Origin: Elusimicrobiota bacterium
Lineage (GTDB): Bacteria > Elusimicrobiota > Elusimicrobia > UBA1565 > UBA9628
Reading direction: 5' to 3'
Assembly: GCA_016182905.1 (NCBI GenBank)
Contig: JACPFR010000045.1
Span: forward strand, 1-52,893
DNA length: 52,893 nucleotides
Of the stretch, positions 1 through 52,893 are shown piece after piece; the stretch's first letter is position 1, and every line of letters begins with the position of its first letter. The notes beneath the pieces are model-generated. The model made no database searches, was not told the DNA's origin, and worked only from the letters and a program-made list of their open reading frames with translations. Position numbers and translations under genes: made by a program.

Positions 1-276
1 CGCCTCCGGCGGCAGGTCGGCGCCGCGCCGGGAGACCAGGCGCTCCAGCGTGTCGGCGAAGACGCGCGCGTCGCGCAGCGGGGCCAGGGCCCGCGCGGCG
101 CGGCGGCAGGCGGAGCCGGCGCGGGCGCACTCCGCCGCGACCGCGGTGCCCCGCCCGAGCCTCAGCACGGCGCGCGCCCGCCGCAGGCTCTTGCGAGCCT
201 CGTGCACCGTGCGGGCCGACGGGGGGCTTCGGCGAAGCCACCCGCGCGCCCGTTCGACGTCGCGGAAGGGATCCAT
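1..276 (-). CDS. CHAD-domain protein, N-terminal part (runs off left edge)
   Basis: An ATG at 276 opens 92 codons without a stop up to the window edge. The protein has the CHAD pattern: a His in VHEARKSLRRAR (residues 24-35), more Arg-rich helix, then PLRDARVFADTL (about 66-77), matching the family's RD-V motif. CHAD domains are alpha-helical, rich in His, Arg and Lys, and bind polyphosphate; some are fused to CYTH phosphatase domains, but nothing upstream of residue 1 suggests that here. A GA-rich stretch (GGGAGAGGGGG) abuts the ATG. The gene diverges from the small cysteine protein at 350 and shares a 73-bp promoter region with it. Family call is from motif reading only; the C-terminal part is outside the window. 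Confidence 0.75.
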   Translation of the reverse strand, partial: MDPFRDVERARGWLRRSPPSARTVHEARKSLRRARAVLRLGRGTAVAAECARAGSACRRAARALAPLRDARVFADTLERLVSRRGADLPPEA

Positions 277-289
277 CCCCCTCTCCCGC

Positions 290-306
290 CGCAACGAACA
301 GACCTT
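290..306 (-). promoter_or_regulatory. -24/-12-like promoter for the CHAD gene
   Basis: On the minus strand the sequence reads AAGGTCTGTTCGTTGCGG, with GG (304-303) separated by exactly 10 bases from GC (292-291), as in sigma-54 promoters. The predicted start near 279 leaves only about 3 nt before the ATG at 276. It overlaps the divergent copy at 305-321. Confidence 0.5.
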
Positions 307-321
307 GGCCCGTTCGTTGCG
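305..321 (+). promoter_or_regulatory. -24/-12-like promoter for the small Cys-rich protein
   Basis: TTGGCCCGTTCGTTGCG has GG at 307-308, ten bases, then GC at 319-320. A start about 12 nt downstream leaves an 18-nt leader holding an AAGGAGG ribosome site before the ATG at 350. One of ten such sites in the window. Confidence 0.55.
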
Positions 322-349
322 CCCCGAGAGCAGGACGCAAGGAGGCCTT

Positions 350-652
350 ATGACCGGGACCGCGGGCCTGCGCAGGACGGTGGAGATGTTCGCGGCCGTG
401 CTGATGCTGCTCCTGCTGGTGACGGCCCTGGCGCGCAAGCCGGCCGGGCCGCCCGAAGGGCCCGCGACGACCGCGGCGGCGATCGACAACCCCGTGGTCC
501 TCAACATCAGGACCTTGATCTATCACTGTCTCGCCTGCGACCTGGTCCGCAACTGCGGCACCGACTGCGTGACGGTGGACGTCGCCGAGGCGCGGCGGCG
601 CGGCGCGAAGCCCTGCGTGACCTGCGGAGGAATCTGCCTGGCGCGCAGGTAG
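350..652 (+). CDS. small membrane-anchored protein with Ada-like metal-binding Cys motif
   Basis: The product has 100 residues. An N-terminal hydrophobic helix (about 12-28) anchors or exports it. A cysteine-rich C-terminus follows: YHCLACDLVRNC (58-69), C73, and a closing GAKPCVTCGG (85-94). The spacing H..C......C...A...G..PC..C resembles the small zinc-binding module related to the Ada N-terminal domain, often found in short secreted bacterial proteins; metal binding is inferred. The ATG at 350 is chosen because AAGGAGG lies five bases before it and a promoter-like motif lies at 305-321. The same frame is open further upstream but that part is low-complexity Arg/Ala. It is convergent with the hemerythrin gene, the stop codons being one base apart. 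Confidence 0.7.
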   Translation: MTGTAGLRRTVEMFAAVLMLLLLVTALARKPAGPPEGPATTAAAIDNPVVLNIRTLIYHCLACDLVRNCGTDCVTVDVAEARRRGAKPCVTCGGICLARR

Positions 653-653
653 T

Positions 654-1139
654 TCAGCGCGCCGAGTGCCCGTGCAGGGCGTGCTCCCCGAACTCCTGCA
701 GCAGGGCCGCCGGCAGGCGCTCCCGCATCAGCGGGAAGAGCGTCTTCTCCTCGAACGTCAGATGAGCGTCCACCTCCGCGCTCATGCGGGGGAGGAGCTC
801 GCGCACGCGATGCGCGTGCTCGCCGTCGAAAGTGAAGGCGACGACGCTGAACAGCTTCATGATCTCGGCGACCGCCCGCCGGCCGCCCGCGAAGGCGTCG
901 CGCGTCGGCGCGTCGAGCTTGACCAAGGGGGCGACCTCCCTCAGGAACTCGTCCTCCGCCGCCTCATGATCCCGGAAGGACGCGAAGAACGCCTCGATGT
1001 CCTTCAAGAGACGCTTGCAGTCGAGCGAGACGCAGTCGTCCCAGCCGACTCCATGCGGACGCTGGAAACGCGCCTGGAGCGCCGTGAGCTCCTGGCGAAG
1101 CTGCCGGTGATTATCGAGAAAGACCTCGATGATGTCCAT
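654..1139 (-). CDS. hemerythrin HHE cation-binding domain protein
   Basis: The product has 161 residues and is entirely helical hemerythrin-like. Candidate di-iron ligands appear in order: H11 (DNHRQL), H58 and E62 (FRDHEAAEDE), H108 (DGEHAH), H126 and E130 (DAHLTFEEK). Such proteins bind O2 or NO, or sense iron and oxygen. The start at 1139 is supported by a strong GGAAGGAGGGG site immediately upstream. The gene lies 23 nt after the universal stress protein and is very likely co-transcribed with it from the promoter at 2065-2081. Together with the neighbouring oxidase operon this fits handling of oxygen or nitric oxide, though the ligand is not determined by sequence. Confidence 0.88.
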   Translation of the reverse strand: MDIIEVFLDNHRQLRQELTALQARFQRPHGVGWDDCVSLDCKRLLKDIEAFFASFRDHEAAEDEFLREVAPLVKLDAPTRDAFAGGRRAVAEIMKLFSVVAFTFDGEHAHRVRELLPRMSAEVDAHLTFEEKTLFPLMRERLPAALLQEFGEHALHGHSAR

Positions 1140-1162
1140 AACCCCTCCTTCCGGCGAAGACG

Positions 1163-2035
1163 CTATCCCGGCTTCGAGGACTTCTCCGGCCGCGCGCCTT
1201 CGGCGACGCGCAGGGCGTGGAGCATCCGCCCCGGGACGGGGACCGACAGCACCGGGATCGAGGACCTGCGGAGGACCTGCTCCAAGGTCGTACCGAAGAA
1301 CGCGTCCTTGATGAGGGATTTCCCGTGCGCGACGAGGATGACCCAATCCTGCCCGCGCTTGGCCTTCAGGATGCCCTTCACGGCGGGGCCGACGGCGGAC
1401 GCCGTTTCCGGGCGGCAGGCCTTGCGGACCTCCGCGGGCAGGCGGTCGACGAGCCGCGACAGCCGGAACCCGACGTTGCCGCTCCAGATCGGGTCGTCGG
1501 TCACGTGCAGGACCTTCAGCCCGGCCGCGAGCGACGCGGCCGCGGCCGCGGCGTACTGCAGGCCGTATTCCGAATACGGCGTGAAGTTCACGGGCGCGAG
1601 GATCGAGCGGATGGGCCGGACCTTCCCCCGCGCCGCGAGCACGGGGACGGGCGAGGTGCGGATCACGGCCTCGGCGGTCGAGCCCAGCATCACCCGCCGC
1701 AGGCCCTTGCGCCCGTGCGTGCCGACCACGATCATGTCCGGATGGCCGAGCTTGGCCAGCTCCACGATGCGCAGGGCCGGGTCGCCGTGGAGGACCGAGA
1801 TCTTGACTCCCTCCCCGATCTCCGCGCGGATCTGGGCGCGCATCTCCCGCGCGCCGGCCGGGGTGAGGACGGGAGGAGGCATCAGGTCGACGCCGGCCTG
1901 CCAGGGCTCGACGTAGACGGCTTCCAGGGAGGCGCCGCAGGCCTCCGCCAGCGCGGAGGCGTGCCGCCACGCCGTCCGGGAGACGTCGGTGAGATCGTAC
2001 GCGACGAGAATCCGCTTCGGAGGGAATCGGATCAT
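1163..2035 (-). CDS. tandem universal stress protein (two UspA domains)
   Basis: The product has 290 residues from the ATG at 2035. Domain 1 spans about 1-140 and starts with KRILVAYDLTD. It carries the ATP-binding loop GTHGRKGLRRVMLGSTAE (about 105-122), the G-2x-G-9x-G-S/T signature of nucleotide-binding USPs. Domain 2 (about 144-275) starts SILAPVNFTPYSEYG; its loop (AHGKSLIKDAFFGTTLEQVL) is degenerate, so it may not bind ATP. An ATG six codons upstream (2053) is possible, but the promoter motif at 2065-2081 predicts a start near 2054 and a G-rich ribosome site lies before 2035. First gene of a two-gene unit with hemerythrin. Confidence 0.9.
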   Translation of the reverse strand: MIRFPPKRILVAYDLTDVSRTAWRHASALAEACGASLEAVYVEPWQAGVDLMPPPVLTPAGAREMRAQIRAEIGEGVKISVLHGDPALRIVELAKLGHPDMIVVGTHGRKGLRRVMLGSTAEAVIRTSPVPVLAARGKVRPIRSILAPVNFTPYSEYGLQYAAAAAASLAAGLKVLHVTDDPIWSGNVGFRLSRLVDRLPAEVRKACRPETASAVGPAVKGILKAKRGQDWVILVAHGKSLIKDAFFGTTLEQVLRRSSIPVLSVPVPGRMLHALRVAEGARPEKSSKPG

Positions 2036-2064
2036 ATGGCCCCCAGTCCTCACATGCGTTCCGG

Positions 2065-2081
2065 CGCAACGATACGGCCTA
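2065..2081 (-). promoter_or_regulatory. -24/-12-like promoter for usp-hemerythrin
   Basis: The minus strand reads TAGGCCGTATCGTTGCG, with GG at 2079-2078 and GC at 2067-2066, ten bases apart. It overlaps the stop codon of the upstream farnesyltransferase gene, so a separate transcription unit begins directly behind the oxidase operon. Confidence 0.55.
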
Positions 2082-2924
2082 GCGCCGGTCGGCGACGAGG
2101 GCGGCGAGCACGAACGGCAGGTAGGCGAGCGACGCGAGGAAGACGCGCCGCGCCGAAGCCTGGGTCAGCTCGCGGGCGGCGGACAAGGACAGGACGAGGA
2201 ACACGCCGCCGAGGGAGAGCGCCGTGAACAGGTAGGCCCCGCCGGCCAGGCCGAGGCCGAAGGGAAGGACCGACACGACGAGGAGGAGGCCCGCGGTCGC
2301 CGCCATCTGCCAGGCCAGCTCGGCGCCCGAGGGATCGGTCACGGAGCTCACGCGGTAGCCGCCGAGGGCGTAGTCCTCGCGGTACAGCCAAGCCAGGGCC
2401 AGGAAGTGAGGCATTTGCCACAGGAACTGGATCCCGAACAGGACCGCCGCCGAGGCGTCGAGGGCTCCGCCCGCCGCGGTCCAGCCGATCACCGGCGGCA
2501 GCGCCCCGGGGACCGCGCCGACCCAGGTCGAGAGCGGCGAGAAGCGCTTCATCGGGGTGTAGACGAGCAGGTAGCTGGCCAAGGTGAACGCGGTCAGCGC
2601 GCACGCGGTCCCGCCGACCTTCCAGTACAGGAGCCCGAGCCCCGCCGCGCCCCACAGCAGGCCGAGAGCGTGCGCCGCCGCGGGCGTGACGCGGCCCGTC
2701 GGGATCGGGCGGCGCGCGGTCCGCTTCATCCTCGCGTCGAGGTCCGCCTCGAGGACCTGGTTGAGGCACCCCGTCGAGGCCGAAGCCAGCGCCACCCCGA
2801 TCACGGTCCACAGCAGGCGCGCCCCGTCGAGAGGGCCCCGGGAGGCCAGCGCGAAGCCCGCCGCGGCGCACAGCGCCACGAGCGCGGTGATGCGCGGCTT
2901 GGCCAGCTCCAGGTACGCCTTCAT
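2079..2924 (-). CDS. ctaB: protohaem IX farnesyltransferase (haem O synthase)
   Basis: The product has 281 residues with about eight membrane helices and makes haem O from haem B and farnesyl diphosphate for the oxidase encoded in the same operon. The UbiA-family first Asp-rich motif is clear: NQVLEADLDARMKRTARRPI (55-74). YTPMKRFSPLSTWVG and LPPVIGW (near 140-160) are typical of CtaB/CyoE. The second Asp motif is represented by YREDYALGGYR. The length is slightly below the usual 290-310. The start codon overlaps the stop of coxI by one base (TGATG), implying translational coupling. It is last in the seven-gene oxidase operon. Confidence 0.93.
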   Translation of the reverse strand: MKAYLELAKPRITALVALCAAAGFALASRGPLDGARLLWTVIGVALASASTGCLNQVLEADLDARMKRTARRPIPTGRVTPAAAHALGLLWGAAGLGLLYWKVGGTACALTAFTLASYLLVYTPMKRFSPLSTWVGAVPGALPPVIGWTAAGGALDASAAVLFGIQFLWQMPHFLALAWLYREDYALGGYRVSSVTDPSGAELAWQMAATAGLLLVVSVLPFGLGLAGGAYLFTALSLGGVFLVLSLSAARELTQASARRVFLASLAYLPFVLAALVADRR

Positions 2925-4675
2925 CAGGCCCTGACCCCGTAGTCGTAGGGGTCGCTCTCAGCCTTGGGCGGGGTCTTGAAGTTGCCGTGCGGGGGCGGCG
3001 AGGCCGCCTTCCACTCGAGGGTCAGCGCCTCCCACGGGTTCTCCCCCGCCTGCTCGCCGCCGCGCAGCGAGGCGAGGACGTTGTAGGAGAACACGAGCAC
3101 CGACGAGCCGACGACCAGGGCGGCCAGGCTGGCGAAGGTCTGCACCGGGTCCATCCACGCCGGGAAGTCCGCGACGTGGCGGCGCATGCCGTGGTTGCCG
3201 AGCCAGAACAACGGGATGAAGACGGCGTTGAAGCCGACGAACATCAGTCCGCACTGGACCTTGGCCAAGGTCTCGTTCAGGCGCCTGCCCGTCATCTTCG
3301 GGAACCAGTGATGAAAACCCGCGAAGAAGCCGAACACGGCGCCGCCCATGATCGTGAAGTGGAAGTGGGCGACGATGAACCAGGTGTCGTGCAGGTGCAG
3401 GTCGGTCGGGGCGTCGGCCAGCGGGATGCCGGTCAGGCCGCCGATCAGGAAGTTGGCGACCATCGCCAGCGCCCACAGCGCCGGGGAGTCGAGGCGGAGT
3501 TTCGACTTCCACAGCGTGCCCATCACGGACAGGAAGACGACGCCGGTCGGGATCGAGATCAATTCGGTATTGATCATGAACGGCAGCTTGAGGAGCATCC
3601 ACATGCCCGACGTGAACATGTGGTGGGCCCAGACGATGAAGCTCAGCGCCGTGATCGTCATCAGCGCGCCCGCGACGAGCTTGTAGGCGAACAGCGGCTT
3701 GCGCGCGTACACCGGCAGGATCTCCAGCACCGCGCCGAAGGCGGGCAGGATCATGATGTACACGGCCGGGTGGGAGTAGTACCAGAACAGGTGCTGGTAC
3801 AGGAGCACGTTCCCCCCGAGGTCCGAGGCGAAGAACGTCGTGTGCATGACGCGGTCGAAGGTGACCATGATCAGCGACGCGGCGACGACCGAGGTGCCCA
3901 TGATCTGGATGATTGCGGTCGCGACGATCGACCAGGTGAAGATCGGCACCCGCCTCCAGCCCATGCCCGGGGCGCGCATCGTGAGCACGGTGGCGACGAA
4001 GTTGACGCCGCCGAAGATCGAGGAGAAGCCGGCGGTGACGAAGGCCAGCACGAAGAGCTGCTTGCCGATCGTCGAGCCCTGCGTGGACAGCGGGGCGATG
4101 GCGGTCCAGCCGAAGTCGAGCCCGCCGAGCAGCGGCGAGGCGAGCAGGAGGATCACCGCCGGCGGCAGGAGCCAGAAGCTGAGCGCGTTCAGGCGCGGGA
4201 AGGCCATGTCCCGGGCGCCGATCTGCAGCGGGACTATGAAGTTGCCGAGGCCGCCCGCCGTGGCGATCAGGGCGACGACGACCATCGTGATGCCGTGCAG
4301 GGACATGACGGTCACGTACTGCTCGGGGGTCAGGTACTGCAGGCCGTGCCGGGCGAGCTCGAGGCGCATCGTCAGCGCGAGCAGGCCGCCGACGAGGAAG
4401 ATGATCACGGCGGCGGCCGTGTACTGGATGCCGACCACCTTGTGGTCGACGTCGAAGGAGAAGTAGCGCGCGACGCCGTGCTTCTCCTCGGGCTCCTTGC
4501 CCTCGGCGTAGCTGCGCATGGCCTTGGCGCCCCCGACGACGCCGAGGAAGACGAGCAGGGACGCCAGGTAGCCGAGCACGCAGGCGGCCTGCGGGCCCAG
4601 CGGGCCCCGCAGGCCCAGGTAGCCGGCGACGAACACGGCGGCGCCGGCGGCGAGTGCTGAGAAAAATTCGGTCAT
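2924..4675 (-). CDS. ctaD: cytochrome c oxidase subunit I, A2-type haem-copper oxidase
   Basis: The product has 583 residues and is the catalytic subunit reducing O2 in the cytoplasmic membrane. Visible ligands: H127 in SLHGITM (low-spin haem), H302 and Y306 in YYSHPAVY (CuB and cross-linked Tyr), H351/H352 (CuB) and H437/H439 in VAHFHF. The motif is YSHPxV and has Ala304 where A1 enzymes have the D-channel glutamate of GHPEV; this defines the A2 class, where a Tyr-Ser pair replaces it. The canonical core begins only near DHKVVGIQY (residue 77). It is preceded by an unusual extension with two extra predicted membrane helices (about 5-20 and 31-50). It lies 21 nt after subunit II. Confidence 0.96.
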   Translation of the reverse strand: MTEFFSALAAGAAVFVAGYLGLRGPLGPQAACVLGYLASLLVFLGVVGGAKAMRSYAEGKEPEEKHGVARYFSFDVDHKVVGIQYTAAAVIIFLVGGLLALTMRLELARHGLQYLTPEQYVTVMSLHGITMVVVALIATAGGLGNFIVPLQIGARDMAFPRLNALSFWLLPPAVILLLASPLLGGLDFGWTAIAPLSTQGSTIGKQLFVLAFVTAGFSSIFGGVNFVATVLTMRAPGMGWRRVPIFTWSIVATAIIQIMGTSVVAASLIMVTFDRVMHTTFFASDLGGNVLLYQHLFWYYSHPAVYIMILPAFGAVLEILPVYARKPLFAYKLVAGALMTITALSFIVWAHHMFTSGMWMLLKLPFMINTELISIPTGVVFLSVMGTLWKSKLRLDSPALWALAMVANFLIGGLTGIPLADAPTDLHLHDTWFIVAHFHFTIMGGAVFGFFAGFHHWFPKMTGRRLNETLAKVQCGLMFVGFNAVFIPLFWLGNHGMRRHVADFPAWMDPVQTFASLAALVVGSSVLVFSYNVLASLRGGEQAGENPWEALTLEWKAASPPPHGNFKTPPKAESDPYDYGVRA

Positions 4676-4696
4676 TTCGTTCTCCGGTCGATGGGA

Positions 4697-5404
4697 CTAG
4701 AATTCCGCCTTCATGCTGCTCTCGAAGTCCTCGTGCTCGAGGACCTCGACGCTGGCCAGCATGTCGTAATGGTCGCGGCCGCACAGCTGGTTGCAGAGCA
4801 ACGTATATTCCCCGGTCTTGGTCGGCGTCAGGATCATCGGGATCGCCTTGCCGGGCACGGCGTCCTGCTTGATGCGGAACTCGGGGACCCAGAACGCGTG
4901 GACGACGTCCTTCGAGGTCAGGATCAGGCGGTGGCGCTTGCCCTTCTCCATGAACAGCTTGGCGCCGAAGGTCTTGTACTGCGGGTAGTAGAACTCCCAG
5001 CTGAACTGCGAGGCGCGGACCTCGATGTCGATGTCGGCCGAGGGGTCCTTGATGAGCTCGCGCAGCTCGTGCGCGCCGAGCGCGGCCAAAGACAACGTCA
5101 GCGCGATGCTGGCCGCGATCCAGCCGACCTCGACGAAGCGGCCGCGGCTGCCGTCGAACTTCTCGCCCTGCTCGGTCCGCTTCGCGGCCCGAAAGGCGAA
5201 GACGCAGTAGAGCAGGAAGCCCATCACGAGGGCGTAGATCACTCCCTCGACGACGAGCAGCCCGTACCAGGCGGAGTCCACGTGGGCCGCCTGCGCGGAC
5301 GCGGCCAGGGGCATCGTCGGGAAGCGGGTGAAGAGGACGTAGAGCGCCCCGGCGATGAGGGCGCTGAGCGCGGCGATGACGGCGACGGCGGATTTATTCT
5401 TCAA
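4697..5404 (-). CDS. ctaC: cytochrome c oxidase subunit II (CuA)
   Basis: The product has 235 residues. Hydrophobic helices lie near 7-25, 45-72 and 92-112, followed by an extracytoplasmic cupredoxin domain that takes electrons from cytochrome c. The aromatic stretch QFSWEFYY (133-140) and the CuA ligands are present: H169, C204, C208, H212 and M215. The segment reads CNQLCGRDHYDM; the position normally held by Glu between the two cysteines (C-x-E-x-C) is Gln206, an uncommon but conservative change since this residue binds CuA through its backbone. No cytochrome c domain is fused to the C-terminus. The start overlaps the SCO stop by four bases. Confidence 0.95.
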   Translation of the reverse strand: MKNKSAVAVIAALSALIAGALYVLFTRFPTMPLAASAQAAHVDSAWYGLLVVEGVIYALVMGFLLYCVFAFRAAKRTEQGEKFDGSRGRFVEVGWIAASIALTLSLAALGAHELRELIKDPSADIDIEVRASQFSWEFYYPQYKTFGAKLFMEKGKRHRLILTSKDVVHAFWVPEFRIKQDAVPGKAIPMILTPTKTGEYTLLCNQLCGRDHYDMLASVEVLEHEDFESSMKAEF

Positions 5405-5973
5405 GAACCGACCTCCAGGAGCCGCCGCGCGTCGCGCGCGATCGCGGCGTTGTCAGAATCGCTGAGCCCGTCGTAGTAGCCTCGGATGGCGCCGCTCCGG
5501 TCGATGAGCACGAAGCGCGAGCTGTGCGTCGCGCGCTGCTCCTCGGGAGCGGACGGGTTGACCGACAGCGGCAGGCGGAAGCCCGCGTACAGCAGGTGAT
5601 AGGTCTCGGACGGCGAGCCGCGCAGGAACACCCAGCGCTCCGGCTCGGCCTCGTAGCGCCGGGCGTAGCGGCGCAGGCGCTCCGGGGTGTCCCCCTCGGA
5701 GTCGACTGCCACCGTCAGCAGCCCGACCGACGGCGGCAGCTCGCGGCCGAGCTTGGACAGCCGCGCGCTGAGGATCGGGCAGGGCCCGGCGCAGCGGGTG
5801 AATACGAAGTCGGCGATCCACACCTTGCCCAGCAGGTCCTTGCGCCCGAACGGCGCGGCGGAGTCCGGGCCGACCGAGGTCATCGTGAACTCGGGCAGCA
5901 CGGCGAGCGGCCCGGTCTTGCGCGCGCAGGCGCAGGACAGCAGGACGACGCAGGCGATCAGGGCTCGGCGCAT
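5401..5973 (-). CDS. SCO1/SenC-family copper chaperone, lipoprotein
   Basis: The product has 190 residues with an N-terminal signal ending in a lipobox-like LLSCAC (about 11-16), so it is likely anchored outside the inner membrane. A thioredoxin fold follows with the copper-binding CAGPC (61-65) and H150 in RATHSSRFVLIDRSG, the three ligands of SCO proteins. The role known for the family is delivery of copper to CuA of subunit II, whose gene follows immediately (four-base overlap). Its ATG touches the stop of subunit IV at 5973, so the unit is tightly coupled. Confidence 0.92.
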   Translation of the reverse strand: MRRALIACVVLLSCACARKTGPLAVLPEFTMTSVGPDSAAPFGRKDLLGKVWIADFVFTRCAGPCPILSARLSKLGRELPPSVGLLTVAVDSEGDTPERLRRYARRYEAEPERWVFLRGSPSETYHLLYAGFRLPLSVNPSAPEEQRATHSSRFVLIDRSGAIRGYYDGLSDSDNAAIARDARRLLEVGS

Positions 5974-6302
5974 CAGAATCGGGCGAAGGTCAGGTCGGGC
6001 AGTATCCCGACGACGAGTATGCCCACGGCGACGGCGCCGATGCCGAGGATCACGTACGTCATCGCGCGCTCGCGGCGCAGGCCCATGTAGTAGAAGCCGA
6101 TGAGGCTCGCCTTGGCGCCCGCGATGATCAGCGCCAGCGAGACCGTCATGATCCGTCCGCCGTGGGTGAAGTGCCCCGCGCCCACCGTCGCGACGGTCAG
6201 GGCCAGCAGGGCCAGATAGACGCCGAGGTCGAGGGCGTCGTCCGAATGCGCCGCGTCCTTTTCGACGCCGGCGAGCGCGGCGGGAGCGATTTCCTGGTTC
6301 AA
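5973..6302 (-). CDS. cytochrome c oxidase subunit IV-like small membrane protein
   Basis: The product has 109 residues with three predicted membrane helices (about 27-45, 52-70 and 82-100), the layout of prokaryotic subunit IV (CtaF/CoxF type). The segment AGAKASLIGFYYMGLRRERAM resembles the conserved K-x-x-L-V-x-x-Y-F-M-H-L region of that family, with Gly replacing the His. It lies between subunit III and SCO. The family is poorly conserved, so the call leans on size, helix pattern and operon position. Confidence 0.82.
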   Translation of the reverse strand: MNQEIAPAALAGVEKDAAHSDDALDLGVYLALLALTVATVGAGHFTHGGRIMTVSLALIIAGAKASLIGFYYMGLRRERAMTYVILGIGAVAVGILVVGILPDLTFARF

Positions 6303-6315
6303 TGGAGGTCTCCTG

Positions 6316-6942
6316 TCAGATGAGGTAGAGCAGCGGGAAGAGGAACACCCAGACCACGTCGACGAAGTGCCAGTACAGGCCGGCGTACTCCGCGCGGCGC
6401 GCGACGGCGGGCATCGGGGCGCGGGCGGAGGCGAACAGCGCGACGCCGTTCCAGACCAGGCCGGCGACGATGTGCAGGCCGTGGAGGATGGTGAGCATGT
6501 AGTAGTACGACAGGAAGATCGACAGCCCCGGGCTCGCCTTGGCCAGCTCCGAGCCCGGATAGTAGCCGTGGGAGACCTTGAGCGCGTACTCCGCGGACTT
6601 CACGACGAGGAACCCGAGGCCCAGGACGATGGTCGCGATCATGTTCGCGCGGTACCCCGCGCGGTCGGCGCGCTCGGCGCGCGTGATGGCGCGGACCATG
6701 GTGTAGGAGCTCGTGAGCAGGAGGACGGTGTTCAGCGCGGCCATAGCCAGGCCGGGCAGGTGGCCCGCCTCGGGCCAGACCACGACGCCGAGGGCGCACT
6801 CGGGATTGCCCAGGCGCGTGCCGACGTAGGACGCCAGGAAGGCGCCGAACAGGAGTATCTCCGACAGGATGAACAGCCAGAGGCCGACCTTGCCCCCCTC
6901 GTCCTCTCGCCAGTCGGCGTCCGCCGTGATCGCTGCTTCCAT
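6316..6942 (-). CDS. ctaE: cytochrome c oxidase subunit III
   Basis: The product has 208 residues and five helices, the short form of subunit III without the first two helices. Recognisable blocks are KVGLWLFILSEILLFGAFLA near the N-terminus, LLTSSYTMVRA, HGLHIVAGLVWN and YWHFVDVVWVFLFPLLYL at the end, the last being the family signature. It stabilises subunit I and its oxygen and proton pathways. It starts three bases after the Rrf2-type regulator stop and is the first structural gene of the operon. Confidence 0.95.
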   Translation of the reverse strand: MEAAITADADWREDEGGKVGLWLFILSEILLFGAFLASYVGTRLGNPECALGVVVWPEAGHLPGLAMAALNTVLLLTSSYTMVRAITRAERADRAGYRANMIATIVLGLGFLVVKSAEYALKVSHGYYPGSELAKASPGLSIFLSYYYMLTILHGLHIVAGLVWNGVALFASARAPMPAVARRAEYAGLYWHFVDVVWVFLFPLLYLI

Positions 6943-6945
6943 GTC

Positions 6946-7458
6946 TTACCGTCCCCCTCGAGCGTGTCGCGCGGCGTCCGGCGCCGCGTGCGTCTGTTCC
7001 TTTTTAGGACCGTTATTGAGCGGATGGATCTCGAGGCTCTTGGCCATCTCCGCCAAGGTGGTGCGCGCCAGCGAGACGCGGACGTCCTCCTCGCGCTCGC
7101 GCAGCGGGCAGAACACGACGCAGTCCGTGCCCTCGCACTTGCGCTCGCCGTAGAACACGCAGTCCGCGCGGTGATACGGCCCCTCGCAGGCCTCGAGGAT
7201 GTCGAGCAAGGAGATCTCCGCCGCCGGCTTGGCCAGCGCCACGCCGCCGTTGGCGCCGCTCTTCGAGGTGATCAGCCCGTGCCGCGTGCACAGCTCCAGG
7301 ATCTTGGACAGGAAGCTCTTCGGGATGGCCTGCGCCTCGGCCAGCACGCGCACCGGGATCGGCTTGCCCGGCACGCCGCCGGACTCCAGCGCGAGGCGGG
7401 TGAGCGCCGCGATGGCGTACTCCCCTCCCCGGTTCAGATTGAAGCATCCCGTGTTCAT
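6946..7458 (-). CDS. Rrf2-family transcriptional regulator with Cys cluster motif
   Basis: The product has 170 residues. The winged helix-turn-helix (about 8-85) has the Rrf2 hallmarks EYAIAALTRLA, IPKSFLSKILELC and SKSGANGGVALAKPA. After the dimerisation helix comes a cysteine set C100, C108, C113 and C117, which very probably holds an iron-sulfur cluster as in IscR, NsrR or RirA. The spacing (7, 4 and 3 intervening residues) differs from the usual three-cysteine pattern. Being first in the oxidase operon, it probably controls that operon in response to O2, NO or iron. No clear ribosome site precedes the ATG at 7458. Confidence 0.9.
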   Translation of the reverse strand: MNTGCFNLNRGGEYAIAALTRLALESGGVPGKPIPVRVLAEAQAIPKSFLSKILELCTRHGLITSKSGANGGVALAKPAAEISLLDILEACEGPYHRADCVFYGERKCEGTDCVVFCPLREREEDVRVSLARTTLAEMAKSLEIHPLNNGPKKEQTHAAPDAARHARGGR

Positions 7459-7493
7459 GGACGTTTTGTGTCTTTAATGTCTACGAACTCTAC

Positions 7494-7510
7494 CGCAACG
7501 CTCCGGCCAT
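7494..7510 (-). promoter_or_regulatory. -24/-12-like promoter for the oxidase operon
   Basis: The minus strand reads ATGGCCGGAGCGTTGCGG, with GG at 7508-7507 and GC at 7496-7495, ten bases apart. A start near 7483 leaves about 25 nt of leader before the Rrf2 ATG. Confidence 0.55.
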
Positions 7511-7600
7511 GGTTTTCCGTCAAAAATGGAACACCCGTCTTTTTCCGCTTAAGGTTGAGCGCGGCTGCCGCGGGACTCATCCACGCCGTTCACAGCGGCA

Positions 7601-7616
7601 CTGTCGTCGACGACAG
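7601..7616. repeat. perfect 16-bp palindrome downstream of nrdG
   Basis: CTGTCGTCGACGACAG is fully self-complementary and begins ten bases past the nrdG stop on the minus strand. No T-run follows, so an intrinsic terminator is not shown; it could be a weak terminator stem or an operator. Confidence 0.4.
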
Positions 7617-7625
7617 CGTGTTTGG

Positions 7626-8306
7626 TTATACGCCGCGAAGCTCGACCCGGGGAGAGGCGGCGGCCGCCGCCGTAAGAAGGCGGGAAAGAGCGACCGGGTC
7701 GTGAGAGGAGAGCAGCGCCGCGTCGCGGCAGCCGTCGGGACGGAAGGCTTGGAGCACGTGCTTGCGCGCGCCCAGCGCGAACACGGAGCCGGACAGCGCG
7801 ACGAGCTCATGCTCGGAGATCAGCGCGGCGTGGACCGTCGTCCGGCACTCGAGATCGACCCCGCTTTCCACTATAAGGCGAAGGCTCTCCAACGCCTTCC
7901 CGCCGCTGCCGGGAACGCCGTTGACCGCCTCGTAGCGCTCGAACGGCGCCTTGACGTCGAACCCCACCCAGTCGACCAGCGGCAGGACGGCGCCGAGCTT
8001 CTCCGGATACGCGCCGCCGGTGTGAAGGCCGATCTTGAAGCCCATGGCCTTGACCTCGCGCATCGCGGCCGCGAGGCCGTCCTGCAAGGTCGGCTCGCCT
8101 CCGCTGAAGACGACGGCGTCGAGAAGCCCCTTGCGGCCGCGCAGGAAGGCGCGCGCCGCTCCCCACTCGCGCTCCGGCGCGGCGTCGGCCGGGATGAGGT
8201 GCGGGTTGTGGCAATAGGCGCAGCGCCAGGGGCAGCCCTGGAGGAAAAGGACCGCCGCCAGCGCGCCGGGATAGTCCGTCGTGCTGAGCGGCGTCAGTCC
8301 GCCGAT
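7626..8306 (-). CDS. nrdG: anaerobic ribonucleotide reductase activating enzyme (radical SAM); start uncertain
   Basis: The readable protein begins around IGGLTPLSTTDYPG, followed by LQGCPWRCAYCHNPHL with the radical SAM CxxxCxxC, then VVFSGGEPTLQ and a TIM-barrel remainder ending at 7626. It generates the glycyl radical on the class III reductase encoded upstream. The frame opens after a stop at 8426-8424, yet no ATG, GTG or TTG occurs between there and the Cys motif. The coordinate given is an ATC at 8306, placed by comparison with the usual N-terminus M-x-IGG-x-x-PLS. Initiation at a non-canonical codon or a sequencing indel are alternatives. The end of the preceding small gene (8323) lies just upstream. 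Confidence 0.8.
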   Translation of the reverse strand: MGGLTPLSTTDYPGALAAVLFLQGCPWRCAYCHNPHLIPADAAPEREWGAARAFLRGRKGLLDAVVFSGGEPTLQDGLAAAMREVKAMGFKIGLHTGGAYPEKLGAVLPLVDWVGFDVKAPFERYEAVNGVPGSGGKALESLRLIVESGVDLECRTTVHAALISEHELVALSGSVFALGARKHVLQAFRPDGCRDAALLSSHDPVALSRLLTAAAAASPRVELRGV

Positions 8307-8322
8307 GCGGAGTTCGGGGGCC

Positions 8323-8502
8323 TTAGGAAGCGCGGGGTAGGTCGCATTCCTTGAAGAAGCGGCGATCGTAGTGCTCCCCCTTCTTGCCGATGTTGAACGA
8401 CGCGACCGGGCGGTGATAGCCCATCACGCGCGTCCACACCTCGCAGGGCTGGCGCTCCGAGTCTTCGAGACGGGCGACCGGCTGGGACGGGTTCTTGTTC
8501 AT
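8323..8502 (-). CDS. separate glycyl-radical domain of class III ribonucleotide reductase
   Basis: The product has 59 residues. It contains CEVWTRVMGYHRPVASFNIG (20-39) followed by KKGEHYDRRFF. This matches the C-terminal glycyl-radical loop of NrdD proteins (R-V-x-G-Y, then GK-x-E), so Gly28 is the presumed radical site and C20 may contribute to the zinc site. The ATG at 8502 overlaps the stop of the large subunit by four bases (ATGA), in another frame, so the normal single chain is split. The protein presumably docks onto the large subunit and is activated by NrdG. It is too short for many gene callers. Confidence 0.8.
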   Translation of the reverse strand: MNKNPSQPVARLEDSERQPCEVWTRVMGYHRPVASFNIGKKGEHYDRRFFKECDLPRAS

Positions 8503-10532
8503 TTCGCGCTCCTCTGCTTTTCAGCCAGGCGTTCGACGTCGCACTTCGGGCAGAACGGATGCTCGCCGTCCAGATAGCCGTGAGTGGGGCAGATCGAGAA
8601 CGTGGGCGTGATCGTGATGTACGGCAGGCGGAAGCGCTCGAGCGCCCGCTTGACCAAAGTCTTGCAGGCCTGACCGCTCGAGACGCGCTCGCCCATGTAC
8701 AGGTGCAGGACGGTCCCGCCGGTGTACTTGCGCTGCAGCTCGTCCTGGCGCTCCAGGGCCTCGAAGGGGTCGTCGGTGAAGCCGACGGGCAGCTGCGAGG
8801 AGTTGGTGTAGTAGGGGCGGTCGGCCGTGCCGGCCTGGAGTATGCCGGGGAAGCGCTTGCGGTCCTCCTTGGCGAAGCGGTAGGTCGTGCCCTCGGCGGG
8901 CGTCGCCTCGAGGTTGTACATGTGGCCGGTCTCCTCCTGGATGGCGACCATGCGCGTGCGCAGGTGGTCCAGGAAGCGCACCGCCAGCGCGTGGCCCTCG
9001 GCGGCGGTGATGTCGAAGGCGTCGGCGCTGAAGTTCCGGATCATCTCGTTGATCCCGTTGACCCCGATCGTCGAGAAGTGATTCCTCATGGTGCCGAGGT
9101 AGCGGCGCGTGTACGGGAACAGGCCGTCGTCCATCAGGCGCTGGATGACCTTGCGCTTGATCTCGAGGCTGTTGCGGGCGACGTCGATGAGCTCATCGAG
9201 GCGTCCGAGCAGCGCCTTCTCGTCGCCCGCGTGCAGGTGCCCCAGGCGCGCGCAGTTGATGGTGACCACGCCGAGCGAGCCGGTCTGCTCGGCCGAGCCG
9301 AACAGGCCGTTGCCGCGCTTGAGCAATTCTCGAAGGTCGAGCTGCAAGCGGCAGCACATCGACCGGATCATGTTGGGCTTGAGCTCGGAGTTGACGAAGT
9401 TCTGGAAGTAGGGCAGGCCGTACTTGGCCGTCATCTCGAAGAGGCGGTCCGCGTTCTCGCTCTCCCACGGGAAGTCGGCGGTGATGTTGTAGGTCGGGAT
9501 CGGGAAGGTGAAGACCCGGCCTTTCGAGTCGCCGGTGATCATGACCTCGATGTAGGCGCGGTTGATCATGTCCATCTCGGCCTGGAGCTCGCCGTAGGTG
9601 AACGGCTGCTCCACGCCGCCGATCAGCGGGTGCTTCTCGCGCAGGTCCTCGGGGCAGACCCAGTCGAACGTTAGATTCGTGAAGGGGGTCTGCGTCCCCC
9701 ACCGGGAGGGGACGTTGAGGTTGTAGATCAGCTCTTGAATGCACTGCCGCACTTCTTTATACGGGAGCTTGTCCTTGCGGATGAACGGAGCCATATACGT
9801 ATCGAAGGAGCTGAAGGCCTGCGCGCCCGCCCACTCGTTCTGCAAGGTGCCGAGGAAGTTCACGATCTGACCGACGGCGCTCGACATGTGCTTGGGCGGG
9901 CCGGCCTCGACCTTGCCCGGAACGCCGTTGAGGCCTTCCTGAAGCAGAGTCCTCAACGACCAGCCGGCGCAATAGCCGGCCAGCATGTCGAGATCGTGGA
10001 TGTGGATGTCGCCGGCGCGGTGCGCCTCCCCCATCTCGGGCGAGTACACGTGGTTGAGCCAGTAGTTGGCGACGACCTTGCCCGACACGTTCAGGACCAG
10101 CCCGCCCAGCGAGTAGCCCTGGTTGGCGTTGGCGTTGATGCGCCAGTCGAGGCGGTTGACGTACTCGTTGATCGAGGACTCCACGTCGACGACCGTCTTC
10201 TGGTCGCGGCGCATCTTGCGGTGCTGCTCGCGGTAGACGATGTAGGCGCGGGCCGTCTTGAAGTGGTCGGCGGAGATCAGCACGTGCTCGACGACGTCCT
10301 GGATCTTCTCGATGGTCAGCGGGCCGGCGCCGGAGCGGCGGGAGAGGACCTTGATCACCTTGTCGGTCAGCGGCCCCGCGTCGGCGTCGCCGAACTCCCC
10401 CGAGGCGGCGCCCGCCCGGGCGATGGCGGAGCGGATCTTGGCCGCGTCGAACTCGACGCACGACCCGTCGCGCTTGTTGACCGACCGCAAAGTCGAAACC
10501 AGCTCCCGCGTCTCCGCCAGCTTGGTCGTCAT
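8499..10532 (-). CDS. nrdD: class III anaerobic ribonucleoside-triphosphate reductase, large part lacking the glycyl-radical tail
   Basis: The product has 677 residues. An N-terminal ATP-cone (about 12-105, with KRDGSCVEFDAAKI) provides allosteric control. The catalytic barrel follows, with typical blocks GRVFTFPIPTYNI, NPHIHDLDM-like IHIHDLDMLAGYC, CCRLQLDLRELLKRGNGLFG and YTNSSQLPVGF. The chain ends FCPKCDVERLAEKQRSAK, retaining half of the zinc-binding cysteines but no RVxGY radical motif, which lies in the next gene. The ATG at 10532 is preferred: AGGAGA lies upstream and the promoter motif at 10581-10597 predicts a start near 10571. The open frame upstream to 10673 is not conserved-looking. 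Confidence 0.93.
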   Translation of the reverse strand: MTTKLAETRELVSTLRSVNKRDGSCVEFDAAKIRSAIARAGAASGEFGDADAGPLTDKVIKVLSRRSGAGPLTIEKIQDVVEHVLISADHFKTARAYIVYREQHRKMRRDQKTVVDVESSINEYVNRLDWRINANANQGYSLGGLVLNVSGKVVANYWLNHVYSPEMGEAHRAGDIHIHDLDMLAGYCAGWSLRTLLQEGLNGVPGKVEAGPPKHMSSAVGQIVNFLGTLQNEWAGAQAFSSFDTYMAPFIRKDKLPYKEVRQCIQELIYNLNVPSRWGTQTPFTNLTFDWVCPEDLREKHPLIGGVEQPFTYGELQAEMDMINRAYIEVMITGDSKGRVFTFPIPTYNITADFPWESENADRLFEMTAKYGLPYFQNFVNSELKPNMIRSMCCRLQLDLRELLKRGNGLFGSAEQTGSLGVVTINCARLGHLHAGDEKALLGRLDELIDVARNSLEIKRKVIQRLMDDGLFPYTRRYLGTMRNHFSTIGVNGINEMIRNFSADAFDITAAEGHALAVRFLDHLRTRMVAIQEETGHMYNLEATPAEGTTYRFAKEDRKRFPGILQAGTADRPYYTNSSQLPVGFTDDPFEALERQDELQRKYTGGTVLHLYMGERVSSGQACKTLVKRALERFRLPYITITPTFSICPTHGYLDGEHPFCPKCDVERLAEKQRSAK

Positions 10533-10580
10533 TGGGGTTTGGTTCTCCTGATATGCTGAAAATGTGCGAGCACGCAGGCA

Positions 10581-10597
10581 CGCAACAGACATGCCGC
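10581..10597 (-). promoter_or_regulatory. -24/-12-like promoter for nrdD
   Basis: The minus strand reads GCGGCATGTCTGTTGCG, with GG at 10595-10594 and GC at 10583-10582, ten bases apart. The GGCAT/TTGC halves are close to the sigma-54 consensus. A start near 10571 gives a leader of about 39 nt. Confidence 0.6.
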
Positions 10598-10685
10598 AGA
10601 AGACTGTTCCACCCTGGCGCATATCGATAAAAGATAACACTCGATGGACGATGGCTGTTCCAGGAAAGAACAACGGAACGGACGA

Positions 10686-10783
10686 ACCACAAAGACACTA
10701 AGACACAAAGAACGGATGGTAAGCAAAAGACCTCGTAGCCGTTGACCATTAAGCCGTTCTTTGTGCCTTAGTGTCTTTGTGGT
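10686..10783. repeat. 30-bp inverted repeat (dispersed REP-like element)
   Basis: The left arm at 10686-10715 begins ACCACAAAGACACTAAGACA; the right arm at 10754-10783 is its reverse complement with one mismatch. The 38-bp loop adds an inner ATGGT/ACCAT stem (10716-10720 with 10745-10749). It begins seven bases past the stop of the radical SAM-isochorismatase gene and could act as its terminator. Near-identical CCACAAAG-type sequences are widespread in environmental bacterial genomes, as far as I recall. Confidence 0.8.
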
Positions 10784-10789
10784 GGACGT

Positions 10790-12394
10790 TTACTCGGCGG
10801 GGAGCGCGGCGACGATGTCGTCGGTCAGCATCACGCGCGAGAAGCCCTGCGCGAGGCTGCGCAGCGCACCAAGGTGGAGCTGCTCGTCGTGGGCGACGGT
10901 CGCGTCCGCGGGCACGAAGGTGCGCAGGCCCAGGTCGAAGGCGGCGCGAACGGACGACTCGACGCACAGGTTGGTGGCCAGGCCGCAGACGACGAGGTCC
11001 CGGACCCCGGCCGCGCGCAGCTCGCGGGCCAGGCGCGGGTTGGAGAAGGCGCTGTAGCGGGTCTTGCGCAGGACCGTCTCCCCCGGAAGGGGCTTGAGCG
11101 CCGAGGTGACCAAAGACTCCGGCTCCCCGTCGCGGCAGGTCTTCGCCCACCAGCTCGTCATCAGGCTCCCGTCGCTCGCCGGGTCGCGGTGGGCGTGGCG
11201 GGCGAAGAACACCGGGCGTCCGGCCGCGCGGAAGGCCGCCAGCAGGCGCGCGGCGCCGATCACGGCGGCGCGGGACTGGGGCAGGTACGCCGGGGAGTTG
11301 CGGTCGACGAAGAAGTCGATGAGGTCCACGACGAGCAGTCCCGAGCGATGCGCGGCCAGGGCCTCGCCGCGGGGCTTGAAGCGGGACAGTTCCCCCATCC
11401 ACGCCCGGGACTTGCGCGCCATCGTGTCGGGGACCACGTAGCACTCGCTCTCCAGGGCCGCCGCGCGCAGGCCGGCGCGCGCCTCGTCGCGCAGGGCGCT
11501 CGACCAGAGCTGGCCGCAGGAGGTGGCGGCGTCGATTTCCTCGGGCGTGCTGGGAGAGAGGATGACCGAGAAGCCGCGCCCCCGCAGGCCGGCGTCCGCC
11601 GCGGCGACGTCGGGCGGCGCCTCGTGCCACTGGCGCGCGGAGCCGCTGGCCTCGGAGGCGCGCGTCGGGTTGACGGGCGTGATCTTGACGAGGAAGTGCT
11701 CCGGGTCGAATATCCTCGCGACCACGGCGGGGTCGAGAGGCTGGTCGGGGGCGAGGGCGAAGTTCAAGGTCACCTTCCGGTCTCCCGGGCGGCGCCAGCG
11801 CCGGCCGAAGTCGGCCACGCGCTCCAGGCTCCAGGGGCGGGCGCGCATGACCCGCCGTCGCACGGCCTCGTCGGTGGAGTGCGCGGAGAACTGGAGCTGG
11901 AAGCGGCCGCCGCCGTAGAGGCGGTCCTTGACCTCGCGCATCTCCTCCAGGCGCTCGGCCGCCGTCGGCGCGTCGGGGGCGACCGTCGAGATCGAGGCCG
12001 TCAGCCCGGGGCCGCCCCACTCCTGGGCCAGGCGCTCGAGGGCCTCGGGCGTGGCCGGGTTCAAGGTCGGCTCGCCCAGGCGCGCGAAGTGGACCTTGAA
12101 CTTGGGGTGGCGGCGGGCGTCGAGGCCGGGGTTGTCCTTGACCACGCGGCGGACCTGGGCGACGATCTCGCCGGCGGTGAGGTTGCCGCGCCAGCCCATC
12201 GCCCCGCCGTCGCACATGCGGCAGCCGATCACGCAGCCGACCTGGGTGGAGAGCATCAGCACCCATTTCTCGTCCTTGGGCACGCCGGGCTCGACGGTGT
12301 CGACGAACTCGATGAGGCGGCCGCGCTCGCCGGGCAGGCGCGCGAGGTAGAGCCGGCCGAGCGGCCCCGCGGAGCGGGTCTCGAGGACCTTCAC
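10790..12394 (-). CDS. RlmN-like radical SAM protein fused to isochorismatase-family hydrolase
   Basis: The product has 534 residues. The N-terminal half (1-310) resembles the RlmN/Cfr radical SAM fold: C54, C58 and C61 in GCVIGCRMC, a GEP triplet at 107-109, and CGQLW (293-297), which matches the methyl-carrying cysteine region of RlmN. The usual MGMGEPL context is altered (FARLGEPTL), and the N-terminal RNA-binding domain is missing, so rRNA methylation is doubtful. The C-terminal half (about 350-534) is a cysteine hydrolase with D357 (VVDLIDFF), K444 (RKTRYSAF) and C477 (LATNLCVES), the catalytic triad of nicotinamidase/isochorismatase enzymes. GTG start at 12394 overlaps the preceding stop (GTGA). 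I do not know this fusion. Confidence 0.85.
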   Translation of the reverse strand: MKVLETRSAGPLGRLYLARLPGERGRLIEFVDTVEPGVPKDEKWVLMLSTQVGCVIGCRMCDGGAMGWRGNLTAGEIVAQVRRVVKDNPGLDARRHPKFKVHFARLGEPTLNPATPEALERLAQEWGGPGLTASISTVAPDAPTAAERLEEMREVKDRLYGGGRFQLQFSAHSTDEAVRRRVMRARPWSLERVADFGRRWRRPGDRKVTLNFALAPDQPLDPAVVARIFDPEHFLVKITPVNPTRASEASGSARQWHEAPPDVAAADAGLRGRGFSVILSPSTPEEIDAATSCGQLWSSALRDEARAGLRAAALESECYVVPDTMARKSRAWMGELSRFKPRGEALAAHRSGLLVVDLIDFFVDRNSPAYLPQSRAAVIGAARLLAAFRAAGRPVFFARHAHRDPASDGSLMTSWWAKTCRDGEPESLVTSALKPLPGETVLRKTRYSAFSNPRLARELRAAGVRDLVVCGLATNLCVESSVRAAFDLGLRTFVPADATVAHDEQLHLGALRSLAQGFSRVMLTDDIVAALPAE

Positions 12395-13263
12395 TCGGTC
12401 TCCCGGAGCCAGCGCAGCGCGCGCACGGCGGCGGCCATGCCGTCGCCCGCGGCCACCGCGACCTGCCGCTCGACCGCGCCGCGCGCGTCGCCGGCGACGA
12501 ACACGCCCGGGCGCCCGTCCAAGCGCGCCCACGGCGAGGCCTCCGCGCCTATCAGGACGAACACGGCCGACACGGGCAGGCGGGCAGGCTCCTCGCGGCC
12601 CTCGCGCAGGACGAGGGCCTCCACGCGGTCGCGGCCCTCGACGCGGACCACGCGGCCGGGGAAGACCTCGGCGTTGGTCAGGGCCGCCAGGCGCGAGAGC
12701 AGGAGGCGGTGGGCCTTGAGCGGGCCGCGGGCGACGAGCGTGACGCGGCGGGCCGAGGCGGCGAGGTGCACGGCCTGATGCACCGCGGCCTCGCCGCCGC
12801 CGACGACGGCCACGTCGCGCCCGCGCCAGCGCCCGGCCGAGTCGAAGGCCGCGTGGAAGACGCCGCGTCCGCTCAGGCGCTTGGCGCCGGGGGCCGGGAG
12901 CGGCTTGAAGCGCGCGCCGGTCGCCAGCACGACGGAGCGCGCCGTGAGCCGGCGCCCGTCGGAGAGGCGCAGCCGCTGGGCGCCGCGTCCGGGACTGAGG
13001 CCGGCCAGCTCGCCCTTCACGGTCTTCAGGCCCCACTCCCGCGCCTGCCGGAGGAAGGCCGCCATGAGGCGGCGCCCGGAGACGCCGCCCGGCCAGCCCG
13101 GCGCGTTCTCGATGAGGCCCAGGCGGCGCGCCTGCCCGCCGAGAGCGCCGCGCTCGAGGAGGACGGTGCGCAGGCCGGCCCGGGACAGCTGCAGGCCGGC
13201 GGCGAGGCCCGCGGGCCCGCCTCCCACGACGATCGCCTCCCACGCGTTCACAGCCCGGCTCAC
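12391..13263 (-). CDS. thioredoxin-reductase-like FAD/NAD(P)H oxidoreductase lacking the CxxC
   Basis: The product has 290 residues. An FAD-binding VVGGGPAGLAAG (about 12-23), an ALGGQ loop, an NAD(P)-binding VVGGGEAAVHQA and a C-terminal GVFVAGDARG give the thioredoxin reductase layout. The segment that normally reads CATCDG is GVFHAAFDS, so there is no redox disulfide. Such proteins act as ferredoxin/flavodoxin-NADP reductases or feed electrons to another partner. Given the radical SAM gene directly downstream, electron supply to its cluster is a reasonable inference. The ATG at 13263 overlaps the regulator stop by four bases. Confidence 0.85.
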   Translation of the reverse strand: MSRAVNAWEAIVVGGGPAGLAAGLQLSRAGLRTVLLERGALGGQARRLGLIENAPGWPGGVSGRRLMAAFLRQAREWGLKTVKGELAGLSPGRGAQRLRLSDGRRLTARSVVLATGARFKPLPAPGAKRLSGRGVFHAAFDSAGRWRGRDVAVVGGGEAAVHQAVHLAASARRVTLVARGPLKAHRLLLSRLAALTNAEVFPGRVVRVEGRDRVEALVLREGREEPARLPVSAVFVLIGAEASPWARLDGRPGVFVAGDARGAVERQVAVAAGDGMAAAVRALRWLRETE

Positions 13264-13955
13264 GCCTCGGTCTCTTCTCTCGCCTGGAGCAGCTTCTTCG
13301 CGTCGAGGATGTGGATCCGCCCCCGCTCGGTGCGGAGGATGCGCTTGGCGCGCAGGACGGCCAGGCCGCGGAACACGGTCTCCTGGGAGGCGCCCACCCA
13401 GGTCGCCAGCTCGTGGCGCGTGGCGGGGATCACGTCGCCGTGGCGCTCCCGCATCCGGAGCAAGGTCGAGACGATGCGCTCGTGGACGCTCTCCCGCCCG
13501 AAGCGCACGAGGTTGCGGATCGCGCGGATGCGCTCGGAGCAGCGCTCCGCGGTGCAGCGCGAGACGGCCAGGGAGCGGTGGGACAGGGCCTCGAAGGCCC
13601 GGTCGGGGATGCGCACCGCGACGAGCTCGCCCTCCGCCACGGCGGTGCAGGTGTAGGGCGCCCGGCTGCCGAGGCGGCAGTACAGCCCGAACAGGTCGCC
13701 GGGCCCGAGCGACTCGGCCTGAAGGGTGCGCGTGCCGCCCGCGAAGATCAGTATCTTGACGCGGCCTTCGCGGATCAGCCAGCCCGCGGTCGCGCGGTCG
13801 CCTTCGGAGAACACGACCGCCTTGGGCGCGAAGCGGTGGAGGGAGCAGGCCGCCGCGAGGGCGGCGATATCCGCCTCGGACGCGCCCGAGAACGGAGGCG
13901 TCTTGGCGAGAAGGGCGGCGATCTGGCTCTGGTCCGTGCTCAACTCCGTCGACAT
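13260..13955 (-). CDS. Crp/Fnr-family transcriptional regulator
   Basis: The product has about 231 residues from the ATG at 13955 (an ATG at 13973 is also open). An N-terminal cyclic-nucleotide-binding-type beta roll includes VVFSEGDRATAGWLIREGRV and LGPGDLFGLY. A C-terminal winged helix contains TRHELATWVGASQETVFRGL as the DNA-reading helix pair. No N-terminal FNR cysteine cluster is present, so it is not an oxygen-sensing FNR of the classical type. It heads a three-gene operon. The promoter-like motif at 13957-13973 lies so close that the true translation start may be the TTG at 13943. Confidence 0.88.
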   Translation of the reverse strand: MSTELSTDQSQIAALLAKTPPFSGASEADIAALAAACSLHRFAPKAVVFSEGDRATAGWLIREGRVKILIFAGGTRTLQAESLGPGDLFGLYCRLGSRAPYTCTAVAEGELVAVRIPDRAFEALSHRSLAVSRCTAERCSERIRAIRNLVRFGRESVHERIVSTLLRMRERHGDVIPATRHELATWVGASQETVFRGLAVLRAKRILRTERGRIHILDAKKLLQAREETEA

Positions 13956-13956
13956 A

Positions 13957-13973
13957 CGCAACGAGACGGCCAA
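13957..13973 (-). promoter_or_regulatory. -24/-12-like motif upstream of the Crp/Fnr gene
   Basis: The minus strand reads TTGGCCGTCTCGTTGCG, with GG at 13971-13970 and GC at 13959-13958, ten bases apart. The predicted start near 13946 lies inside the annotated reading frame, so either the mRNA is leaderless or the start codon lies downstream. Confidence 0.5.
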
Positions 13974-13978
13974 ACGCC

Positions 13979-13995
13979 CGGGCCGCTTCGTTGCG
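13979..13995 (+). promoter_or_regulatory. -24/-12-like motif upstream of the lipoprotein gene
   Basis: CGGGCCGCTTCGTTGCG has GG at 13981-13982 and GC at 13993-13994, ten bases apart. The predicted start near 14006 would give an essentially leaderless mRNA for the ATG at 14007. It is back to back with the motif for the Crp/Fnr gene; the two form a 9-bp inverted repeat ACGCAACGA/TCGTTGCGT. Confidence 0.5.
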
Positions 13996-14006
13996 TGCGT
14001 CCGGGC

Positions 14007-14612
14007 ATGACCGCCCCCCTCTCCCGCGCCGCCCTCGTCCTGCTGTGCTGTCTCGCCGCCTGTCGCAACGAGCCCGCCGCGCCCCCGACCGCGGAGGAGA
14101 AGGACCGCCGGGAGCTTCTGCGCCAGCCGGGTCCGGATTGGAAGCCCGGGGAGGCGCGGCGCGCCCTGACGATGCTGCTCCTGATCGACAAGACCCAGAT
14201 CCGCAAAGGCGACGGCTTCGCCTACCGTCTCGAGATGCAGAACACGGGCCTGGAGCCGCTCGCGATCGAGGAGGACGCGCCCTCGTTCACCAAGGACGGC
14301 TCCCTGTGCGCCGGCGGCGGCTTCAAATTCCTGGTGACGCCGCCCGGCGGGCGGGAGCGCGACGTGCCGTGCGCGCCGAGGGGCGCGGCGCTCAGCACGG
14401 CGACGGCCGCGACGGGATCCGGGCTCTCGTTGAACCTGCAGCCGGGCGAGTATCTGCTCACGCGGGCCTCCGGACCGGGCGACCGCTTCCGGCCGATGCT
14501 GACGACGATGACGTTCGTCTCGCTCGGGACCTATCGCTTCAAGGCGGTGTACGATCCCGAGGGCTCGTTCCGCGCCGAGTCCAACGTCGTCGCCATGGAG
14601 GTCGTCCCCTAA
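14007..14612 (+). CDS. small predicted lipoprotein, function unknown
   Basis: The product has 201 residues. The N-terminus MTAPLSRAALVLLCCLAAC is a lipoprotein signal with a lipobox LAAC (about 16-19). The mature part looks all-beta: KTQIRKGDGFAYRLEMQNTG, then PGEYLLTRASGPGD and GTYRFKAVYDPEG. This pattern (intermediate-strength extracellular beta-sandwich with a closing Y-x-F-x-A-x-Y strand) is like carbohydrate- or protein-binding Ig-type domains, but I recognise no family. It diverges from the Crp/Fnr gene and converges on the TPR membrane protein, the two stops overlapping by three bases. Confidence 0.75.
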   Translation: MTAPLSRAALVLLCCLAACRNEPAAPPTAEEKDRRELLRQPGPDWKPGEARRALTMLLLIDKTQIRKGDGFAYRLEMQNTGLEPLAIEEDAPSFTKDGSLCAGGGFKFLVTPPGGRERDVPCAPRGAALSTATAATGSGLSLNLQPGEYLLTRASGPGDRFRPMLTTMTFVSLGTYRFKAVYDPEGSFRAESNVVAMEVVP

Positions 14613-17600
14613 TCCCCCGGCGTCGCCAAGCGCTCGGTCAGGGCGCGCCGCGCGGTCTCCGAGCCGTCCTTGACCCGGGGCCGCGACACGGCCGCGCGAT
14701 AGAGCGCCGTCGCCTCGCCCCGGCGGTTCGACGCCTCGTACAGCGAGCCCAGGCTGAGATACGGCGCGAGGAAATCGGGGTCGAGCGCGATCGCCGCGGT
14801 CCAGTCCGCGATCGCCTCCTCGCGCCGGCCCATCAGCGCGTGCAGGACCCCGCGGTCGCTCCGCCAGCGCGCGTCGCCGGGACGGGCGCGCACGCGGAGG
14901 CCGACGGCCGCGAGCGCGCCGTCGTAGTCCCCCAGCGTCTGACGGAGGAGGATCAGGCGGCGCGCCTCACCCTCCCCGAGGCTCCCTCCCTGGACGCGCG
15001 CCAAATGAGCCGCGGCCGCGGCCCGGTCTCCCGCGGCGCAGGCGGCCTCCGCCCGGTCCAGCCATGAGGCGGCGGCGTCGCCCAGCCGCAGGGAGACGCG
15101 CGCCGCGCCCTCGAAGTCGCCCGACTCGCGATAGGCCCGCGCCAGGCTCCGCAGGCGCCGCGCGTCCAGCGCCGTCCCCTCCGCGAACGCCAGGCTCTCC
15201 CGGGCCGTCTCGCGGCGGCCGCCCTTCGCCGCCCGGACGGCCAGGTCGAGCAAGCCGTCGGCGTCGCGCGAGCCCCGCGCGCCCAGGCGCTTCAGGACGG
15301 CCAGCGCGCGCGCGTAGTCGCCGACGTCGCGATAGGCGTGGGCGAGGCCGCGCAGCTCCTCCGGCGGCAGGGCCCGGCTCCCGGCGAACGTCAGGTTCGC
15401 CAACGCCTCCGCGCGGCGGCTCTGCTTCGCCGCCCGGGCGGCGTTGTCCAGGAGCAGCCGGACGTCCTTCTCCCCGGCCATGTCCGTCCGCTTCATGACG
15501 GCGAGCGAACGTCCGTAGCCGCCGAGGTCCCGGTAGGAGACGGCCAGCCGCCTCAGCCTCTCCGGGTCCAGGTTCAGGCTCTCGGCGCGCGCCAGGGCGT
15601 CGAGCGCCTCCGCCTTGCGCCCGGCGCGCGCCGCGCGCGCCGCCATGTCCGTGAGCACGTCGGCTTCCCGAGGGCCGCTCGGCCCCGCCCGCGTCAAGAC
15701 GGCGGTCGCCTGGGAAAAGCGGCCCATGTCGCGGTAGACCAGAGCCACGTTCCTCAGCTTTTCCGGATCCGGGTCCAGGCTCTCTACGTACGCCAGGGCT
15801 TCGAGCGCCTCCGCTTCGCGCCCGGCGCGCGCCGCGAGCGCCGCGATGTCCGTGAGCAGATCGGCCTTCCAAACCCCTCCGGGTCCCGCCCCTTTCACGA
15901 GCGCCGTCGCCCGGGAATAACGGCCGACGTCGCGGTAGGCCAGGGCCAGTCTGCGCGTCTTCTCCGGCCCGAGGGCCGCCCCCTCGCCCGGCTCCCTCGA
16001 CTCCGCGGCGAAGGCCAGCAGCTGCAGGGCGGTCCGCCTCTGGTTTTCGTTCTTCGCGGCCGCGTCCAGGTCCAGCCAGGCCTCCGGCGACAGGTCCTTT
16101 CCGGCGAAGAGGAAGCCGGGGACCGCCGCGAGCCGCTCGATGAGCGCCGCGCGCCCCGTCTCCGGCCAGCTCGCGACGATCTCGAGGACGACGCCCGGAG
16201 CGGCGTCGCCCCGCCGGCCGGCCGCCTCCAGGACGGCGGCCGCCTCCGGGCCCCTGCCGCGCAGAGCGAGGACGGCGGCCCGCAGGACGCTCTCGCGAAG
16301 GTCGGCCATCACGGCGAACCCCCGGGGCCCCGGAGCCTCCAGGATCCGCGCGGCCGGGCCTCCGCCGGCCAGCAGAGCCCAGGCGCGATCGAGCTCCCGG
16401 TCCCGCCTCGGGTCCAGCGCGAAGGCGCGGGTCAGATCGCCGACGGCCAGGTCCGGGCGGCCGTCGCGGAGAAGGCGCAGGCCGCGCTCGGAGAGGAGCC
16501 AGGCGTCCCGCGGATGCCTCGCGATCTCGCGCTCGAGCGCCCGCTCCTCCCGCGCGCGCGCGGGGTACGCCAGCGCCAGCCCCTGCGCCCAGGCCGCGAC
16601 GCCCAGCAGCGGCGCGAGGACGGCGAACGCCGCCGCCGCGGCGGCCGCCGTCAGGCGCGCGGACGCCGGGCTCGTGCGCGCGGCGAGCAGGCCCGACGCC
16701 AGGACCGCGAGCAGCGGCCACCAGGGGACGAAGTAGTTCGCCTCGACCGGCATCAGGCAGTGGACCGCGAGGAAGTAGGCCGCCAGCAGCGCGACCTGCC
16801 GCCGGTCGTCGCGCCCGCGCCAGAGCCAGGCCGAGGCCGCGGCCGCGAGGACCAGCAGCGGCTTCAGGCTCGCCGCGTAAGCCGCGCGCTGGGCCGCCGA
16901 GGACAGGAAGCGCAGCGGATGGCTCAGGATCTCGGCGGCCGCCCACGCGAGGACGCTGCGGTCCGCGGAGAGCTCCGCGAGCTTCCGCGAATCCACGACC
17001 CCCATCGTGCGCACGAGGCCGAGCGCTCCCGTGATGACGTTGTCGTCGGCGCGGCCGTCCTCGAAGACGACCAGGCGTCCGGCGAGCCTCCAGTTCATGA
17101 CGATCCACGGGATCAGGAAGACGAACGGGACCAGGACGAGCGCGGCCGCGTCCCCCGGCCGCGAGACGCCCTCCCTCCGGCCGCGCGCCCATTCGTAGAG
17201 GGCCAGCGCGAGAGGGAACAGGGACAGCGGCGACAGGATGAGGAAGCCGGTCCCGAGCGCGGCCGCCGTCCAGAGGGTCGCCGCCCGGGACGGCGCCTGC
17301 GCCCGGCGCGCGAGGAAGCAGGCCGCGAGCAGGACGGCCGGGACGTAAAGCCAGCGCTCGCCGCCGGCATGGGGCGCGGGCATGAGGGCGTAGAGGAGCG
17401 CGGCGGCCGCGCCGCTCACGCCCGAGTACAGCGTCGCGCCCAGGGCGAAGACGAGGACCGCTCCGGCCGCGACGGCGGCGGAGCGGACCGCCGCGGCCGC
17501 GGAGGCGGTCATATGCCCGCAGAGGAAGGCGTTCGGCGCGGAATAGGCCGGCATCGCCCGGGCGACGCCGCGGACGGGGACGCCGTGGAGGAGGGCCTCG

Positions 17601-17743
17601 CCGCGCTCGACGTGGAAGTCGGACTCCGCGCGGCAGTACTCGTCGCGGGGAGCCTGCGCGACCGCTCGGGCCCGCGCGGCGAGCGCGGCGGCGGCGCAGG
17701 CCAGAAGGAGCGCCGCGGCGAGCGTCTCCCGGCGGCCCGTCAC
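14609..17743 (-). CDS. polytopic membrane protein with long C-terminal TPR region
   Basis: The product has 1044 residues from the GTG at 17743, overlapping the previous stop (GTGA). The first ~400 residues hold roughly ten hydrophobic helices with an early DEYCRAESDF loop, a layout reminiscent of GT-C (PMT-type) glycosyltransferases, although no catalytic motif is certain. From about 415 onwards it is TPR: a standard pair (DAWLLSERGLRLLRDGRPDLAV), five ~68-residue tandem units around YRDxGxYxxA, and a final classical TPR (DRGVLHALMGRREEAIADW). It is last in the nitrogenase-like cluster and could be an assembly or glycosylation factor; this is inference. Confidence 0.8.
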   Translation of the reverse strand: MTGRRETLAAALLLACAAAALAARARAVAQAPRDEYCRAESDFHVERGEALLHGVPVRGVARAMPAYSAPNAFLCGHMTASAAAAVRSAAVAAGAVLVFALGATLYSGVSGAAAALLYALMPAPHAGGERWLYVPAVLLAACFLARRAQAPSRAATLWTAAALGTGFLILSPLSLFPLALALYEWARGRREGVSRPGDAAALVLVPFVFLIPWIVMNWRLAGRLVVFEDGRADDNVITGALGLVRTMGVVDSRKLAELSADRSVLAWAAAEILSHPLRFLSSAAQRAAYAASLKPLLVLAAAASAWLWRGRDDRRQVALLAAYFLAVHCLMPVEANYFVPWWPLLAVLASGLLAARTSPASARLTAAAAAAAFAVLAPLLGVAAWAQGLALAYPARAREERALEREIARHPRDAWLLSERGLRLLRDGRPDLAVGDLTRAFALDPRRDRELDRAWALLAGGGPAARILEAPGPRGFAVMADLRESVLRAAVLALRGRGPEAAAVLEAAGRRGDAAPGVVLEIVASWPETGRAALIERLAAVPGFLFAGKDLSPEAWLDLDAAAKNENQRRTALQLLAFAAESREPGEGAALGPEKTRRLALAYRDVGRYSRATALVKGAGPGGVWKADLLTDIAALAARAGREAEALEALAYVESLDPDPEKLRNVALVYRDMGRFSQATAVLTRAGPSGPREADVLTDMAARAARAGRKAEALDALARAESLNLDPERLRRLAVSYRDLGGYGRSLAVMKRTDMAGEKDVRLLLDNAARAAKQSRRAEALANLTFAGSRALPPEELRGLAHAYRDVGDYARALAVLKRLGARGSRDADGLLDLAVRAAKGGRRETARESLAFAEGTALDARRLRSLARAYRESGDFEGAARVSLRLGDAAASWLDRAEAACAAGDRAAAAAHLARVQGGSLGEGEARRLILLRQTLGDYDGALAAVGLRVRARPGDARWRSDRGVLHALMGRREEAIADWTAAIALDPDFLAPYLSLGSLYEASNRRGEATALYRAAVSRPRVKDGSETARRALTERLATPGD
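15090..15990 (-). repeat. five tandem ~200-bp units encoding TPR-like repeats
   Basis: Within the membrane TPR gene the segment encoding YRDVGRYSRA, YRDMGRFSQA, YRDLGGYGRS, YRDVGDYARA and YRESGDFEGA recurs about every 200 bp (near 15920, 15720, 15515, 15315 and 15115). Each unit also repeats GR-x-x-EAL-x-x-LA and DPE-x-LR blocks. Nucleotide similarity between units is high, suggesting recent duplication. Confidence 0.75.
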
Positions 17744-18990
17744 GCCGCCGCCCGCACGGGGCGCAGCGCCCCCAGGCCGTAGAGGCCCGCGTACGGGGCC
17801 GGGACGCCGACGCAGCGCCGGTCGTAGCGGCACTCGCGGCAGGACGGCCGCTTCGCGCGCCCGATGACGCCCTCCTCCCCGGGGAACGCCTCGGCGTAGC
17901 GCACGCGATCCTGGGGCAGCGGCCGCGGCGACGCGTGCCGCGCGGGCCGGTCCGTCAGGCAGGCCGGGAAGGAGCTCTCCCCTCCCGAGCGGGAGACCGG
18001 CAGGCCCGCCGCGCGGCAGCGGGCGAGCGCCCGGCGCAGGAAGGGCGCGGCCTCCTCGAGCGCGACCGTCCAGGAGGGGGCCTTCTGATGGCCGGCCTCG
18101 TTGATCATCGAGAAATAGAAGCCCGGCCGCCCGCGCCCCCGGCCGCCGCGCAGCGCGGCGACGAAATCGACGAGCCCGGGCAGGTCGCGGTAGTTGCGCG
18201 CGTTGACGACGACGTTGACGGTGACGCTCAAGCCGGGGACGCGCAGCAGGCGCCCGAGCCCGGCCGCGGCGCGGGCGTGCTGACCGCGGCTGCCGGTGAT
18301 CGCGTCGTAGGCGGCGGGCACGTGGGAGTGGAACGAGAACAGATAGGTCCTCACGCCCAGGCGGACCAGCTCCTCGAGCAGGCCGGGCCGGTCCAGGTAC
18401 ACGCCGTTGGTCTGCAGCACGAAGCGGCGGAAGCCGCGCGCGCGCGCCGCGGCCACGATCCGGGGCAGGCGCGGGTCGGCGGCCGGCTCGCCGCCGGATA
18501 TCGTCAGCTCCCCCCGCGGGCCCGCGCGGCGCGCCAGCGCGTCGAGCTCGCGCTCGATCGACGCGGCGTCGGCGCCGCGCCCCGTCAGCGGCACGAAGCA
18601 GAACGGGCATCTCTGGTTGCAGGCGAACGTGGTCCGCAGGAGCAGGTCGCGGCCCTCCTGCCCCTCATGGGCCTCGGCCAGAGCCGCGCCCCGCGCCGGC
18701 CGCGGCGCGCGGCGGCGGAGGGATTCCACCAGCAGGTCGAGCGCCGCCCGCAGCTCGACGAGGCCGTCCTTCTCGCCGGCCCGGAGGCGGACGCCGCGCG
18801 CCGGCGCGGCGCGCAGGCGCGACCCCGGGGTCAGGGCTCTCGCCGCCGAGGCCGGGGCGGAGAACCCGCACAGGGCGCGGCTCTGGCCCGCCCGGCCGAC
18901 GCTGAAATGGAGCACGCCCCCCTCCGCCCGGCGGCGCAGGACCCAGCCGAGGCGGGCGAGCACGGCGCGCACGGCCTCGGGGGCGTTCAC
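17740..18990 (-). CDS. radical SAM protein with GWxL-type N-terminal domain and C-terminal Cys motif
   Basis: The product has 416 residues from the GTG at 18990 (GTGA overlap). An N-terminal ~100-residue domain beginning near LARLGWVLRR resembles the leading domain of the cluster's NifD-like proteins. The radical SAM core follows with C124, C128 and C131 (ACNQRCPFC), ISGGEP and LQTNGV. The C-terminus SCRECRYDRRCVGV (C384, C387, C393) is a SPASM/twitch-like site for an auxiliary Fe-S cluster. It is a paralogue of the protein at 46447-47781, sharing the entire layout including the closing Y-x-x-x-YG-x-GAL. Substrate unknown. Confidence 0.88.
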   Translation of the reverse strand: MNAPEAVRAVLARLGWVLRRRAEGGVLHFSVGRAGQSRALCGFSAPASAARALTPGSRLRAAPARGVRLRAGEKDGLVELRAALDLLVESLRRRAPRPARGAALAEAHEGQEGRDLLLRTTFACNQRCPFCFVPLTGRGADAASIERELDALARRAGPRGELTISGGEPAADPRLPRIVAAARARGFRRFVLQTNGVYLDRPGLLEELVRLGVRTYLFSFHSHVPAAYDAITGSRGQHARAAAGLGRLLRVPGLSVTVNVVVNARNYRDLPGLVDFVAALRGGRGRGRPGFYFSMINEAGHQKAPSWTVALEEAAPFLRRALARCRAAGLPVSRSGGESSFPACLTDRPARHASPRPLPQDRVRYAEAFPGEEGVIGRAKRPSCRECRYDRRCVGVPAPYAGLYGLGALRPVRAAA

Positions 18991-19961
18991 AGCGGCGTCA
19001 GCTCCCCGAAGCCGTACAGCTCGCCGTAGCTGCCCCAGACGCCCTCGCAGCGGTCGCGATGCGCGCAGCGGCCGCACTCCGGGCCCTTGGCCTTGAGGGT
19101 GTCCTTCTTCTTCTCCTGCCAGACGAAGCGGTCGGGCATCGGGCCCCTCTTCGTGGCCATGCTCACGTCGTTGTCGGGGTCGAAGCCCGCCTCGTCGAGG
19201 TACTTGGCGGAGAGATGCTCGAACAGCGAGCCTTTCACGCCGGCCAGAAGGAGCGCGCATTTCGGGATCCCGCCGAAGGTCAGGTGGCCGCGCGGGCGCT
19301 TCTCGTTGAGCAGCATGATCCGGACGACCTTCGGCATAGCCTCCTTGAAGGACGGGATCCAGCGCCGGTCGTCCCGCGCCTCGCCCTGCGGCCAGATGTA
19401 GTTGAAGCGGATGTCGTCGAGGCCCAGCGCCCCGAAGAAGGCGACGTACTCCTCCATGTCGTCGAGGTTCGGCCGGCAGAGGACGGGGTTCAGCGCGATG
19501 TTGTCGCGCATGGCGCCCTCGGCCTTCAGCGCGAGGAGGTTGCGGATCCCCGCGATCTTGCGGGAGAGGTTGCCGGGCACGCCGGTGATGAGGCCGTCCT
19601 CGATCTCAGGACGATGGCTGTGGACGGAGATGGTCGCGCGCGTGAGCCCCGCCGCCGCCAGGTCGGCGCAGAACGAGGGGTCGGAGAGGCGCGTGCCGTT
19701 CGTGCAGATCGCGAGCCGGTCGTAGCCGATCGACTTCGCGTAGGCGAGCGACTCGACGATGTGCGGATAGACGGTCGGTTCCCCGCCCAGGAAGCCCGCG
19801 CTGCGGCAGCCCTGCTCGCGGAAGTGGCGCAGCTCCTCCCGGACCCGGTCCGGCCCGGCCCACGGCTCGTGATGGTCGCGGTTCATGCTGCTCATGCAGA
19901 ACGCGCAGAGGTTGTTGCACAGCGTGCCGAGATGGATCTCGACGCGGCGCGCGTCGGTCAT
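18987..19961 (-). CDS. radical SAM protein, C-terminal Cys motif
   Basis: The product has 324 residues. The radical SAM cysteines C15, C19 and C22 (LCNNLCAFC) are at the extreme N-terminus, then FLGGEPTVYP and ICTNGTRLS. The C-terminus carries C296, C299 and C305 in ECGRCAHRDRCEGV, followed by YGELYGFGEL. This is the same tail as in the radical SAM proteins at 17740 and 46447, but it lacks their leading domain. ATGA overlap at 19961 with the methylase gene. The shared tail suggests that the three act on related substrates or dock on the same partner. Confidence 0.88.
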   Translation of the reverse strand: MTDARRVEIHLGTLCNNLCAFCMSSMNRDHHEPWAGPDRVREELRHFREQGCRSAGFLGGEPTVYPHIVESLAYAKSIGYDRLAICTNGTRLSDPSFCADLAAAGLTRATISVHSHRPEIEDGLITGVPGNLSRKIAGIRNLLALKAEGAMRDNIALNPVLCRPNLDDMEEYVAFFGALGLDDIRFNYIWPQGEARDDRRWIPSFKEAMPKVVRIMLLNEKRPRGHLTFGGIPKCALLLAGVKGSLFEHLSAKYLDEAGFDPDNDVSMATKRGPMPDRFVWQEKKKDTLKAKGPECGRCAHRDRCEGVWGSYGELYGFGELTPL

Positions 19962-20704
19962 GCGGCCGCCTCGCGCGGGTGGACCATGAGAGCCACGTCG
20001 GAGATGTCCTTCCAGGGGATCCGGTCCGCCTCCGTCAGCCACTCGCGGCAGCCCAAGGTGATCATGCGGTCGGCGTACGGGAATTTCGAGCGCGGCACCT
20101 TGGTCAGGTCGAAGAAGGCGGTGACGGCGCGCCCGCCGACGGCCGGCTCCATGGCCTTCATGCACTCCTTGAACTGGCTCAGGCCGAGGAAGACGAACAC
20201 GGGCTCGTCCTCGCGGCGGACGGCCTCGAGGAGCGAGGAGTCCGCGCCGCCCCTCGGCCCCGAGGAGAGATAGATGAGGAAGGTCCCGCGGTTGTGCGCG
20301 CCGGTCCAGTCCACCCCGCTCAGCGAGAGCATCGTGGCGAGGATCGAGGCCCCCGCCAGCGCCGTGATCGGGACCTCGCGCGCGCGCAGGCTCTTGACCA
20401 GCCAGGCGCCGGGGTCGATGAAGCAGGGGATGCCCCCCGAGCAGATCAGGGCCACGTCCTCCTTCTCCAGGAGGGCCAGGACCTTCTTCATGTACCCGGG
20501 GTCCGCCTTCTCCGGTATCGGGAGGAACTCCTTGCCGCGGCAGTCGATGCCGAGGTCCTTCTCGAACTGGGCCTTGGTGAGAGCGGGCTCCTCGGCGAGG
20601 AAGACGCGCATCCGGCGCGCGGCCTGCGCCGCGTGGACGGTGATGTCGCGCATGTTCCCGATGTGCCACGGGATCAGGAAGAAGGCGTGCTCGTTCGTTC
20701 TCAT
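19958..20704 (-). CDS. tetrapyrrole methylase (RsmI-like) family protein
   Basis: The product has 248 residues. RVFLAEEP near residue 33 and the block ALICSGGIPCFIDPGAWLVK followed by PITALAGASILATMLSLSG match the SAM-dependent tetrapyrrole methylase fold. The closest layout is RsmI, where the block reads DAGTPGISDPG...PGPSAL. RsmI methylates 16S rRNA while relatives methylate porphyrinoids in cobalamin and sirohaem synthesis. The altered loop (GGIPCF) and position in the cluster favour a dedicated substrate, perhaps a tetrapyrrole, but sequence alone cannot say. ATGA overlaps on both sides. Confidence 0.82.
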   Translation of the reverse strand: MRTNEHAFFLIPWHIGNMRDITVHAAQAARRMRVFLAEEPALTKAQFEKDLGIDCRGKEFLPIPEKADPGYMKKVLALLEKEDVALICSGGIPCFIDPGAWLVKSLRAREVPITALAGASILATMLSLSGVDWTGAHNRGTFLIYLSSGPRGGADSSLLEAVRREDEPVFVFLGLSQFKECMKAMEPAVGGRAVTAFFDLTKVPRSKFPYADRMITLGCREWLTEADRIPWKDISDVALMVHPREAAA

Positions 20705-22449
20705 GTCGGTCGGTTCATCCAGATCGGCTGGACGTAGTTCTCCCAGCGCCGTATCCCCTTGGCCCACTCGAGACCGGACGCCATCAGTCGCCTCATCTGC
20801 TCGCGCGTCATGCCCTCGCGCGTGAACGGGATGCCGAGCCGCGTCATCAGGAAATCGAGCATCTTCTGCGACGCGACGGAGACGTCCTCCGCCATGCCCG
20901 CCTCGTCGCCGAGCGCGTCGCGCAGCAGTCCGCGGTTGAAATGGGCCCAGAAGCTGCGCGGGCCGCGCTTGACGACGGCCTCGATGTCGCGCATCGCCTC
21001 CGCGGGGCGGCCCATGACCCGGTAGGCCTCGGCCCGCCAGGCCAGGGCCTCGAAGTCCTTCGGGTCGTGCGCGACGGCGCGGTCGAGGTCGGCGAGCGCC
21101 TCGCCGAGGCGGCCCAGCTTCAGGAGGGCCGCCCCCCTCCAGCCGAAGACGAAGGTCTCCGCTCCGCGCGCGACGGCCGCGTCGAGCTTCTCGAGGGCCC
21201 GCTCGTACTCCCCGAGCCACAGCAGGACCTCGCCGTGCCACGTCAGGACCTCGCCCTCGAGGCCGGGGCCGCAGGTCTCCAGCGCGAGGTCGAACTCGCC
21301 GAGCCCCGTCGCCGTGTCGCCGCGCGCCATGTAGGCCTCCGCCATCCGGCAGCGCACCCACCAATGCGACGGCGCGCGGCTCAGGATGTCGCGGCTGATC
21401 TCGATGGCGCCGTCGAAGTCGAGCGCGCCGAGCTTGACGAGCACGAAGGACTGCCACATCCAGGAGTAGCGCCCGGAGTCGAGCGAGCGCAGCTTCGCGT
21501 ACACCTGCATCGCCTCGGCGTTGAGGGCGCGGGCGCAGAGGAGGATGGCGCGGTAATAGGCGAACCACTCCGGGAACTCGCCGCCGCGCTCCTCCTCGCC
21601 CATGAGGCGCAGCTCCTCCGACACGAACGAGTCCTCCGCCACCGCGCGGCGGATCATGCGCCACCAGGGCCACATCAGCTGGCCCGGCGACTCGAACCGG
21701 CCGAACTTGTCGAGGACGGCCTCCCCCAGGCGGAAGGCCGCCGCGTGCCGCCGCGCGCACATCAGCGCGGAGAACACCTGCGGCCAGTCGACGGCGAGCT
21801 TGTCGCCGGGGCCGGCGCGGGCGACGCCGTCGAGCACCGCCCGCTCCAGGTCCGGGTCGTACCGCCCCTCGGAGAGCAGGCGGAAGAGGAGGTCGATGCG
21901 GGAGCTCTCGTCGTCCCTGCGGGCCGCGCGGAAGGAGGCCGCGAGCTCGGCGCCCGCGTCCTCGCGGCGGCCCCGCGTCAGCAGGACCTCGACGAGCAGC
22001 GAGCGGGCGCCGGGGGCCGGCGCCGCGCCGGACAGCGCGGACCGGGCCGCCTCCTCGACGCGGTCGAGGACGCCGGCCGCGGCCGCCCTCTCCGCCAGCG
22101 CGCGGCGGAAATCGGAGAACTCCAAGAGGGCGAACAGCCCGGCGGCGGGGCCGGCGAGCGCCCGGGACGCGGCCTCGGCCATGACCTCGCGCGCCTCGTC
22201 GAGGCGGCCGCCCTCCTCCAGGAGCCGGTAGAGCTCGGGCGCGCCCCTCGCGTCCTCCCTCATCGCCTTGCGGTAGAACCCCTCGGCCTGGCCCGGGCAG
22301 CCGCGCCTCTCCTCGATGCGCCCCATCCACTGGAAGATCTCCCAGGGCGCCGCGCCGGCGGCCGCCATGCGCTTCAGGGCGCTCGCCGCCTCCTTGACGC
22401 GTCCGGCCGTCAGGTGGGACTCGACCTCGACGTAGGGGCTCTCAGCCAC
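20701..22449 (-). CDS. TPR-repeat protein (paralogue A)
   Basis: The product has 582 residues, all helical, no signal peptide. The C-terminal half has canonical TPRs such as WHGEVLLWLGEYERALEKLD, WRGAALLKLGRLGEALADLD and WRAEAYRVMGRPAEAMRDIE. A middle section (VDWPQVFSALMCARRHAAAF, then LMWPWWRMIRRA) is shared with the next protein. The tail GLEWAKGIRRWENYVQPIWMNR closely parallels the tail of 22442-23908, so the two are paralogues and probably bind the same kind of partner. A scaffold or chaperone for the nitrogenase-like enzymes is plausible. The start overlaps the preceding gene by eight bases. Confidence 0.85.
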   Translation of the reverse strand: MAESPYVEVESHLTAGRVKEAASALKRMAAAGAAPWEIFQWMGRIEERRGCPGQAEGFYRKAMREDARGAPELYRLLEEGGRLDEAREVMAEAASRALAGPAAGLFALLEFSDFRRALAERAAAAGVLDRVEEAARSALSGAAPAPGARSLLVEVLLTRGRREDAGAELAASFRAARRDDESSRIDLLFRLLSEGRYDPDLERAVLDGVARAGPGDKLAVDWPQVFSALMCARRHAAAFRLGEAVLDKFGRFESPGQLMWPWWRMIRRAVAEDSFVSEELRLMGEEERGGEFPEWFAYYRAILLCARALNAEAMQVYAKLRSLDSGRYSWMWQSFVLVKLGALDFDGAIEISRDILSRAPSHWWVRCRMAEAYMARGDTATGLGEFDLALETCGPGLEGEVLTWHGEVLLWLGEYERALEKLDAAVARGAETFVFGWRGAALLKLGRLGEALADLDRAVAHDPKDFEALAWRAEAYRVMGRPAEAMRDIEAVVKRGPRSFWAHFNRGLLRDALGDEAGMAEDVSVASQKMLDFLMTRLGIPFTREGMTREQMRRLMASGLEWAKGIRRWENYVQPIWMNRPT

Positions 22450-23908
22450 GCGCCCCCAGCCAGATCGCGTTCAGGTAGCTCTCCGGGCGGCGTATCCCCT
22501 TGGCGCGCCTCAGCCCCCTCTCGAGGACGGCGCGCATCTCCGCGCGCCCCGGGGCGCCCGCCTTCGGCCCGCGCAGGGCGGAGGCGAGCTCCGGCGGGAT
22601 CCGCGCGAAATCGGCGGCCATGCCCTCCGCGTCGCCCGCGTCGTCCCGCGCGAGGGCGCGGTTGAAGTAGGCCCACGCGTAGCGCGGGTCGAGCTCGAGC
22701 GCGCGGTCGAGGGCGCGCAGCGCCTCGGCGGTGCGCCCCATCAGCCGCAGCGCCTCGCCCCGCCACAGGTGCGCCTCGAGATCCTGAGGGTCGGTCGCGA
22801 CGGCCGCGTCGAGGTCCGCGAGGGCCTTGCGGCGCTCGCCCAGCTTCAGATAAGCGGCCCCGCGCCAGCAGTGGACCCAGATCCGGGTCCCGATGGCCGC
22901 GCCCTCGTCGAGCTTCCTCAGGGCCGCGCGGTAGCGCCCCGCCCAGAGGAGCGCCGCGCCGTGCCAGGTCGTGACCGCGCGAAGGGCCCGGACGTCCGAC
23001 GCGGCCGCGGCGGCGCGCCCGAACTCCGCGAGGCCGCGGGGGACGTCGCCGTCGGCCATGTGCGCCTCGGCCAGGCGGCACTGGAACCACCAGTAGTCCG
23101 GCGCGTGCCGCAGGAGGGCGCGGCACTCGGCGATCGTCCACTCGAGGTCGCCCGCCATCAGGCGCTGCATGACGAAGGCGTGGTGCATCATCGCGTAGCG
23201 CGCGTCGCGCGCGCGCCGGATCCGCGCGTACTCGGCCATGGCCGGCGCGTTCTCGCCCAGGCCGAGCAGGAGCACGCCCCGGAGGTACGCGAACCAGACC
23301 TCGAAGCCGCCGCCCCTCCCCGCCCGCCGCACGCGCTCGAGCTCCGCGGCGCAGAACGCCGTCTTCCCGGCCGAGGCGCGGGAGGAGACGCCGTGCCACC
23401 AAGGCCACAGGAAGCCGTTGGCGAACGGCAGGCGCGCGGACCGGCTCAGCATCTCCTCGCCGAGGCCGAACGCCTGGCGGTACCGGCGCGCGCAGAGCAG
23501 CGCCGAGAAGACGTCGGGCCAGAAGGACTCCCCCTCCTCGCGGGAGGCGGCGGCGGCCGTCTTGAGCGCGCGGACCGCCTCCGCGTATCTCCGGCCCTCG
23601 AGGAAGGAGTGGATCAAGACGAGGTTGGGGTTCCCGCCGCCCTCGAGCTTGCCGCGCAGGCGGGACAGGGCCGCCTCGCCCTCCGCCCGCGGCCAGCCCA
23701 GCGCCATCGCGCGCGCGAGATGCTCCGCGGACTCCTCCAGGCGGCCGCAGCCCTCGAGGAAGCGGGCGAGCTCCCGGTGCAGGGAGTCGAACCCCGGATT
23801 GGCGTCGAGCGCGAGGCGATAGGCCGCCTCCGCCTCGTCCAGGCGCCCCCGGCCTTCCTCGCGCTTTCCCCTCTCGAGGAACGCCGCCCACGAGGGAGAC
23901 TCAGTCAT
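22442..23908 (-). CDS. TPR-repeat protein (paralogue B)
   Basis: The product has 488 residues, soluble and helical. It opens with a TPR (LEAEAAYRLALDANPGF-type: DEAEAAYRLALDANPGF) and ends with several more (WRGAAYLKLGERRKALADLD, WRGEALRLMGRTAEALRALD, YFNRALARDDAGDAEG). The middle PDVFSALLCARRYRQAFGLG and LWPWWHGVSSRA segments and the tail LRRAKGIRRPESYLNAIWLG match paralogue A. It lies directly behind the NifK-like gene at 23901, overlapping it by eight bases. No catalytic motif is seen. Confidence 0.85.
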   Translation of the reverse strand: MTESPSWAAFLERGKREEGRGRLDEAEAAYRLALDANPGFDSLHRELARFLEGCGRLEESAEHLARAMALGWPRAEGEAALSRLRGKLEGGGNPNLVLIHSFLEGRRYAEAVRALKTAAAASREEGESFWPDVFSALLCARRYRQAFGLGEEMLSRSARLPFANGFLWPWWHGVSSRASAGKTAFCAAELERVRRAGRGGGFEVWFAYLRGVLLLGLGENAPAMAEYARIRRARDARYAMMHHAFVMQRLMAGDLEWTIAECRALLRHAPDYWWFQCRLAEAHMADGDVPRGLAEFGRAAAAASDVRALRAVTTWHGAALLWAGRYRAALRKLDEGAAIGTRIWVHCWRGAAYLKLGERRKALADLDAAVATDPQDLEAHLWRGEALRLMGRTAEALRALDRALELDPRYAWAYFNRALARDDAGDAEGMAADFARIPPELASALRGPKAGAPGRAEMRAVLERGLRRAKGIRRPESYLNAIWLGARG

Positions 23909-25172
23909 GCTCGCCGCGCCTCGGGCGGGTCATCTCGTCGGCCAGCCGCTCCACGAAGGATAGGAAGCCGTTGAAGCCCAGGAAGGGCCGGTCGGACAGC
24001 GCGTGGCTGCGGTAGCTGGGGAAGCCGAACTCCATCGTCGGGAACTTCAGCTGCGGCCACTCGTGCTCGCACCACGTCGAGACGAACAGGTCGAGCGGCG
24101 CGTCCATGAACTTCCTGACCTCGTCGGACATGGACGGGGGCTCGTACAGCACGCCCGCGTCCGCCGCGCCGGCCCCGTGGGCGCGGCGGCCGCGGACGAT
24201 CGCGCCCTCGAGCTTCATGCCGAGGTCGTCGGCGATGTCGCGGAAGCCCCCGAGCAGATGGGGGTCGCCCATGAAGCCCGCGCGGCGGCCGAGGAAGTAC
24301 TGCGGGATGATCCACTTCAGCCGGGGGACCGCCCGCGACAGCTCCGCGTCGACGAAGGCCTCCGCCTCGCGCGCCTTGCCCGCGGCGGCGCCGACGTCGC
24401 GCGCGAACCGGACGGTCTTGGGCAGGCCGAACGGCAGCTCGGTCTCCACGAGCCGCGCGCCCGTCCGCTGCGCCAGGCGCCGCGCGGCCGACCGTCCGTA
24501 GGGCAGGGAGACGATCAGGTCCGCCTCCTCGACGCGGCTCAGCTCCGAGCAGCCCTGCCCGCTCAGCCACACCGAGACGGTCTCCAGCCCCAGGCCCGCG
24601 AGCATCCGCGTCAGCTCCGCGACGTTGGCGGCCTGGTCGCTCTCGTTGCGGTCCATCAGGTGGCCGACGACCGCGGCGGTTCCCGGGCGGCGGCGGCCCG
24701 GCGCGAGCGCGATGCCCTTGGCCAGGGCGTTGAGCGTCTGGTCGTAGCCGTCGAGCCAGTCGCCGACGAGGGACTCGGGCGGGATGTCGATGGCGGGCTT
24801 GGTCAGGCTCCCCGCGCGCAGGCGGATCGCCCGCCCGTAGTCGACGCCGGTGATCGAGCACATCGGCAGGGCCGTGACGAGCACCAGGCCCGATTCCTCG
24901 AGGCCGTCCAAGGTCAGCAGCTCGCGGCCGATGATGTCGTCGTGCTCCTTGACGACGCCGCGCGAGCAGACGTTGGTGAAGGCGACGCGGTGCCGGCCGC
25001 TGATGCGCAGCAAGGTCGAGTTCAGATCGTGCCGCCCGTGGATGAAATGCGCCTTGTAGAACGCGCAGTCCGGTCCGTCCACCAGCACGTACGCGTCCTT
25101 CAGCGCGTTGACCGCGAGGTAGACCCCCATGAGGGTCGGGTAGTTCATCGGCGTGCTGAATCGCTGTCCCAT
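23901..25172 (-). CDS. NifK-like nitrogenase component 1 protein (partner of the NifH-D fusion)
   Basis: The product has 423 residues, short for NifK (about 520) and like NifN/BchB in size. VDGPDCAFYKAHFIHGRHDL (32-51) corresponds to the NifK Cys95 region, and TALPMCSITGVDY (C105) to the Cys153 region; the first P-cluster cysteine is missing. Later blocks are HLMDRNESDQAANVAELTRM, VSVWLSG, and a NifK-like C-terminus FGFPSYRSHA...FLGFNGFLSFVERLADEM. One base overlaps the fusion gene (TGATG), so the two chains are probably made in equal amounts and form a heterodimer. Two Cys from each chain would suffice for one [4Fe-4S] cluster. Confidence 0.88.
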   Translation of the reverse strand: MGQRFSTPMNYPTLMGVYLAVNALKDAYVLVDGPDCAFYKAHFIHGRHDLNSTLLRISGRHRVAFTNVCSRGVVKEHDDIIGRELLTLDGLEESGLVLVTALPMCSITGVDYGRAIRLRAGSLTKPAIDIPPESLVGDWLDGYDQTLNALAKGIALAPGRRRPGTAAVVGHLMDRNESDQAANVAELTRMLAGLGLETVSVWLSGQGCSELSRVEEADLIVSLPYGRSAARRLAQRTGARLVETELPFGLPKTVRFARDVGAAAGKAREAEAFVDAELSRAVPRLKWIIPQYFLGRRAGFMGDPHLLGGFRDIADDLGMKLEGAIVRGRRAHGAGAADAGVLYEPPSMSDEVRKFMDAPLDLFVSTWCEHEWPQLKFPTMEFGFPSYRSHALSDRPFLGFNGFLSFVERLADEMTRPRRGEHD

Positions 25173-27514
25173 CAGGCGTCCCCCATGTATTTCGCGTAGC
25201 GCCTCTGGAACGGCCAGCGGCACAGCGTGTTGAGCGCCTGCAAAGTCCGCACCGCGCCGCCGAGGCCCATCTCGAAGCCCTCGAGAGAGAACTGCGCCTT
25301 GCCCGCCCGGGCCAGGCGGGTGTCGTAGGCGTACTCGGAGTAGACGGCCTGGAACGGCCCCTCCGCCAGCAGCGTCGCGAGCTCCTCGGGAGTGCGGAAC
25401 GAGGTGAAATGCTCCGCCTGCCTGCGCTCCTGGCCGAAGCACAGGATCTCCACGCCGAAGCCCATCTCGCGCAGCAGGCGGAGCACCGGGATGCCCCACG
25501 TCAGCCCGGGATCGGCCAGGCGCGGCACGTGGTTGGCGTCGACGACGAAGGCCAGGCCCTGGGAGGACGCCTCGCGCCGTCCCTCGGTCCACGCGGGCGT
25601 CAGGTCCTTCGCGGCCCTCGCGTAGACGGCCTTGACCTTGCTCTTCAGGCCGAACTCGCCGGCCACGGCCTCGAGCCACTTCCGCGTGCCCTCGAAGCCG
25701 TACGGCGCGTCGGGCCGGAACGTCTTGATCGGCATGGGCTCGAAGTACTCCTTGTAGGTCTCGGCGTAGGCCGCGTTCGGATAGAGGATCTGCGCCTCGG
25801 CGGCGAGGTAGCGGCGGGCGACGGCGAGGCTCAGCGAGGGCATCACGCAGGCGTTGACCGACAGGCCGGTCTCCTCGAGAAGCCTGACGAGCTCCTTGAG
25901 CCCCGGGCCCGAGGGGAAGCCGACGAGGTTCACCGAGCGCGCGGCGCGGCGGACCTTGGCGAAGGCGGCGCCCTGCTGCATCTTCTTGAACAGGGAGAGG
26001 CACACGTCGAGCTCCTGGCAGCTGCTCTCGGCGTGGTTCATGTAGACGATGGGGACCTTCGTGCGCGCCTGCCAGCGCTTGACGACGGCCTCCGCGTCGT
26101 CGCCGATGACGGTCGGGATGCAGGTCGAGTGGACGACGATGGCCTCGGCGCCGCCCTTCGCGTTCTTGATCGCCTCCGCGAGGGCCTCGTCGAGCTTCTT
26201 GCCGCCGCCGTGGATGACGTCGAGGTCCTTGATGTTCGTCATGATGTTGCTGAAGTTGCCGTCGTCCCGGTCCTCGTCCTTCCGCCGGCGACCGCGCTTC
26301 GGGCGCTCGTCCTCGCGGGGCCCCTCCTCGTCGCCGCGCTCCATGCGCGGCCAGGGGAACTTGTAGAACGCGGGCAGGGAGCGGTCCTCGTAGTTCGGCG
26401 TGGAGTAGGAGCACTCCAGGTCCTGGTGCCAGACGTTGACGAGCGGCGTGCCGCCCTCGAGCGACATGCGCACGTTGCGCCGCGTTTCAAAGTCACAGAA
26501 GAAGCGTCGCCACTGGTCCTCCGCGCCCCACACCTGGGAGTTCATCCCCGGGTTCCCCTCCCACAGCTTCGCCTGCCAGGCCATGTCCTTCTCGAGGTCC
26601 GGCTTCGGCCCGGGAGCCGGGGCCGGAGGCGGCGCGGGCGCCCGGGGCTCGGGGCGCGGCGCGGGCGCCGCGGCGGGAGCCTCGGGCTGCGCGCCGGCGA
26701 ACCCCCGGCGGGACAGCTCGTTGAAGCTCTCGTCGGAGAGCGGCTCGGGCACGGACACCGACCGGCGCTCGAAGCGCAGCAGGCCGTCGGCCAGCGCCCC
26801 GATCTTGCGCGCCAGCTCGCTGTCCGGCGCGTGCTCCACCAAGGTCGTGCGCCTGAACTCGGCCTCCCGCACGGCCGACTCGCGCGTGAAGAAGGAGAGG
26901 ACGCCGGTCCCGATGGACGCGGCGAAGCGCTCCACGGCGGCGCGGTCGGCGTCCGGGTCGCGGAGGTTGGCGACCAGTCCGCACAAGGCGACGCCGTTCT
27001 CGCTGTAGTTCCGGATCGCGCGCGCGATGTTGTTGGCCGCGTACAGGGCCATCAGCTCCTCGGAGGTCACGATGACGACCTTGTCGGCGAAGCCCTGGCG
27101 CAGCGGCGCCGCGAAGCCCCCGCACACGACGTCGCCGAGGACGTCGAAGATGGCGACGTCGTAGCGGCCCTCCTGCAGGACGCCGGCCTCCTCGAGGATG
27201 GTGATCGTGCGTCCGATGCCGCGGCCGGCGCAGCCGATGCCCGGCTCGGGCCCGCCCGCCTCCACGCAGTCGACGCCGAGCCTTCCTTTGACCAAAATCT
27301 TAGAGAGATCGCCGCCGGCGCTGTCCATGAACGCGGAGTGCTCGACGACCGTGCGGATCGGACGCCCGTCCGTCAGCGCGATCGTCGTGTCGTGCTTGGG
27401 GTCGCAGCCGACGAGGATCACCTTCAGGCCCTTCTTCGCGTAGACCGCGGCGAGGTTGCCCGACAAGGTGGACTTTCCGATGCCGCCTTTCCCGAAGATC
27501 GTGATCTTTTGCAC
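25172..27514 (-). CDS. natural fusion: NifH-like ATPase plus NifD-like domain
   Basis: The product has 780 residues from a GTG at 27514 with GGGAGGGAGA upstream. Residues 1-270 are a complete NifH-like iron protein: P-loop GKGGIGKST (8-16), VGCDPKHDTT, and both cluster cysteines C95 (GCAGRG) and C131 (VVCGGFA). A Pro/Ala linker spans about 276-306. A NifD-like domain follows, with C368 (HQDLECSY) and C465 (HSTCIPTVIGDD), a charged insert at about 392-420, and a C-terminal FSLEGFEMGLGGAVRTL. Fe protein and catalytic component are normally separate, so a covalent link is remarkable. The D domain lacks the FeMo-co His region. Its K-like partner follows at once. Confidence 0.93.
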   Translation of the reverse strand: MQKITIFGKGGIGKSTLSGNLAAVYAKKGLKVILVGCDPKHDTTIALTDGRPIRTVVEHSAFMDSAGGDLSKILVKGRLGVDCVEAGGPEPGIGCAGRGIGRTITILEEAGVLQEGRYDVAIFDVLGDVVCGGFAAPLRQGFADKVVIVTSEELMALYAANNIARAIRNYSENGVALCGLVANLRDPDADRAAVERFAASIGTGVLSFFTRESAVREAEFRRTTLVEHAPDSELARKIGALADGLLRFERRSVSVPEPLSDESFNELSRRGFAGAQPEAPAAAPAPRPEPRAPAPPPAPAPGPKPDLEKDMAWQAKLWEGNPGMNSQVWGAEDQWRRFFCDFETRRNVRMSLEGGTPLVNVWHQDLECSYSTPNYEDRSLPAFYKFPWPRMERGDEEGPREDERPKRGRRRKDEDRDDGNFSNIMTNIKDLDVIHGGGKKLDEALAEAIKNAKGGAEAIVVHSTCIPTVIGDDAEAVVKRWQARTKVPIVYMNHAESSCQELDVCLSLFKKMQQGAAFAKVRRAARSVNLVGFPSGPGLKELVRLLEETGLSVNACVMPSLSLAVARRYLAAEAQILYPNAAYAETYKEYFEPMPIKTFRPDAPYGFEGTRKWLEAVAGEFGLKSKVKAVYARAAKDLTPAWTEGRREASSQGLAFVVDANHVPRLADPGLTWGIPVLRLLREMGFGVEILCFGQERRQAEHFTSFRTPEELATLLAEGPFQAVYSEYAYDTRLARAGKAQFSLEGFEMGLGGAVRTLQALNTLCRWPFQRRYAKYMGDA

Positions 27515-27542
27515 TAGGTCTCCCTCCCGGCCTTCGCGGCGT

Positions 27543-28745
27543 TCAGCGTCCGCACAGCGCCTCCTGCGCCTGGGCCAGATAGGGCGCGGCCGCCGCGACG
27601 ACGCTGCCGCGGCAGGACAGGGTCAGCAAGGTCCCCAGGAAGATCCAGAACGCGAACGGGATCGTGTGATACACGTTGAAGTCCGCCGCCGACCGGCGCG
27701 CCAGCCAGGCCTTGAGCGTCGCGGCGTCGCCGTCGGTGATGCCGTCCACGTAGCGCTCGTCCATCCTGCCGGCGAGCTCCTTCTCCGCGGTCAGGCGCGC
27801 CCAGGTCTGGTCGGACAGGATGTCGCCGTACTTGAGGTCGTCGGGACGCAGCGCCCGCAGGCTGTCCCGCTCGATGATCCAGGCGAACGCGAACCGGCCG
27901 ACGGACACGAGCATCCCGAAGTTGAACAGCATGCGGACGGCGGCCAGGAGGACGCCGCCGACGTCCATGCGCAGGACGAACGCCCCGGCCAAAGAGCCGG
28001 CGACGACGGCCGCGAACGCGACGGCGCCGACCTTCCTGTTCCTCAGGACGGCGGTCAGCGGCTTCCAGAACGCCAGCATGACGACGAAGACCGCCAGCGA
28101 CCCCCACGGCTCGGGGAAGAGGGGAGCGACGCGCGTCGACGCCGCCTGCAGCGCGAAGAAGACGGCGAAGAGGTTCGCCGCGAGGATCAGGTATTCGCCG
28201 CGGTGAGGCCACACCTCCCGGGCGCGTATGCCGGCCATCTCGAGCTTGGCCTTGCGCCACTTCGGCCAGTCCACCCCGCGCAGCCGCGGGATACTCAGGA
28301 CGAGGTTGACGACGGTCTCGAGCGCGAAGACGATCCCCGCCGGGACGAAGATGTTGATCAGCAGGATCAGGAAGAGGAGGAGCGGGAAGCCGGGAAGGTT
28401 CGGGTCGATGAGGGCCGCGAACAGCGCCGCGAGCGCGAAGAACTTCGCGTCGCCGGCGGGCCAGACCGCCCAGCGCCAGAAGCCGACGCCGGCCGCGAGG
28501 CTGAGGACGCAATGGAGCGCGATCCGGGGATAGAAGCTCAGAGGCAGGGAGTACTCCCCCAGCGGGCCGAAGCGCAGATGACGGGCGCCGAGGAGGCTGT
28601 TCACGAGGAGGAGGAGGAGGCCGGCCGCGCAGGCGAGCAGGCCCGCGGCGATCAGCCGGTTGCGGATCTTGCGCGTCCGCCAGTCCTCGATCGAGATCAC
28701 CGAGGCGAGGCCGAGGAAGACGCCGTAGTAGAGGAGCGCCGTCAT
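27543..28745 (-). CDS. prepilin-peptidase-like (A24 family) membrane protein
   Basis: The product has 400 residues with many membrane helices. ISIEDWRTRKIRNRLI (18-33) and WPAGDAKFFALAA (95-107) resemble the two aspartate sites of type IV prepilin/archaellin peptidases (D...IPN and GxGDxK), giving D21 and D99 as presumed catalytic residues. A C-terminal extension of about 200 residues (ALRPDDLKYGDILS onwards) is not typical of the peptidase. No pilin genes are nearby. A role in the nitrogenase-like system, for instance processing or membrane placement, is inferred only from its position between a radical SAM gene (ATGA overlap) and the NifH-D fusion (28-nt gap). Confidence 0.75.
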   Translation of the reverse strand: MTALLYYGVFLGLASVISIEDWRTRKIRNRLIAAGLLACAAGLLLLLVNSLLGARHLRFGPLGEYSLPLSFYPRIALHCVLSLAAGVGFWRWAVWPAGDAKFFALAALFAALIDPNLPGFPLLLFLILLINIFVPAGIVFALETVVNLVLSIPRLRGVDWPKWRKAKLEMAGIRAREVWPHRGEYLILAANLFAVFFALQAASTRVAPLFPEPWGSLAVFVVMLAFWKPLTAVLRNRKVGAVAFAAVVAGSLAGAFVLRMDVGGVLLAAVRMLFNFGMLVSVGRFAFAWIIERDSLRALRPDDLKYGDILSDQTWARLTAEKELAGRMDERYVDGITDGDAATLKAWLARRSAADFNVYHTIPFAFWIFLGTLLTLSCRGSVVAAAAPYLAQAQEALCGR

Positions 28746-29863
28746 GCCTTCATCCTCCGCATCGCGGAGAAGCCCTTCTCCCGGATCGCGCGCACGCCGA
28801 GGCCGGCGCAGCCCGCCTCGCGCGCGCAGCCGCGGCAGGCCGAGCCCTTGAGGAAGTAGCGGGAGGCGATGTAGAACTCGGCGAACGCGAAGACGTCCTT
28901 CTTCCGGCCGAAGCGGAAGGGCGCGGGGGCCTCGCCGCCGCCCAGGCACGGCGGCGCGCCCCGCGCCGGCAGGCTGCCGTCCGCCTCGAGCGCCTCGAGG
29001 TCGCGGCAGAAGTCCTTCAGGAAGCAGTGCTCGCACGAGGCTCCCTTGCAGCCCGGGGTACGCCCGCTGTTGAGATAGCGCGCGAAGATGCGCCGGCGGC
29101 CGCGGAGCTCGTCGAGGATCTTGTCGGGCGGCTGGATGAGGCCCTCGAAGCCCTCGAGGAACTCGGGCTTCAGGCGGTTGGTCCAGATGTGGAGCTCCTT
29201 GCGGCGGCTGAGCTCGAGCGCGCGGTGCAGGTGGGCGAGGCTGGCCGGGTCGGAGAAGTCGCAGCGCAGCTCCTCCCGGTTCTCCCAGGCGTCGCCGAAC
29301 GGCACCAGGGCCAGCAGGTCGAACTCGCCCACGCCGAGGCCGACGCAGAAGTCGAGATGCTCGCGCAGGACGGGGAGGTTCAGGCGGTTGATGACCACGT
29401 CCACGCTCACGATGAGGCCCCGCGTCCGCAGCGCCGCGCGCAGGGCCGACACGGCCTGGACGAAGGAGCCGGGGACCCGCGTCAGGCGGTCGTGGAGGTC
29501 CGGCGTGTGGCCGTGAAGGGAGAAGGTGACCTCGTCGAGGCCGGCGGCGACCGCCGCGGAGAGGAAGCCGGGGTAGCACATGCGCCGGCCGTTGGTGATC
29601 GTCTGGATGTGGCGGTAGCCGAGCTCGCGCGCCATGCCCACGATCGCGACGAACTCGGGATGGACGGTGGGCTCGCCCCCGCTCAGGACGACGCGGCGCA
29701 GGCCGCGCTTGCGGCCCCGCGCCAGCTCCCGGCGGATGAAGGCGAGGTCCAGCGCGCCGCCGGTCTGGGCGTGGCGGTCGAGGCAGAACAGGCATCTCTG
29801 ATTGCAGTAGCGGGTGAGCCTCACCCAGTGGCGTTTTTCGCTCGCCGCCTGAATCTCGCTCAC
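28742..29863 (-). CDS. radical SAM protein with SPASM-like Cys-rich C-terminus
   Basis: The product has 373 residues from the GTG at 29863. The core has C20, C24 and C27 (YCNQRCLFC), VVLSGGEPTVHPEF, and QTITNGRRM. The C-terminal third is rich in cysteine: CKGASCEHCFLKDFC, then SACRGCAREAGCAGLG, enough for one or two auxiliary Fe-S clusters. It belongs with other peptide- or cofactor-modifying SPASM-type enzymes, substrate unknown. GTGA overlap with the HemN-like gene upstream and ATGA with the membrane peptidase-like gene downstream. Confidence 0.88.
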   Translation of the reverse strand: MSEIQAASEKRHWVRLTRYCNQRCLFCLDRHAQTGGALDLAFIRRELARGRKRGLRRVVLSGGEPTVHPEFVAIVGMARELGYRHIQTITNGRRMCYPGFLSAAVAAGLDEVTFSLHGHTPDLHDRLTRVPGSFVQAVSALRAALRTRGLIVSVDVVINRLNLPVLREHLDFCVGLGVGEFDLLALVPFGDAWENREELRCDFSDPASLAHLHRALELSRRKELHIWTNRLKPEFLEGFEGLIQPPDKILDELRGRRRIFARYLNSGRTPGCKGASCEHCFLKDFCRDLEALEADGSLPARGAPPCLGGGEAPAPFRFGRKKDVFAFAEFYIASRYFLKGSACRGCAREAGCAGLGVRAIREKGFSAMRRMKA

Positions 29864-31320
29864 GAGGGACCCAGCGCGACGGAGGAGATATCCCGCTCGA
29901 GGCGGGCGCGGAGATCGCCGTCGAACAGCCCGGCCCCGCACGGCAGGCCCGGCAGGGCGTGCAGGGCGAACACGCAGGCCCAGAACACGCGCTGGGGCAC
30001 CCCGCTCGGGAGATAATGGAACGTCTCGGCCTCGAACTCGACCTGGCCGAACGACTTCAGGAGCTTGAGCTCGAATCCGAAGTCCTCGCGCACGTCCGTC
30101 CCGAACCTCTGCCGGAAGGCGGCGTAGTTCAAGCGCGACCCGTGCTCCAGGTTCGCCAGGATGTACGACGCCATCTCGTCCTTCCGGCTCATCGGCGCGG
30201 CCCGGTAAAGGGGCGCCTCGGGAGAGAACCGCTCCCAATCCCGCTCGTATACCCGGCGGCCGAATATCTGGGACCGGCTTCCCCGGCCCAGGCCGAGCAT
30301 GGAGCCCGCGGTCGGCCCCTCCTCCCGGCAGGAGAATTCCCCCGCGGGGAGAGCCGCGTCCACGACGGTCCATTCCCCGGTGTCGGGCTCGGCCTTCGCC
30401 GGCGTCCGGAAGCCCGTCTCGCGGGCGATGCGCATCACTCCCTCGAAGCCGGGCGTCAGATTCTCCTCGTAGTAGCGGAGGTAGGCCTCCGGGGTGGTGC
30501 GCGTCGCCTTCATGTACCGGTCGGTGAGCGACAGGGTGCAGACCGATATCTCCGTGGGCCGGAGCTCGGCGAGGCGCCGGAAGCTGTCGAGGAAGTTCTC
30601 CAGCGGCTCGCCCACCATCCCGAAGATGATGTCCGTGCCCACCGACTCGAAGCCCGCGGCCTTGGCTCCCGCGATCGCGGCTTTGACGCTGTCGAAGCTC
30701 TGGCGCCGGTTGACGCGGCGCAGGGTCTCCGGGGTCATGGACTGGACGCCGAAGCTCACCCGGGTGAAGCCGAGCCCGCGCAGCACGCGGAGCTTGGCCG
30801 GGTCCGTGTCGGCCGGGTTGAGCTCGATGGACCGCATCGCCCCCTTCGCGAAGCTGAACAGCTCGACGGCCGGACGGCAGAACCGCTCGAGCTGCTCGGC
30901 GCTCATCAGGCTGGGCGTGCCGCCGCCGACGGCGAATATGCGCATGGAGGCCCCCTCGAGCATGGGCGCGAAGAAGCGGGCCTCCTCCTCGATCTCCCCG
31001 ATATAGTCGTCGATCATCCCTTGGCGGGGAAGCACGCGGGAATTGGTGAAGCAGTAGCTGCAGCGGGACTTGCAGTAGGGAAAATGGAAGTAGAGCTCGT
31101 ACAGGTGCGGGGAACCCGCCGCTTCCCGGCGCAGCGTCCGCCACTCCGGCCCCAAGCGGGCGGCGGACCAGCCTTTCTCCCAGCGCAGGTCGATGAAGAA
31201 CTTGATGACCGTGAACAGGTCGTCCGAGTAATCGAGCTTCGAGCGCAGCAGGACCCGGGCGAGCCGCCGCTCGAGGTCCCGCAGGGAGGGCGCCGGCCCG
31301 CGGGCCGCGTCAGTCCTCAT
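29860..31320 (-). CDS. HemN/HemW-like radical SAM protein
   Basis: The product has 486 residues. Coproporphyrinogen-oxidase-family blocks are visible: HFPYCKSRCSYC (C83, C87, C90), VGGGTPSLMS, IELNPADTDPAKL, and FTRVSFGVQSMTPETLRRVN, then GTDIIFGMVGEPLENF. True HemN carries a fourth cysteine in CxxxCxxCxC; here the residue is Thr or Asn (CSYCFTNS), so oxygen-independent coproporphyrinogen oxidation is not assured. HemW haem chaperones and other porphyrin-binding relatives are alternatives. Together with the tetrapyrrole-methylase gene it hints at a porphyrinoid in this pathway. Overlaps the NifK-like gene at 31310 by eleven bases. Confidence 0.87.
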   Translation of the reverse strand: MRTDAARGPAPSLRDLERRLARVLLRSKLDYSDDLFTVIKFFIDLRWEKGWSAARLGPEWRTLRREAAGSPHLYELYFHFPYCKSRCSYCFTNSRVLPRQGMIDDYIGEIEEEARFFAPMLEGASMRIFAVGGGTPSLMSAEQLERFCRPAVELFSFAKGAMRSIELNPADTDPAKLRVLRGLGFTRVSFGVQSMTPETLRRVNRRQSFDSVKAAIAGAKAAGFESVGTDIIFGMVGEPLENFLDSFRRLAELRPTEISVCTLSLTDRYMKATRTTPEAYLRYYEENLTPGFEGVMRIARETGFRTPAKAEPDTGEWTVVDAALPAGEFSCREEGPTAGSMLGLGRGSRSQIFGRRVYERDWERFSPEAPLYRAAPMSRKDEMASYILANLEHGSRLNYAAFRQRFGTDVREDFGFELKLLKSFGQVEFEAETFHYLPSGVPQRVFWACVFALHALPGLPCGAGLFDGDLRARLERDISSVALGPS

Positions 31321-32632
31321 CGCGTCCCTCCCCGCCGGCCGCGCGCTCCTCGTTGAGCCCGCGGGAGACCTCGTTGGCGGCGCGCGACAGGAAGGCCAGG
31401 GCGCCCTGGAAGCCGAGGAAGGGCTCCTCGCGCAGGAAGTGCGTGTCCTCGGAGGGGTAGCCGAACTCCATCCAGCGCCGGCCGCGACGGATCGAGACGA
31501 AGGCGAAGGCGCTGCCCACGACGAGGTCCGCGCCGCCCGCCGCCAGGCGGCCCCACTGCTCGCTGACGTCGCCGGGCAGGGGCTCGAAGGCGGTCCCGGG
31601 CCGGCTCTCCAGCGTCCGCTTGCGCTCGGGGTCGAGGTGATAATCCCCGCCGACGACGATCATCCCCGCCATCCGCCCGCCCAGGGCCTCGATCTGCTCG
31701 ACGAAGCACGCCGCGACGTGCGGGTCGCCGGCGAACGCGAAGCGGCGGTTCAGGAAGGCGTGCGGCACGGTCCACTCGAGCCTGGGCACGACCGCGTCGA
31801 GCTCGCGGGCGATGAAGTCCCGCGCGAGCGCCTCGCGCCCGAACTCGCGGCCGAGGAGCTCGACGAAGCGGCGCGTCGCCTCGAGGCCGAACGGCAGCCC
31901 CGCCTCGACGACGGGCACGCCGAGGCGCTTGGCGAGCGTCCTCGCCGCCTTGCGCCCGTACGGCAGCGAGACGATCTTCCCCGCTCGCCGGACGTCGCGC
32001 AGGTCCGCGAACGGCCGGCCCGAGAGCCAGACCGTCGCGAGCCTCAGGCCCAGGGCGGAGAAGATCCGCTCGAGCTCGCGCAGGTTGCCCTGATGGTCGC
32101 CCTCGTTGCGGTCCATCAGGTAGCCGACCAGCGCCGCCGTGTCGGGCTCCGGCTTCGCCGCCTCGAGGTCCATCCCCGAGGCCAGCGCCTCCATGATCGC
32201 GGCGTAGCCGTCGAGCCAGTCGCCCGCGACGGCGTTGCGCCGCGGCATGACGAACGCCGGTATCGAAGAGCCTTCGAGAGCTTCTCGAAGAATGCGTTCG
32301 TAGTCCGTGCCCACGATCGCGCACATCGGCATCGAGCCCAGGAAGATCGCCCCGCAGCCGCGGAAGGCCGCGATGCGCTTGAGGCCCGACGCGATGTCCC
32401 CCTCGCAGTCCCCGGCGATGTTGAAGACGTTGACGCCGGTGTGCTGGATGCGGTGTTCGCTGTCGCAGGACAGCAAGGTGGAGAACAGGTCGTGGCGGCC
32501 GTGGATGTGCGCGGCCTTGTCGAAGATGCAGCTCGGACCGTCGCCCAGGAAGTAGGCGTCCGGGATGGCGTTGAGCCCGAGGTACGCCCCCTGCAGGTAG
32601 GGGATGTTGACGCGCACGCCCACCTTACCCAC
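31310..32632 (-). CDS. NifK-like nitrogenase component 1 protein
   Basis: The product has 440 residues. GDGPSC (C35) IFDKAAHIHGRHDLFSTLL and SMPMCAIVGTDY (C104) are the two retained cluster-cysteine regions. GDWLDGY, YLMDRNEGDHQGNLRELERI and VWLSGRP are blocks common to the K-like set. The C-terminus FGYPSEDTHFLREEPFLGFQGALAFLSRAANEV parallels the NifK end. It is closest by eye to the K-like proteins at 42385 and 47778. It overlaps the D-like gene at 32625 by eight bases and is presumed to form a heterodimer with it. Confidence 0.88.
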   Translation of the reverse strand: MGKVGVRVNIPYLQGAYLGLNAIPDAYFLGDGPSCIFDKAAHIHGRHDLFSTLLSCDSEHRIQHTGVNVFNIAGDCEGDIASGLKRIAAFRGCGAIFLGSMPMCAIVGTDYERILREALEGSSIPAFVMPRRNAVAGDWLDGYAAIMEALASGMDLEAAKPEPDTAALVGYLMDRNEGDHQGNLRELERIFSALGLRLATVWLSGRPFADLRDVRRAGKIVSLPYGRKAARTLAKRLGVPVVEAGLPFGLEATRRFVELLGREFGREALARDFIARELDAVVPRLEWTVPHAFLNRRFAFAGDPHVAACFVEQIEALGGRMAGMIVVGGDYHLDPERKRTLESRPGTAFEPLPGDVSEQWGRLAAGGADLVVGSAFAFVSIRRGRRWMEFGYPSEDTHFLREEPFLGFQGALAFLSRAANEVSRGLNEERAAGGEGRDED

Positions 32633-34394
32633 GGGCGGACCTCCGGGCGGACGCGAGATGCGCGGCGTACTGGCGGTAGAACGGCAGGCGGCACAGCGGC
32701 AGCAGCTTCTCGAGGGTGCGGCGCGCTCCCGCGAGGCCCATCTCGAAGTCCTTGCTCGAGAAGCGCGCCTTGCCGGCGCGCGTGATCCGCCAGTCGAAGA
32801 CGATGTCCGAGTACACGGCCGCGAAATCGCCCGCCCGCAGGGCGCGCTCGAGCTCCCACGGGCTGCGGAAGACCGCGACGCGCGCGTCCGAGAGCGCCGA
32901 AGGAAGGACCGGGGGCTCGCCGTGGCGGTCGTAGTAGACGAGGTCCACGCCGAAGCCCATCTCCATCGCCATCGTCGCCAGCGGCGCCCCGTGGCCGTAG
33001 CGCAGCTCGACGAGGCGCGGCAAGGTCGCCTCCGAGACGACGAAGCCCAGCCGGAGCCCGGAAGCCTCCCGGCGCAGCTCCTCCCAGGACGGCAGGAAGG
33101 CGGACATCCGCGCCGCCCAGGCCTTGTCGAACGCCTCCGCCTTGCCGGCCGCGGCCGCGACGCCCCGCAGGCACCGGCGGGTCCCCTCGACGCCGTAGGG
33201 CGCGCTCACCGGCACGACGGGCCGCGGCGAGGCCTCGAGCAGCTCGCGCACCTTGGTCGGGTAGGAGCTGCGCTCGCAGAAGACCTGCCACCGCGCCTTG
33301 GGCAGGCCGTTCAGGGACGGGAAGCTCACGTCCGGGAACACGGAGACGCCGATCCCGAGGCCGAGGTCGTCCAGGAACGGCCGGATCTCCTCCTCGCGCA
33401 CGCGCTTCGGGAAATGGAAGAGGTTGACCAGGCGCTCGTCGCCGGGCTCCGCGAAGAAGCCCGGCGCGCTCAGCAGGGAGCGGAAATGGGCCCCGAAGTT
33501 GTCGTTCTCGTCGCGGTCCTTCTGGCTCCAGCTCACCGAGGACCCGCCGATCTCCTTCTCGCAGCGCCGCGCGAGCCCCTGGAAATCCTCGCCCATGATG
33601 ATCGGCGTGCACAGGTGCGTGAAGAGGAGGTAGTCGCCGGGCTTGGCCCGCTTGCGGACCTCCTCGACCAGGGCGTCGGCCCGCTCTCCGGTGCCCATGA
33701 CCATGTCCCGCTCCTCGAGTTCGGTCACGATGCTCCCGTCCCGGGCGCCTTCGTCCTCGGGCTCGCCCGCGCCCCTCTCCTCGCCGTTCTCGCTCTCCTC
33801 CGGCCAGTCCATGAAGCTCCATTTGGCGAAGCTGCGCCGGGGCCGCGCGTAGTAGCACTCGAGGTCGGCGTACTCGATGTTGATCGTCTTCTCGGTGGTG
33901 CAGGAGGGCACGCCCAGCAGCACCTCGAAGTCCTGGTCGGCGTAGAAGTTCCTCCACCCGGCCTCGAGCAGCGCCATCGGCTGCCCGATGCACGGCACCT
34001 TGACCTTGTCCCCGTCCTGCCCGGGCGCGACCTTCTCCGTGAAGGACAGGGGGTCGGCGTCGAGCACGGCCGCGACGTCGGACAGGGTCCGCTCGCCGAG
34101 GCGGGACGCGAAGACCTTCAGCAGCTTCAGGACGGCCGGCCCCGCGGCGCCCTTGGGCGCCAAGGCGAGCCCGGGCGCGCGGACGGCGGCCTCGGTCGAG
34201 GAGCGCGGCAGGAGGTAGACGACGAGGCGGTGGGCGCCGCTCGTCAGGCTCAGGCGCACGCGCGGGCTCTCCCGTCCCAGCGCGCAGGCGCCGTCGAGCC
34301 TCCAGCCCGCCCCTCCCGCCTTGAGCCCCATCAGGCTCTCCACGGCGGCGAGGGCCGCGGGCCCCGCCGTGACGTGCCGCTCGCCCGGGATCAT
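32625..34394 (-). CDS. NifD-like nitrogenase component 1 protein
   Basis: The product has 589 residues. A leading domain (about 15-120, AGWRLDGACALG and HRLVVYLLP) is followed by the NifD-like part from LLEAGWRNFYADQD (142-155). C180 in EYADLECYY corresponds to NifD Cys88, C262 in FTHLCTPIIMGED to Cys154; the Cys62 equivalent is absent. C373 (WQVFCERSSY) falls where NifD has its FeMo-co ligand Cys275, but the C-terminal region that should supply His442 reads YSDIVFDWRITRAGKARFSS without a matching His. LEERDMVMG parallels QEKDIVFGG. An acidic stretch (200-220) is inserted. It follows a NifH-like gene by seven bases. Confidence 0.88.
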   Translation of the reverse strand: MIPGERHVTAGPAALAAVESLMGLKAGGAGWRLDGACALGRESPRVRLSLTSGAHRLVVYLLPRSSTEAAVRAPGLALAPKGAAGPAVLKLLKVFASRLGERTLSDVAAVLDADPLSFTEKVAPGQDGDKVKVPCIGQPMALLEAGWRNFYADQDFEVLLGVPSCTTEKTINIEYADLECYYARPRRSFAKWSFMDWPEESENGEERGAGEPEDEGARDGSIVTELEERDMVMGTGERADALVEEVRKRAKPGDYLLFTHLCTPIIMGEDFQGLARRCEKEIGGSSVSWSQKDRDENDNFGAHFRSLLSAPGFFAEPGDERLVNLFHFPKRVREEEIRPFLDDLGLGIGVSVFPDVSFPSLNGLPKARWQVFCERSSYPTKVRELLEASPRPVVPVSAPYGVEGTRRCLRGVAAAAGKAEAFDKAWAARMSAFLPSWEELRREASGLRLGFVVSEATLPRLVELRYGHGAPLATMAMEMGFGVDLVYYDRHGEPPVLPSALSDARVAVFRSPWELERALRAGDFAAVYSDIVFDWRITRAGKARFSSKDFEMGLAGARRTLEKLLPLCRLPFYRQYAAHLASARRSARG

Positions 34395-34401
34395 CGCGCT
34401 C

Positions 34402-35226
34402 TCACCAGCCCTTGTAGAACCGCCGGTCGTCCATCGGCGTCGGGATCGGGCAGTCCTCCTTGCGGATGTCGAGTATCTTCTTGGCCAGCGACGCGAGGCT
34501 CTTCGAGAACGGGCTCTTCGGCGCCATCTCGACGACGGTGTTCTTGCGGGCGAACTCCGCCTTGCGCACGGCGGGGTCGCGCGGCACGAACTCGAGGATG
34601 CGCGTGCCGAGGATCTCGGCGAACGTCTCGAGCTTCCTGCGCTCCACCTTGCCGTCCTTGAGGTTCGCCACGAGGCCCGCGAGGTAGACGCCGTTGGAGG
34701 CGTAGGTCCTCACGGACTTCGCGATGTTGTTGGCCGCGTACAGCGCCATCAGCTCCTCCGAGACCACGATGACGATCTTCTCGGCGAAGCCCTTGCGCAG
34801 CGGCGCGGCGAAGCCGCCGCACACGACGTCGCCGAGGACGTCGAAGACCCGCGCGTCGTAGCCGCCCGCCTTCAGCACGCCGAGGTCCTGCAGCGCCTCG
34901 AGCATCAGCGAGATGCCCCGGCCGGCGCAGCCCACGCCCGGCTCCGGCCCGCCGGCCTCGACGCAGTCGATGCCGAGGCGGCCCTTGACGATGAGGTCCG
35001 AGGGCTTGAGCTCGCCGTGGTCGCGCACCCCGAAGATGCGGGTGTACTTCTCCATGAAGGTCTCGATGAGTTCGCCGTCGACGAGCCCCAGCGTGCTGTC
35101 GTGCTTCGGGTCGCAGCCGACGTGCAGGACCTTGAGGCCCTGCAGCGCGTAGACCGAGCTGAGGTTCGAGGAGATCGTGGACTTCCCGATGCCGCCCTTG
35201 CCGAACACGACGATGTTGTTCTCCAT
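34402..35226 (-). CDS. NifH-like iron protein (stand-alone)
   Basis: The product has 274 residues, the normal NifH length. P-loop GKGGIGKST (9-17), HVGCDPKHDS, the subunit-bridging cluster ligands C100 (GVGCAGRGI) and C136 (VVCGGFAAP), and switch residues DVLGDVVCGG are all present. This is an ATP-driven one-electron donor as a homodimer with one [4Fe-4S]. It sits between another NifH-like gene (2-nt gap) and a D-like gene, and could serve several D/K pairs of the cluster. It ends KGW without a long tail. Confidence 0.93.
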   Translation of the reverse strand: MENNIVVFGKGGIGKSTISSNLSSVYALQGLKVLHVGCDPKHDSTLGLVDGELIETFMEKYTRIFGVRDHGELKPSDLIVKGRLGIDCVEAGGPEPGVGCAGRGISLMLEALQDLGVLKAGGYDARVFDVLGDVVCGGFAAPLRKGFAEKIVIVVSEELMALYAANNIAKSVRTYASNGVYLAGLVANLKDGKVERRKLETFAEILGTRILEFVPRDPAVRKAEFARKNTVVEMAPKSPFSKSLASLAKKILDIRKEDCPIPTPMDDRRFYKGW

Positions 35227-35228
35227 GC

Positions 35229-36071
35229 TCACTTCGCTCTCCTGTAGATCCTCTGCCCGCGCGCGAACTCGGCGAACTCGGCGGCGGGCATGGGCCGCGC
35301 GGCGGCGCCGGGGACCGCGCCCCGCCGCGCCTCGATCGCCTTCGCCAGGTCGCGGAAGCGGGCCGCCGCCGCTCCCTTCGGAGCGTGCTCGAAGACGGTC
35401 AGCCCCAGCTCCTCCGACTCCAGGATGTCCGGGTCGCGCGGGATGACGGCCGTGATGTCGACGCCGAGGCGCGAGGCGAAGGCCTCGAGGTGCCCGGGGC
35501 GCACGTCGTTCTGGCGCAGGTTGAAGATGATCCCCCCGACGAACACGCCCTCGTGGTAGGGCGCCGACGCGACGCGGACGATGTTGTTGGCCGCGAACAG
35601 CGACGCCGTCTCCTCGGAGGAGACGATGTACACGTCGCGGCCGAGGCCGAAGCGCAGGGGCGCGACGAAGCCTCCGCAGACGAGGTCCCCGAGGACGTCG
35701 AAGATGAGGGTGTCGTAGGCGCCGACCTCGCGCGCGTGCTCCTCCAGGAACTGGCACAGCGTGGCGACGCTGCGGCCCCCGCAGCCCTGCCCCGGAGGCG
35801 GCCCGCCCGTCTCCAGCACGTCGAGCCCCGGCCGGCTGCTCGTCACGAGCTCGCGGAACCCGTGGCCTTCGAGCCCCGTCACCATGTCGACGATGGTCGG
35901 CGCGCGCCTGCCGCCCATGAGGCGCAGCGACGTGTCCGCCTTGGGGTCGCAGCCGAGGAGCAGGACCTCGCGGCCGTCGCGGGCGAAGCTCGCCGCGAGA
36001 TGGGCGCACGTCGTGGACTTGCCCACGCCGCCCTTCCCGTAGACGACGACCGTCAGCGGCCTGCGCTTCAT
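35229..36071 (-). CDS. divergent NifH-like iron protein
   Basis: The product has 280 residues. P-loop GKGGVGKST (12-20), LGCDPKADTS, and the cluster cysteines C97 and C132 are present, but the loop around the first is unusual (GGPPPGQGCGGRS instead of GGPEPGVGCAGRG). This changes the docking surface for component 1. IIFNLRQNDV replaces the VANLRD block of the other NifH copies. It follows directly on the most degenerate K-like protein (ATGA overlap at 36071), so the two may belong together. Electron transfer role inferred from family. Confidence 0.9.
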   Translation of the reverse strand: MKRRPLTVVVYGKGGVGKSTTCAHLAASFARDGREVLLLGCDPKADTSLRLMGGRRAPTIVDMVTGLEGHGFRELVTSSRPGLDVLETGGPPPGQGCGGRSVATLCQFLEEHAREVGAYDTLIFDVLGDLVCGGFVAPLRFGLGRDVYIVSSEETASLFAANNIVRVASAPYHEGVFVGGIIFNLRQNDVRPGHLEAFASRLGVDITAVIPRDPDILESEELGLTVFEHAPKGAAAARFRDLAKAIEARRGAVPGAAARPMPAAEFAEFARGQRIYRRAK

Positions 36072-37300
36072 GATCGCGGACGCCCGGAGGCCTCGTCGCG
36101 CAGGATGGCCGAGGCGACGCGGTCGACGAGATGGCGGAAGCCCGCGTAGCCGAGGAACGGACGCTCGGCGACGGGATGCTCGACGTAGTTCGGATAGCCG
36201 ATCGGCACGTGCACGGCGTCGTCGGGCGAGAGGTCGCTGCCCGTGGGGGCGAGGCACACCGGGCGGATCCTCTTCTCGAGCGGCCCCAGGGCCGTCAGCA
36301 GGGCCGGGTCGGCCAGCAGACCCAGCTCGGCGCACAGCTCCCGCAGGGCCGCCGTCAGGTGGGGATCGTCCTGCAGGACCTCGGCGACGCGGCCCGAGAT
36401 GACCCGCAGCACGTGGGCCTGCGTGTCGCGCACCGCGGCGCGGCTCTCCCGGGCGGCCAGCGGCGCGGCCTCCCGCCCGCGTCCGGCGGACGCGGCGACC
36501 TTGCGGAGGAACCTCTCGGTGGCGGACAGCCCGAGCGGCAGCTCGGCCTCGCAGAGCCTGGCCCCGGTCCGCTCGGCCACGACGCGGGCCGCCTCGCGCG
36601 CGTAGGGAAGAGAGATCACGAGGCTCGCGCGCTCCGCCGCCTCCAGCTCCGCCCGGCCTCCGCCGGACAGCCAGACGGATTCCACGCGCAGGCCGAGGGC
36701 CTCGAGCAGGCGCCTCAGCTCGCGCAGGTTCCCGGCGTGGTCCGGCTCGTCGCGGTCGTGGAGATAGCCGACCAGCGCGACGGCGTCCTTCCCGCGGCGG
36801 CCGGGGCGGAGCGTCACGCTCCGGGCCAGCGCCTCGCAGGTCCGCGCGTAGCCGTCGAGCCAGGTGCCGCCGAGCGAGCGCGAGGGGATATGGCAGAGCA
36901 GCGGCCCGCCGGGCCGCGCGTGGCGGCGCGCGACCTCCTTCAGCGGGAAGTTCACGAGCTCGTGGAAATCGAAGGTCGTCGACAGCACGATCCCGGCGTC
37001 GGGCTGGGCGCAGACCCCCGCGAAGACGGCGTCGACCTGGGCGTTGCGGTCGGTCGAGAGGCTCTTGACCTCCTCGCGGTCCTGGACCTGTCCGGTGTGC
37101 ACGACGCGGCGATGGCCGATCGGCGGCAGCAGGCGGCAGCGCAGGTTGTGGCAGTACTGCATCTCGGCCTTGGTGAAGACGCAGTAGGGGCCGTCGACGA
37201 CGAGATAGGCCCCCGCGAGGGCGTCGACGGCGACGTATACGCCGTTGAGGAAAGGCAGGCGGAAGGATTCGACCGCGGCGGCGAGGCTGTTCTCGATCAT
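36068..37300 (-). CDS. divergent NifK-like protein missing one cluster cysteine
   Basis: The product has 410 residues from the ATG at 37300 (ATGA overlap); an ATG at 37309 is an equally open choice. VVDGPYCVFTKAEMQYCHNL (35-54) keeps the first ligand (C40) but replaces the IHGRHDL block of the other K-like proteins. The second ligand region reads GIVLSTTFDFHELVNF, with Phe110 where the others have Cys. GTWLDGYARTCEALA, YLHDRDEPDHAGNLRELRRL and a C-terminal IGYPNYVEHPVAERPFLGYAG confirm the family. This chain could hold an incomplete cluster site or use another ligand, as BchB uses Asp. Confidence 0.85.
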   Translation of the reverse strand: MIENSLAAAVESFRLPFLNGVYVAVDALAGAYLVVDGPYCVFTKAEMQYCHNLRCRLLPPIGHRRVVHTGQVQDREEVKSLSTDRNAQVDAVFAGVCAQPDAGIVLSTTFDFHELVNFPLKEVARRHARPGGPLLCHIPSRSLGGTWLDGYARTCEALARSVTLRPGRRGKDAVALVGYLHDRDEPDHAGNLRELRRLLEALGLRVESVWLSGGGRAELEAAERASLVISLPYAREAARVVAERTGARLCEAELPLGLSATERFLRKVAASAGRGREAAPLAARESRAAVRDTQAHVLRVISGRVAEVLQDDPHLTAALRELCAELGLLADPALLTALGPLEKRIRPVCLAPTGSDLSPDDAVHVPIGYPNYVEHPVAERPFLGYAGFRHLVDRVASAILRDEASGRPRS

Positions 37301-38982
37301 GATATCCATGGCGCCAGGCAGGCGCGGTGACGGGCGAAGGGGCGCGACTCGCATTTCAACAGGAGCCGGCACGCGGACCGCAGCAGGCCCGCCGGCCCGG
37401 GCTCGAAGACGTTGTCGTTGAAGCCCGGCAGGCCGTGCGCCTCGAGGCGCGGGTCGTGGTTGAAGTGCGTGAAGGCCAGGTCGACCCCGCGGCGCAGGAG
37501 CCGGTCGAGCCCGGCGCGGGTGGAGAACGGGACGAACTCGATCGAGCCCGCGCCCTTCGCCTCCGGGGGCCGGCGCAGGGCCGCGGCCGCGGAGGGCGCG
37601 GGGCTCCAGACGAGGCAGCGCACGCGGAAGCCCAGCTCGCACAGCAGCCCCGCCGTCGAGAAGCCGAAGGTCCGGCCGCGCGAGGCCAGCAGCTCGAGGT
37701 CGGCGGCGTCGCCGATGAGCGCCGCCGTGCGCGCGCGGCAGCGCGGGATCAGCGCCTCGAGCCCGGCGGCCGCCGCCGCGGGGACCTCCGCGGGCGCGTC
37801 CAGGCCCAGGACGGAGACGACGCGCGCCAGCCAGGCGCGGGTCCCGGCGAGGCCGAACGGAGGGTGATGCCGGACGACGCGCAGGCCGCGCCGCAGGAAG
37901 ACCCCGTCCTCGATCTTCGCCCAGCCCACCGGGTCGTACCAGACCACCGCGCCGGCCGCGCCGATCTCCGGGAAGGAGCGGACGTCGAGGTTCGGGAAGA
38001 GCGCGCCCACGACGCGCAGGCCGAGGCCGCGGCACAGCCCGGCGGCCTCCTTCGCCGCCGCCTCGGACGGCAGGCCGGCGAGGATGACGGCCTTCGGGTC
38101 GCGGGCCGGAGCGAACTCGACCTCATCGAGCAGGCGATCGACGAGGGCCTCGTAGACCGGGCCCGAGTTGCGGGTCTTCGACGTCCACAGCACCGGCACG
38201 CCCAGCTCGCGCTCGATGCGCTCGATGAACGGCGCGGGCGTGTCCCCGACGAGCTCCGGCAGGCAGGTGGTCTTCAGATGGATGAAGGCCGGCTTCTCCT
38301 CGCGCGCGACCCGCTCGAGGACGCGCCCGAGGATCTCCTGCGTGCGCCCGCCCACGACGTCCGCCTCGCCGATGTCGGTGTCCGTGTAGGAGAAATCCCC
38401 CTCCGCCGCGCGGGGGCCGTCCTCGGCGAAGAAGCGCAGCGGCGCCACCTCGAGCCGCGGGTTGTTGGCGTTGCACTCCAGCGTCGCGTGGCTGATCTGC
38501 GCGTAGCGCGCGCCGAAGCGGACGTCCTGCTCGAGGAAGCGCACGTCCGGGTGGACGAACTTCCAGAAGCGCGAGCCGTGATCGACGGCCCGGAAATAGG
38601 TCTCGAAGCGCGACGGGACCGAGTCCCCGCCGGGGTCGGAGTAGAGCAGGGCGTCGCGGTTGAGGCGCGCGAGGAGCTCCGCGAAGCCCTCTCCCGCCAG
38701 GCCCGCCGCGATCGCGCCCGTCACGGCGCGCTCGTCGCCGGCGGGCTCGCCGCCGCGGCCATCGGTCCCGAGCCGGGCGCGCCCCCCCGCGTCCCGGACG
38801 ATCCGCAGGTCGAGCCGGCGGCGGTCCTTGGCCAGGACGAGCTCGACCTCGGTCCCGCGAAGGAACGCCTGCTCCAGCTCCCACCCCGCGGGCGGGCCGC
38901 CGAGGATCCCCTTGAGGTGCAGAAGCCCGTCCAGTCCGAGCCGGTGACGCGGGGCCGCCGGGTGGTTTTTTTCTATATGCAT
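37297..38982 (-). CDS. NifD-like nitrogenase component 1 protein (type 2)
   Basis: The product has 561 residues from the ATG at 38982. A leading domain (about 15-110) includes GGPPAGWELEQAFL. C170 (HATLECNANN) and C240 (HLKTTCLPELVGDT) are the two cluster cysteines. It is closely related to the C-terminal half of the fusion at 39032-42376 and distinct from the three VMGED-type D proteins. The C-terminus HFNHDPRLEAHGLPGFNDNVFEPG is shared with that fusion only. The start codon is uncertain: the motif at 38983-38999 lies right against the ATG and predicts transcription from about 38972, and no ribosome site is seen. Confidence 0.86.
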   Translation of the reverse strand: MHIEKNHPAAPRHRLGLDGLLHLKGILGGPPAGWELEQAFLRGTEVELVLAKDRRRLDLRIVRDAGGRARLGTDGRGGEPAGDERAVTGAIAAGLAGEGFAELLARLNRDALLYSDPGGDSVPSRFETYFRAVDHGSRFWKFVHPDVRFLEQDVRFGARYAQISHATLECNANNPRLEVAPLRFFAEDGPRAAEGDFSYTDTDIGEADVVGGRTQEILGRVLERVAREEKPAFIHLKTTCLPELVGDTPAPFIERIERELGVPVLWTSKTRNSGPVYEALVDRLLDEVEFAPARDPKAVILAGLPSEAAAKEAAGLCRGLGLRVVGALFPNLDVRSFPEIGAAGAVVWYDPVGWAKIEDGVFLRRGLRVVRHHPPFGLAGTRAWLARVVSVLGLDAPAEVPAAAAAGLEALIPRCRARTAALIGDAADLELLASRGRTFGFSTAGLLCELGFRVRCLVWSPAPSAAAALRRPPEAKGAGSIEFVPFSTRAGLDRLLRRGVDLAFTHFNHDPRLEAHGLPGFNDNVFEPGPAGLLRSACRLLLKCESRPFARHRACLAPWIS

Positions 38983-38999
38983 GGCAACGATTCTGCCAA
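38983..38999 (-). promoter_or_regulatory. -24/-12-like motif inside the cluster
   Basis: The minus strand reads TGTTGGCAGAATCGTTGCC, with GG at 38997-38996 and GC at 38985-38984, ten bases apart; GGCA and TTGC fit the sigma-54 consensus well. It lies in the widest gap (49 nt) of the 25-gene cluster and may drive the second half. It abuts the ATG at 38982, so the start there needs checking. Confidence 0.5.
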
Positions 39000-39031
39000 C
39001 AGGATAGCGCTCGCCGTGGGGCCGGGCCATT

Positions 39032-42000
39032 CTAATCTGTGCCGTCGCTGAGAATGCCGCTCCCCGAAAGGAAGGCGCGATGCCGGGGGAACGGCCGAGC
39101 CCGGCATTTCATCAGCAGGCGGCCGCCCGAGGCCAGCAGGCCGTCGAGGCCGGGCTCGAACGCGGCTTCGGTGAAGCCCGGCAGGCCGAGGGCCTCGAGG
39201 CGCGGGTCGTGATTGAAATGGGTGAAGGCGAGGTCGGCTCGCCTCGCGAGAGCGCGCTCGAGCTGGGCGCGCGTCGAGAACGGCGCCGTCTCGATCGTCC
39301 CGGCGCCGTGACCCTTGCGCGGCCGCCGCGCGCCCGCCGCGTCCGCCGTGCCGCCGGGGCGGAAGGCCAGGCAGAGCACGTTGAAGCCGAGCTCGCCGAG
39401 CAGCTCCGCCGGAGCGAAGCCGAGGGCGCCCCGCCGCGCGACGAGGAGCTCGAGATCGGCCTCGTCCCCGATCAGGGCCGCGGTACGCCGGCGGCACTCC
39501 GCCCTCAGCGCCTCGAGCTTGGCCGCGCGCGCCGCCAAGACCCGGTCGAAGGCGTCCTCCTCCCCCTGCAGGCCCAGGACCGAGGCGACCCGGCCGAGCC
39601 AGGCGCGCGAGCCGTCGAGCCCGTAAGGCGGATGGGTGCGGACCACGGCGAGGCCGCGGCGGAGGAAGGGCGAGTCCGGGATCGTCTCCCAGCCCACCGG
39701 GTCGAGCCACACGACCGCGCTCGCCGAGCCCATCTCGGGCGCCCGGCGGAAGTCCAGGTCGGGGAAGAGGGTCCCGACCACGCGCAGGCCGAGCGCGCCG
39801 CACAGCTCCTCGGCCTGCGCCCGCGCCTCGGGCGAGGGAACGCCGGCGAGCAGGACCGCCCGCGGGTCGGGGCGGGCGGCCGGCCGGCTCGCGTCCAGGA
39901 GGCGCTCGACCCAGGACGAGTAGACCGGCCCGCCCGGCCGGGTCTTCGAGGTCCAGAACACGGGCACGCCCAGCTCGGTCTCGATGCGGCGCATGAAGGG
40001 CACGGGGGTGTCGCCGATCAGCTCCGGGAGGCAGGTGGTGTTGAGATGGATGTAGGCCGGCGCCTCGCGGCGAGCCGTCTCCTCGAGCGCGCGGCCGAGG
40101 CGCTCCTGCGTGCGCCCGCCGACGACGTCCGCCTCGGTGACCTGCGTCTCGATGTCAGCGCAGCCGTCCTCGCCCGCCTCCGGGCGCTCGCCGGCGAAGA
40201 AGCGCAGCGACGGAGCCCCGGGCTCGGGGTTCGCCAGGCGGCACTCGAGCGTCGCGTAGTTGATGCGGGCCCAATGCGAGCCGAGGTTCACCTTCTCCTC
40301 CAGGCAGCGCCATTGGGGATAGACGAACTTCCAGAAATCCCGCGAGTGGTCGACGACGCGGTAGTAGCGCTCCAGCCGCGACGGGATCCGGCTGCCGTCC
40401 GGATCGGAGAAGAGCAGGTCGTCGCGGCGCAGGCGCGCGACGATCGCGTCGAAGGTCGTCGCGGCGAGGCCCGCGGCGATCGTCGCCGCGAGCCCGGCGT
40501 CCTCGCCCGACGGCTCGCCCCGGGACGAGCGCAGGCGCGCGCCGGGCTTGCCCCGTCCCTGCGGCGCGACGTCGAACTCCAGCCTCCGCGGGCCCCGGAC
40601 GAGCGAGAACTTGACCCCGCCGGGCGTCAACGACGAGGTCTCGAGCTCCCAGCCCCCGGGAGGACCGCCGATCAGGCTCTTGAAGTAGGCGAGGCCGTCC
40701 CGCCCGAGCTGGCTCCGCGGGGCGTCCGCCGCGGCCTCCGGGGAACCGGGGGCGCTCCGGCGCTTCTCGGCCGCGGCGATCGACGCGCGGGAGACGGCGT
40801 CCTGGAGGAGCATCTCCCGCGCGAAGGGCGCCCGCGCGGCCTCCATCACCTCGAGCAGGGAGAGCGCGATCCGCAGCGGCCTGACCGGGAGGTCGGGATC
40901 GGCGTTCGCCTCGCGGTACAGGCGGGCGGCCAGGTCGAACAGGGGGTCTCCGCGGAAATGGGCGCAGGCGTCGCCGTCGCGCTCGGCGGCGCAGACGCGC
41001 ACCAGCAGGGCGAAATACGCGGCGACCCTCTCGTCCTTGAAGCGCCACGCCCGCACCCCGGTGAGCTCCCCCTCGTTCTTGAAGAACCCGTAGTACTGGC
41101 CCGGGTCCGGGAACTCGCCGGCCAGCACGCCGCCCTCCTTCTCCGCCAGGCGGAAGATGGGCGAGCTCTCCTCGAGGAGGAGGATCGAGTACAGCCAGTA
41201 GCCGCACTCGGGGAAGCCCCGGGCGGCCGCGAGCTCCAGGTTGAGGCGGACGTCCGCGAGCGTCGTCCAGGGGGTGAACAGGATGAACCCGAGCTCGACC
41301 GCCGCGTTCCCGTCCTTGAAGGGCCGGAAGACGCCGGGGTAGGCGTTCCCCCAATTCTTCGCCAGCGCGAGGAACTCGTCGACCTGCTCCAGGCTGATCC
41401 GCTTGTTGAAGCGCGCGTTCTCGCTCTCCGAGAAGTTCTCGACGCCCATGCTCAGCAGGCGCACCTCGTGCCCGGCCTTCGCCAGCGCCGGCAGGACCCG
41501 CTCGATGCGGGCGCGCCGGCGGAGGACGTCGTCGATCCGGGGATTGAAGAGGAAGACCGACGGGGGCAGCTTCAGCCGCAGCACGAGCGCGAAGAGCTCG
41601 TCGAAGCGCCAGAACGCGCGGATGTCGAAGAACTCGTAGCGTCCCTTGTCCCGGCCGCTCCGCCCCGCCGTCTCCAGCGTCCTGCGGAGCTGGGTCTCGA
41701 GCAGAGGCATGATCCCCGTCGGCGGAGCGGTGAGGGGCGGCATGAGGGCGCAGTCGCAGAAGGCGCAGCCCCGGTGCTTCGCGGCCCCGAGGTCCAGGCC
41801 GTGGTAATGGGGGTTGTCCTCCAACGTCCGACGGTAGGCGCACATCGTCCCGCTGACGAAAGTGATCTGCGGCGCGGCGGCGCGCGCCGCCGCGTTGGCG
41901 AGCACGGCCGAGTAGTCGGGGACGGCTTCCTCGACGAGGTAGCGCCGCGCGGCCGCGGGGTCCGGGCGGCCGAGCCAGTCGAGGAACCAGCCGCAGCGGG

Positions 42001-42376
42001 CGAAGTCCTCGTGCTGCTCGCCGGGGGCGCCGCCGGGCAGCTCCCCGAGCGTCGGCATGACGAGCAGCTCGGGCGGCCGGGCGAGCGCGGCCAGCAGATC
42101 CCGCGCCCCGAGGCTCAGCGCGTCGTTGCTCACGACGTGCGTGGGACGGAACCGGGCGGCGCGGCGGGCGAGCGAGCGGAGGTCCTCCGCGGGCAGGTCG
42201 GCGTGGAGCGCGCGCCCGACGGGCGCTCCGCCGCGGTGCTTCATGCCGCCGCCGTAGCAGAGCCAGAGCGTCTCGCCGCCGCGCTCGCGGGCCAGACCCT
42301 GGAGGAACGGGAAGAACAGGCTGCTCTCGTTGCGCCGGAGAGCCCCGCGGAAGAACTCGAGCAGGAGGAGCCTCAT
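39032..42376 (-). CDS. fusion: radical SAM protein plus NifD-like domain
   Basis: The product has 1114 residues in one uninterrupted frame. Residues 1-540 resemble B12-type radical SAM enzymes: an N-terminal Rossmann-like part, HRGCAFCDCAL (C204, C207, C209), LLSMGVENFSESENARFNKR and a later GFILFTPWTTLADVRLN. The cysteine spacing is CxxCxC instead of CxxxCxxC; C179 (GTMC) might complete the site. Residues 555-1114 are a NifD-like domain with C712 (YATLECRL) and C782 (HLNTTCLPELIGDT), paralogous to the next gene. Such a fusion ties radical chemistry directly to a nitrogenase-like reductase. It has no K-like partner of its own directly behind it. Weak ribosome site; gap of 8 nt. Confidence 0.88.
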   Translation of the reverse strand: MRLLLLEFFRGALRRNESSLFFPFLQGLARERGGETLWLCYGGGMKHRGGAPVGRALHADLPAEDLRSLARRAARFRPTHVVSNDALSLGARDLLAALARPPELLVMPTLGELPGGAPGEQHEDFARCGWFLDWLGRPDPAAARRYLVEEAVPDYSAVLANAAARAAAPQITFVSGTMCAYRRTLEDNPHYHGLDLGAAKHRGCAFCDCALMPPLTAPPTGIMPLLETQLRRTLETAGRSGRDKGRYEFFDIRAFWRFDELFALVLRLKLPPSVFLFNPRIDDVLRRRARIERVLPALAKAGHEVRLLSMGVENFSESENARFNKRISLEQVDEFLALAKNWGNAYPGVFRPFKDGNAAVELGFILFTPWTTLADVRLNLELAAARGFPECGYWLYSILLLEESSPIFRLAEKEGGVLAGEFPDPGQYYGFFKNEGELTGVRAWRFKDERVAAYFALLVRVCAAERDGDACAHFRGDPLFDLAARLYREANADPDLPVRPLRIALSLLEVMEAARAPFAREMLLQDAVSRASIAAAEKRRSAPGSPEAAADAPRSQLGRDGLAYFKSLIGGPPGGWELETSSLTPGGVKFSLVRGPRRLEFDVAPQGRGKPGARLRSSRGEPSGEDAGLAATIAAGLAATTFDAIVARLRRDDLLFSDPDGSRIPSRLERYYRVVDHSRDFWKFVYPQWRCLEEKVNLGSHWARINYATLECRLANPEPGAPSLRFFAGERPEAGEDGCADIETQVTEADVVGGRTQERLGRALEETARREAPAYIHLNTTCLPELIGDTPVPFMRRIETELGVPVFWTSKTRPGGPVYSSWVERLLDASRPAARPDPRAVLLAGVPSPEARAQAEELCGALGLRVVGTLFPDLDFRRAPEMGSASAVVWLDPVGWETIPDSPFLRRGLAVVRTHPPYGLDGSRAWLGRVASVLGLQGEEDAFDRVLAARAAKLEALRAECRRRTAALIGDEADLELLVARRGALGFAPAELLGELGFNVLCLAFRPGGTADAAGARRPRKGHGAGTIETAPFSTRAQLERALARRADLAFTHFNHDPRLEALGLPGFTEAAFEPGLDGLLASGGRLLMKCRARPFPRHRAFLSGSGILSDGTD

Positions 42377-42384
42377 GCCGCCGG

Positions 42385-43716
42385 TCAGCGCGCTCCGGAC
42401 CGCCGCTCCCGCGGGGTCATCCAATCCAGGCAGAAGCCCTTGGTCACCTCGTTGGCCAGCCGCGAGCAGAACCCCAGCGCCCCGCGGAACCCCAGGAAGG
42501 GCTCGTCCTTCAGGAAGTGGGTGTAGTCGGACGGGTAGCCGAACTCGAGCCAGGACGTCTCCGGCCGGAGGAACTCGACGGCCATCGTCGTCGCCACGAG
42601 GACGTCGGCGTCCCGGCGCTTGAGGCCGAGCCAGTCCCGCTGGAGGTCGTTCTGCATCGGCTCGAACACGGTCCGGGGGCGCGCCGACAGCGCGGCCCGC
42701 TCGGCCTGCGGCAGGTGCCGCTCCCCGCCCAGCAGGATCATCCCCGCGATCTCCCCGCCCAGCTCCTCGATCATCTCGGCGAACGGCGCGGCGTAGTGCG
42801 GGTCGCTGACGTAGGCGAAGCGGCGGCCCAGGAAGGCGTGGGGCACGGACCACTCGAGCGCCGGCGCGACCGCGTCCAGCTCCGCGCGGACGAAGGCCGC
42901 GGCCTCCGCCTCCCGGCCGAACTCGCGGCCGAGCGACTCGACGAAGCGCCTCGTCGCGGCCAGGCCGAACGGGAGCTCCGCCTCGACGAGCCGGACCCCC
43001 AGCCTCCGGGCGAGTATCGCCGCCGCCTTGCGCCCGTGCCCGAAGGAGACGACGGCGCCGGCCCGGCGCGCGTCGCGCAGGCTCTCGTAGCCGCCGCCGG
43101 ACAGCCAGGTGGAGACGGGCTCCAGCCGCAGGGCGCGGAGGATCCGCTCGATCTCGCGGACGTTGCCCCGGTGGTCGCCCTCGTTGCGCCCCATCATGTA
43201 GCCGACCACGGCCACGTTCTCCGGGCGGGGCTCGGCCGGCGAGAGGTCCATGTCCTTGGCCATCGCCTCGAGGACCGCGTTATATCCGTCGAGCCAGTCT
43301 CCCGCCAGGCCGATCTGCGGAGGCACGACGAAGGCGGGCTTGAAGCCCCCCGCGAAGACCTGCCTGACGATGCGGGCGTAGTCGGTGCCCGCGATCGTGC
43401 ACATCGGCACCGAGCCCATGAAGACCGCGCCGCACGCGGGCCGCCGGGCGATGCGCTCGAGGCCGGCGGCGATCTCGCCCTCGAGGTTGCCGGCGATGTT
43501 GAAGACGCTCAGCCCCGTGTAATGGACGCGGTGCTCGCCCTGGCAGGACATCAAGGTCGAGAAGAGGTCGTGGCGCCCGTGGATCTGCTCGCCCTTGGCC
43601 CGGATGCAGTCGGGACCGTCGCCGAGGAAATAGGCGTCGGAGATCGCGTTCAAGGCCAGGAACGCGCCGTGGAGATACGGGGGGTTGAGCCTCACGCCCG
43701 GAGCCTTGGCGGTCAT
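42385..43716 (-). CDS. NifK-like nitrogenase component 1 protein
   Basis: The product has 443 residues. GDGPDCIRAKGEQIHGRHDL (32-51, C37) and SVPMCTIAGTDY (C106) mark the two retained cluster-cysteine regions. GDWLDGYNAVLEAMAKDMDL and YMMGRNEGDHRGNVREIERI are K-set blocks. The end FGYPSDYTHFLKDEPFLGFRGALGFCSRLANEVTKG mirrors NifK. The start overlaps the D-like gene at 43713 by four bases (ATGA), marking the pair as a heterodimer. Confidence 0.88.
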   Translation of the reverse strand: MTAKAPGVRLNPPYLHGAFLALNAISDAYFLGDGPDCIRAKGEQIHGRHDLFSTLMSCQGEHRVHYTGLSVFNIAGNLEGEIAAGLERIARRPACGAVFMGSVPMCTIAGTDYARIVRQVFAGGFKPAFVVPPQIGLAGDWLDGYNAVLEAMAKDMDLSPAEPRPENVAVVGYMMGRNEGDHRGNVREIERILRALRLEPVSTWLSGGGYESLRDARRAGAVVSFGHGRKAAAILARRLGVRLVEAELPFGLAATRRFVESLGREFGREAEAAAFVRAELDAVAPALEWSVPHAFLGRRFAYVSDPHYAAPFAEMIEELGGEIAGMILLGGERHLPQAERAALSARPRTVFEPMQNDLQRDWLGLKRRDADVLVATTMAVEFLRPETSWLEFGYPSDYTHFLKDEPFLGFRGALGFCSRLANEVTKGFCLDWMTPRERRSGAR

Positions 43717-45467
43717 CGGGACGGCCTCCCGGCGACGCGGGCCAGGTGCTCGCCGTATCGCTCGTAGAACGGCAGGCGGCATACCGCGAGCAGCCGGCGC
43801 AGGGAGCGCACGGCGCCCTCGAGGCCCATCTCGAAGTCCTTGCTGGAGAACCGCGCCTTGCCCGCCGCGCTCACCCGCCAGTCGAAGAAGATGTCCGAGT
43901 ACACGGCCCGGAACTCCCCCTCGCGCAGCAGCCGCGTCAGCTCCGCCGGGGTCCGGAAGGGCGTCAGCCGCGCGCAGCGGGAGTCCCGCGCGGCCTCCGG
44001 GCCCTCGTTGTGCGGGTCGTAGCAGAGGACGTCGACGCCGAATCCCATCTCCTCGATCATGCGCATCATCGGCGCGCCCTGGCCGTGCCGCAGCTCCCAG
44101 AGCATCGGCAAGGTCGTCTCCGACACGACGAACGCCAGACGGAAGTCCCTCGCCCGCGCGGTCAGCTCCTCCCATTCGGGCTTCACGGCGGCGAGCTTGC
44201 CCTTCCAGACGGCCTCGAACGCCTCCTCGCGTCCCGCGGCCCTCGCGACGGCGCGCAGGCACTCGCCCGTGTCCTCGAGGCCGTACGGGGCCCGCACGGT
44301 CAGGACCGGCCGCTCCCCGCCGGCCAGGAGCTCCGGCAGCTTGGACTGGTACGAGGTCGCCGCGCCGAAGACGTGCGCCGCGGCGCGCGGGATCCGCTCC
44401 ATCGACGGGAAGTCCACGTCCGGGAACAGGCGCGTGTTGACCTCCACGCCCATCTCCTCCAGCATCGGGACCAGCTCCGCGTCGCGGTAGTCCGTCGGGA
44501 AATGGAACAGATTGACGGCGTTCCTCGCGGCCGGGACGTCCCAGTAGCCCGGCGCGGCGAACAGCGCCTTGAAGTGCTCGCCGAAGTTGTTCAGCTGGTC
44601 GCGGTCGCCGTGGCTCCAGCACACCGTCTTCAGGCCGCTGGCCTCCTCGATGCGGCGCGTGATGGACCCGGAGTCCTCGCCCATGACGATCGAGGTGCAG
44701 AAGTGGTTGAAGACGACGTAGTCGGCGTCGGCCCCGGCCGACGCCTTGGCCACCGACTCGACGAGGGCGTCGGCCTTCTCGACCGCCCCCAGGACCATGT
44801 CCCGCTCCTCGAGCTCCATCACGATCCCGGTGCGGAACACCGTCGCCCCGAAGCTGTCGGACGGCACGCGGACCGGGTACGCGAAGAAGGACCACTTGCG
44901 CGGATCGTTGCCGGACCAGGAGTAGAGGCATTCGCGGTCGGAGTAGCGCGCGTAGATCGTCCTGTTCATCTTCAGCTCGGGGTAGCCGAGCAGGACCTCG
45001 TAGTCCTGGTCGGCGAAGAAGTTCCGCCAGCCCGCCTCGAGCAGGTTGATCGGTCCCGCCGCGATGGGCACGCGCAGCGCGCTCGTCGAATCGCCGCCCG
45101 GCGTCATCTCGACGAAGGTGTCCGGATCCTCCGAGATGATCGTCAGGACGTCCTCCAGGGTCCGCTTCCCGAGCCGCGCGGCCAGCGCCGCGATCAGGCG
45201 CTTCATGGCCGGGCCGGGGTCGCCCTCGGCCGCGATCGACAGGCCGGCGGTCTCGGCGGCGGCGCTCGGCGCGCCCTTGGGCAGGAGGTAGAAGGCCAGG
45301 CGCAGACCGCCCTTGCTCAGGCCGACGCGCACGTTCGTCGCGCCGACGCCGCACAGGGAGCGGATCGTCCAGCCGTCGGCGGCCGCCGTCAGCCCCAGGA
45401 GCTTGGCGACGGCCGTCGTGGACCGTCCGCCCGCCAGAAGGTGCGGGACCTGCGCCGTGAAGGACAT
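43713..45467 (-). CDS. NifD-like nitrogenase component 1 protein
   Basis: The product has 584 residues. A leading domain (about 15-120) contains ADGWTIRSLCGVG and LRLAFYLLP. The NifD-like part begins near LLEAGWRNFFADQD (142-155); C180 (YSDRECLYSW) and C257 (FNHFCTSIVMGED) are the cluster cysteines. At the Cys275-equivalent position it has Gly (HVFGAATSY) where two sister proteins have Cys, so this paralogue cannot bind a cofactor through that residue. LEERDMVLG corresponds to QEKDIVFGG. The C-terminus YSDIFFDWRVSAAGKARFSS is nearly identical to that of 49072-50685. TGATG overlap with the radical SAM gene upstream. Confidence 0.88.
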   Translation of the reverse strand: MSFTAQVPHLLAGGRSTTAVAKLLGLTAAADGWTIRSLCGVGATNVRVGLSKGGLRLAFYLLPKGAPSAAAETAGLSIAAEGDPGPAMKRLIAALAARLGKRTLEDVLTIISEDPDTFVEMTPGGDSTSALRVPIAAGPINLLEAGWRNFFADQDYEVLLGYPELKMNRTIYARYSDRECLYSWSGNDPRKWSFFAYPVRVPSDSFGATVFRTGIVMELEERDMVLGAVEKADALVESVAKASAGADADYVVFNHFCTSIVMGEDSGSITRRIEEASGLKTVCWSHGDRDQLNNFGEHFKALFAAPGYWDVPAARNAVNLFHFPTDYRDAELVPMLEEMGVEVNTRLFPDVDFPSMERIPRAAAHVFGAATSYQSKLPELLAGGERPVLTVRAPYGLEDTGECLRAVARAAGREEAFEAVWKGKLAAVKPEWEELTARARDFRLAFVVSETTLPMLWELRHGQGAPMMRMIEEMGFGVDVLCYDPHNEGPEAARDSRCARLTPFRTPAELTRLLREGEFRAVYSDIFFDWRVSAAGKARFSSKDFEMGLEGAVRSLRRLLAVCRLPFYERYGEHLARVAGRPSR

Positions 45468-46450
45468 CAAGGACCTCCCGTGCGGTGATCCGAGCCCGGC
45501 GCGACGAGGACCTCGCGCCGCCAGAACTCCCGCATCCGTTTTCCGACCGCCAGATTGTTGAGCATGTCCCGGCGCGCCGCGCCGTCGACGTCGGCGGCGC
45601 GCAGGCGGCGCAGCTGATCCCGCGGCCCGACGCTCCGCCCGGGAAGGCGCTTCAGCCCGCTCACCGGGCCGATCAGGAACGAGCCGTGGAGCCCCGGCCA
45701 CAGGCGCTCGAGCACGACCGAGGTGCCGACGTACAGGCGCCCGTCGGTGTCGACGACGTGCTGGGGGCTCAGCAGCACGGGCTCGGCGTCGTTGCGGCGG
45801 TTGAACACCTCCGCCGGCGGGGACGCCGCGTCGGCCAGGCGGTAGGCGCGCCGCAGCTCCCGCTCGAGGGCCGCCAGCGACGGCTCGTCCCAGAAGACGC
45901 CGAGGGCGTAGCTGATCTGGAAGGCGCGCACGCCTTTCCCGAGCAGGAAGGCCACGCTCCGCGACAGCCGGCCGGCGGAGCCGGGGGTCGCGACGACGTT
46001 GACGAAGAAGGGCCGGCCGGAGCGGGCCAGCGCCGCGAGGTTGCGCTCGAGGACCGGCCAGAGGCCGCGGCCCGCCCCGCGCTGCGCGGTCTGCACGTCC
46101 TCGCCGCCGTCGAAGCTCAGCATCACGCGGGCGCCGAGCCGCCCGAGCTCGCGGACGCGCGCGGCGGTGAGGAGCAGCCCGTTGGTGGTGATCCCCAGGC
46201 TCAGGTCCTTGCGCTTCCGGGCGGCGGCCGCGGCCGCGTGCGCCAGGATCTCGCGCACGAGCCCGTACTCGACGAGCGGCTCGCCGCCCATGAGCTGGAG
46301 CTCCAGCGGCCCTTCCTCCCGGAGCAGGAGCTCGACGGCCCGGCGCCACGCGCTGCGGCTCATCGCGCCCCCCCCGTGATCCATGTGGCAGTACACGCAG
46401 GCCATGGGACAGGCCCGCGTCACGAGCAGGTCCAGGCGCAAGGGCCTCAC
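45467..46450 (-). CDS. radical SAM protein (anSME/SPASM-like core, no auxiliary Cys tail)
   Basis: The product has 327 residues from the GTG at 46450, chosen because it overlaps the previous stop as GTGA; an ATG at 46462 would add four residues. C14, C18 and C21 lie in RACPMACVYCHMDHGG, followed by LQLMGGEPLVEY and MLSFDGGEDVQTAQRG, the pattern of sulfatase-maturase-like enzymes. The C-terminus (DMLNNLAVGKRMREFW) has no cysteines, so only the SAM cluster is present. It sits between a radical SAM gene and a D-like gene. Substrate unknown. Confidence 0.85.
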   Translation of the reverse strand: MRPLRLDLLVTRACPMACVYCHMDHGGGAMSRSAWRRAVELLLREEGPLELQLMGGEPLVEYGLVREILAHAAAAAARKRKDLSLGITTNGLLLTAARVRELGRLGARVMLSFDGGEDVQTAQRGAGRGLWPVLERNLAALARSGRPFFVNVVATPGSAGRLSRSVAFLLGKGVRAFQISYALGVFWDEPSLAALERELRRAYRLADAASPPAEVFNRRNDAEPVLLSPQHVVDTDGRLYVGTSVVLERLWPGLHGSFLIGPVSGLKRLPGRSVGPRDQLRRLRAADVDGAARRDMLNNLAVGKRMREFWRREVLVAPGSDHRTGGP

Positions 46451-47781
46451 CGCGCCGGGCATGCCAGGGCCCCCAGGCCGAACCGCCGGGCGTACTCCGC
46501 CGGCACGCCCATGCAGCGGGCATCGTACGCGCACTTCCGGCAGCCGGGGCGCTTGGCGCGGCCGACGTCGCCGGTCTCCCCGGAGAAATCCTCCGCGTAG
46601 CGCACCCGCTCCCGGGAGAACTCGACGTCGCCCGCGTACGCCGCCGGATCGGCGACGAGGCAGGGCGGCATGGCGGTCTCGCCCGTGAACCGCTGGAGCA
46701 CGAGGCCCTCCTCGAGGCCGCGCGCCAGCGCCCGGCGCAGATAGGGCGCGGCCTTCTCCAGGTCGACGGCCATCGCCGGCGCGGCGTTCATCCCGGCCCC
46801 GTTCAGGAACGAGAAGGCGACCTCGAGGCGGCCCGCCCCCTTCCGGAGGCGCGCGCGCGCCAGCCGGCCCAGGAAGCCCACCAGCCCGGGCAGCGCGCGA
46901 TAGTTCTCCGCGTTGACCAGCACGCACGCCGTCACCCGGGCGCGGCCCGACTCCAGGAGGCGCCCCAGCCCCTCGACGACCTTGGGGAAGGTCGCGCGGC
47001 TGCCGGTGACGCGGGCGTGGAGGGCGGGCGTGTGCGCGTGGAAGGAGACGTCGAAGCCCTCCACCCCGAGGGCGAGGAGGCTCTCCAGGTAGCCGGGGCG
47101 GGCGAGGGCCGCCCCGTTGGTCTGCAGCACGAAGCGCCTCAGGCCGCGACGGCGCGCCGAGGCGATGATCTCCATCAGCCGCGGATCCACGGTGGGCTCG
47201 CCGCCGGACAGCACCAAGGTCCCGCCCGGGCCGAGGTCGCGGGCCAGGCCGTCGAGCTCGCGCTCGAGCTCGGCCCCGCCGGCCCCGCCGGCGCGGACGG
47301 GCACGAAGCAGAACGGGCAGCGGTGGTTGCAGGCCGAGGTGACGCGCAGGATCCGCTCGAGGCCCTCGCGACCCGCCTCGTGCGTCTCGGCGCGCGCGCC
47401 CGGAGGCCCTTCGCCCCGGCCGCGCAGGGACTCGAAGAGCAGGCACAGCGCCGAGGACAGCTCGCCGAGGGCCGCCTCGTCCTCCAGAGCCGTCCGCGTG
47501 CCCGGCAGGCGGCGCAGGTGGAACAGCGCGGGCACCGACGCCTTCCCGCCGCGGTACTCGAGGACGTACGCCGCGACGACGCGGCGCGCGCGCCGGACCG
47601 CGAGCACCACGCGGCCGCGGGGCGACGCGACGGCCAGGGTCCACCCTCGCCCGGCGAGCAGGGCCTGCACCGAGCCGACGAACGTGTTCTCCGGCCGCGC
47701 CGGCCCGGCGATCGCCCGCGCGAGCTCGCGCGCGCAATCCGCGAGGCGCCCCTCCGACAGCAAGGCCCGCGGTTCGCTCAC
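46447..47781 (-). CDS. radical SAM protein with GWxL-type N-terminal domain and C-terminal Cys motif
   Basis: The product has 444 residues from the GTG at 47781 (GTGA). A leading domain spans about 33-120 (LLAGRGWTLAVAS, RRVVAAYVLEYRG, LCLLFESLRG). The radical SAM core has C151, C155 and C158 (SACNHRCPFC), VLSGGEPTVDPRLM and LQTNGAAL. The tail GCRKCAYDARCMGVPAEYAR carries three cysteines. It is a full-length paralogue of 17740-18990, the two copies lying near opposite ends of the cluster. Its gene directly follows a D/K pair. Confidence 0.88.
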   Translation of the reverse strand: MSEPRALLSEGRLADCARELARAIAGPARPENTFVGSVQALLAGRGWTLAVASPRGRVVLAVRRARRVVAAYVLEYRGGKASVPALFHLRRLPGTRTALEDEAALGELSSALCLLFESLRGRGEGPPGARAETHEAGREGLERILRVTSACNHRCPFCFVPVRAGGAGGAELERELDGLARDLGPGGTLVLSGGEPTVDPRLMEIIASARRRGLRRFVLQTNGAALARPGYLESLLALGVEGFDVSFHAHTPALHARVTGSRATFPKVVEGLGRLLESGRARVTACVLVNAENYRALPGLVGFLGRLARARLRKGAGRLEVAFSFLNGAGMNAAPAMAVDLEKAAPYLRRALARGLEEGLVLQRFTGETAMPPCLVADPAAYAGDVEFSRERVRYAEDFSGETGDVGRAKRPGCRKCAYDARCMGVPAEYARRFGLGALACPAR

Positions 47782-49079
47782 GCCGCCCCCGCCTTCGTGC
47801 GCAGGCCCTTGACGACCTCGTTGGCCGCGCGCGAGAGGAAGCCCAGCGCGCCCTTGAACCCCAGGAAAGGCGCGTCGTCGAGGAAATGCGTGAACTCGGA
47901 CGGGAAGCCGAACTCGAGCCAGGGAATCTTCGGGTTGAGGTACTTGAGGCTGCGGCTGTTGCAGACGAGCAGGTCCACCTTCCAGCGCGTCGTCGCCCCG
48001 AACAGGCGCCGCAGCTTGGCGCGGTCCGGCTCGAACACCGTGCCGGGACGGGCCTCCAGCGCGCGCCGGCGCTCCGCGCTGAGATGGCCGGGGCGGCCCA
48101 TGACGACGGTCGCGACGAGGCGTCCCCCCACCTCCTCGATCATGTCGGCGAAGGCCTCGGCGTAGTGCGGGTCGCCCGCGAACGCGAAGCGGCGGTCGGC
48201 GAACGCGTGCGGGACGCTCCACTCCAGGCGCGGGACGACCGCGTCGAGCTCCGCGTCGACGAACCTCCGCGCCTCGGCCTCGCGGCCGAGCTCGCGGCCG
48301 AGGAGCTCGACGAAGCGGCGGCTGCCCTCCAGCCCGAACGGGAGCTCGGCCTCGACGAGCTTGACGCCCAGGCGCCGGGCCAGGACCCTCGCGGCCTCGC
48401 GGCCGTACGGGAGCGAGACGATCGCGCCCGCCTTGCGGACCTCGCGCAGATGCTCGTAGGGGCGGCCCGAGAGCCAGGTGGAGACGGGCTCGACGCCGAG
48501 CGCGCGCAGGATGCGCTCGAGCTCGCGCACGTTGCCCTGATGATCGCCCTCGTTGCGGTCCATCAGGTAGCCCACGACGGCCGCGCCGTTCCTGTCCGGC
48601 TTCGCCCCCGACAGGTCGATGCCCGACGCGATGACCTCGAGCCCGCCCGCGTAGCCGTCGAGCCAATCCCCGGACACGGCCGAGCGCCGCGGGATGAGGA
48701 ACGCGGGCTTGCCGCAGCCGGCGAGCGCGTCGCGCAGGATGCGCTCGTAGTCGGTGCCGGCGATGGCGCACATCGGCATCGCGCCCGTGAAGATGACGCC
48801 GGAGCTCGGCCAGCCGGCGATGCGCTCGAGCCCCTTGGCGATCTCCGCCTCGAAGCTCCCCGCGATGTTGAACACGTTGACGCCCGTGTACTGGATGCGG
48901 TGGTCGCTGCCGCACGAGAGCAAAGTGGAGAACAGGTCGTGGCGGCCGTGGATGTGCTCGGCCTTGGCGAACACGCAGCTCGGGCCGTCGCCCAGGAAAT
49001 ACGCGTCGGGGATGGCGTTGAAGGCCGCGTACAGGCCGTGGAGGAAGGGAAGGTTGAACCGGACGCCCGGGCTAGACAT
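47778..49079 (-). CDS. NifK-like nitrogenase component 1 protein
   Basis: The product has 433 residues. GDGPSCVFAKAEHIHGRHDL (30-49, C35) and AMPMCAIAGTDY (C104) give the two cluster-cysteine regions. GDWLDGYAGGLEVIASGIDL, YLMDRNEGDHQGNVRELERI and STWLSGRPYEHLREV are K-set blocks. The C-terminus FGFPSEFTHFLDDAPFLGFKGALGFLSRAANEVVKG mirrors NifK. It overlaps the D-like gene at 49072 by eight bases. Confidence 0.88.
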   Translation of the reverse strand: MSSPGVRFNLPFLHGLYAAFNAIPDAYFLGDGPSCVFAKAEHIHGRHDLFSTLLSCGSDHRIQYTGVNVFNIAGSFEAEIAKGLERIAGWPSSGVIFTGAMPMCAIAGTDYERILRDALAGCGKPAFLIPRRSAVSGDWLDGYAGGLEVIASGIDLSGAKPDRNGAAVVGYLMDRNEGDHQGNVRELERILRALGVEPVSTWLSGRPYEHLREVRKAGAIVSLPYGREAARVLARRLGVKLVEAELPFGLEGSRRFVELLGRELGREAEARRFVDAELDAVVPRLEWSVPHAFADRRFAFAGDPHYAEAFADMIEEVGGRLVATVVMGRPGHLSAERRRALEARPGTVFEPDRAKLRRLFGATTRWKVDLLVCNSRSLKYLNPKIPWLEFGFPSEFTHFLDDAPFLGFKGALGFLSRAANEVVKGLRTKAGAA

Positions 49080-50685
49080 TCACCCTCCGGGCCGCCTTGG
49101 CGAGCCTGGTCCCGTAGCGCCGGTAGAACGGGAGCCGGCACGCGTTGAGCAGGCGGTCCATGGTCCGGCTCGCGCCCTCCAGGCCCATCTCGAAATCGCG
49201 GCTCGAGAACCGGGACTTCCCCGCGGCGCTGACGCGCCAGTCGAAGAAGATGTCGGAGTAGACGGCGCGGAACTCCCCCTCGCGCAGCGCGGCCTCCAGC
49301 TCGGACGGCGACGCGAAGGTCCGCACGCCCGCGCCGCGCAATCCCGGCGGGAGCGCCGGCGCGGTCCCGTGCCGGTCGAAATACAGGAGATCGACGCCGA
49401 AGCCCATCTCACGGATCATGCCCGCCAGCGGCGCCCCGTGCCCGTAGCGCGGCGCGAGCAGGCGCGGCAAAGTCGCCTCCGAGACGGCGAAGGCGAGGCG
49501 CGCGGCCGCGGCCTCCTTGCGGCGCGCCTCCCACGACGGCATGAACGCGGCGAGCCGCGCGGACCAGACGGCCTCGAACTCGCGCTCCCTGCCCGCGGCG
49601 GCCGCGATGCTCCGCAGGCACTCGCGCGTCCCCTCGACGCCGTAGGGGGCGCGCGCCGTCACCACCGGCCGGCTCGAGCCCTTCAGGAACTCCAGGGTCC
49701 GGTCCGCGTAGGCGGGCTTCTCGCAGAACACCTGCCAGCGCGCTCGCGAGAGGTCCTCCAGCGAGGGGAAGTCCACGACGGGGAAGACGCTGACGCCGAC
49801 CGTCAGCCCCATCTCCTCCAGCAGCGGACGCAGCTCGTCCTCGCGGAACGCCGTCGGGAAGTGGAACAGGTTGACGCACGCGGCGTCCCCGGGGCCGTCG
49901 AGGAAGCCGGGCCGGGCGATCAGCTCGCGGAAGTGCTCGCCGAAGTTGTCGCCGCGGTCGCGGTCCTTCTGGCTCCAGCTCACCGAGGTCCCCCCGACCT
50001 CCTTCTCGCAGCGCTTGGCCAGCGCCTGGAAGTCCTCCCCCATCACGATCGGCGTGCACAGGTGGGTGACGACCATGTAGTTGCCCGCCTCGGCCAGGCG
50101 GCGCACCTCGGAGACGAGCTCGTCGGCCTTCTCGCCGGTGCCCATCACCATGTCCTTCTCCTCGAGCTCGACGGCGACGAACGCGTCCTCGCCCGCCTCG
50201 CCGAGGTCCACGGACTCGTCCGGCCAGTCGAGGAAGCTCCACTGGCTGAAGCTGATGTCCGGCCGCGCGCAGAAGCACTCGAGGTCGGCGTACTCGACGG
50301 TGACGGTCTTGTTCGGCGTGGGCTCGGGCGCCTCCATCAGGATCTCGAAGTCCTGGTCGGCGAAGAAGTTCCGCCAGCCCGCCTCGAGCAGCCCCATGGG
50401 GCCGGCGACGTAGGGGACCTTGATCCGGTCGCCGGCGTCCCCGGCCTCCAGCTCCTCGACGAAGGTCTCCGGGTCGGCGGCGACGAGCTCCAGCACGCGC
50501 GCGAGGCGGAGCGGGCCCAGCTTCTCCCCGCCGTACTCCAGGCGCTTGTCCCCCTTGCGCAGCCGCAGGCGCGCGCGCGCGCCGTCCTCCACGCACAGCC
50601 CCTCCAGGCTCAGGCCCTTCGCCGCGAGGCCGAGGAGCTCCGCCACGGCCGCCGTCGCCCGCGGGCCGGCCGACGCGTGCCTCAC
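49072..50685 (-). CDS. NifD-like nitrogenase component 1 protein
   Basis: The product has 537 residues from the GTG at 50685 (GTGA overlap). The leading domain is shortened (about 1-80). The NifD-like part starts near LLEAGWRNFFADQD (99-112), with C137 in EYADLECFC and C210 in VTHLCTPIVMGED as cluster ligands. C321 (WQVFCEKPAY) aligns with NifD Cys275, but no His442 equivalent is seen (YSDIFFDWRVSAAGKSRFSS). SWSQKDRDRGDNFGEHF and FHFPTAFREDELRPLLEEMG are blocks shared with 32625-34394. It is the first nitrogenase-like gene behind the cluster promoter. Confidence 0.88.
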   Translation of the reverse strand: MRHASAGPRATAAVAELLGLAAKGLSLEGLCVEDGARARLRLRKGDKRLEYGGEKLGPLRLARVLELVAADPETFVEELEAGDAGDRIKVPYVAGPMGLLEAGWRNFFADQDFEILMEAPEPTPNKTVTVEYADLECFCARPDISFSQWSFLDWPDESVDLGEAGEDAFVAVELEEKDMVMGTGEKADELVSEVRRLAEAGNYMVVTHLCTPIVMGEDFQALAKRCEKEVGGTSVSWSQKDRDRGDNFGEHFRELIARPGFLDGPGDAACVNLFHFPTAFREDELRPLLEEMGLTVGVSVFPVVDFPSLEDLSRARWQVFCEKPAYADRTLEFLKGSSRPVVTARAPYGVEGTRECLRSIAAAAGREREFEAVWSARLAAFMPSWEARRKEAAAARLAFAVSEATLPRLLAPRYGHGAPLAGMIREMGFGVDLLYFDRHGTAPALPPGLRGAGVRTFASPSELEAALREGEFRAVYSDIFFDWRVSAAGKSRFSSRDFEMGLEGASRTMDRLLNACRLPFYRRYGTRLAKAARRVNV

Positions 50686-51854
50686 GCGGGCCCCACCGGC
50701 TGCTCCTTCTCGTAGAACGAGAAGCAGCCGCGGCACGACGGGAAGATGTTCGAGAAGACGCGGCGGCGCAGGGCCCGGGCCTTCGGCCCGTCCCAGACGG
50801 CCGCGAAGGAGCCCTCCTTCAGGTCGCCCAGGACGTAGTCGGGGCACACCCACACTTGGCCGTTCGGGAAGACGTTGACCTGCCGCCAGGGGCCGTCGCA
50901 GAAGGGCGCGCCGAGGCCCTCGCGGCGCCCCTCGTAGTAGTCGCGCAGCGCCTTCGCCCCGCGCAGGTCGATGTTGAAGCGGGCGTGAGGCAGCGAGGCG
51001 CGCAGCCTTCCCAGCGCGGCGTCGAGGGCCGCGTAATCCATGGCGTGAGGACGGTAGCCGTAGCCGTTCCAGAGCCCGACCGGCAGCCCGAACTCGCTCT
51101 CGAAGACCCGCTTCTGCGCCGCCAGCACCTCCGGCCGGTTGAAGATCAGGTGCATGAAGTAGATCTCGTCGAACTCCACTCCCTCGTCCTTGAGATGGTC
51201 GATGAGCGAGATGAGATGGCCGCCGTTGGAGTCGAACACCTCGCACATCAGGCGCAGGATCGGCTTGCGCCCCGGAGCGCGGTCGCGCAGCCCCGCCAGG
51301 CGCTTGAGGCCCCGCATCATGACCCGGTAGTGCCCGGCCGCCCCCCCGCGCAGCTCCTTGCTCATGGCCGGCGGGCACGCGATCGAGATGTTCACCTGGT
51401 CGAAGCTGTCCGCGACCTCCGCGGCGAAGCGGTCCAGGAGCACGCCGTTCGTCGTCAGGATGGTGCGCAGGCCGCGGTCCCGGGCGCGCCGGGCGAGCTC
51501 CCGCCAGTGAGGGCTCAGCAGCGGCTCGCCGCCCGCGAAGTTCACGTACTCCGGCCGGAACGCCGCCAGCTCGTCGATGAAGGCGCGCATCCGCGGCAGC
51601 GGCGCGGGCTTGGAGATGCCGGCGTAGTACCTCCCGTCGTGGCAGGCCCCGCCCGCGCCCCAGAGGGAGCAGGCCTGGCAGCGCAGGTTGCAGGCCATCG
51701 TGAGCATCAGGTAGACCTCGCCGATCACCGCGCCGTGAAAGGGGTCCGGAGCCCGGAGGCCGAGGCGGCTGAGGCGCCCCACGAGCCGGCGGCGGTCCGT
51801 CGGCTCTCCAAGCGGCGGCGCGGGTTTCCGGAGGGGTCGGGATGTCCGCTTCAT
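50682..51854 (-). CDS. radical SAM/SPASM protein, first gene of the cluster
   Basis: The product has 390 residues. C55, C59 and C62 lie in TMACNLRCQACSLWG, with another Cys shortly after (GGACHDG). FAGGEPLLSPHW and TILTTNGVLLDRF complete the radical SAM core. The C-terminal half has SPASM-like features: FCDGPWRQVNVFPNGQVWVC, then IFPSCRGCFSFY, for at least one auxiliary cluster. ATG at 51854, with GGA eight bases upstream. Located 137 bp from the divergent NifH-like gene and driven by the motif at 51873-51889. Confidence 0.88.
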   Translation of the reverse strand: MKRTSRPLRKPAPPLGEPTDRRRLVGRLSRLGLRAPDPFHGAVIGEVYLMLTMACNLRCQACSLWGAGGACHDGRYYAGISKPAPLPRMRAFIDELAAFRPEYVNFAGGEPLLSPHWRELARRARDRGLRTILTTNGVLLDRFAAEVADSFDQVNISIACPPAMSKELRGGAAGHYRVMMRGLKRLAGLRDRAPGRKPILRLMCEVFDSNGGHLISLIDHLKDEGVEFDEIYFMHLIFNRPEVLAAQKRVFESEFGLPVGLWNGYGYRPHAMDYAALDAALGRLRASLPHARFNIDLRGAKALRDYYEGRREGLGAPFCDGPWRQVNVFPNGQVWVCPDYVLGDLKEGSFAAVWDGPKARALRRRVFSNIFPSCRGCFSFYEKEQPVGPA

Positions 51855-51872
51855 GGATGGATTCCAGTCATA

Positions 51873-51889
51873 CGCAACACTACGGCCGC
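51873..51889 (-). promoter_or_regulatory. -24/-12-like promoter for the 25-gene cluster
   Basis: The minus strand reads GCGGCCGTAGTGTTGCG, with GG at 51887-51886 and GC at 51875-51874, ten bases apart. A start near 51862 gives an 8-nt leader before the ATG at 51854. Confidence 0.55.
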
Positions 51890-51941
51890 ACCCGCCGTTT
51901 CGTGCCGCGCGCGGCCGCCGGAGCCGGATTCGCCCGCCCCG

Positions 51942-51958
51942 GTGGCCGGACCGTTGCG
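51942..51958 (+). promoter_or_regulatory. -24/-12-like promoter for the divergent NifH-like gene
   Basis: GTGGCCGGACCGTTGCG has GG at 51944-51945 and GC at 51956-51957, ten bases apart. A start near 51969 leaves a leader of about 23 nt with GGAG before the ATG at 51992. Confidence 0.55.
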
Positions 51959-51991
51959 TTCAAAGCCGCTCAGCCCCATGAACGGAGCGAA

Positions 51992-52893
51992 ATGATCCCC
52001 CGCACGCCGGAAAAACTGGTCTTCTTCGGCAAAGGGGGCAGCGGAAAGTCGACCATCTCCTCGAACCTCAGCGCGATCTACGCGCGCTCGGGGCTCAAGG
52101 TCCTCCACGTCGGCTGCGACCCCAAGCGCGATTCGACCGCGCTCCTGGTGGAGCGCCCGCAGGCCCGGACCGTCCTGACCCCGCGGGGCGAGGACCTCGG
52201 CGTCGCCCCGGCCGCGGAGTTCCTGATGCGCAGCCGGCTCGGGCTCGACTGCGTCGAGGCGGGCGGGCCGGAGCCGGGCGTCGGCTGCGCGGGCCGCGGC
52301 ATCAGCAAGATGATCGAGGTCCTGCACCGGGACCGGATCATCGAGCGGGGCGGGTACGACGTCGTGGCGTTCGACGTGCTCGGGGACGTGGTCTGCGGAG
52401 GCTTCGCCTCGCCGCTGCGCCTGGGGTTCGGCGAGAAGGTCGTCATCGTCGTCAGCGAGGAGGCGATGTCGCTGTACGCCGCCAACAACATCGCGCACGC
52501 GGTCCGCAACTACGCGGGCAACGGCGTCGGGCTCTGCGGCCTGATCGCCAACCTCCGCGACCCCGGCGCCGACGTGAGGATGATCGAGCGCTTCGCGCGC
52601 CGGATCGGGACCTCCGTCGTCGGCGTCGTGCCGCGCGACCCCGCCTTCCGCGAGGCGGAAGCCCGGGAGCGCTGCCTGGCCGAGCTCCGGCCGCGGCCGA
52701 AGGCGCTCAAGAACCTGGAGAGGATCGCCGAGCGCCTGCGCGCCATGGACCGGCGCCGGCTCACGGTGCCCGCGCCGCTGGACGCGGCGGAGTTCTACGT
52801 GGCGAACCGCCTCCGCTTCGCCGCCGGCCGGCGGCCCCGTCCCGCGCGCTCCGCGCCCGCCGCGCCGGCGCCCGCCGCCGCGCGCGCGGAGGC
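51992..52893 (+). CDS. NifH-like iron protein, open at right edge, possible NifH-D fusion
   Basis: Three hundred codons are visible with no stop. The NifH part has a P-loop GKGGSGKST (13-21) with Ser where other copies have Ile or Val, GCDPKRDST, and both cluster cysteines C99 (GVGCAGRGI) and C135 (VVCGGFASP). After EFYVANRLRF the sequence becomes Pro/Ala/Arg-rich (RPRPARSAPAAPAPAAARAE), very like the linker in the NifH-D fusion at 25172-27514, so a NifD-like domain may follow outside the window. ATG at 51992 preceded by CGGAG; an earlier ATG at 51978 stops after five codons. Read directly from the nucleotide sequence. Confidence 0.9.
   Translation, partial: MIPRTPEKLVFFGKGGSGKSTISSNLSAIYARSGLKVLHVGCDPKRDSTALLVERPQARTVLTPRGEDLGVAPAAEFLMRSRLGLDCVEAGGPEPGVGCAGRGISKMIEVLHRDRIIERGGYDVVAFDVLGDVVCGGFASPLRLGFGEKVVIVVSEEAMSLYAANNIAHAVRNYAGNGVGLCGLIANLRDPGADVRMIERFARRIGTSVVGVVPRDPAFREAEARERCLAELRPRPKALKNLERIAERLRAMDRRRLTVPAPLDAAEFYVANRLRFAAGRRPRPARSAPAAPAPAAARAE

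Follow-up and report, generated by a model that had tools for sequence, protein, structure and literature searches.

Nitrogenase-like enzymes act well beyond N2 fixation, where they carry out reductions related to chlorophyll, F430, methylthio-alkanes, and isethionate. Among radical SAM (rSAM) enzymes, those of the cobalamin type (OxsB, AprD4, TsrM, CysS, TokK, and MgmA) have the motif CxxxCxxC and combine, as does the rSAM family described here and named NSAM, a Rossmann domain with an rSAM core. In Meheust et al. 2020, ISME J 14:2907, many rSAM genes are said to accompany the group VI nitrogenase-like genes, with similar loci reportedly occurring in Myxococcales; to our knowledge, no description of the NSAM family, its motif, or its fusion is found in that work.

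The locus presented here resembles the group VI clusters, an assignment made by phylum and description only: both belong to Elusimicrobiota, and the nitrogenase-like genes of those clusters are proposed to have a putative role in tetrapyrrole metabolism (PMC11257099, PMC9391474). The locus type itself is already known. Two other systems offer precedents. In Rhodobacter capsulatus, an rSAM enzyme and NflHDK are jointly essential for isethionate use, and isrBHDK, where an rSAM gene lies beside HDK genes as it does here, exemplifies rSAM and nitrogenase-like genes working together (PMC11423573). As a fusion protein, the precedent is NifN-B of Firmicutes, in which an rSAM domain is likewise joined to a nitrogenase component-1 domain; unlike the protein studied here, it carries NifB motifs, serves FeMo-co synthesis, and belongs to a different rSAM family (PMC5715403).

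The locus and its open reading frame

The window, that is, the whole stretch of 52,893 nucleotides analysed here, is a single contig from a genome of 3.98 Mb that is 97% complete and exists as a draft in 63 contigs. Its central feature is a protein made of two halves:

39032-42376, minus strand: fusion protein of 1114 residues, with the rSAM half at about 1-530, a linker at about 530-550, and the D half at about 550-1114
40731-42376, minus strand: rSAM domain of the apparently new family NSAM, with a Rossmann-like domain (1 to about 140) and an rSAM core (about 170-510)
39032-40741, minus strand: nitrogenase-like D half (D1), PF00148, with an N-terminal extension of about 110 residues

The sequence-only reading of this DNA had described a single frame of 1114 residues joining a radical SAM-like half to a NifD-like half. 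The frame is real and uninterrupted, but it lies on the minus strand, from an ATG at 42376 to a stop at 39032, and the plus-strand translation of 39032-42376 is an anti-sense frame. The nature of the second half was confirmed by its PF00148 match, and that of the first is supported by homologues, profiles, and a structure model. The GC content per codon position (0.74/0.52/0.96) is coding-like, and the start methionine is common to homologues. It is hardly credible that an assembly artefact joined two genes here: even though the genome is a 63-contig draft and most named relatives are metagenome-assembled, the frame is continuous with uniform codon usage, and another assembly contains a further fusion of this kind (L035, JAMPYD010000073).

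Near the fusion, the minus strand carries genes for D/K pairs, for NifH-like ATPases, and for seven ordinary CxxxCxxC rSAM enzymes, and the order after D1 is D2, then K, H, and H:

37297-38982, minus strand: D2, a stand-alone nitrogenase-like D protein, 58% identical to the D half
36068-37309, minus strand: K, likely partner of D1/D2, which keeps the first cluster cysteine (GPxC) and is without the second
35229-36071, minus strand: NifH-like ATPase with the P-loop and both cluster cysteines
34402-35226, minus strand: NifH-like ATPase with the P-loop and both cluster cysteines
31310-34394, minus strand: pair of D (32625-34394) and K (31310-32623)
42385-45467, minus strand: pair of D (43713-45467) and K (42385-43716) that adjoins the fusion on its upstream side
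45467-46462 and 46447-47763, minus strand: two ordinary rSAM enzymes with CxxxCxxC
47778-50646, minus strand: pair of D (49072-50646) and K (47778-49079)
23901-27514, minus strand: NifH-NifD-type fusion (25172-27514) and its K (23901-25148)

The last of these joins NifH-like and D-like domains in one protein of 780 residues (PF00142 and PF00148), with its K after it, and the same one-frame H-D arrangement occurs in the relatives L032, L059, L098-L100, and L107. Inside the locus, 19958-20704 (minus strand) encodes a protein of the TP_methylase fold (PF00590) that could be tetrapyrrole- or RsmI-like, and a further NifH-like gene, oriented divergently to the main operon, reaches the window edge at 51992-52893 (plus strand). 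In the source genome as a whole, PF00148 domains occur in 15 places on two contigs, and a second nitrogenase-like locus with four of them lies at G000:C5:261232-270126.

Fold and relatives of the rSAM half

Against the Pfam Radical_SAM profile, the N-terminal half gives a match below the cut-off (E=0.01-0.05). Its AF2 model is confident (pLDDT 91.1, pTM 0.91), and the rSAM barrel expected by the sequence-only reading is recovered in it, together with an N-terminal Rossmann-like domain. The top Foldseek/VIA match is OxsB (Z 13.6), followed by AprD4 (13.2), MgmA (12.1), MiaB (12.0), TsrM (11.6), and CysS (11.5), so that matches with Z of 11-13.6 identify the barrel, and cobalamin-type rSAM enzymes stand at the top in both structure and sequence comparisons. 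QueE is absent among the fold matches listed, which carries no weight for or against a relationship. As judged from the model, this half is an rSAM enzyme of predicted cobalamin-type fold, a fold that by itself is no proof of cobalamin binding.

We refer to it as a variant rSAM rather than as a canonical member because CxxxCxxC is missing, yet the superfamily has accepted exceptions to this motif, namely QueE, HmdB, ThiC, and PhnJ (PMC4389238). The absence of CxxxCxxC and the Pfam scores under the cut-off also mean that NSAM is missed by motif-based annotation.

Named relatives of this half come from Elusimicrobiota and next from Myxococcota/deltaproteobacteria, including the isolate Polyangium fumosum; a search for homologues on viral contigs found none. 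Profile homology links NSAM to the CUAEP/CCAEP-tail rSAM family (NF040546) and to canonical relatives (L070-L085), with which it has TPWTT and KG motifs in common; unlike NSAM, L070-L085 have CxxxCxxC and are without the insert described below. ArsL (NF040542), considered as an explanation of the motif, was set aside: the NCBIfam match is weak and the ArsL motif is CX3CX2C (PMC8552651).

The domain also occurs in other combinations. In Myxococcota L060-L064 and L067, including Polyangium fumosum, the frame that encodes NSAM also contains an ordinary rSAM domain, and no nitrogenase-like gene was seen in the fetched flanks of these loci. In L035, two NSAM domains stand in tandem in one frame of 1274 residues (2982-6803, plus strand), with a second NSAM-D fusion on the opposite strand of the same 8-kb contig.

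A displaced first cysteine

Conservation of the motif was scored over 54 homologous NSAM domains, in which the cysteines of interest behave as follows:

41840-41842, minus strand: C179 (Cys1), invariant (54/54), five residues past the predicted first strand (171-174; DSSP of the model)
41756-41767, minus strand: C204-A205-F206-C207, that is, Cys2-x-aromatic-Cys3, with both cysteines and the aromatic residue in 54/54
41750-41752, minus strand: C209, outside the conserved motif, Cys in 7/54

All four cysteines are present where the sequence-only reading had placed them, although its choice of C204-x2-C207-x-C209 as the cluster motif does not hold: three of the residues it named are invariant and the fourth, C209, gives way to S, G, T, or V in the other sequences. 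CxxxCxxC was looked for in the homologues and found in 0/54. What is conserved instead is C-x(23-29)-C-x-[F/Y]-C, which in the window protein reads C-x24-C-x-F-C, and in the model the three invariant cysteines sit in the loop that connects strand 171-174 to helix 222-236, that is, the strand 1-helix 1 loop typical of the superfamily.

In profile alignments, C204 and C207 coincide with Cys2 and Cys3 of both OxsB (E=2e-4) and the canonical sister family (E=5.5e-18), and residue 204 falls on position 11 of the Pfam Radical_SAM profile, the Cys2 position. The CLHTC of the sister family aligns over KHRGC of the window protein, with the sister Cys1 over K200 and C179 lying 21 residues earlier, hence the long spacing in the NSAM motif. 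From these alignments, the canonical Cys1 appears to be lost and only Cys1 to have moved, so that, unlike in cobalamin-type rSAM enzymes, it stands 25 residues before Cys2.

A cluster bound by C204, C207, and C209 as CxxCxC, with C179 in a structural role, would be in keeping with the closeness of these three residues in the window protein and its nearest relatives, but the rarity of C209, the invariance of C179, and the canonical alignments that make C204/C207 the Cys2/Cys3 pair leave it very improbable. Since C209 varies and the other three do not, the alignment favours an ordinary three-cysteine [4Fe-4S] site, one that contains a long insert, rather than the new binding mode that had been suggested; the arrangement is indeed non-canonical, but as a lengthened form of the usual motif. 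QueE (7-carboxy-7-deazaguanine synthase), with CX14CX2C and a canonical cluster, shows such an extended Cys1-Cys2 spacing, although it differs from NSAM in its shorter spacing, its minimal core without a Rossmann domain, and its unrelated reaction (PMC4389238).

The insert itself is not random, as N188 (50/54) and P189 (48/54) are conserved in it. R280, E313, K325, P369, and W370 are invariant or nearly so in NSAM, and the positions common to canonical relatives (the aromatic residue before Cys3, E313, K325, and TPWTT) are intact, so a modified radical SAM function, the other option put forward earlier, finds no sign beyond the insert.

The nitrogenase-like half and its likely K partner

The D half belongs to the nitrogenase component 1 superfamily by both profile and fold: it matches PF00148 with E=2e-20 and 73.4 bits, over a curated cut-off of 28.6, and its model (pLDDT 78.8) comes nearest to the methylthio-alkane reductase (Mar) chain 9d9u_B (Z 21.8), with Z of about 17-20 for NifE, NifD, BchN, and BchB. 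Mar is its nearest relative in PDB sequence comparisons too. The NCBIfam equivalog cut-offs for DPOR (BchN), 420 and 324, are missed, with scores of about 39 bits. Wherever a D sequence has residues at these columns, C712 and C782 are kept, whereas C691 is confined to the D1 group.

In place of the FeMo-co cysteine ligand (C275 in NifD), the profile has E and the window protein has D, and no NifB gene was found in the 97% complete source genome. These two facts make N2 fixation and a NifB-type cofactor unlikely for the D half, which also differs from Mar and IsrBHDK in having no Cys at the ligand position and in being fused to an rSAM domain of another family. They also speak against a NifB-like maturase and scaffold, where the rSAM half would build a metal cluster and load it into the D half in the style of NifN-B. 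Such a role could draw on the NifB-NifN fusions of Firmicutes (PMC5715403) and on the rSAM genes that accompany nflHDK/isrHDK (PMC11423573); however, none of the NifB motifs HPC, ExRP, AGPG, TxTxN, and Cx2CRxDAxG (motif list of PMC5715403) is present, and with three invariant cysteines alone NSAM has no conserved extra Fe-S sites. We therefore reject a NifB-like function, improbable in our estimate, on motifs and genome content.

The N-terminal extension of about 110 residues (D half residues 1-110, about 40410-40741) is predicted to form an antiparallel sheet; it is also present in the D proteins at 32625, 37297, 43713, and 49072, and lies outside the coverage of the component-1 matches. A suspected common N-terminal domain between D subunits and the rSAM enzymes g20 and g40 found no support (hhalign probability 0.3%).

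Regarding the partner of D1, the earlier reading had seen no dedicated K directly behind it and had proposed that it may pair with the K at 36068 or form homodimers. The former is true of the window, where D2 stands between, but not of the relatives L088 and L092, in which K directly follows the D1 orthologue. This order makes the K at 36068 the likely partner, in agreement with the first of these two options. The K at 36068-37309 and its orthologues are without the second conserved cluster cysteine of other K proteins and have several group-specific cysteines in common. Given this particular cysteine set, the ligands of the D1-K cluster may be split 3+1 instead of 2+2.

Recurrence of the fusion

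NSAM is usually a stand-alone protein that often adjoins D-K-H operons, in Elusimicrobiota and in some Myxococcota/deltaproteobacteria. A D1 orthologue was found in six genomes (the window, G299/L035, G209, G300, G218, and G261), with 63-73% identity to the D half in the latter five, and every one of them has NSAM adjoining or fused. The two are fused in the window and in L035/L091, and lie directly side by side in the other four genomes, in opposite directions in G209, G300, and G261, and co-directionally in G218, where NSAM is the upstream gene. The two fusions contain rSAM paralogues from distant clades, only 29% identical, joined to D halves that are about 71% identical. A third NSAM paralogue clade is found in L033, directly upstream of D1 and unfused. 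The fusion to the same D orthologue, as these sequence relationships indicate, arose twice with different rSAM paralogues, and the fact that one D has been joined more than once, each time to another rSAM, argues for joint action of NSAM and D1. Over 34 family genomes, the figures for joint occurrence of NSAM and the D half are 10/11 versus 7/23 (Fisher p=0.002, a value that ignores kinship).

NSAM does not need D, since most members are unfused and many from Myxococcota have no D/K/H gene in the fetched flanks. This could be taken to mean that the fusion is a matter of chance, with a stop codon lost between adjacent operon genes and no mechanistic meaning; L033, whose NSAM and D1 genes point the same way with NSAM directly upstream, shows how easily such a set-up could fuse. 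Two fusions that involve the same D orthologue but distant rSAM paralogues, adjacency in 6/6 genomes, and the conservation of all key residues in both halves speak against it, and we hold a chance fusion to be unlikely.

Proposed function

We consider it probable that the fusion is a two-step enzyme of the group VI type. In this proposal, the rSAM half would bind one [4Fe-4S] cluster via C179, C204, and C207, with a 24-residue Cys1-Cys2 spacing of the QueE kind, cleave SAM, and modify a small-molecule substrate. The D half, as a nitrogenase-type alpha-like subunit, would pair with the K at 36068-37309, be supplied with electrons by the neighbouring NifH-like ATPases, and reduce the product of the rSAM half or its precursor, while the fusion would hold both consecutive steps together and might allow channelling. 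Against this proposal stand the Pfam scores of the rSAM core, the cluster cysteine missing in K and the place of D2, not D1, as its direct neighbour, and the many NSAM proteins that are unfused or encoded away from D/K/H genes in the fetched flanks.

The fusion suggests two consecutive steps toward a compound, probably a cofactor. Among the published ideas on loci of this kind, a tetrapyrrole-derived cofactor comes first (PMC11257099, PMC9391474), and tetrapyrroles are probably available in the source organism, whose genome has HemC and CobS genes. A bolder version, possible although on balance doubtful, would see in the fusion a two-reaction unit, a radical modification followed by ATP-driven reduction of the nitrogenase type, making a new cofactor in Elusimicrobiota and Myxococcota, with the conserved insert (N188-P189) shaping a new active-site entrance or docking the D half.

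Concluding remarks

Within a limited literature search, the NSAM family, its motif with a displaced Cys1, and its recurrent fusion appear to be new. A family that escapes motif-based annotation in this way also runs the risk of being mis-annotated. The role of the nitrogenase-like group of Elusimicrobiota has been proposed and is unproven; here, a natural fusion made twice with different rSAM partners indicates which rSAM enzyme acts with which nitrogenase-like subunit, and provides a single polypeptide to express.
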